From: an uncultured Bacteroidia bacterium
GTDB taxonomy: Bacteria > Bacteroidota > Bacteroidia > Bacteroidales > Prolixibacteraceae
NCBI GenBank assembly: GCA_903902325.1
Contig: CAIUUO010000177.1
Location: 1-32,934, forward strand
DNA: 32,934 nt
Reading direction: 5' to 3'
The position numbers and the translations under genes were made by a program. Position 1 is the stretch's first letter. Every line of letters begins with the position of its first letter. Positions 1 through 32,934 of this stretch are shown one piece after another. Below the pieces are notes generated by a model. It was not told where the DNA came from, searched no databases, and was given only the letters and a program-made list of their open reading frames with translations.

Positions 1-95
1 CTTTGCGTTCTTTGCGTCTTTGCGAGACACATTTCTTATTATCAATCATTTTTGAGTGTTCCCACTCTTAAAGAACTACTTGTTAAACCGCAAAG
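1..95. repeat. Intergenic CTTTGCG-type repeat at left edge
   Basis: The heptamer CTTTGCG occurs three times within the first 24 bases, at about 1-7, 11-17 and 18-24. Its reverse complement CGCAAAG lies at 89-95, preceded by TTAAAC. The pattern resembles the inverted repeats at 7601-7685 and 31421-31514 in this window. The left part looks like one arm of a copy whose partner lies outside the window. No coding frame of note overlaps it. Confidence 0.5.
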
Positions 96-129
96 ATAAG
101 AAATCGGGTTCATTAAATGAAAAGGAAAC

Positions 130-174
130 AAATGGATGGAAATGGAGATAAGATGAAATAGATGGAAACAGATA
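130..174. repeat. Imperfect short tandem duplication
   Basis: Two adjacent imperfect copies of about 20 bases are seen. The first, at 130-150, begins AAATGGATGGAAA, and the second, at 156-174, begins AAATAGATGGAAA. The segment lies just downstream of the minus-strand cation transporter gene. It carries no obvious hairpin terminator, and no function can be assigned. Confidence 0.4.
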
Positions 175-206
175 GAAATATTTGGAAATAGGGAATTTGA
201 GCAGAT

Positions 207-842
207 TCAACAATGATCACATCCGCATTCTTTCCCTTTTGCCTTTTCAAAAGCTTCTTTCCCTTCGGTGAAAGAGAAATAGATCAGTCCTGCAGCACCA
301 ATCACATCGGCGTAGGCAAATCCTGTAAACTCAAAGATGAGGCTCGAAACAAGCAAAACCACCGACATATAGACACAAACCTTGGTGCAGTTGGCATCCG
401 ACAGAATGGGTTCGGAATTTAACTGCCTCCCGGCTCTCTTTTTGGCGTTCATCAACCAGACCATCACCGCAATGGAAATCAATGATATTACCACACCCCA
501 CAGGGTCGTTTCAGGTTTGTGGTGGTTGACCAGGTTGGCCACGATACCGGCCAGCAAACCTGCCGACAAAAGGTAGAAAGCACTCCCGGTAATTTGAAGC
601 GCCCTGATTTCAAATTCGCTTTTTGAACTCTTCGGGTTCTGTCTGATTCTCAAAATCATGATAGCTATGCCAATACCCGACATGACCTCAATAAAGCTGT
701 CGACTCCGAAACCAAACAGCGTAAGCGTCTCGTCCCGGTAACCCAGAATCATGGAAACAACACCTTCCAGCACATTGTAGAAAATGGTGAAAAGGCTGAG
801 GAGATAAGCCCTGTGATATAACTTATGTTCGAACGTTTCCAT
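207..842 (-). CDS. CDF-like cation transporter
   Basis: This 211-residue membrane protein is predicted to export a divalent metal cation across the inner membrane. Hydrophobic segments lie near residues 13-35, 45-66, 84-105, 113-131, 155-175 and 178-193. The second carries a D-S-F-I-E-V-M-S stretch that fits the metal-site helix of cation diffusion facilitators. The later segment with ADVIGAAGLIYF fits the fifth/sixth helix pair and keeps its Asp. A cytoplasmic cysteine-rich tail ends CGCDHC and could bind metal. The large C-terminal domain of classic CDF proteins is missing, as in the short 'cation transporter' family. I chose the ATG at 842; a TTG one codon upstream would also keep the frame open. 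It is last in the minus-strand operon, 12 bases after the response regulator. The metal is unknown. Confidence 0.7.
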   Translation of the reverse strand: METFEHKLYHRAYLLSLFTIFYNVLEGVVSMILGYRDETLTLFGFGVDSFIEVMSGIGIAIMILRIRQNPKSSKSEFEIRALQITGSAFYLLSAGLLAGIVANLVNHHKPETTLWGVVISLISIAVMVWLMNAKKRAGRQLNSEPILSDANCTKVCVYMSVVLLVSSLIFEFTGFAYADVIGAAGLIYFSFTEGKEAFEKAKGKECGCDHC

Positions 843-854
843 CAAAAAGTCTTA

Positions 855-1571
855 TCAAATATTGCCATTCCTGTACTCCTGGAATTTCTCCTTGTATTGC
901 TCTCCTACAGGGATATAAATTTTCCCGTCAAAGATAATTCGGTTTCGTTCAATCACTGAAATCCTTTTCAAATTGACAATAAAAGACCTGTGAACCCTCA
1001 TGAACCGGTCGATAGGCAACAGTTCCCCAAAGGACTTCAGGCTCATTTGTGTCATCACCGGATCACCATGGATGAGATAAATCTTAATGTATTCATGCTG
1101 GCTTTCAATGTATTTGATCTGATCCAGTTCTATGCGGATCAATTTGTAAGCAGATTTAACAAACAGGTGATCAAAAATTGGCTGAATGCTTTCTCTTTGG
1201 CAATTCATGTTTAGCTCCACCAGATTTTTCACCTTGTTGGCCGCTTTGAGCACACTGCTGAACGTAATAGGTTTTAACAAGTAATCGACTGCCTCCACCT
1301 GAAAACCTTCTACCGCATATTCACTGTATGCAGTGGTAAAAATAACATAGGGCTTATCAGTCAGGGATTTGACGAATTCCATCCCATTAAAATCAGGCAT
1401 ATTGATGTCGATATAGAGTAGTTGAACCTTGTTATTTTGAAGAATTTCCATGGCTTCAAATGCACTCCGGCATTCAGCAACCAGTTCCAAAAATGGTATT
1501 TTTTGAATGTATCCGGCGATCTTCTTCACCGCCAAAGGTTCGTCATCAATGGCCACACAGGTGATTTTCAT
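855..1571 (-). CDS. LytTR-family response regulator
   Basis: This 238-residue transcription factor is the cognate partner of the kinase encoded just upstream. The N-terminal receiver domain (about residues 3-115) has the acidic pocket D9-D10-E11, the phospho-acceptor D55, conserved T79/T80 and K100 in a KP motif. The C-terminal LytTR DNA-binding domain (about 133-235) contains the typical RVHRSFIVNLKRI stretch. Proteins of this type bind direct repeats upstream of target promoters. The ATG overlaps the kinase stop codon by four bases (ATGA), which indicates translational coupling. Genes it controls are likely to include this operon, but that is inference. Confidence 0.93.
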   Translation of the reverse strand: MKITCVAIDDEPLAVKKIAGYIQKIPFLELVAECRSAFEAMEILQNNKVQLLYIDINMPDFNGMEFVKSLTDKPYVIFTTAYSEYAVEGFQVEAVDYLLKPITFSSVLKAANKVKNLVELNMNCQRESIQPIFDHLFVKSAYKLIRIELDQIKYIESQHEYIKIYLIHGDPVMTQMSLKSFGELLPIDRFMRVHRSFIVNLKRISVIERNRIIFDGKIYIPVGEQYKEKFQEYRNGNI

Positions 1572-2626
1572 AATGGTATTCTTAGGTTGACCTCAAATTC
1601 ATTTTCCTGATCCAGAATATCCAGCCGGAAATTATCCTCATACAGCAATTTTAAGCTCCTTTTAATGTTTTCAAGACCGATCCCGGAATATTCTCCCTGG
1701 GACTTTGACACCAAAATATGCTTGCTGTTTTTAATTATGCATTGCAGGGAAGATGCCCCGATATTCAATTCAAAGTAAATGTATGATTTCAACGGGTAAC
1801 TTACCCCATGTTTGAATGCATTTTCAAGCAAAGAGATAAAAAGCATTGGCGGAATTTGCAAATCAGGAATTTGTTCCGGAACCACCACCTTCACCTCTAC
1901 TTCGTCCGAATGCCTGAGTTGCATCAGGGAAACAAAGCTTCTGATAAACTCAATCTCTCTTTTCAGTTCAATGGTGTTTTGAGCCGAGTCGTAAAGCAAA
2001 TAGCGCATCAGTGTGGACAACCGTTCGATGGCATCCTGCGCCTTTTGCGTGTCCATCTCGACCAGCGAATGTATATTATTCAGTGTATTCATGAAAAAAT
2101 GCGGGCTTACCTGATGCCTTAAAAGGGCAAGATTCATCTTGAGATGTTCTTTCTCAGCATCCTTTCGTAATTTTTGTTCATTGCGCCATTTGTATTCAAG
2201 TTCAATGGCAGTGCTGCTGCCAATAATGAGAATAGCGGTAATTAGATTATTCAGAATCGTTCCCAGCATTGACTGAAGGTCAAATGGTCGACCAGGCTGA
2301 ATATCCGGAGGTGGAATTCTCATGCCAGGTGGCTGAGGGGGTCCTGTTGGATGGAGGATTAAACCGATAAAAGCTACGGCAATTATCATGGCTGTAACTA
2401 GGACAAAGTATTGAGATCTTTTGTCATTAAAGAGTAATCTTGGCACCAGCACAAATAAATTGATCAGAAATAGAAGCAGAAGCAAGAAAAGATTGGTCCA
2501 GTCACCAATCATTCTGCTCCAGCCATTGGCACTAACATCCTGCATATACCTTAAATATGGGGATATCAACACAAGCAACCAGATAATTGCGTATAGCAGG
2601 AGAAATCCTTTTCTAGTTTTAAACAT
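1568..2626 (-). CDS. LytS/YehU-type sensor histidine kinase
   Basis: This protein of about 352 residues is an inner-membrane sensor kinase of the His_kinase (PF06580) family. Counting from the upstream TTG at 2635, four hydrophobic segments lie near 11-27, 48-67, 75-94 and 126-144. The phospho-acceptor motif QVSPHFFMNTLNNIHSL holds H179, the N-box ends LLENAFKHG (about 269-277), and the G-box GIGLENIKRSL starts near 318. Between helices three and four is a Pro-rich exposed loop (about 95-117, with GPPQPPGM and IPPPDIQPGRP), likely periplasmic. There is no separate sensor domain, so the signal is probably sensed in the membrane or through a partner. I chose the ATG at 2626. The TTG at 2635 overlaps the preceding stop codon and is the alternative. 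It is co-transcribed with the response regulator. Confidence 0.9.
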   Translation of the reverse strand: MFKTRKGFLLLYAIIWLLVLISPYLRYMQDVSANGWSRMIGDWTNLFLLLLLFLINLFVLVPRLLFNDKRSQYFVLVTAMIIAVAFIGLILHPTGPPQPPGMRIPPPDIQPGRPFDLQSMLGTILNNLITAILIIGSSTAIELEYKWRNEQKLRKDAEKEHLKMNLALLRHQVSPHFFMNTLNNIHSLVEMDTQKAQDAIERLSTLMRYLLYDSAQNTIELKREIEFIRSFVSLMQLRHSDEVEVKVVVPEQIPDLQIPPMLFISLLENAFKHGVSYPLKSYIYFELNIGASSLQCIIKNSKHILVSKSQGEYSGIGLENIKRSLKLLYEDNFRLDILDQENEFEVNLRIPL

Positions 2627-2631
2627 ATCTT

Positions 2632-4143
2632 TCAATTTAATTTCTGATAGGCATTAAAATAGAGAGAACTATAGATTAGTTTAAAATTTTCAGGAACCTG
2701 AAGTCGCATTTGCGGTCCCATTCCCGGTCCCATCGGAGGATGTCCGCCTTCTCCAATCTTTGGTCTTCGAAATGGCTTCCTTCCCAATGACCCCTGTCTC
2801 TCTTCGTTCTTCTGTTGCAGGAAAATTACATTGCTGTATTTATCCAAACCTATTTTATCCTTCGCCCTGTCTTGTCCAACCCTGACATTCAATGCCAGGG
2901 ATGTCCAGAATTCAAGGCCATGCGTTGCAATGATAATACTATTTTCTTTATTTTCAGGAAGATACTTGCTGATGTTTTGCAAATCCTGAAATGCCATATC
3001 ATCCATGACCGGCTTCTTTTCTTCTGAAGAATACATGAAAATCGATAAGGTTGTTAGCAAAACAAGCGAAATTGATAAGGGAAATGCCAGTTTCGGATTC
3101 ATCCGGATTAAATTTAATACCAGCAAGATCTGCGGGACTAAAAGCAAAACATTGAATCTTTGAACATATTGCATCTCATAGAAAGGGAATGCAAAAATGA
3201 AAATCGCTACGATCAGGGAAGGAACTATGGTTTTGGTGACTTTATCAGCATTGCCTTTGAACTTCCTAAATTGGAATATTCCAAAAATGGCCAGGAAACA
3301 GGAAAATATCAGGTTCAACAATACCGGGAATGGTAATGGTCCCTGCAACAAGGCAGACCTCTCAAATATCACATTCCAAAATGTGATCAATCGGAAAGCC
3401 CGGTTATGATCGAACAATACAACAAGGACATATCCAATTAAAATGGCCAACGCAGAGGGCAGAATTGCCTTTCCCCGATAGATCATAAAAAGTGCCAGGA
3501 TTAAAAAAACCAAACAAAAAGTAAACACGCCAAAATGTGAAAGGGCAATCATGGTCAGCGAAATGAATACTGCCAATAAATTTCTCTTATCAGTATTGGC
3601 TATGAATTCCTCAAGACAAAGCATGAAAATAAATGCGAAAGGAAAGGCAAATGCGTTTTTTTGCAAATCTCCCAGAATCATAAATGGGGTAAATGAGAGT
3701 ATTGCGAATAATAACAACGCGAATACTGCGAACAAGGGAATATTCTGCTCTTTCCGGAATACCATTTTGAACATTGGAATTGCCAGCAAAGGCAATGCAA
3801 CACTGTCAACGATCTTGACTACGGTAATGATGATTTCGTTGGAAACTGTTAATCCCATCATAGATAGGGATTTCACTATAAAGGCACAAAAATAAAAATA
3901 GAGTGGGACGTCATTAAAGCCAAGGAGTCCGGTGTTCAGGATATTCCTTACCTGCAACGGATAATAACCTCCATCCACTCCCAAGATCAAGTGGTGGGAA
4001 AAGCTGATGTACAACCTGATGATGATTGCTGTCAGTGTTATTAACCCAAATGAAAGAACCCTGATGGAGCGACTATTTTTCTTCCATGCAAAAGGACTCA
4101 ATATTCCTGATTTTATATCCGATTGGCTTTTATTCTTGCTCAT
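2632..4143 (-). CDS. Polytopic membrane protein, GT-C glycosyltransferase-like
   Basis: This 503-residue protein has a short cytoplasmic start, about ten or more hydrophobic helices, and a soluble C-terminal segment of about 110 residues. The loop after the first helix reads LGVDGGYYPLQVRNIL. It resembles the acidic first-loop motif of GT-C enzymes, which use lipid-linked sugar donors (ArnT, PMT and STT3 types). The soluble tail includes an odd Gly/Pro/Met-rich stretch at about residues 455-479 (GHPPMGPGMGPQM). The gene sits between the TonB receptor (11 bases away) and the kinase, so it belongs to that operon. A role in glycosylating an envelope partner is possible. The family call rests on topology and one motif, so a non-enzymatic membrane protein remains possible. 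Confidence 0.6.
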   Translation of the reverse strand: MSKNKSQSDIKSGILSPFAWKKNSRSIRVLSFGLITLTAIIIRLYISFSHHLILGVDGGYYPLQVRNILNTGLLGFNDVPLYFYFCAFIVKSLSMMGLTVSNEIIITVVKIVDSVALPLLAIPMFKMVFRKEQNIPLFAVFALLLFAILSFTPFMILGDLQKNAFAFPFAFIFMLCLEEFIANTDKRNLLAVFISLTMIALSHFGVFTFCLVFLILALFMIYRGKAILPSALAILIGYVLVVLFDHNRAFRLITFWNVIFERSALLQGPLPFPVLLNLIFSCFLAIFGIFQFRKFKGNADKVTKTIVPSLIVAIFIFAFPFYEMQYVQRFNVLLLVPQILLVLNLIRMNPKLAFPLSISLVLLTTLSIFMYSSEEKKPVMDDMAFQDLQNISKYLPENKENSIIIATHGLEFWTSLALNVRVGQDRAKDKIGLDKYSNVIFLQQKNEERQGSLGRKPFRRPKIGEGGHPPMGPGMGPQMRLQVPENFKLIYSSLYFNAYQKLN

Positions 4144-4154
4144 CTTCAGACCAA

Positions 4155-6509
4155 TTAAAACTGTAATTTATAGATAATATTCGGGAAAAACCCGAGCTGG
4201 TAAGTGGTATTTATTGATTTGTTTCTATCGTCATAATTCTGTGAGAAAACGTTCTTGTGATTGGTTACATTTTGTAAATCCAATGAAAAAGAATGTGATA
4301 ACTTTTTCTTCCCGCTGTTTAAAGTGTAGCTTGCTTTTAAATCCAAACGGTAATAATTAGGGTAAAATGCAGAAAAGGCATCTGTTGACAATTGTTCGTG
4401 ACCCGTAGAATTTGAGGCTGATAGATCGATGGGTGTGTAGGCCCTCTCACCTGCATAGGTAAATTTCAGGTCTGTCGAAATTTTGTTCCTTTTTTCGCTT
4501 CCAACTTTCCATTCTTTACCGCACAGGAAATTGAAAACGTACTTTCCGTTGAAGGCTGTGTTCCTTTCCACTCCGTCGCTTCCCGTGTATTTTGAACTGT
4601 AAATGGATGAGGTAAACAGTCCATAATATCCCTTGCTGAAAAATTTCTCGATGGTCAGTTCCGCTCCATAGTTTTTGCCTGTTCCATTGTTTATAAGATG
4701 GTCTTCCAAATCGGTTTTAAAGCTTGCCCCGGTATTCAGCATGGAGTAGCTGCTCGAAAATGTGTTGACCGGAACATTGTATAGGGACTGATAATAAACC
4801 TCCGTTTTCAACCGCCAGTCTTTGAAAGGCTGCAAGTCGTATCCCAGAACAAAATGATGGCTTTTTGTAAAATCCAGACTCTTGTTGTTGTAGCTGTATG
4901 AGCCATCGGCGTTTTGCGATTGAAGAAAGTAGACATTGATCGGTTGCATCTGGGAATGAAGTCCATAGCCAAAATTGAGTGAGCTTTTGCCATTGATATC
5001 ATATTTCAATCCCAGTCGCGGTTCAATTGAAACAGAATTGTTCAGGAAAAATAGCTGGGAATGAATGCCCGCATTGAGTGTCAGCTTATCGTTAAAACTA
5101 TATTTGACATGTGCGTAGGCCTGCGCCAAATTGGTGTAACTGTTGTAATCCCAAATTTGCTTCCAATCCGACTTGATGTTCTCCTTCTGTCTGTAGTAAA
5201 GGTTCAGTCCCATCAGCTCATCCTGAATACCAATTTTTACAAACAGTTTTGAGTTAATCTTGGAATTAAAACTGGTTGAAAAATTGTATCCCGTTTTGGC
5301 CACATTGTTTTCTTGTTCCGTGAATGATTCGCTTGTCAATCGGTCAAAACCATAATTGGTCTGGTCTGTTTTTGAATAGTTGATACCCAGGTTAGAAATG
5401 AAGTACGATTTGCTGTTCAGTTGGATGAAATGCTTTAATCCCAGAATACCTATCTGGCTGCTCAAATCATGTCCGCTTCCGTTTCCATACAAAGAACTTG
5501 TATTTCCGCCGGCAATCTTGATGCTGCTATTGGCTAAAATTCCAAACAAGGTAAACCTGCCCATTTTGGTAATGCCACTGTTCAGGTTAAATGATAAATC
5601 CTGGTAAGAAGGCAGGGCGGTTGTTCCGATGTCCACACCCACTGCCTGGGCAACGCCAGCCAAGGCATAACGATAGCCTACCAGATAAGATGAGCCCTTT
5701 TCTTTGTTGATTGGACCCTCGGTTGTTGCTTCCAGTCCTGTGATTACGCCTGCTTGTATGGTAGTTTCCGCTTTTTGTGAATTTCCATTGCGAAATCCCA
5801 GATCGAAAACACCGGCCGTCGCATTGCCATATTCTGCCGGGAAAGCCGATGTCAGGAAGTCTGAACTCTTCAGTAAATTGGTATTTAAGGCGCTAACAGC
5901 GCCACCAGTTGTTCCGACAGTAGCAAAATGGTTTGGGTTCGTCACATTCATCCCGTTGATGCGCCATAAAACACCTACCGGTGAATTTCCCCTGATCACA
6001 ATGTCATTACGGCTGTCATCCGGGGCGCTCACTCCGGCAAAATTCGCTGCAAGTCGCGCAGGATCACTTCGGCCCCCGGCATAGCGGTTCACCTCTTCGG
6101 TCGAAAAGGTCCGGGCACTGACGGGAATCAGGTTGTTGATGGTCTTATCTTTGCTGCTTGCAGTGACCACGACCTCGTTCAGGTCGGTCACATTCTCTTC
6201 CAATGCTATGTCCAGAATCGTTTCTTTGCCGGAAGTTACCACCACGTTCGGTACCAGCACATCTTTGTATCCCAGGTAGGAAATTTTCAATTCATACCTG
6301 TCGGGTGAAAGATCGGAAATCGTATAATTCCCTTTACTGTCAGACGTTGTACCTTTTTTGTCAGCCCCGTTGATGAACTGCACTGCAGCACCCGGAAGAG
6401 TGGTCTGCGATAGTTTATCGGTGATGACTCCCCTGATTTTTTGCTTATTGTTTTGGGCAAAAGTGAGTTGGGTCATGAAAAGAAAAATATATAACAGGGT
6501 CTTTTTCAT
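4155..6509 (-). CDS. TonB-dependent outer-membrane receptor
   Basis: This 784-residue protein is an outer-membrane beta-barrel importer energised by TonB. I chose the ATG at 6509 because it opens a clear Sec signal (MKKTLLYIFLFMTQLTFAQ). An in-frame upstream start at 6605 would add 32 residues that do not look like an export signal. After the signal come a carboxypeptidase-regulatory-like domain (about 25-105), a TonB-box-like LNEVVVTA (about 110-117), a plug domain (about 125-240) and the barrel. It lacks the SusC signature and no SusD follows, so it is probably not a classic glycan importer. It is first in the five-gene minus-strand operon with a kinase, regulator and cation transporter, which suggests a metal chelate or small-molecule ligand. 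The ligand is unknown. Confidence 0.88.
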   Translation of the reverse strand: MKKTLLYIFLFMTQLTFAQNNKQKIRGVITDKLSQTTLPGAAVQFINGADKKGTTSDSKGNYTISDLSPDRYELKISYLGYKDVLVPNVVVTSGKETILDIALEENVTDLNEVVVTASSKDKTINNLIPVSARTFSTEEVNRYAGGRSDPARLAANFAGVSAPDDSRNDIVIRGNSPVGVLWRINGMNVTNPNHFATVGTTGGAVSALNTNLLKSSDFLTSAFPAEYGNATAGVFDLGFRNGNSQKAETTIQAGVITGLEATTEGPINKEKGSSYLVGYRYALAGVAQAVGVDIGTTALPSYQDLSFNLNSGITKMGRFTLFGILANSSIKIAGGNTSSLYGNGSGHDLSSQIGILGLKHFIQLNSKSYFISNLGINYSKTDQTNYGFDRLTSESFTEQENNVAKTGYNFSTSFNSKINSKLFVKIGIQDELMGLNLYYRQKENIKSDWKQIWDYNSYTNLAQAYAHVKYSFNDKLTLNAGIHSQLFFLNNSVSIEPRLGLKYDINGKSSLNFGYGLHSQMQPINVYFLQSQNADGSYSYNNKSLDFTKSHHFVLGYDLQPFKDWRLKTEVYYQSLYNVPVNTFSSSYSMLNTGASFKTDLEDHLINNGTGKNYGAELTIEKFFSKGYYGLFTSSIYSSKYTGSDGVERNTAFNGKYVFNFLCGKEWKVGSEKRNKISTDLKFTYAGERAYTPIDLSASNSTGHEQLSTDAFSAFYPNYYRLDLKASYTLNSGKKKLSHSFSLDLQNVTNHKNVFSQNYDDRNKSINTTYQLGFFPNIIYKLQF

Positions 6510-6828
6510 GCTTACAGATTTTATTTTGAACACATATAACAGAACTGTAATTCTATGTTTGAGGCAAGGCATGTTCTTGTTGTTTCCATGACATTGGTTT
6601 TTCATTTGTTACTAAATATTGGGCAATTGTAACAAGTAGTTAATTATTTGAAAATTGCAATCACCAAATGGCAGGTATGTTTCTCTGAACTGCCGGTTTT
6701 TATCACCTAAAGGCCAGCCAATTTTTCCTTCCGCAACTTTTAAACCGAAGTTTACAAACGGATAAGAAAGGAAAGCTATATTTGCTTCAACTATTTTCAA
6801 ACTGACTTACACTTTAGCATACATACTC
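6510..6828. other. Divergent intergenic region between the receptor operon and uppP
   Basis: This stretch of about 319 bases separates two divergently transcribed units and must hold both promoters. On the plus strand, TATATTTG at 6777-6784 fits the Bacteroidota -7 element. On the minus strand I found only a one-mismatch match (TACAATTG, reading from 6631 down to 6624). No convincing small gene was found. A 62-codon minus-strand frame here has no family features. Confidence 0.5.
6777..6784 (+). promoter_or_regulatory. Candidate -7 promoter element for uppP
   Basis: The octamer TATATTTG matches the Bacteroidota -7 consensus TAnnTTTG and lies 44 bases before the uppP start codon. The expected TTTG -33 element is only weakly present near 6751. 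The assignment rests on consensus matching alone. Confidence 0.4.
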
Positions 6829-7596
6829 ATGACAAATTTCGACAGCATCATTCTCGCCATCGTAGAGGGATTGACTGAATTCCTTCCGATCTCCTCCACC
6901 GGACACATGATTATGGCCTCCAGCATCATGAAAATTTCAGGGGAATTTGTCAACACCTTTGAAATAGCCATCCAACTGGGAGCCATCATGGCCATTGTCA
7001 TGCTCTATGCGCCAAGGTTTCTGCAGAGTTTTACCATCTATCTTAAACTGGGGGTCGCCTTTATTCCTACCGGGATTGTCGGCATCCTGGCGTACAAAAC
7101 CATCAAGATGTACCTTTTCAATCCTTACGTTGTGGGAATCGCCCTGGTGATAGGCGGTATCTTCCTGGTGCTGATTGATAAAAAAGTGGTGGCACGTGAG
7201 AGCAAAACCCTGGACCTTGAATCGATCTCCTACAAGCATTCCTTCTTTATCGGATTGATTCAGTGCATTTCCATGATTCCCGGCGTATCAAGGGCTGCTG
7301 CCACCATCATTGGCGGAGTTTTCAACGGACTTGACAAAAAGCAGGCGATGGAATTCTCCTTCCTGCTGGCTGTACCTACCATGTTTGCCGCAACTGGTTA
7401 TGAACTGATCAAAACACCCATCACATTTTCCAAACCCGAATACACCATGCTCGCCATAGGCCTGGTGGTCGCCTTCTTAACGGCCTGGGTTGCCGTCAAG
7501 GTCTTTATCAAATTGGTCGAGAACTACGGATTCAAGTATTTCGGATACTACCGGATTGCAATTGGATTGTTGTTTTTGTTGTTTATCAGGTTCTAA
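6829..7596 (+). CDS. uppP: Undecaprenyl-diphosphate phosphatase
   Basis: This 255-residue inner-membrane enzyme removes one phosphate from undecaprenyl diphosphate. It thereby recycles the lipid carrier used for peptidoglycan and other surface polymers. The first conserved motif, EGLTEFLPISSTGHM, supplies E13, E17, S23 and H26. The second, PGVSRAAAT (151-159), supplies R155. About seven or eight hydrophobic helices span the rest. Length and motifs match the BacA/UppP family in full. The gene stands alone on the plus strand, with a candidate promoter upstream and a long inverted repeat (7601-7685) right after its stop codon. It is probably housekeeping rather than part of the neighbouring carbohydrate locus. 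Confidence 0.96.
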   Translation: MTNFDSIILAIVEGLTEFLPISSTGHMIMASSIMKISGEFVNTFEIAIQLGAIMAIVMLYAPRFLQSFTIYLKLGVAFIPTGIVGILAYKTIKMYLFNPYVVGIALVIGGIFLVLIDKKVVARESKTLDLESISYKHSFFIGLIQCISMIPGVSRAAATIIGGVFNGLDKKQAMEFSFLLAVPTMFAATGYELIKTPITFSKPEYTMLAIGLVVAFLTAWVAVKVFIKLVENYGFKYFGYYRIAIGLLFLLFIRF

Positions 7597-7600
7597 TCGA

Positions 7601-7685
7601 TTTAACCACAAAGGACACAAAGTAAATGCAAGATTTGATTCCCTTTGTGACCTTTGTATTTTCCCTTTGAGTCCTTTGTGGTAAA
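7601..7685. repeat. Long intergenic inverted repeat (CTTTGTG type)
   Basis: The left arm at 7601-7622 (TTTAACCACAAAGGACACAA plus AG) pairs with the right arm at 7665-7685, whose reverse complement differs by one deletion and one mismatch. The spacer holds further CTTTGTG-like units (7643-7657). It begins four bases after the uppP stop codon and could form a long hairpin that ends transcription from either side. Similar elements lie at 1-95 and 31421-31514. Confidence 0.75.
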
Positions 7686-7741
7686 TTCTCTTTTTGCAGA
7701 CATCCTAATTTCGAGTTTTACGAATTCTAAATCTGATTCTT

Positions 7742-9859
7742 ATGAAATTTTTATTGACTGTTTTCAGTTTTCTGATCTTCTTATCAGTTGCTGCACAAAA
7801 AAACCAGGACACTCAGAATTTCCGTGCGCCCTCGGTTCCGCTTGTGGCACACGATCCCTATTTCAGTGTCTGGTCACCGGGGAATAGTCTGAATGATTGT
7901 GAAACAGTTCACTGGACCGGAAAGAGCCAGCCGCTACACTCGATCATCAGAATTGATGGCACTGCCTGGCGTGTTATGGGAAGCCAGCCATCCGAACTGG
8001 AACCGCTTTCCCAGACAGGGGTAAAAATTCTCCCCACCCGTACAATTTACAATTTTAAGAACCCGATGGTCTCCCTTGAGCTCATATTCACAACTCCGGC
8101 ACTGGTATCCAATCCTGATGTGCTTTCCAGGCCGGTCACCTACCTGACCTGGAACATCCGGGCCGTGGACGGGAAGACCCATGCTGTTCAACTCTATTTT
8201 GACTGCGGAGCCGAAATCGCTGTCAACACCCCTGACCAGATGGTGAAATGGAGTGTTCCTGCCATCAAGGGTCTCAGTACGCTGCAACTGGGCAGTTCTG
8301 AACAGGCTATTTTGGCCAGAAAAGGGGATGATTTGAGGATTGACTGGGGTTATGCCTACCTGGCTATACCGGAATCCCAGAAAGCTCAGATACAGGTGGG
8401 TGAACGGAAAAAATTGTTTGCAGGATTCATTTCGGGGGGAACTCTTCCTGCATCCGCCGACCTTTCCCAACCGCGCAAAGTCAGCGAAGGCAAGGTTACC
8501 ATGGCCTCCTGCTGGGAAGTCGGTCAGGTGGCGAGCAAGAGCGTTAGCACCATGGCACTGCTTGCCTACGATGATCTCTACAGCATCCTATATTTTGGGG
8601 CCAAACTTCAGGCCTACTGGAAACGCAATGGTACAACCATCGAACAGTTGCTTCCACAGGCATTGAATGATTTCTCAAAATTATCGGCACAATGTGAATC
8701 TTTCGATAAGGAACTGATCAAGGATTTGGGCACAGCCGGAGGTCCAAAATATGCTGAAATGGCTGCCCTTGTATATCGTCAGTGTCTGGCTGCCCACAAA
8801 CTGACAGCCGACGCGAATGGTCAGCCACTGATCTTCGCAAAGGAAAATTTCAGCAACGGCTGTATTGCCACCGTGGATGTGATCTATCCTGCCTCACCAT
8901 TCTTCTTCCTGTTCAGTCCGGCGCTTACCAAGGCGATGCTGCAACCCATATTCGCCTACTCCAAATCTTCAAGATGGAAATTTCCGTTTGCCCCGCACGA
9001 TCTGGGTACCTATCCTTTTGCTACCGGACAGGCATATGGAGGCGGAGAGAAAACAGAAGAGAACCAGATGCCCGTTGAGGAAACAGGCAACATGGTCATC
9101 ATGACTGCTGTCCTGGCAAGGATGGAAGGCAACGCCGGATTTGCTCAGGAGAACTGGCCGGTGCTTGAAAAATGGTGCGAATACTTGCTTGCCAAGGGAT
9201 TTGATCCCGAGAATCAATTGTGTACCGACGATTTTGCAGGACATCTTGCCCATAACATCAACCTGTCGGCCAAAGCGATTGAGGCCTTGGGTTGTTATTC
9301 CATGCTTTGTGAGATGACTGGCCGGAAGGAAAAAGCGGCGGAGATCCGAAAAAAAGCGGAAGGGATGGCTGCCGAGTGGATCAGGCAGGCAGGAGAAGGC
9401 GACCACACAAGGCTGGCCTTCGACCGTCCGGGTACGTGGAGCCAGAAATACAATCTGGTGTGGGATAAATTATTGGGGTTAAATCTCTTTCCTGATGAGG
9501 TATTGCAAAAGGAAATCAGGTATTACCGGAAAATTCAGTCCGGATACGGATTACTCCTCGACAACCGCCAGCGATACACCAAAAACGACTGGATCACCTG
9601 GACCGCTACAATGGCTGATTCAAAAGAGGGATTTCAGGCAATTTTTGATCCAATCTGGAAGTTTGCCAATAACACGCCCCAAAGGGTACCGGTTTCCGAC
9701 TGGTACATCGTGGATAATGCCTACATGGTCGGATTCCAGGCAAGGTCCGTGGTGGGCGGGTTTTTCATCAAAATGCTTTCAGATAAAAACACCTGGAACA
9801 AATGGGTGAAAAAAGGGACCAATGTATCCGGTCCGTGGGCGCCCCTGAAATTGGAATAA
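7742..9859 (+). CDS. Secreted GtaA/DUF4965-family protein
   Basis: This 705-residue exported protein belongs to the family annotated as glutaminase A-like, with DUF4964, DUF5127, DUF4965 and DUF1793 segments. A Sec signal covers about residues 1-19. The RAPSVPLVAHDPYFSVWSP stretch (28-46) is the usual opening of the family. The later region, with DLGTYPFATGQAYGGGEK, MPVEETGNM and CTDDFAGHLAHNINLSAKA, belongs to the (alpha/alpha)6-barrel part. That fold is shared with many glycoside hydrolases, and Bacteroidota copies often sit near glycan loci, so a carbohydrate role is as plausible as glutamine hydrolysis. It is somewhat shorter than the 800-residue copies I know. It has its own upstream gap and lies 118 bases before the PUL sigma factor, so PUL membership is uncertain. 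Confidence 0.8.
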   Translation: MKFLLTVFSFLIFLSVAAQKNQDTQNFRAPSVPLVAHDPYFSVWSPGNSLNDCETVHWTGKSQPLHSIIRIDGTAWRVMGSQPSELEPLSQTGVKILPTRTIYNFKNPMVSLELIFTTPALVSNPDVLSRPVTYLTWNIRAVDGKTHAVQLYFDCGAEIAVNTPDQMVKWSVPAIKGLSTLQLGSSEQAILARKGDDLRIDWGYAYLAIPESQKAQIQVGERKKLFAGFISGGTLPASADLSQPRKVSEGKVTMASCWEVGQVASKSVSTMALLAYDDLYSILYFGAKLQAYWKRNGTTIEQLLPQALNDFSKLSAQCESFDKELIKDLGTAGGPKYAEMAALVYRQCLAAHKLTADANGQPLIFAKENFSNGCIATVDVIYPASPFFFLFSPALTKAMLQPIFAYSKSSRWKFPFAPHDLGTYPFATGQAYGGGEKTEENQMPVEETGNMVIMTAVLARMEGNAGFAQENWPVLEKWCEYLLAKGFDPENQLCTDDFAGHLAHNINLSAKAIEALGCYSMLCEMTGRKEKAAEIRKKAEGMAAEWIRQAGEGDHTRLAFDRPGTWSQKYNLVWDKLLGLNLFPDEVLQKEIRYYRKIQSGYGLLLDNRQRYTKNDWITWTATMADSKEGFQAIFDPIWKFANNTPQRVPVSDWYIVDNAYMVGFQARSVVGGFFIKMLSDKNTWNKWVKKGTNVSGPWAPLKLE

Positions 9860-9908
9860 TAGTAACCTGAAATACCAGCATTACCCTGATACTTTATTTA
9901 AACTAGTA

Positions 9909-9943
9909 TTTGCCAATATACTCCTTCTATTTTGCTAAATTTG
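9909..9943 (+). promoter_or_regulatory. Candidate Bacteroidota promoter for the PUL sigma factor
   Basis: TTTG at 9909-9912 and TAAATTTG at 9936-9943 match the -33 and -7 elements of the Bacteroidota housekeeping promoter. The gap of 23 bases is slightly longer than the usual 19-21. The start codon of the sigma gene lies 34 bases downstream. This would give the sigma factor a basal, self-independent promoter. Confidence 0.5.
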
Positions 9944-9977
9944 CAGATGAAGCAAATAGTCCGGACAAGTTGCATCC

Positions 9978-10574
9978 ATGATTAACAATAATTTCAAAAA
10001 TGACGAAGAGGCTCTTTTGAAATTAGCTACCGGAGATCTGGTAGCCTACCGGTATTTGTTTGACCAATATTTTCCGGATCTGTGCAATTTCCTGCGCATT
10101 TACCTTCATTCCAAAGAATTTTCGGAGGAAATTGCCCTTGAAATATTTGAATTTGTCTGGGAAAAACGCGAAACGATTCAAATCAGGGCCACTTTCAAGT
10201 CTTTTCTGTTTTCATCTGCAAAAAACAGAGCCATTGATCATTACCGCAAGGAACACAGAACCGTATTCAGCAGCCTGGAGATGAATGAACACGTCATGAT
10301 AAATCCTGCGGACTCTCAGCTTTTCATGGAGGAAAATGAACTCCGCGGATTCATTGATATGGCTATTAACAAATTACCCGAAAAAAGCAGGCAGATTTAT
10401 CTGATGGCACGCGAGGAAAATTTATCACACAAGGAAATCGCCTCGCGGCTTGGCATCACCCCAAAAACAGTGGAAAACCATGTCGCGATAGCCTTGCGAA
10501 AATTACGCGAAACGCTCAGTCCCTTCTACAAGCAGATTTTCATGGGTTGGTTCATCTCCCTGTTGCTTAAATGA
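9978..10574 (+). CDS. ECF RNA polymerase sigma factor
   Basis: This 198-residue sigma-70 family factor directs RNA polymerase to a dedicated promoter set, probably this PUL. Region 2 (about residues 15-85) includes LATGDLVAYRYLFDQYFP and the promoter-melting end SAKNRAIDHYRKE. Region 4 (about 130-185) holds LPEKSRQIYLMAREE and a helix-turn-helix with HKEIASRLGITPKTVENHV. It has no region 1 or 3, as is normal for ECF factors. The FecR-type anti-sigma gene begins 84 bases downstream, followed by susC with an STN domain, which is the classic trans-envelope sensing arrangement. The short hydrophobic tail (FMGWFISLLLK) is common in Bacteroidota copies. Confidence 0.94.
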   Translation: MINNNFKNDEEALLKLATGDLVAYRYLFDQYFPDLCNFLRIYLHSKEFSEEIALEIFEFVWEKRETIQIRATFKSFLFSSAKNRAIDHYRKEHRTVFSSLEMNEHVMINPADSQLFMEENELRGFIDMAINKLPEKSRQIYLMAREENLSHKEIASRLGITPKTVENHVAIALRKLRETLSPFYKQIFMGWFISLLLK

Positions 10575-10613
10575 AAATTCTTCCTTTGTTAAAAAATATT
10601 AATTTTTGATTGA

Positions 10614-10638
10614 GGGATTTCCAATCCAATTTCGACTA
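10614..10638 (+). promoter_or_regulatory. Possible ECF-dependent promoter before the anti-sigma gene
   Basis: GGGATTT (10614-10620) followed by CGACTA (10633-10638) sits in the AT-rich gap between the sigma and anti-sigma genes. The layout, a G-rich -35-like block followed by a CGTC-like -10 block, resembles ECF promoters in general. It has not been compared with other loci, so confidence is low. Confidence 0.22.
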
Positions 10639-10658
10639 CTAATTAACAAGGAAAAAAA

Positions 10659-11660
10659 ATGGAGATCCAAAATATACCGTGGAATGCGGTTTCAGCCAAG
10701 TTAAGGAACGAAGCCGAAGCCAATGATATCTTGCAGATACAGGAGTGGCTTGACTCGTCGCCTGAGAATCCCATGATTCTGACCGAGATTGTAAATATCT
10801 GGTCAATCACTAAGGGACAACCCGAATATTACCAGCCAGACCTCACATACAACTGGGACAAACTGATAGAAAAAATCAATTACAAATCCGCAAGAAAGAA
10901 CTCCCTGATTTTATTTGCCAGGATGATTGCTGCCGCAGCCATACTGATATTGGTCTTTATAGCCGGAATTACCCTGAGCGACCGGTTTTATTCTCATTCG
11001 GGAAAAATATTCTATTCAAAAATTATTTCCCCGAAAGGGAACAAGACGCAGGTTATTTTACCCGACAGCAGCAAGGTATGGCTCAATTCGGGTGCTGAAT
11101 TATGGTATCCATCGGATTATACTGCCAGTAATAGGGAGGTTTGGATGAAAGGGGAGTGCTATTTTCAGGTCGAAAAGGATCCTTCCCACCCATTTGTCGT
11201 GCATGGAAGCAAACTTCAGCTGAAAGTTTTTGGTACGAGTTTCAATCTGAAGGAAGATGAGAAAAATGACCTGACGGATGTCACCCTGGTAACAGGAAAA
11301 GTTAAGGTACTTGATCTTCAAAACGAGTCTATTACCGATATGGCCCGGGGTCAGCAACTGAGCTTCAACAATGGAATCGCGAGGTTAAGGCAAGCCGATA
11401 ACATGGAGGCCCTGACATCATGGGTAAACAACACCTTAATCTTCAAGAATCAGCCTTTCAGTGAGGTTGTCAGTTACCTGAACGGGTGGTATGGCGTGAA
11501 TATAAAGTTTGACCGTACCCTTTACGATCATCACAAATATACTTTTAAGGTCAAAACTGAAAGTTTACGCGAAGTTTTGGAACTAATTACGATCATAACC
11601 CCTATAAACTATACCATCGAAGGAGATCAAATAACTATTAAATACAAACCAAAAATGTAA
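10659..11660 (+). CDS. FecR-type anti-sigma factor
   Basis: This 333-residue single-pass inner-membrane protein is expected to hold the ECF sigma factor inactive until the outer-membrane receptor signals. The cytoplasmic N-terminal segment (about 1-81) has the usual anti-sigma helices. One membrane helix lies near 82-106. A periplasmic FecR domain (about 117-240) contains SPKGNKTQVILPDSSKVWLN and FGTSFNL. The C-terminal DUF4974 domain (about 255-328), with LIFKNQPFSEVVSYLNGWYG, contacts the receptor's STN domain in this family. Upstream AAGGA-like bases precede the ATG. It lies between the sigma gene and susC, with a hairpin downstream at 11677-11705. Confidence 0.93.
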   Translation: MEIQNIPWNAVSAKLRNEAEANDILQIQEWLDSSPENPMILTEIVNIWSITKGQPEYYQPDLTYNWDKLIEKINYKSARKNSLILFARMIAAAAILILVFIAGITLSDRFYSHSGKIFYSKIISPKGNKTQVILPDSSKVWLNSGAELWYPSDYTASNREVWMKGECYFQVEKDPSHPFVVHGSKLQLKVFGTSFNLKEDEKNDLTDVTLVTGKVKVLDLQNESITDMARGQQLSFNNGIARLRQADNMEALTSWVNNTLIFKNQPFSEVVSYLNGWYGVNIKFDRTLYDHHKYTFKVKTESLREVLELITIITPINYTIEGDQITIKYKPKM

Positions 11661-11676
11661 CACGCTGCATCAAAAA

Positions 11677-11705
11677 AAACAGGAAGTGTTCGAGACTCCC
11701 TGTTT
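11677..11705 (+). terminator. Weak hairpin between anti-sigma gene and susC
   Basis: AAACAGG (11677-11683) pairs with CCTGTTT (11699-11705), and three further inner base pairs are possible. Only a short T run follows on the plus strand, while eight A residues precede it. It is therefore a poor plus-strand terminator and may instead act as an attenuator or mRNA-processing site before susC. Confidence 0.4.
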
Positions 11706-11797
11706 CTAAATTAGTTTATTGTTGAACAGAATTGATATGCAAAGTAATTCGCAAAAATGGCCTGCATAAAAATTCAAAAACTAAATCATTCAAAATT

Positions 11798-14700
11798 ATG
11801 AAAAAAAAATCACTGATGAAGTATCATCGGGATCCGGTGCTACAAAAAATCCTCTTAACTATGCGACTAACGCTATTTTTGCTGGTTTTGAATATTCTGA
11901 GTGCCTATTCAGCCAGCTACGCCCAAAAAACCAAATTGAATCTGAATATTCAGAACGGTCAGGTGAAGGATGTATTGGCTGAAATCGAAACCCAGAGCGA
12001 ATTCTTTTTCATGTACGACAACAATCAGGTTGACGTAGAGAGGAAAGTAAACCTGGAGGCCAAAGCCGAGAACATTGATCTGGTACTTCAGAAATTGTTT
12101 GAAGGTACCGATGTCAATTTCAGGGTTGTCAATCGTCAGATTGTTCTTTTCCCGGAATCCTCCGCCAATGTTCCCCAGGCAGGAGGTAAGGTTCACGGGA
12201 AAGTGACAGATCCGTCAGGAGCGACCTTGCCCGGTGTCACTGTTTCAGTGCCCGGAACAACGATCGGCGTCATAACCGATATGGACGGTAACTATGCCTT
12301 GTCCAATGTTCCCCAAAACGCTTTCCTGCGTTTTTCATTCGTCGGAATGAAAGGACAGGAGGTACAGGTGGGCAATAAATCGGTCATCAATGTTGTATTG
12401 GAACAGGAGACCGTTGGCATAGAGGAAGTGGCAGTAATTGGTTACGGTTCAGTTAAGAAAAAAGACCTGACAGGTGCTGTTGCTTCACTCAGTACGGCCG
12501 ACATCGTCAGGACATCCCCTGCCAATGCCACACAGGCTTTGCAAGGTCAGGTTCCGGGTGTTGCCGTTATGAAAGGAAGCAACTTGCCAGGACAGGCATT
12601 CAGCATTGATATTCGCGGTGAAAATACCATTACAGGTGTGACAGAACCGCTTGTCGTGATAGACGGTGTATTCGGCGGAAGGCTCAGAGACATCAACCCT
12701 GCAGATATTCAATCAATTGATATTCTTAAGGATGCCTCTTCAACCGCGATTTATGGTTCTCGCGGGGCCAACGGGGTTGTCATTATCACTTCCAAAAAAG
12801 GGGTTGCCGGAAAACCAAAGGTAACGGTGGATCTTTACACGGGTATCAAAACTCCCGCGCATTTGCCAAACCTTCAAACTGCACAGCAATTCTATCAGAT
12901 GACCTATACGGATGCAATATTGAATCTTGGAGGTCCCAACACTTTTTCAACCAATGAGATGGCGATGATCAACAATAATAAGAGCACAAATTGGGTGAAT
13001 GAACTGACAAAGCCAGGTATGACCGCCGGAACAACAGTAGCCGTAACAGGTGGTACCACGGGAACAACCTACCGGTTTTCCAGCGGTTACATCCAGGAAG
13101 ACGGTAATATTCCCGGAAGTACTTTCAAAAAATACAGTTTGAATGGTGCTCTTGACAGTAAAATTACTGATTTCCTTCGGGTTGGAATGACTGCCTACCT
13201 GAATTACAGTACGAACCCGACAGGTTCTTACGAGGCGTTGCGCTCTGCGTACCGCGCCAGGCCGACAGGCGTTGTTAACTATGATCAGTTAACTAATCCG
13301 AGTGACGGTTTTGACCTGAACATTGGTCCCTGGAATGGTTATGCCGTTTGGATGGGAATCAAGGACAACCAGGTGCTCAATCCATTGGTTGAAGCAGATC
13401 CTGCCAACTACCAGTTTGAGACAAGATTGACCAACGAAATGGGCAACGCTTTTGCGGAAGTAACCTTCCTGAAGAATTTCAAATTCAAATCATCCATATC
13501 AGCTTCGATCATTGATCAGCGTCAGGGTGACTATCGTGGTACTTATACCAAAGACCGCGCAGGTGTCAACCTTCCAAGGGCTACCTATTCCACTGCGGAT
13601 AATGCCAGTTACACTTTCGACAATCAGCTGGACTACAATGGCAAAAAAGGGAAACATAAACTGAGCGCAACCCTTCTGCAAAGTGCCTATAAGAATATTG
13701 CCGAGACCTATTCCATTGCTGTCCAGAACCTTCCTTATGCCTCTATCTGGTATAATTTAGGTACAGCAGGTAATGCGAACATAACAGGTGTAAGCAGCAG
13801 TTACAAGATGAACACACTGCAGTCTTACATGGGAAGGTTGAACTATTCGTACGACGAAAAATATCTTCTTACCCTGACCGGTCGTAGTGACGGTGCCTCA
13901 CAATTGAGCGAAGGCAATAAGTGGGCCTTTTTCCCCTCTGCAGCCCTGGCATGGAGGTTGGTGGATGAAAATTTTGTCAAAAAATTGAACCTTTTTTCCG
14001 ACCTTAAACTTAGGTTAAGCTACGGTGAAGTTGGTAACTCAAACGTTTCCCCTTACAGTACGCAGGCCTCTATTCTAAACACCATCTACAGTTATGACCA
14101 GGCTCTTGGAAATGGATTCGCACCCGGAAATTTAGGTAACAAAGACCTGAAATGGGAAAGAAGCCAGGAGGTAAATATTGGTTTGAACCTGGGATTCCTG
14201 AAAAACAGGATCACAGCAGCTGTTGAGGTTTATAAAAAGAAAACCAAAGACCTGATTTTACAGGAAAACTTACCTACTTCAACAGGTTTCAATTCCGTTT
14301 TTGCGAACGTGGGTGAGATTTCAAACAAAGGTGTCGAGCTTTTGGTAAATACCAGAAATATAGTCACCAAAGATGTAACATGGACCACCTCCTTTAATTT
14401 CTCCAAGAACATCAACAGGATTGAGGCTTTGGCAAACGGTGTTCAGGCCATTATCGGCAATGCATTGTTTGTTGGTTCCCCTGTAAAATCTTACTATGAT
14501 TACAAGTTCAGCGGAATCTGGCAGATTGCGGACAGTGTCGCTGCAAAATCCTTTGGCCAGTCTCCCGGATCCGTTCGGGTCGTTGATACCAACAAGGATG
14601 GCGTTATCTCTTCCGCAACTGGAAAGGATGACAGGCAGATACTTGGAACTCAGTTGCCAAACTACATCATGGGGATGACCAACCATGTCAATTACAAGGA

Positions 14701-15118
14701 TTTTGATCTCTCCTTCCAGTTGTACTATCGCAACGGAACAACTTTCAACAACAACCTGCTGGCAGGTACCATGGGTGATTATACCAATTTCCGTTATAAC
14801 CACATCGTACTGAACTACTGGACAAGAAAAAATCCAACCAATGACTTTTACGGTCCAGGAGTTTCCCAGCCGTATAAAAGTGCCATCCAATATGAAGACG
14901 CAAGTTATTTAAGAGTATCAGATATTACCGTCGGCTATACTATGCCCAAGAGAGTTCTTGACAAAGTTAAAATTGATAAACTTCGTCTCTACCTGCAAAT
15001 AACAAATCCATTTGTGTTTAGCAAATATCATGGTCTGGATCCTGAATACAATTCAAGTACCTACATCGATGATGTTCCCAATATCGTTTATACAATTGGG
15101 TTAAATCTTGGTTTCTAA
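11798..15118 (+). CDS. susC: SusC-type TonB-linked outer-membrane transporter with STN domain
   Basis: This 1106-residue outer-membrane transporter imports oligosaccharides with its SusD partner. I chose the ATG at 11798, which opens a long n-region and signal ending SAYSASYAQ (about residue 43). An in-frame start at 11732 only adds polar residues. The STN domain (about 46-117) relays ligand binding to the FecR-type anti-sigma factor. A carboxypeptidase-regulatory-like domain (about 130-204) follows, then the plug with KDASSTAIYGSRGANGVVII (about 311-330), the hallmark of the SusC family. The rest is the 22-strand barrel. susD starts 29 bases downstream. The 137-base gap upstream probably holds its promoter. 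The glycan is unknown, and the symbol is given in the generic family sense. Confidence 0.95.
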   Translation: MKKKSLMKYHRDPVLQKILLTMRLTLFLLVLNILSAYSASYAQKTKLNLNIQNGQVKDVLAEIETQSEFFFMYDNNQVDVERKVNLEAKAENIDLVLQKLFEGTDVNFRVVNRQIVLFPESSANVPQAGGKVHGKVTDPSGATLPGVTVSVPGTTIGVITDMDGNYALSNVPQNAFLRFSFVGMKGQEVQVGNKSVINVVLEQETVGIEEVAVIGYGSVKKKDLTGAVASLSTADIVRTSPANATQALQGQVPGVAVMKGSNLPGQAFSIDIRGENTITGVTEPLVVIDGVFGGRLRDINPADIQSIDILKDASSTAIYGSRGANGVVIITSKKGVAGKPKVTVDLYTGIKTPAHLPNLQTAQQFYQMTYTDAILNLGGPNTFSTNEMAMINNNKSTNWVNELTKPGMTAGTTVAVTGGTTGTTYRFSSGYIQEDGNIPGSTFKKYSLNGALDSKITDFLRVGMTAYLNYSTNPTGSYEALRSAYRARPTGVVNYDQLTNPSDGFDLNIGPWNGYAVWMGIKDNQVLNPLVEADPANYQFETRLTNEMGNAFAEVTFLKNFKFKSSISASIIDQRQGDYRGTYTKDRAGVNLPRATYSTADNASYTFDNQLDYNGKKGKHKLSATLLQSAYKNIAETYSIAVQNLPYASIWYNLGTAGNANITGVSSSYKMNTLQSYMGRLNYSYDEKYLLTLTGRSDGASQLSEGNKWAFFPSAALAWRLVDENFVKKLNLFSDLKLRLSYGEVGNSNVSPYSTQASILNTIYSYDQALGNGFAPGNLGNKDLKWERSQEVNIGLNLGFLKNRITAAVEVYKKKTKDLILQENLPTSTGFNSVFANVGEISNKGVELLVNTRNIVTKDVTWTTSFNFSKNINRIEALANGVQAIIGNALFVGSPVKSYYDYKFSGIWQIADSVAAKSFGQSPGSVRVVDTNKDGVISSATGKDDRQILGTQLPNYIMGMTNHVNYKDFDLSFQLYYRNGTTFNNNLLAGTMGDYTNFRYNHIVLNYWTRKNPTNDFYGPGVSQPYKSAIQYEDASYLRVSDITVGYTMPKRVLDKVKIDKLRLYLQITNPFVFSKYHGLDPEYNSSTYIDDVPNIVYTIGLNLGF

Positions 15119-15147
15119 ACACTTAAAAACATTTAAAAATAAACCTC

Positions 15148-17067
15148 ATGAATATTTTTAAAAAATTCCGAACATCTTTGATCTACATCTCATTGATTGT
15201 AATCATAGGAGCAGGGTGCAAACAAAGTTTTCTAACTGAGGAGAACCCGGCAAACAGAACAACCGACAACTACTATACCAATGCAGCAGGCTACGAAAGC
15301 CTCGTAACCTCCTGTTATCCGTTACTCAGGGATATCACGCAGCAAAGAGTTCTCATGTTCCCCGGAACAGACATTTTCGCAGCAAGTGGCTGGGGTGGAG
15401 TTTATTTCAACCAACCCAATCCGCTGGCAAGCGCTTACGACCAGTATGATATTCGAATGAATGCCTCTCTGGGTGAACTTCAGACACTCTGGGATTTTTT
15501 GTACCGCGAAATAAACAGATGTAACGCAGTGGTTACCAGGGCTCCCAACATTCCGGACATGGCAGATTCACTGAAGAATGTCAGAATCGGTGAAGCCAAA
15601 TTTTTGCGTTCCTTGTGTCTGTTCTGGGCCGTTCAGACCTGGGGCGACGTACCTATGCCATTGGTTGAAACCACTTCTGCCAGCCTGGAAGTAACAAAAG
15701 CGCTTTCGAAAGATATCTATTCCCAAATTGTTGGCGATTTGACACAATCTATTGCCAAATTACCGGCCAAACAAAAGGACGTCGGCCGTGTGACACAGGG
15801 AGCTGCCAAATTTCTACTCGCACGCGTTTATCTGACCCGGGGGTGGAATTATAACAATGCGCTGGGTGGAACGTCTGCCGACTTTACGAGTGCACTCCAG
15901 TTGTGCGACCAGATCATCGCTTCCGGATTGTATCCCCTGGAAGCCAACTGGAACAATTTGTGGCCGCTACACAACATCAACCCCAACAAGGAGACTGCCA
16001 ATGCAACAAGTTCTGTTGCCGTCTGCAACAAAAGTGCCGAAGTCATTTTCGCCATCCAGTATGCCAGTGCAACAAGTTACCAGGGAGACCCGAGTGTTGG
16101 AACTACTACGCTTGGAAATAATATGCACGAGATGTTCTCAGGTGGGCCAAGTGGCGTTGCCCAGCAGGCAAGAACTTCAGCCTACAACAGGTTCCTTCCC
16201 TCACAAATCTGTACCTGGGCTGCTTACAGACTCTTTGATCCAATCATGGATATCAGGTACAAGGGAACTTTTAACAATGTTTCCTATGCAACCACTGCAG
16301 GTTCCATTTCACTGGCCACCAACAAGCCTTTTCCGCAGAACCTCACGTTGACCTATGCAATAGGCGATACCACCGCAATTGCCAGGGACTGGAACAGCCC
16401 CGTAACAACTGCCGCTCAAAGGGGTGTTGACATTCAGGGTGGAACCAAACACTATTCCGTTATCAATCCAAATGAATATGTCGGATTGGGCTATATTACC
16501 GGAACAACTCCAATTGTTGACGTTTTAGCAGGCCCGGCACCGATGGTATGGAAATTCTTCCAACCCGGAATCACTTATGGTGATGGTTACTCAACCTTCA
16601 ACGATCCGCTCTTCCGTTCTGCCGAAGTTTACCTGATGGCTGCCGAAGCCATTGTTAAAGGTGCAACCGGTGCAGTATTGGGAACTGCTGACGTCTATTA
16701 CAACAAGATCCTTGACAGGGCGCTTGGTTCAGCCAATGCCGGTAAATCCCCGATGAGGGCTACCAATCCGGAACTTGTCAATGATCCCCTCACCAATATC
16801 GTTTCATACAGGGCTACCGCAGCAAACATCACGGTTGACATGATCCTGGATGAACGCGCAAGGGAATTGCTTGGTGAAGGAAACCAAAGGTGGTTTGACC
16901 TTAAAAGAACTGGCACATTAATTGCCAGGGCATCAAAATACAACCCCTGGACTGGTTACGGATTAACTGGTACTCCACTGATCTCTGCCAAACATCTTGT
17001 AAGGCCGATTCCTCAGGGAATGCTTGATAATTCCAATCCAAGGATTCAGCAAAACGACGGCTACTAG
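15148..17067 (+). CDS. susD: SusD/RagB-type glycan-binding lipoprotein
   Basis: This 639-residue surface lipoprotein forms the lid over the SusC barrel and captures glycan chains. The lipobox IIGAGC places the lipidated cysteine at residue 24. The N-terminal SusD-like region, with NRTTDNYYTNAAGYESLV, and the helical TPR-like core are recognisable. The C-terminal RagB signature contains LDERARELLGEGNQRWFDLK, and the usual ending motif KHLVRPIPQGMLD is present. It lies 29 bases after susC, so the two are clearly co-transcribed. A strong terminator hairpin begins 38 bases after its stop codon, which should give susCD higher expression than the enzymes downstream. The symbol is generic and the bound glycan is unknown. 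Confidence 0.94.
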   Translation: MNIFKKFRTSLIYISLIVIIGAGCKQSFLTEENPANRTTDNYYTNAAGYESLVTSCYPLLRDITQQRVLMFPGTDIFAASGWGGVYFNQPNPLASAYDQYDIRMNASLGELQTLWDFLYREINRCNAVVTRAPNIPDMADSLKNVRIGEAKFLRSLCLFWAVQTWGDVPMPLVETTSASLEVTKALSKDIYSQIVGDLTQSIAKLPAKQKDVGRVTQGAAKFLLARVYLTRGWNYNNALGGTSADFTSALQLCDQIIASGLYPLEANWNNLWPLHNINPNKETANATSSVAVCNKSAEVIFAIQYASATSYQGDPSVGTTTLGNNMHEMFSGGPSGVAQQARTSAYNRFLPSQICTWAAYRLFDPIMDIRYKGTFNNVSYATTAGSISLATNKPFPQNLTLTYAIGDTTAIARDWNSPVTTAAQRGVDIQGGTKHYSVINPNEYVGLGYITGTTPIVDVLAGPAPMVWKFFQPGITYGDGYSTFNDPLFRSAEVYLMAAEAIVKGATGAVLGTADVYYNKILDRALGSANAGKSPMRATNPELVNDPLTNIVSYRATAANITVDMILDERARELLGEGNQRWFDLKRTGTLIARASKYNPWTGYGLTGTPLISAKHLVRPIPQGMLDNSNPRIQQNDGY

Positions 17068-17104
17068 ACTTTTCTAATTACTCTTAACTGAGAATGCTAT
17101 CTAC

Positions 17105-17139
17105 AGGGAAGAAGGACCAATTCCTTCTTCCCTTTTTTT
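17105..17139 (+). terminator. Strong intrinsic terminator after susD
   Basis: A perfect 12-base-pair stem joins AGGGAAGAAGGA (17105-17116) and TCCTTCTTCCCT (17122-17133) around a five-base loop CCAAT. Seven T residues (17133-17139) follow. The next gene starts only 13 bases later, leaving no room for a separate promoter after the hairpin. Downstream enzymes therefore depend on read-through, or on a promoter inside or upstream of the hairpin. Confidence 0.9.
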
Positions 17140-17152
17140 GCAATAAAATAAA

Positions 17153-19315
17153 ATGAAAAAAACAGCCCTTTCAATCCTGTTTCTGCTTCTCATTTTCAGG
17201 TTTACAGAAGCCCAAACAATCCAATATGTTCCAAAATTTGCCAATGAAAACCATCCTGAAATAGGATACTGGTTTATTTCGCCAAGCCTGTTACCCAACG
17301 ATAATTACCTGGTGCATCTTGACACGATTGCACAAAAATGCCCCTATACCCTGCTTTTTCTCACAGCAAGGGACGGAGCCAATTTCTACAATTTTCCCCT
17401 GATGCATCCAGTCTTTCAGAAAATTGTTTCTCAGGCTCACAAAAAGGGTTTGAAGGTTGGATTGCAACTTTGGGGCAATTACAAGGATACAACGACCGTC
17501 GGATCCCAAAGGATGATCATCGAAAACGAGGTTCTGCTGGATCAGGCAGGAAATGCCGGAGTCACCGTCAAGGCAAAATATGTCAGGTTTCCCGACAGGC
17601 TGTTGCACTCCGACCTTTTCAGGGTTTTTGCTTTCAGGAAAACTTCGGATGGATTCTATGATCCCGCAACACTGAAGGATATTACTTCAAAATGCCAGGC
17701 AACTACTCCCGATAAAGAGACAGTAACTGTTAGCATCAAAGGCGGAGCGAGCGTTAAAGGCCTGACAGCCTGTATCATGACACAACAGACCTGCAGCCAG
17801 AGCAGCATGTGGGGGAATGTCGAAATTAACGGTTTCGCCGAAGCCATGAAGGCCTATTCCGATATCCCGTTTGACGGATTTGCATTGGATGAATACGGTA
17901 ACAAGTTTGTTGCCCGCGAAGCAGAGTTGAAACCCGGTGAGGCATTCAGGGGAAGATGGTATTCTGCGGCCATGGCTAAAGCCTTCAAAAGCACCACCGG
18001 CCATTCCCTGGAGAAAACTCTTTTTGATGCCCGATATGCGCCTTCCGGGAAACCGGAAGTCAGGATTAGTGCCATCAACGAGTACATGGATTTCATGCGG
18101 AAAGGAGCCTTGAGGGTTGAATCAGCGGTCAACCTGAAGTCGAAGGAAATATTTGGAAAAGATATCTTCAACGGTATACACAACACCTACCACAACAGCC
18201 TGGTCAACGACGAGATCTGGGCCGATGGCATCGGCTGGTGGGATGCTCCGAGGCTTTATGGCCAGACAGACGAGAGAACACCAACCCCAACCCAGATGGG
18301 AATAGCCATGGCCCATCCAAAGAATGCAATGTACAACCAGTTCTACGACAAGGATCTTGAACCGGTGCTGGTAAAGGCTTTCAGCGACCTTCGCTGGGGT
18401 ATCCGTACCCATTACCATGCCCTGAACGACAAGCGCCCAAATCGTTTTGATCTTGAATTCCCTGAAGCCATTGAAGGAATCAATAAAATTGAAAATTGTG
18501 CACGACTGCTCAATAAATTCAATCCCTCCCTGCCAAAGATCAATCTGCTGGTAATATTCGGAATGGATGCCTTGTGCAACTGGTATCCCAATGTATCAGA
18601 CAGGGGGATTTACGATATCAACGACAAGATGCGGGTGGAGGAAAAAGGAATTGAAATCTGGAATGCTGGTTATCTGAATGCCGTGGTGCCCTCCGATCTG
18701 ATCGCCAGCAAGAAGCTGACATTGACTAAAGATGGTAAACCGGTAATGAACGGTCATACCTTCGATGCGGTTCTCTTTCTGAATCCACAGTATGCAAAGG
18801 AACCTGTGCTGAAATTCCTTGAAGAATATGAAGCAAAAGGTGGAAAACTGATGATCGAAGGGATCGCCGATCATGACTTCAAAGCCAACGACATCACCAA
18901 ACGCTTCGCTGCCATACGTGAAAAAGCAACCGTGAAAGGCTACTCTGTTGAAGCGCTTCCCAAACTTGGTCTGAGCAAGAACCTGCTCCCCGACGGATGC
19001 AGGAATGAGGATGGTTCCAGTGTCTTTATTGACAGGCCTTCCCTGATTACTGATGCCACGGCGAACTTTAATGTCACCATCGATGGGGATAAATACAGCG
19101 GAACCTACAAGGGAATTGCCATCCTTGCAGCCGATAATAAACATGGAATAACCAAACTGGCCGCGACCGGATTGAAAGAACTTCGCCGGAATGGCGAGAT
19201 AATCCTTTCCTTCAAAAATCCCGTTGATGTCTTCGCCGAAAAACTGGCAGGTCAGGCAAAAATTACAATCGGTGATCCATCCTGTCATATAGTGCCATTG
19301 ATTAACAAAATGTAA
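17153..19315 (+). CDS. Secreted TIM-barrel glycoside-hydrolase-like protein, family not recognised
   Basis: This 720-residue protein has a Sec signal ending FTEA (about residue 20). The rest reads as three parts. The first (about 30-455) looks like a (beta/alpha)8 barrel, with PYTLLFLTARDGANFYNFP, GLKVGLQLWGNY, FDGFALDEYGN (240-250) and a WADGIGWWDAP stretch (356-366). D246/E247 and E354 or D358 are candidate catalytic acids. The second part (about 463-575) resembles a class-I glutamine-amidotransferase-like or GH42 trimerisation-type fold, with FDAVLFLNP and YEAKGGKLMIEG. The last part is probably a beta-sandwich. This order recalls GH42-like enzymes, but I cannot place it in a named family. 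Its position directly after susD suggests a core role on the locus glycan. Confidence 0.55.
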   Translation: MKKTALSILFLLLIFRFTEAQTIQYVPKFANENHPEIGYWFISPSLLPNDNYLVHLDTIAQKCPYTLLFLTARDGANFYNFPLMHPVFQKIVSQAHKKGLKVGLQLWGNYKDTTTVGSQRMIIENEVLLDQAGNAGVTVKAKYVRFPDRLLHSDLFRVFAFRKTSDGFYDPATLKDITSKCQATTPDKETVTVSIKGGASVKGLTACIMTQQTCSQSSMWGNVEINGFAEAMKAYSDIPFDGFALDEYGNKFVAREAELKPGEAFRGRWYSAAMAKAFKSTTGHSLEKTLFDARYAPSGKPEVRISAINEYMDFMRKGALRVESAVNLKSKEIFGKDIFNGIHNTYHNSLVNDEIWADGIGWWDAPRLYGQTDERTPTPTQMGIAMAHPKNAMYNQFYDKDLEPVLVKAFSDLRWGIRTHYHALNDKRPNRFDLEFPEAIEGINKIENCARLLNKFNPSLPKINLLVIFGMDALCNWYPNVSDRGIYDINDKMRVEEKGIEIWNAGYLNAVVPSDLIASKKLTLTKDGKPVMNGHTFDAVLFLNPQYAKEPVLKFLEEYEAKGGKLMIEGIADHDFKANDITKRFAAIREKATVKGYSVEALPKLGLSKNLLPDGCRNEDGSSVFIDRPSLITDATANFNVTIDGDKYSGTYKGIAILAADNKHGITKLAATGLKELRRNGEIILSFKNPVDVFAEKLAGQAKITIGDPSCHIVPLINKM

Positions 19316-19368
19316 TTAAAGGGACCTGTTATAGCATAAAATGAATCCTGAAAACAAACTACTTCCTA

Positions 19369-20760
19369 ATGCAATTAAATAGCTGCTTAAAAATAACATT
19401 TTCCACTTTGCTGATTTCCGGCTACGGGCTGATTAACGCGCAACAAAAGCCCAATATCCTGATCATTATGACGGATGAGCTATCCACAGAGTCAATGAGT
19501 TGCAATTTGGGCAGCCAATACCTGAAGACTCCCAATTTGGATGATCTGACCCGGCATGGGGTGAGTTTTACGCGTGCCTATTGTGCCAATCCACTTTGCA
19601 TTCCATCCAGGAGTTCCCTGTTTACGGGTCGTTACCCGCATGAAACCGGAATTCAGACCAATGAAGCCAAACTGATTGATCCGATTGAATTTCCAACATT
19701 GGGAACCATCTTCAAAAATGGAGGGTACGAAACAGGATATGTTGGGAAATGGCATCTGCCTTATGACAGGAACCTGCCTGAATCGCACGGCTTTAGCTAC
19801 CTTCCAAACAAAAAAGGGAATGGGGCTGACAGCCTTTCACCCGGTTTGGCGGCAAAATTTTTGGAAATGAAGCGTCAGCATCCATTTTTGCTGGTGGTAT
19901 CCTTCATGAATCCGCACAACATCTGTCAGTGGCCACGCGGTGAGAAATTGCCCGACGGCGAAATAGGAAATCCTCCGGCAGCAGAATTGTGTCCGCCTCT
20001 CAGGCCGAATTCCATGCCTTCCAAAAACGAAACCGACATCATGCAATTGATGAGAACCTCCATGCAGTCGAGTGATGCATTCCCGGTAGGCGATTTCACG
20101 GATGACAAATGGCGCCAGTACATCTGGGCCTACTATCGCCTGATTGAAAAGGTCGACGGAGAAATCGGAAAAGTGCTAAAATCCTTGCATGAATCTGGAC
20201 TTGAAAAAAATACGCTTATCGTTTTTATGAGCGATCACGGTGATTGCCAGGGAGCACACAGGTGGAACCAAAAGACCGTTTTTTATGAAGAGGCTTCAAA
20301 GGTTCCTTTCATCTTTAACTACAACGGACTCAAATCCCGGAAATCAGATTTTCTGGTGCAAACGGGTATAGACTTGCTTCCAACCTTGTGCGAATTTGCG
20401 GGAATTCCGGTTCCAGATAAAAGCCGTGGTGTAAGTCTCAAAAAAATCATTTCGGACGGTTCTGCTCCCAAAGAGCGTGAATATGTGGTGGTGTCCGATC
20501 ATCTGATCCAGGGGGTGGCCGTCGACGGGAAAAAACCGGAACCGGAAGGCCGCATGCTTCGGAACAAGCGTTTCAAATACTGGATCTACAACGAAGGCTT
20601 GCAGAGAGAGACGCTCTACGATATACAGAATGATCCGGGCGAAATGGTCAATCTTGCGGGTGATCCCAAATTCATCGATGAGCTAAAAAAATGCCGTGGA
20701 CAGTTATCCGAATGGGCCCTCCGGTACAACGATCCCTATCAGAAATACCTTATCAATTAA
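19369..20760 (+). CDS. S1-type sulfatase (CIPSR active site)
   Basis: This 463-residue exported sulfatase (signal about residues 1-24) hydrolyses sulfate esters on the locus glycan. C77 in C-I-P-S-R is the residue converted to formylglycine by a maturation enzyme encoded elsewhere. Metal and sulfate ligands appear as TDE (D36, E37), GKWH (K127, H129), NPHN (181-184), SDHGD (D289, H290) and K302. The second N-terminal acidic ligand is Glu instead of the common Asp. The C-terminal part carries the usual ETLYDIQNDPGEMVNLAG motif. The lyase gene begins eight bases after its stop codon, so the two are co-translated neighbours. The S1 subfamily and the sulfate position cannot be read by eye. Confidence 0.9.
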   Translation: MQLNSCLKITFSTLLISGYGLINAQQKPNILIIMTDELSTESMSCNLGSQYLKTPNLDDLTRHGVSFTRAYCANPLCIPSRSSLFTGRYPHETGIQTNEAKLIDPIEFPTLGTIFKNGGYETGYVGKWHLPYDRNLPESHGFSYLPNKKGNGADSLSPGLAAKFLEMKRQHPFLLVVSFMNPHNICQWPRGEKLPDGEIGNPPAAELCPPLRPNSMPSKNETDIMQLMRTSMQSSDAFPVGDFTDDKWRQYIWAYYRLIEKVDGEIGKVLKSLHESGLEKNTLIVFMSDHGDCQGAHRWNQKTVFYEEASKVPFIFNYNGLKSRKSDFLVQTGIDLLPTLCEFAGIPVPDKSRGVSLKKIISDGSAPKEREYVVVSDHLIQGVAVDGKKPEPEGRMLRNKRFKYWIYNEGLQRETLYDIQNDPGEMVNLAGDPKFIDELKKCRGQLSEWALRYNDPYQKYLIN

Positions 20761-20768
20761 ATATTGGT

Positions 20769-23318
20769 ATGAGAAATCGTGAAGCAGTAAAATATGTTGT
20801 TGTGACATGCTTGTTTTTTTTGATGGCCGGCCCGGGTAGATCACAAAAAATTGGAGTGTCCGGCAATCTTCCTGCACAGGCTCCGTATCCTAAGATCAGA
20901 ATCGGTTCCACTCCTTCCGGAGGCGAAGAACCCAAATTCAACTCCCCCAGTTTTGAATGGCCTACAAAGAAAAAAGCCGTTTACAACATAAGGATCTCTT
21001 CTTCAAAAGCTTTTGAAAGGGAGGTGATTGAAAGGAGCGGAATACCGTATGCCATTTTCAATCCGCACAAAAAGCTTGTACCGGGTATCTGGTATTGGCA
21101 ATACAAAGTCAACAATGAAAACTGGAATGCAACAGATTCCTTCACGATAAAATCCTCCACACGAATATTCGAAACTCCTGACATCACGACTATTCTAGAC
21201 CGAATTCATTTGGAACATCCTCGTGTACTCATCAAAAAAGAGGAACTGAAATCTTTTCGAATAAAAGCCAATGGTTATAAAGAATCAGCAGATGTAATTA
21301 AAAAAGCAGATAGTTTTACGGATAAGCCTGCCCCTCTCGAAGCTTCCGTACTTCCTTCCTTCAAAGGAAAAGATGATTTCGAAAATGGAAAAATCGCCTC
21401 CATTGCAAGCAAGCGTGCAGGATGGAATGTGCACAATGTGATCGTCACACTTTCGCAGGCATATATTCTGACGGGCAATTTGAAATATTTCAATACCGCA
21501 AAAATGTGGATGCTGGAGGTTTCCAAATGGGATCCCAAAGGACCATCCCATACCAATAATTTCGGTGATGCCGGAATCATGTCGGGTCTGGCCATTGGGG
21601 TCGATACTTTCTGGGATTTATTGTCAGTAGCGGAAAGGGAACAAATTGTAAAACATATTGCCATCCGGGCCGGCCAATTCTACCAGCTTTGGATAGACCA
21701 GGTGGAAAGCCGCTCATCATCTATGCACGTTTGGCAGCATATCCTGCATAATTTGCTGCAAACATCGATTGCGTTGAAAGGAGAAATCCCGCAAACAGAC
21801 CTGTGGATGGAGTACATCTATGAACTCTGGATTGCCCAATCACCAAAAATGGGAGAAGAGGATGGCGCCTGGTTCAACGGAACCTCCTATTTCGGAATGA
21901 ATACCCTTTCACTGATTGATGTATCTTCTATTTTTCATGAACTATCGGGAAAAGATTTCATGGGATCAGAATGGTTTAAGAATAACCCCCGTTGGCTGAT
22001 CTACGCCTTTCCACCCAAATCTGTTTCTGACGGATTCTGCAATGATGGAGAGAGGTACCAATTCCCAATTGTGAATTATGCCGGTTATACAGATGCATTG
22101 GCCCGCCTGTTAAACCTACCCTATGCTGGCTGGTATGCTCAGTCCGTCGCGAAAAGCTTTGGAAATGAGATTTCGGATGACGAAGAATTTCGCTGGTTCA
22201 GGATACGGAGCGGATTAAAAATGAAGCTTCCTGCCACGCCAAAGGAGTTTAACCTTCCGCAGGCAGCACGTTTCCCTGACATCGGTGTTGCTTATATGCA
22301 TACTACTATGCAAAATGCTACGACAGACCTTATGTTCTCCATACGGAGCAGTCCATATGGCCCGATGGCCCATGCCCATGCCGATCAGAACACCTTCAAC
22401 ATTGCCTTCGGAGGGAAAAGGCTTTTTTACAATACAGGTTACCGGCCGGCCATGGGAGATCCCCACTTCCTGGGTTGGTACAAACATACCCGGGGCCATA
22501 ACGGTGTTTTAATCGATGACAACGGTCAGCCCTTTTCGGATGAATCCTATGGATGGATACCCCGCTTCCTCCATGGAAAACAAATATCCTATGCGGTGGG
22601 GGATGCTTCAAATGCCTATTCAGCAACAGAGGAAGGGGTGAAAACGGATCATGGAATGAAGTTCTTCCGGCGACATTTCATCATGCTTCGCCCATCCACA
22701 GTCGTGATTTACGATGAACTGGAGGCAGACCATAAGGCCGAATGGAGCTGGTTGCTGCACAACGATACCGGTTTGGAAATCGATCCAGGCAAAAAAACAA
22801 TAGCCGCGAAAAATGAGGCTGCCAAGGCCCTGGTATCCCTTTACTCTTCCTCCCCAATAGATTTTAAGGTGACAGACCAGTTCTCCGTTCCGGTCGACAA
22901 CTGGACCAAAAAGACAGATGAAGAGGGAGATACCATTGACTTTAAAAACCAGTGGCACTTCAAGGGTGTATCCAGGGAGAAAACTGTAAAGATGCGATAC
23001 CTCGCAATCATCCAGGTCAAACCTGATGGCAGGTTTGAACAGATCGTCACAGGCAGGAACGATTGCCTTTTCACGGTAGGTGATTGGGAAATTGAGGCTG
23101 AAATGAATTCTTCAAACCCTGCATACATCAAGGTGAGGAAATCCGACAACAGTGCCTTACTGGTTTCCGGAGGTGATCTGGAAATAAAGGCGAAAACATT
23201 CAAAGGTAAGATTACCGGGAGTTCAAAATTGCTCGAGACCATTGACGGCAAGGAGGTTTTCAAGGAAACTGCCGATGAACTTCCGGTTTCAATTCAGAAA
23301 GTGATCAACAATCATTGA
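20769..23318 (+). CDS. Heparinase II/III-like polysaccharide lyase (DUF4962)
   Basis: This protein of about 850 residues is predicted to cut uronate-containing polysaccharide by beta-elimination. I chose the ATG at 20769, eight bases after the sulfatase stop codon, since it opens an export signal ending near GPGRSQ. The upstream in-frame start at 20691 would overlap the sulfatase by 70 bases and add no signal. An Ig/FnIII-like domain (about 38-130) is followed by the DUF4962 alpha/alpha toroid (about 140-480), with AGWNVHNVIVTLSQAY, HVWQHILHNLL (320-330) and WFNGTSYFGMN (368-378). The heparinase II/III beta-sheet domain (about 495-700) has the signature HAHADQNTF (535-543). Candidate catalytic residues are H320-H327/N328 and Y374. 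PL15, PL17, PL21, PL37 and PL39 share this build, so the substrate is open. Confidence 0.83.
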   Translation: MRNREAVKYVVVTCLFFLMAGPGRSQKIGVSGNLPAQAPYPKIRIGSTPSGGEEPKFNSPSFEWPTKKKAVYNIRISSSKAFEREVIERSGIPYAIFNPHKKLVPGIWYWQYKVNNENWNATDSFTIKSSTRIFETPDITTILDRIHLEHPRVLIKKEELKSFRIKANGYKESADVIKKADSFTDKPAPLEASVLPSFKGKDDFENGKIASIASKRAGWNVHNVIVTLSQAYILTGNLKYFNTAKMWMLEVSKWDPKGPSHTNNFGDAGIMSGLAIGVDTFWDLLSVAEREQIVKHIAIRAGQFYQLWIDQVESRSSSMHVWQHILHNLLQTSIALKGEIPQTDLWMEYIYELWIAQSPKMGEEDGAWFNGTSYFGMNTLSLIDVSSIFHELSGKDFMGSEWFKNNPRWLIYAFPPKSVSDGFCNDGERYQFPIVNYAGYTDALARLLNLPYAGWYAQSVAKSFGNEISDDEEFRWFRIRSGLKMKLPATPKEFNLPQAARFPDIGVAYMHTTMQNATTDLMFSIRSSPYGPMAHAHADQNTFNIAFGGKRLFYNTGYRPAMGDPHFLGWYKHTRGHNGVLIDDNGQPFSDESYGWIPRFLHGKQISYAVGDASNAYSATEEGVKTDHGMKFFRRHFIMLRPSTVVIYDELEADHKAEWSWLLHNDTGLEIDPGKKTIAAKNEAAKALVSLYSSSPIDFKVTDQFSVPVDNWTKKTDEEGDTIDFKNQWHFKGVSREKTVKMRYLAIIQVKPDGRFEQIVTGRNDCLFTVGDWEIEAEMNSSNPAYIKVRKSDNSALLVSGGDLEIKAKTFKGKITGSSKLLETIDGKEVFKETADELPVSIQKVINNH

Positions 23319-23339
23319 TTAATATAAAACTCAAGGCAA

Positions 23340-24929
23340 ATGATAAATCGTGGAAAGTCATACATCAGTCTTGCATTGTTTTCCGCACTGACAGGAGGAA
23401 GCTTGTTGGCAGGTAATTCCAACGTTGAAAAGCCGGAAGGCAAAAGACCAAATATCCTGTTTGCCATAGCCGACGATCAGTCATTCCCGTATGCATCGGC
23501 CTATGGAACAAAAGGGATTAGAACTCCGTCATTTGATGAGGTTGCCGGGAAAGGCATCCTGTTTACCAACGCATTTGTGGCAGCCCCGCAGTGCAGCCCG
23601 TCAAGGGCAGCCATCCTTACCGGAAAAAATATCTGGCAACTGGAGGAGGCCGGAACGCACAGCAGTTATTTTCCTAAAAAATTCACGGTTTTCACCGACC
23701 TCCTGGAAAAATCAGGTTACCAGATCGGCTTTACCGGCAAGCCATGGGCCCCCGGGAACTGGCAAGACGCGGGTTGGTCACGCAATCCGGTAGGCCCGGA
23801 ATACAACTTAAAATTATTTAATTCTGTACCCGCCTCCGGCATAAGTGTAATCGACTATTTTGAAAATTTCAAGGATTTTTATACCCAGAAAGAGGCTGGC
23901 ACTCCCTTCTTTTTCTGGTACGGCGGACATGAACCTCACCGTATCTACGAAGACGGGTCCGGAATAAAGGCAGGGATGAAATTATCAGATGCTGTGGTCC
24001 CGCCCTTTTTGCCCGATGTGAACCTGGTAAAAAGTGATGTACTCGATTATTACTTTGAAATAGAGTGGTTTGACACCCAGCTAGGCAAAATGATACAATT
24101 TCTGCGCGAAAAAGGTGAACTGGACAATACCATCATCGTGGTCACGGCGGATAACGGAATGCCTTTCCCCGCCGCGAAGGCAAACCTGAGGGAATATGGC
24201 ACCCATGTGCCTCTGGCGATATGCTGGCCAAAGGAAATCTCAGGAAAGAGGGTGGTCAGCGAACTGGTCGGACTGATCGATCTTGCACCCACATTCCTTG
24301 AAATTGCCAAAATAAAGGATGTTCCGCAGATGACAGGCAAGAGTCTTTCGTCACTGCTCTTGCCCGGGAAAGACAAAGCCAAATATACTCCTGAAAAATA
24401 TATCCTGACAGGCAGGGAACGCCATTCCCACGCCAGGCCCGACGACCTCGGCTATCCTGCACGGGCGATCAGAACCGCTGATTATCTGTTTGTCCTCAAT
24501 TTCAAACCCGACAGGTGGCCGGCCGGTGATCCTGTTCCGGCAACAGCAAAAACCGGCAAGGAAGGTAACAATGAAAAATCCCTGTGGCCGGGCTATCACG
24601 ATATCGATGACTCACCTACCAAGTTGATGCTGATTGAGAACAGCACGAAATATCCCGGTCCGTTCCGCTTCGGCTATGAAAAAAGGCCTGCCGAAGAGTT
24701 GTACAGTATCAGGGAGGATCCGGGCTGTACCAAAAATCTGGCAGAAGATCCAAAACTCAGTACCCTGAAAAATGAATTGAGAAAAACGCTTGAGAAGGAA
24801 CTAAAGGCACAGGGAGATCCGAGAATGAACGGGAAAGAAGATCTTTTCGAATCGTACCCGCGTTTCGGGGCCATGCGGGATTTTCCGGGGTTTAAAGAAA
24901 AAGGAAAATACAATACAAAATACAAGTAG
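23340..24929 (+). CDS. S1-type sulfatase, sulfamidase (S1_8)-like
   Basis: This 529-residue exported sulfatase has C85 in C-S-P-S-R as the formylglycine site. D45/D46 form the N-terminal metal pair, and K133 sits in FTGKPWAPGNW. GGHEPHR (195-201) and ADNGMPFPAAKANLREYGTH (270-289) complete the site. The DNGMPFP...NLR stretch is strikingly like human N-sulfoglucosamine sulfohydrolase, which reads DNGIPFPSGRTNL, so I place it in the S1_8-like group. Bacterial members of that group act on several glycans, so this does not prove heparan as the substrate. It lies 21 bases after the lyase, and a sulfatase relic starts two bases after its stop codon. Confidence 0.88.
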   Translation: MINRGKSYISLALFSALTGGSLLAGNSNVEKPEGKRPNILFAIADDQSFPYASAYGTKGIRTPSFDEVAGKGILFTNAFVAAPQCSPSRAAILTGKNIWQLEEAGTHSSYFPKKFTVFTDLLEKSGYQIGFTGKPWAPGNWQDAGWSRNPVGPEYNLKLFNSVPASGISVIDYFENFKDFYTQKEAGTPFFFWYGGHEPHRIYEDGSGIKAGMKLSDAVVPPFLPDVNLVKSDVLDYYFEIEWFDTQLGKMIQFLREKGELDNTIIVVTADNGMPFPAAKANLREYGTHVPLAICWPKEISGKRVVSELVGLIDLAPTFLEIAKIKDVPQMTGKSLSSLLLPGKDKAKYTPEKYILTGRERHSHARPDDLGYPARAIRTADYLFVLNFKPDRWPAGDPVPATAKTGKEGNNEKSLWPGYHDIDDSPTKLMLIENSTKYPGPFRFGYEKRPAEELYSIREDPGCTKNLAEDPKLSTLKNELRKTLEKELKAQGDPRMNGKEDLFESYPRFGAMRDFPGFKEKGKYNTKYK

Positions 24930-24931
24930 CC

Positions 24932-25317
24932 ATGCGTTTAATTGGAAAATTTATTCTCCCTGAACTGATAATAGCTACCTCCATTCAGGAGGCCTTGTCA
25001 CAACCCGACCGGAAGCCAAATATCATCTTCATCCTTACCAACGACCAGGGCTCGACTTCCATTACTTCGGAAAACCGCACTCGGCCATCCGCTTGGGAGC
25101 GTATAAACTGATTAAATTCGAGAACCGGATCAAGATTGGGTTGTACAACCTGAAGGATGATCCGGGGGAATTGAGCGGCCTGGCGCAAAAGCAGCCAGAG
25201 AAAGTATAAAAACCGGAAAACAGGCTGATGGCCTATCTTGAAAAAGTTTATGCCGAAATCCTGTATCCGCCAAAGAATATCAAGTTGAAATCAAAGAATA
25301 TGAATTCGGACGATTGA
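24932..25317 (+). pseudogene. Collapsed sulfatase pseudogene (internal deletion, frameshift, stop)
   Basis: The first 40 or so codons from the ATG at 24932 give a signal-like start and the sulfatase opening KPNIIFILTNDQG. At about 25051 the frame changes and the sequence jumps directly to a sulfatase C-terminus, beginning LDFHYFGKPHSAIRLG. This tail reads on to YNLKDDPGELSGLA, meets an in-frame TAA at 25207-25209, then continues NRLMAYLEKVYAEILYPPKN to a TGA at 25315. The tail closely matches the C-terminus of the sulfatase at 29946-31397 (LVFHYFGKPHSAIRAG and KVHAEILYPPKNVKVKS). About 350 central codons, including the active-site cysteine region, are missing. It cannot encode an active enzyme. 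An assembly error at the junction is a less likely explanation, since the separate in-frame stop also shows decay. Confidence 0.9.
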
Positions 25318-25356
25318 AACCGTTGCGAAATATCAAATATTAAAATTGACAGAAAA

Positions 25357-26877
25357 ATGAGAATATCGATTTTGTTTTCAGTCTTAACTTTGTTGTCCTT
25401 TCATGTAAATGCTCAACTGCAAAGTCAGGAGCTGCCTTTTCTGAAAGCCAATATCTCGGTTGCTCCGGATCTAAGATCTTCTTTTGCAAAAGATGGCCGG
25501 CTGATTCTGTATGTGACAAAGCAAAATGCAAAAGAACCACGTCAGCGTTCTGAATTATTAATCGCCGTGAACCAAAAAAACTGGAATCCTGATCTCTCCT
25601 ATTGTCTGGATCCCAAAAATAGTGGAGTAGCAGTTTCCGGTATTGAAAAATGGGCAGTTAAACCTTCCGAAACAATCTATTTTCAGGTAGTTTACATGCA
25701 AAATCCTGATGACGGACAGAAAAATGCTGCTGGTAATCTGTACAGTGAAATTGTTTCCGTAATATCCCGGAAAGATCAGGTACTCTCTTTCACGCTTAAT
25801 AAGAAAATACCCGCCGGGGAGATCATTGATCACAAGTTTGTAAAATCTTTCTCCATAAAAAGTAAATTCCTTTCTGACTTTTCAGGTTATCCACGCTATC
25901 TGAAAGCTTCTGTATTGCTCCCTTCAGGTTACTTCAAAAATCCAAACAAATCCTATCCTATCTGCTACAGGGCACCCGGATTGAATGGCAGATATACTGC
26001 CGTAAATGGACTGTTTACCAACAACAATAAATTCACTGATTTCTGGTTTTCAGAAAATTCACCACAAATCATCTATGTTTTTCTTGATTCACAAGGTCCA
26101 TATGGTGATACCTATCAGGTTGACTCAGAAAATAATGGCCCTTGCGGGAAGGCGCTAACCGAGGAGTTGATACCTGAAATTGAAAAAGGGGTAAAATACG
26201 ATCCAAAGACAAAAATGAGATTTCTTACCGGATATTCTACCGGAGGATGGGTATCGTTGGGATTACAGATCTTCTACCCCGACTTCTTTGATGGAACCTG
26301 GTCCTACAGCCCCGATCCTGTTGAATTTGAACATTTCGGTCTGATCAATATCTATGGGGATGAGAATGTTTTCTACAGTCGTTTCGGTTATCTCCAACCT
26401 GCAAATCGAACCATTTATGGAGAACCCAAACATTCGATGAAAGACAAGATAGAAACTGAAAATACATCCGGCAGAACCGGCGATTACCGGACATCAGGAG
26501 GACAATTCGGAGCCTACAATGCTGTTTTTGGACCCCGTGGTACAGATGGTTTACCCACTCTGATGTTTGATCCGGTAACTGGCAAAATTGATCACACTAT
26601 TGCCATACAGTGGGAAAAATATGACCTCAAAAAAATACTGGAGAAAAACTGGTCAACACTCGGACTGAAATTACAAGGAAAAATCTGGATCTGGACCGGC
26701 GACATGGATGCTTTGTACTCCAATGTTGCCACCTGGTTTTTTCAAAAATTCATCGAAAAAACAGAAAATCCCAAATCTGATGCAAAAATCACCTTCACAC
26801 CGATGGCAGGTCATTGTCAGGAGTGGAGCGATGAAAGTGTGCTGAAGATGATTGGCGAAAAAGTGGCAGGGAAATAA
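25357..26877 (+). CDS. Secreted alpha/beta hydrolase, putative carbohydrate esterase
   Basis: This 506-residue protein has a signal ending FHVNAQ (about residue 20). An N-terminal beta-rich domain of unknown type (about 30-160) is followed by an alpha/beta-hydrolase domain (about 165-505) that resembles esterase D/CE1-type enzymes. The nucleophile elbow GYSTGGW gives S294, and H486 in MAGHCQEW is the likely catalytic histidine. D449 or D451 in WTGDMDALYS is the likely acid. Its position among sulfatases and a lyase suggests removal of acetyl or other acyl groups from the glycan before cutting, but the acyl group is inference. It starts 40 bases after the sulfatase relic and belongs to the same transcript. 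Confidence 0.72.
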   Translation: MRISILFSVLTLLSFHVNAQLQSQELPFLKANISVAPDLRSSFAKDGRLILYVTKQNAKEPRQRSELLIAVNQKNWNPDLSYCLDPKNSGVAVSGIEKWAVKPSETIYFQVVYMQNPDDGQKNAAGNLYSEIVSVISRKDQVLSFTLNKKIPAGEIIDHKFVKSFSIKSKFLSDFSGYPRYLKASVLLPSGYFKNPNKSYPICYRAPGLNGRYTAVNGLFTNNNKFTDFWFSENSPQIIYVFLDSQGPYGDTYQVDSENNGPCGKALTEELIPEIEKGVKYDPKTKMRFLTGYSTGGWVSLGLQIFYPDFFDGTWSYSPDPVEFEHFGLINIYGDENVFYSRFGYLQPANRTIYGEPKHSMKDKIETENTSGRTGDYRTSGGQFGAYNAVFGPRGTDGLPTLMFDPVTGKIDHTIAIQWEKYDLKKILEKNWSTLGLKLQGKIWIWTGDMDALYSNVATWFFQKFIEKTENPKSDAKITFTPMAGHCQEWSDESVLKMIGEKVAGK

Positions 26878-26921
26878 TAACAATTAACGGGTATCACAAT
26901 TAAACTTTACAATAGGATCAA

Positions 26922-28271
26922 ATGATAAGCACAAAAAAAATCACATTCTGCCTGGCAATATGCCTGTGTATCGCCGGTTCCCTTTTTGCCCAGGGAAACT
27001 GGACATCCTTGTTTAACGGGAAAAACCTCAAGGGTTGGAAACAACACGATGGTAAGGCAAAGTACGAAGTGAAAGACGGAACGATTTTAGGGACAAGCAA
27101 GTTTGGAACAATCAATAGTTTTCTTTGTACAGAAAAAAATTATGGAGACTTTATCCTGGAATTCGAGTTCAAGGTATCGGATAAGCTCAACTCCGGGGTT
27201 CAATTCAGAAGCGAGAGCAGACCCGATTGCAACAATGGTGAGGTTTATGGTTATCAATATGAGATTGACCCTTCCCAACGTGCCTGGAGTGGTGGAATAT
27301 ATGATGAAGGGCGCCGGAGTTGGCTCTATCCACTGACCAAAAATCCGGGTGCCCGAACTGCCTTCAAAGCCAACGAATGGAACAAGGCAAGGGTTGAAGC
27401 GGTTGGAAAATACATCAAAACCTATCTGAATGGAACGCTTTGCTCCTATCTGCTTGACGACATGACCCTCTCAGGTTTCATCGCCCTGCAGGTCCATCAG
27501 GTGAAAGATCCCAAAAATGAAGGATTAACTGTTGCCTGGCGCAACATCAGAATCTGCACCCAAAATATTGACAAAGAACTCATACCCATCAAATCACCTA
27601 TCTGCCAAGTCAATGGTATTGACAACACCATCTCTGAACAGGAAGCCAAAGAGGGATGGAAGCTGCTTTTTGACGGTAAAACAACACAGGGATGGAAAGG
27701 AGCAAAATTTGGCGATTTTCCTTCCCTGGTCTTTGTTGTTGATAACGGCATGATAAAAATTAAGAAAGCAGAAGTGAACTCAGGTGGGATTATTACCGAA
27801 AAAAAGTATAAAAACTTTGAACTGCTTGTTGATTTTAAGCTTACCGAAGGTGCAAACAGTGGAATAAAGTATTTTGTCAACAGGGACGAAAAAACTGGAA
27901 AAAATTACAACATCGGTTGTGAATACCAGATCCTGGACGACCAACTTCATCCCGATGCCAAACTGGGTGTCAAAGGGAACCGGAAATTGGGATCGTTGTA
28001 TGATTTAATTGCCGCACCCGACGATAAGCCGTTCAGGCCAAAAGCGTTTAACCATGCACGAATTGTCGTTAAAGGCAACAAAGTGGAACACTGGTTGAAC
28101 GATGTGAAAATTGTAGAGTATGAGCGCAATACCCAAATGTGGCTGGCGCTGGTAAACTACAGTAAGTTTGCTGATCTTCCGAATTTTGGTAACGCACCTG
28201 AAGGGAATATCCTGCTACAGGATCATGGTGATGATGTGTGGTTTAAAAATATTAAAATAAGGGAGTATTAA
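26922..28271 (+). CDS. Tandem DUF1080 protein (3-keto-glycoside hydrolase type)
   Basis: This 449-residue exported protein (signal about residues 1-24) holds two copies of the DUF1080 jelly-roll domain (PF06439). The first (about 26-215) opens [18 protein letters not shown], and the second (about 245-448) opens [15 protein letters not shown]. Both keep the family core, for example LNSGVQFR and [11 protein letters not shown]1080 proteins act on 3-keto-disaccharides or 3-keto-glycosides made by GFO/IDH/MocA-type oxidoreductases, and many also bind sugars. No such oxidoreductase gene is in the window, so one or both domains may serve in binding, or the partner may lie further right. Active-site residues were not assigned. 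Confidence 0.85.
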
Positions 28272-28341
28272 TTCTATAGTATTAATTGTCAATAGATAAC
28301 ATATCAAATCCAAAGCATTGACATTCAATATTATTCTTAAA

Positions 28342-29919
28342 ATGAAACTGAAAATTACTTCATTAGTCGCTCTTTCGGCATTAGCCATGAATTTAGTGCA
28401 GGCACAAAAGCCCAATATTATTGTTATTTTGGCAGATGACATGGGCTATTCGGATATTGGATGTTATGGCAGTGAAATTGCCACGCCCAATATTGATCGT
28501 CTGGCAGCCAACGGTTTGCGATTCAGAAGTTTTTACAACAATGGCAAGTGTTGTCCGACAAGAGCCTCCCTGCTAACGGGACTCTACAACCATGAGGTCG
28601 GAGTGGGAAATATGGTCACCAAAGCCGATGTCCCATACCAGGAGGGCTCGTACCAGGGATTTTTAAACAAGCAATGCGTTACCCTGGCTGAAGTTCTCCG
28701 GACAGCCGGGTATTCTACCTATATGTCAGGGAAATGGCATGTTGGAGAGCGCCAAGAACATTGGCCGCTGCAACGGGGGTTTGACAAATACTTCGGACTG
28801 ATCAGCGGAGCCTGCAGTTATTTCGAAATACCAAAGGATCCTCCCCTCCGGACAATGGCCTATGGGAACAAATCCTGGACACCTCCGGCAGAAGGCTTTT
28901 ACATGACAGATGCTATATCTGATTCAGCCGTTGCCTTCCTGAAATCGCATAATCGGACCAAAAGAGATAATCCGTTTTTTATGTATATCGCCTACACGGC
29001 CCCGCATTGGCCGTTGCATGCACTGGATGAGGATATAAAGAAATATGATGGAATCTACGACAAGGGTTGGGATTCAATTCGCAACGAGCGCTACAGAAAA
29101 ATGGTGCGCCTGGGTATCATTGGTGAAAAACTAAAACTCAGTCCACGAACTTCTAAGATTCCTTCGTGGGATGAAGCTGAAAACAAAAAATTGTGGATCC
29201 GAAGAATGCAGGTTTATGCTGCAATGATCGACAGAATGGACCAGGGAATCGGTCGGGTGATCAGCACCCTCGAAAAACTAAAGAAAACTGAAAATACATT
29301 GATCATTTTTCTTTCCGACAATGGTGGCGCCAACGAAAATGCTTCTTCTGAAAATTTTAACAAACCCGGGGTTCTCACGGGTGAAAAAGGATCCAGCGAC
29401 TCCTACAAGGAACCGTGGGCGAATGTTTCCAATACCCCATACAGATATTATAAAAATTGGATGCACGAAGGCGGAATAATTACACCGCTCATTGTCGACT
29501 GGCCAAATGTCCTCAAAGGAAATGGAACCCTGACCAACCAGGTTGGACATGTCATTGACATCATGCCGACACTCCTTGAAGTTGCCGGTGCCAAATACCC
29601 GGAACAATTCAAAGGCAACACCATTAAGAAGTTACGGGGGGTCAGTCTCGTCCCCGCCTTCAGGGGAACTGCTGTTGAGCGAACCAATCCGCTGTTTTGG
29701 GAACATTCCGGAGGGCAAGCCATGCGGCAGGGAAACTGGAAAATAGTCAGGAAAAATAACCGACCGTGGGAACTGTACAACCTGGAAACTGACCCGACTG
29801 AGCTGGTTAACCTGAGTGAAAAAGAATCGGTTCGGCTGAAAAAGATGACCGCACTGTACGAAATGTGGGAAAGGGAAGTAGGCGTAAATGCCTTGAACAA
29901 CAAGACAACTGAAGAATAA
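28342..29919 (+). CDS. S1-type sulfatase (CCPTR active site), S1_4-like
   Basis: This protein of about 525 residues is an exported arylsulfatase-type enzyme (signal about residues 1-22). I chose the ATG at 28342, which opens the signal MKLKITSLVALSALAMNLVQ. An upstream in-frame start at 28318 adds eight residues. The active-site motif is C70-C71-P-T-R, so C70 is the formylglycine residue, with Thr in place of the usual Ser. D32/D33, K132 and H134 in GKWHVGE, SDNGG, and HEGGIITPLIVDWP complete the site. The opening ADDMGYSDIGCYG and the CPTRASLLTG motif fit the S1_4-like group. The next sulfatase starts 26 bases downstream. The sulfate position is unknown. Confidence 0.9.
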   Translation: MKLKITSLVALSALAMNLVQAQKPNIIVILADDMGYSDIGCYGSEIATPNIDRLAANGLRFRSFYNNGKCCPTRASLLTGLYNHEVGVGNMVTKADVPYQEGSYQGFLNKQCVTLAEVLRTAGYSTYMSGKWHVGERQEHWPLQRGFDKYFGLISGACSYFEIPKDPPLRTMAYGNKSWTPPAEGFYMTDAISDSAVAFLKSHNRTKRDNPFFMYIAYTAPHWPLHALDEDIKKYDGIYDKGWDSIRNERYRKMVRLGIIGEKLKLSPRTSKIPSWDEAENKKLWIRRMQVYAAMIDRMDQGIGRVISTLEKLKKTENTLIIFLSDNGGANENASSENFNKPGVLTGEKGSSDSYKEPWANVSNTPYRYYKNWMHEGGIITPLIVDWPNVLKGNGTLTNQVGHVIDIMPTLLEVAGAKYPEQFKGNTIKKLRGVSLVPAFRGTAVERTNPLFWEHSGGQAMRQGNWKIVRKNNRPWELYNLETDPTELVNLSEKESVRLKKMTALYEMWEREVGVNALNNKTTEE

Positions 29920-29945
29920 AGACCAAACATTCCAAAACTATCGAA

Positions 29946-31397
29946 ATGAACAATTCAGTACAAAGTATTTTAAAAAAATATTCGGCAAGAGCTTCTGCAT
30001 TGAGTCTGGTACTCCTGCCTGCCCTGCAGGTTTTCCCTGCCCCTCCCGCACCGAAACCCAATTTTATTCTGATCCTCTGTGATGATCTGGGCTGGACAAG
30101 TAGTTCGCAGGTCATGGATAACCTGATCAGCAACTCAAAGAGCGACTATTACGAAACTCCCAACATCGAAAGACTGGCAACGAAAGGTATCCGGTTTTCG
30201 AACGGATATGCCTCCTGTGCCCTTTGTTGCCCAACCCGCAGGAGCATCCAGTTTGGCCAGACGCCTGCCCGTCAGGGCGATGCACTTTTTAAGGAAAACT
30301 ACCATCCCGATTATAAAAAAGTTACCTCTATTCCACAAATGCTTAAGTCCATCTCTCCTGATTACAGGGCCGCACACTACGGAAAATGGGACTTGCGGGC
30401 CGACATTTTTCCTGAGGATATCGGTTATGATGAAAGTGACGGAAACACCGGGAACAGCAATGGTGATTTGGGTTCAACCAAGGAAACGAAATGGACCGAT
30501 ATATTTCGGAACAATGATCCCAAACGGATTGAAACCATCACCAACAGGGCTGTCAATTTCATGAGCCGCCAGGTAAAAACCGGCCATCCGTTTTATCTGC
30601 AAATATCTCACTATGCCACGCATGTTGATTTCCAAACCACGGAGGAGGCCTATCAGAAATACCTTCAGAAAAAGAAGGGTGCGATCCACAACAATCCCGG
30701 TTTTGCCGGAATGCTGGAAAATCTGGATGGTGCCATTGGTACGATTCTCGACAAAATGGATGAACTCGGGATTTCGGATAATACCTATCTGATCCTGATG
30801 ACAGACAACGGGGGAGTCGAAGCTTTTCCTCCCGTAAAAAACAAGTTTGATCATCCCTCCACCTTCAAAATACCCAGCAACAACTATCCTTTAAGAGGGG
30901 GTAAATGGACCCTGTACGAAGGCGGGATCAGGGTGCCCTTCATGGTAATCGGACCGGGCATTAAACCAGGAAGCCAGTGCGATATTCCGGTTACCGGATG
31001 GGATATTTTGCCTACCCTGGCCGACCTGGCCGGAAATAAAAAACCCCTGCCCGACAATCTGGATGGGACCAGTTTCAGGCCTCTGCTGGAAAACGGAAAT
31101 GGAGACAAATTCAAAAGGCCGGAAGATGAACTTGTATTTCACTATTTTGGAAAGCCACACTCAGCCATCCGTGCCGGCGACTGGAAACTAATCAAATTCT
31201 GGAATCTGAAGAAGATTGAGCTCTACAATTTAAAGGACGATCCGGGCGAATTAAAAGATCTGGCTCCTTCCATTCCGGAAAAGGCAAAAGAGCTGGAAGC
31301 AAGGCTCATGGCATACCTCGAAAAGGTTCATGCTGAAATATTGTATCCTCCAAAGAATGTCAAAGTGAAATCGAAAAACAAAAATAATGATGACTAA
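29946..31397 (+). CDS. S1-type sulfatase (CCPTR active site), intact paralogue of the relic
   Basis: This 483-residue exported sulfatase has a signal or membrane anchor near residues 17-33. The active-site motif is C94-C95-P-T-R, and D46/D47 form the N-terminal metal pair. The catalytic Lys sits in HYGKWDL (K147), where the usual following His (KWH) is replaced by Asp. TDNGG and a GGKWTLYEGGIRVPF stretch are present, so the rest of the active site looks complete. The C-terminus ends in a Lys/Asn/Asp-rich tail. That same tail is found, diverged, in the pseudogene at 24932-25317, so the two arose by duplication. A long inverted repeat lies between its stop codon and the GH28-like gene. Confidence 0.87.
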   Translation: MNNSVQSILKKYSARASALSLVLLPALQVFPAPPAPKPNFILILCDDLGWTSSSQVMDNLISNSKSDYYETPNIERLATKGIRFSNGYASCALCCPTRRSIQFGQTPARQGDALFKENYHPDYKKVTSIPQMLKSISPDYRAAHYGKWDLRADIFPEDIGYDESDGNTGNSNGDLGSTKETKWTDIFRNNDPKRIETITNRAVNFMSRQVKTGHPFYLQISHYATHVDFQTTEEAYQKYLQKKKGAIHNNPGFAGMLENLDGAIGTILDKMDELGISDNTYLILMTDNGGVEAFPPVKNKFDHPSTFKIPSNNYPLRGGKWTLYEGGIRVPFMVIGPGIKPGSQCDIPVTGWDILPTLADLAGNKKPLPDNLDGTSFRPLLENGNGDKFKRPEDELVFHYFGKPHSAIRAGDWKLIKFWNLKKIELYNLKDDPGELKDLAPSIPEKAKELEARLMAYLEKVHAEILYPPKNVKVKSKNKNNDD

Positions 31398-31420
31398 GTC
31401 CACTCCAATAGAAAAGGAAA

Positions 31421-31514
31421 TGCCACAAAGGCTCGAAGACACTAAGGCATCACAAAGATTTGATATTACACTTCTGTCTTGGTGAAACCTTCGTGCCTTG
31501 GTGTCTTCGTGGCA
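31421..31514. repeat. Imperfect intergenic inverted repeat (CTTCGTGG type)
   Basis: The left arm at 31421-31457 contains TGCCAC, an eight-base insertion and GAAGACACTAAGGCA. It pairs with the right arm at 31489-31514, which reads CTTCGTGCC, TTGGTGTCTT and CGTGGCA. It lies inside the PUL, between the last sulfatase and the GH28-like gene. The unit style matches the repeats at 7601-7685 and 1-95. It could fold into a hairpin that reduces read-through into the last gene. Confidence 0.7.
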
Positions 31515-31569
31515 GAAAAGGACGCTTAACCGTAAATCCTGAAAAAAAAACATTGTAAACCATAACAAA

Positions 31570-32934
31570 ATGAAAACCAATTGGCTGATTCTCTCCCTAT
31601 TGCTCTATGCAGCAAGCGGGTTCAGTTCTGAAAAGGACAAAATCATCACTTCCTTTGGCGCAAAAGCCGACGGAGTGACCAACAATGCCGCCTCCATCCA
31701 AAAAGCCATAGATGAAGCTTCTGCCGCCGGTGGAGGAAGGGTAATCGTCCCTCCGGGACTCTTCATGACCGGAACCCTGTTCCTGAAATCAGGCGTGGAC
31801 CTGCATCTTGAACTTGGATCCTGCCTGTTGGGTTCAGACAAGACGAATGACTATGCCACGGGTCGAAAGTCCCTCATCACGGCAAACAATCAAAACAAAA
31901 TCAGTATCAGCGGAACCGGAATTATTGACGGCCAAGGCCAGGAACTGATGCTGGATATCTTCAAAAAACTGAGGAGCGGCGAACTGAAAGAGGATACCAT
32001 CTGGTTGGTGAAAAGGCCTGGAGTGGCCAGGGCTCTGGTCCTCTATTTCCGGTCATGCTCTGAAGTAAAAGTCACGGGAGTTACCTTGAAGAATGCATCC
32101 AACTGGGTGCAGGACTACAGGGAGTGTACAGATGTTTTGATCGACAGGATCAAGGTCCAGAGTACGGCTTATTGGAACAACGACGGACTGGATGTAACTG
32201 ATTCAAAACGCGTTAAAATTACCAATTGCTTCATCAACGCTTCAGACGACGGGATTTGCCTGAAATCAGAAAATCCGAAATCATTCTGTGAGGACATTTT
32301 CATCGACAGTTGCACGGTTCGTTCAAGCGCCAACGGATTCAAACTGGGTACCTCCAATATCGGAGGTTTCAGGAATATCAGGGTACGCAACCTCACGGTT
32401 TTCGATACCTACCGTTCTGCCATCGCACTGGAGTCGGTGGATGGAGGATTTATGGAAAACATCGACATCCGGAACGTGGTCGCAAAGAATACCGGGAATG
32501 CCATCTTTATCCGCCGCGGTCACAGGAACACGACAGGCAAAGTTGGAACACTCAAAGGAGTTTACATCGCCAACGTGAAGGCGGAAATCCCACTATACAA
32601 ACCGGATCAGGGGTATCCGATCGAAGGACCTCCCGATCACCTGAATCCCGGCGTGGATAAAATGCCCAAACGCCCCTCCCACTTCCACATTTACGGACAT
32701 CCTTTCCTTCCCTACAACCTCGTTCCATCCTCCATTGTCGGGGTACTCGGATATCCGGTACAGGATGTCAAACTGGAAAACATTGAAATCACTTACGGCG
32801 GAAAAGCCAGCAAGGAAATTGCCCATATTCCGCTGGATGACATCGGTACTGTTCCTGAAAACGAAGCCGGCTATCCCGAATTCTCCATGTTCGGTGAATT
32901 GCCTGCCTGGGGATTCTATCTTCGCCATGCTGAA
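31570..32934 (+). CDS. GH28-like right-handed beta-helix glycoside hydrolase (partial)
   Basis: The frame is open from the ATG at 31570 to the window end, giving 455 codons with no stop. The last part of the gene is therefore missing. A signal (about 1-19) is followed by the pectate-lyase-3-type opening FGAKADGVTNNAASIQKAID (29-48) and parallel beta-helix coils. The GH28 signature WNNDGLDVT (202-210) and SDDGICLKSE (225-234) keep the catalytic-type Asp residues (D205, D226, D227). The usual GHG histidine site is replaced by ANG (254-256), and IFIRRGHR stands near the expected RIK position. Such proteins are annotated as GH28 in Bacteroidota, and activity on galacturonate-type linkages is the family expectation. 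It follows the inverted repeat and is still on the PUL strand. Confidence 0.82.
   Translation, partial: MKTNWLILSLLLYAASGFSSEKDKIITSFGAKADGVTNNAASIQKAIDEASAAGGGRVIVPPGLFMTGTLFLKSGVDLHLELGSCLLGSDKTNDYATGRKSLITANNQNKISISGTGIIDGQGQELMLDIFKKLRSGELKEDTIWLVKRPGVARALVLYFRSCSEVKVTGVTLKNASNWVQDYRECTDVLIDRIKVQSTAYWNNDGLDVTDSKRVKITNCFINASDDGICLKSENPKSFCEDIFIDSCTVRSSANGFKLGTSNIGGFRNIRVRNLTVFDTYRSAIALESVDGGFMENIDIRNVVAKNTGNAIFIRRGHRNTTGKVGTLKGVYIANVKAEIPLYKPDQGYPIEGPPDHLNPGVDKMPKRPSHFHIYGHPFLPYNLVPSSIVGVLGYPVQDVKLENIEITYGGKASKEIAHIPLDDIGTVPENEAGYPEFSMFGELPAWGFYLRHAE

Follow-up and report, generated by a model that had tools for sequence, protein, structure and literature searches.

In a 32,934-nucleotide stretch of DNA (the window), the gene at 17153..19315 on the forward strand encodes a 720-residue protein that we read, tentatively and with somewhat less than even confidence, as a probably secreted glycosidase on the scaffold of the GH106/GH42/GH112 group. 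In this reading it would be a remote relative of GH106, most likely inverting and exo-acting, with E247 as the acid and with E374 and N395 activating water. The fold, the residue conservation, the signal to a broad GH106 set, the absence of a conserved acid on strand 7 and the gene context were all computed directly.

The open reading frame starts with ATG and is accompanied by related loci and by an AlphaFold2 model. It is no chance frame because there are related loci, further copies in the same genome and complete frames elsewhere. At 40 of the 41 related loci the frame was extended, 34 being complete and 6 cut by a contig end. Residues 1–20 (17153..17212, + strand) look by eye like a signal peptide, and from this N-terminus and the PUL context the protein is probably secreted. 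The frame and length of the 720-residue secreted protein described in the earlier note are thus borne out, along with a signal-peptide-like N-terminus by eye.

The window's genome carries three copies of the family, counting the target. The other two lie on another contig (C154), are 48% identical to the target and sit in an extended locus that also encodes GH88, GH92, GH43, GH95, GH27, GH3, sulfatases and an esterase, these neighbors being named by BLAST to the gene clusters built from the related loci. One GTDB scan with patterns from close relatives found the 41 related loci, all of Bacteroidota by title, including Ginsengibacter hankyongi, Parafilimonas terrae, Pedobacter puniceum and Arcticibacter svalbardensis. 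Several genomes contribute more than one of these loci.

Of 395 genomes sampled from the phylum, 2 carry the family, as do 2 of 395 from the class in a profile search. Within the taxonomic family the count is 7 of 100 genomes, and 10 of 140 in a profile search, one of the ten by a 37-residue match with an E-value of 2.7e-4. Each of these frequencies includes the window's own genome. In viral contigs a pattern hit 35 stretches, none of which encodes a relative. In a tree of 40 proteins the target's clade holds 18 rows, and the other two copies of the genome fall each in a separate clade. Three proteins (L010, L011 and L107) are distant on a long branch, L010 being 25% and L011 22% identical to the target.

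The target lies directly 3' of SusC (11732..15118) and SusD (15148..17067), in the first enzyme slot after susD as had been noted before, and a sigma factor and FecR are also upstream. The downstream PUL genes occupy 19369..32934, all on the same + strand as the target and the SusC/SusD pair. They encode a first sulfatase (19369..20760), a lyase of the DUF4962/heparinase II-III type (20691..23318), a second sulfatase (23340..24929), an esterase (25357..26877), a protein with a 3-keto-disaccharide hydrolase domain (26922..28271), a third (28318..29919) and a fourth sulfatase (29946..31397), and a GH28 from 31543 that is cut by the window end.

PDB relatives were sought for the lyase, the GH28 and two of the four sulfatases. 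The lyase is closest to 6lja (E 5.4e-114), which is named in PMC7904915, where the DUF4962 exo-heparinases of that study are placed in PL15_2. The first sulfatase is nearest 3b5q (8.6e-63) and then the glycosaminoglycan 2-O-sulfatase 5g2t (3.2e-62), the third is nearest the arylsulfatase 7all (9.3e-112), and the GH28 is nearest 4mxn and the exo-polygalacturonosidase 3jur. From these relatives of the lyase, the sulfatases and the GH28, the locus as a whole likely acts on a sulfated, uronic-acid-containing heteroglycan.

Part of this company recurs around the relatives. Among 17 loci from the clade of the target, 10 have a sulfatase directly upstream and 11 a GH2 directly downstream. Across the 41 loci, GH28 is found in at least 18, a sulfatase and GH92 in at least 16 each, an esterase in at least 14, GH3, GH27 and GH88 in at least 13 each, the clade-associated GH2 in at least 12 and the DUF4962 lyase in at least 4. 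These counts are lower bounds because contig ends truncate many of the loci, and they refer to neighbor clusters formed by single linkage and named from representatives.

The AlphaFold2 model, built with 37 sequences, is confident (pLDDT 90.3, pTM 0.90). By DSSP of the model and in our own strand naming, the barrel strands are b1 (residues 37–42), b2 (67–72), b3 (101–107), b4 (242–246), b5 (339–343), b6 (370–372), b7 (393–397) and b8 (417–424). A beta-sandwich insert, also from DSSP, comes between strands 3 and 4 (residues 118–217; 17504..17803, +). The barrel is followed by a Rossmann-like middle domain (about residues 462–612; 18536..18988, +) and a beta-rich C-terminal domain (about residues 613–720; 18989..19312, +), their limits being set by eye on the model. 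All three parts that the earlier note had read from the letters, the barrel, an "amidotransferase-like" middle and a beta-rich end, are therefore present in the model. Residues 30–396 were also folded separately, and the matches of this fragment were set aside, its pLDDT being below 50 at fragment residues 315–334 and 340–367.

The predicted-structure comparison by Foldseek, which the same note had proposed, returned glycoside hydrolase folds with GH112 3wfz first (E 7.3e-14, TM-score 0.41), followed by GH42 4ucf (2.6e-9), the alpha-L-fucosidase 6tvk (6.8e-9) and GH164 7oms (8.2e-9), all at 10–12% identity. VIA-align gave GH5_18 9y4v (Z 19.5, rmsd 3.7, 326 aligned), GH106 6q2f (Z 18.9, rmsd 5.0, 582 aligned), GH42 4uzs (Z 18.3, rmsd 4.0, 477 aligned), GH106 5mqm (BT_0986; Z 17.3, rmsd 4.2, 534 aligned) and GH164 6t5o (Z 16.6, rmsd 3.8, 416 aligned). 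Z values within 1 count as a tie, so GH5_18 shares the top place; GH106 has the longest overlap among the matches listed. Against our reading, Foldseek puts GH112 rather than GH106 first, and GH5_18 is among the tied leaders in VIA-align. GH20, GH123 and GH156 are absent among the fold matches listed, and we give this no weight.

Library searches with the sequence were empty. The 720-residue protein matched no Pfam family at E ≤ 10, in the HMM check that the earlier note had also proposed, and so none of PF17132 (GH106), PF02449 (GH42) and PF09508 (GH112); it matched no NCBIfam family at E ≤ 0.1 and no PDB sequence at E ≤ 10. The note's remark that no named family could be recognized is in keeping with all three. 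A PDB search with a profile of 9 relatives found no match, and the sole PDB match of a 37-relative profile (NDUFA7; hmmsearch, E 1) was taken as chance. A Pfam scan of 9 relatives touched six families with one member each, the best at E 0.028 (DUF6134), which were likewise taken as chance and did not include PF17132 (GH106). We recognized no paper on the family in the literature searched, where subscription journals are thinly covered.

Kinship with GH106 comes out in profile–profile comparison by hhalign, and it depends on the breadth of the GH106 set. Against 12 high-scoring PF17132 loci and one neighbor protein the value was 8.0%. A broad set assembled after this result, with 20 weaker PF17132 matches for a total of 33 proteins, reached 96.2% over 635 columns. 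Adding a third distant relative to the query raised this to 97.0% (E 1e-10) over 636 co-linear columns (query profile 26–734), and without the distant relatives the query gave 43.2%. A set of 32 proteins, mostly though not wholly of the Asp-Glu type (29 loci found with L093, plus L093, L050 and L036), gave 96.3%, and all 63 GH106-type proteins together gave 97.7% (E 1.4e-12).

Random subsets of 20 GH106 proteins gave 95.7, 96.9, 64.6 and 96.5%, and narrow parts of the set, each compared by itself, gave 13.8, 57.5, 28.9, 12.8 and 3.3%. As controls, eleven other families lay at 0.5–13.8% and reversed profiles at 0.1%. Residues 236–470, which hold strands 4–8, gave only 0.5% against GH106 by themselves, so the homology signal comes from the N-terminal half and the middle domain, together with the order of these parts, and not from the catalytic half. 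The comparison supports, through the broad set and with narrow sets weak, that the target is a remote full-length relative of GH106.

For GH42, 26 core proteins gave 13.0%, and a looser set of 30 proteins gave 87.7% over only 137 columns in the middle domain. The GH106 and GH42 profiles align with each other at 98.9% over 263 columns, so these two families are themselves linked.

Invariant acids lie at strand ends of the predicted barrel. D246-E247 at the end of strand 4 (17888..17893), H343 at the end of strand 5 (18179..18181), E354 in the loop after strand 5 (18212..18214), D373-E374 within YGQTDERTP at the end of strand 6 (18269..18274) and N395 in strand 7 (18335..18337), all on the + strand, are each kept in 40 of 40 rows, as are W362, W363, Y394, Y398 and R418. 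Residues 388–398 include no conserved acid: Glu appears at 389 or 390 in 7 of the 40 rows, and Asp or Glu at 391–398 in none.

Two motifs had been proposed to carry the catalytic acids, and one of them stands. FDGFALDEYGN contains the invariant D246 and E247, whereas WADGIGWWDAP was rejected as a source of catalytic acids, D358 and D364 being Asp in 2 of 40 rows each. What is invariant near the latter is E354, W362, W363 and the acidic pair D373-E374.

For GH106, PMC6828813 describes BT_0986 with E461 as the acid, E593 as the base and D458, S459, E538, E561 and E593 as the metal residues. It also describes Ram106B enzymes with Asp-Glu for Asp-Ser, His for E538, Asp for E561 and the base kept. 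In our 63 GH106-type proteins the columns were picked by motifs in L080 and L093. Of the 63, 60 have Asp in the D458 column, and at the next position 33 have Ser and 30 have Glu; 24 have His in the strand-5 column, 31 have Asp in the strand-6 column and 62 have Glu as the base. Judged from the sequence, the target's active-site pattern is nearest the GH106 proteins with Asp-Glu on strand 4 (Ram106B-like, GH106_dist).

In BT_0986, strands 5, 6 and 7 would end in E538, E561 and E593, respectively. If residues are paired by the order of the strands in the model, H343 may then correspond to E538 and D373 to E561, and N395 may take the place of the GH106 base E593. All 6 MAFFT runs align D246 with the D458 column, and all 6 put the strand-5 His on I360. 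The base aligns to K390 in 5 of the runs and to D412 in one, and the strand-6 Asp to a gap in 5 and to A385 in one. The alignment of strands 5–7 gives the pairing by strand order no support.

We propose that the enzyme would work by single displacement, with inversion, on the terminal sugar of oligosaccharides released by other enzymes of the PUL, presumably in exo mode. E247 on strand 4 would be the proton donor, and D246, H343 and D373 may bind a divalent metal or the sugar. E374, together with N395, would activate water from the strand-6/strand-7 side, a role that we assign to this pair because the GH106-type Glu base is gone. PMC8106489 offers a parallel in the GH95 enzyme AfcA, an inverting enzyme whose Asn residues are proposed to activate water.

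Alternatively, the target may be a divergent GH106-type alpha-L-rhamnosidase or a close L-sugar glycosidase in which GH106 chemistry is kept and the base has been mis-assigned, E374 for example serving as such. The full-length homology, the Asp-Glu on strand 4 and a length and domain order like those of L093 all suit this alternative. However, the target family conserves no acid in the stretch corresponding to the Glu base, which 62 of 63 GH106-type proteins keep, and PF17132 does not recognize the target. We consider it unlikely.

A substrate-assisted retaining glycosidase is another candidate, as GH20 and GH123 employ such catalysis and have neighboring Asp and Glu residues where strand 4 ends. 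D246-E247 would polarize a 2-acetamido group and donate the proton, so an enzyme nucleophile on strand 7 would not be needed, and the enzyme would act on a hexosaminide within a glycosaminoglycan-like glycan. This agrees with the invariant Asp-Glu at the strand-4 end, with the lack of a conserved strand-7 acid and with a locus that pairs an exo-heparinase-like lyase with a sulfatase close to a glycosaminoglycan 2-O-sulfatase. Yet 30 of 63 GH106-type proteins have the same Asp-Glu while retaining their base, and the invariant D373-E374 would be left without a role. Moreover, in a comparison that covered families other than the known substrate-assisted ones, the homology signal goes to GH106. 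Taken together, substrate assistance appears improbable.

Loss of the conserved GH106 base could also mean a non-catalytic or sugar-binding relative that has lost GH106 activity. However, all 40 rows, including relatives of only 22–25% identity, keep several acids at the barrel mouth, a His and an Arg, which is unusual for a dead enzyme and makes this quite improbable. Weakest is an inverting phosphorylase on the GH112 plan, using the strand-4 acid and placing phosphate where the strand-7 residue would be: GH112 3wfz tops the Foldseek matches, and the place of the GH42 nucleophile, near which the GH112 phosphate sits according to PMC8106489, holds no acid in the target family, but the TM-score is only 0.41 and a signal-peptide-like N-terminus (by eye) and the PUL suggest a non-cytoplasmic site where the cell would gain little from a sugar phosphate, leaving it very unlikely.

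The absence of any family match, the confident GH-type fold and the invariant acids at the barrel strand ends support a GH-like family outside the libraries searched. It is a probable glycosidase family with a GH106-like scaffold unlisted in Pfam, NCBIfam and PDB, although it may already belong to a recent CAZy family. The earlier note had gone further and suggested a new glycoside hydrolase family for a sulfated glycan. In its favor are the GH-like character, the empty searches and the sulfatase-rich PUL, while the link with sulfatases is recurrent rather than universal (at least 16 of 41 loci).

A more specific version, possible but doubtful in our estimate, is a new family in which the Glu base of the GH106 scaffold has been swapped for an invariant Asn, and the strand-6 acid, the Asn and perhaps a metal activate water to cleave a linkage, itself without a known enzyme, in a sulfated uronic-acid heteroglycan. 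If true, it would be a glycosidase family with an exchanged catalytic base on its scaffold and a clean test of how single-displacement glycosidases swap the water-activating residue. It would also offer a handle on the Bacteroidota PULs with sulfatases, GH28, GH92, GH27 and GH88 and sometimes an exo-heparinase-like lyase.

Compared with the known families, the target resembles the GH164 beta-mannosidase Bs164 (6t5o) by fold, and it lacks a conserved strand-7 acid. GH112 gives the top Foldseek match, but the target has no Pfam GH112 domain and bears the signal-peptide-like N-terminus seen by eye.

The catalytic Glu of the GH42 beta-galactosidases, their nucleophile, is on strand 7. With GH42 the target shares the barrel, the Rossmann-like middle and the beta end, and it differs in having no strand-7 acid and in having the beta-sandwich insert after strand 3. 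GH42 membership was rejected on the missing acid and the weak core profile (13.0%). The "GH42-type architecture" of the earlier note holds for the fold (4uzs, Z 18.3), but the full-length sequence signal goes to GH106 and strand 7 has no conserved acid.

The closest likeness is with the GH106 alpha-L-rhamnosidases. The Glu base of that family (62 of 63) is matched by no conserved acid in the corresponding stretch, the exact pairing being uncertain, and because this base was tested and found absent we do not place the target in GH106 despite the fitting fold and broad profile. The strand-4 Asp is shared (60 of 63 GH106-type and 40 of 40 target-family proteins), the Asp-Glu pair of the target family also occurs in 30 of the 63, and the barrel with its beta-sandwich insert, the Rossmann-like middle and the beta C-terminus are common to both. 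The target has 720 residues against about 900–1200 in most GH106-type proteins, and the GH106-type L093, with 697 residues, has a domain order like that of the target.

The open reading frame of the lyase with DUF4962/heparinase II-III-type domains, as listed (20691-23318), overlaps at its start the 3′ end of the first sulfatase gene by 70 bases (20691-20760). Because of this overlap, the true lyase start is probably farther downstream than 20691.

A family of proteins of about 550–570 residues, cluster 12 in the single-linkage grouping of neighbour proteins, is found repeatedly alongside the target relatives, in 6 loci. The Pfam scan, done on one member (L030:5167-6873), gave no match for this family. 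The window's genome carries two copies adjoining a target paralogue, at 32546-34216 and 34454-36118 of its contig C154 (in locus L134). Three other PUL proteins, of 644 (L026:18944-20878), 648 (L024:5067-7013) and 865 residues (L040:1929-4526), are also without a Pfam match and each of them is present in 2–4 related loci.

In the window itself, Pfam and NCBIfam searches assigned no family to the 503-residue protein encoded on the minus strand at 2632-4143. The neighbouring gene on one side encodes a histidine kinase, and the one on the other side encodes carboxypeptidase-regulatory and TonB plug domains.

The alignments exclude locus L046, where the first letters of an open frame near the contig end (L046:31-60) resemble a sequencing-adapter remnant.

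The window's taxonomic family is very rich in GH106-type proteins (L093:293-2386 and L137-L165), and the L093 query finds a match in 112 of 140 genomes sampled from it. The strand-4 motif sorts 63 GH106-type proteins into types, with Asp-Ser in 33 and Asp/Ala-Glu in 30.
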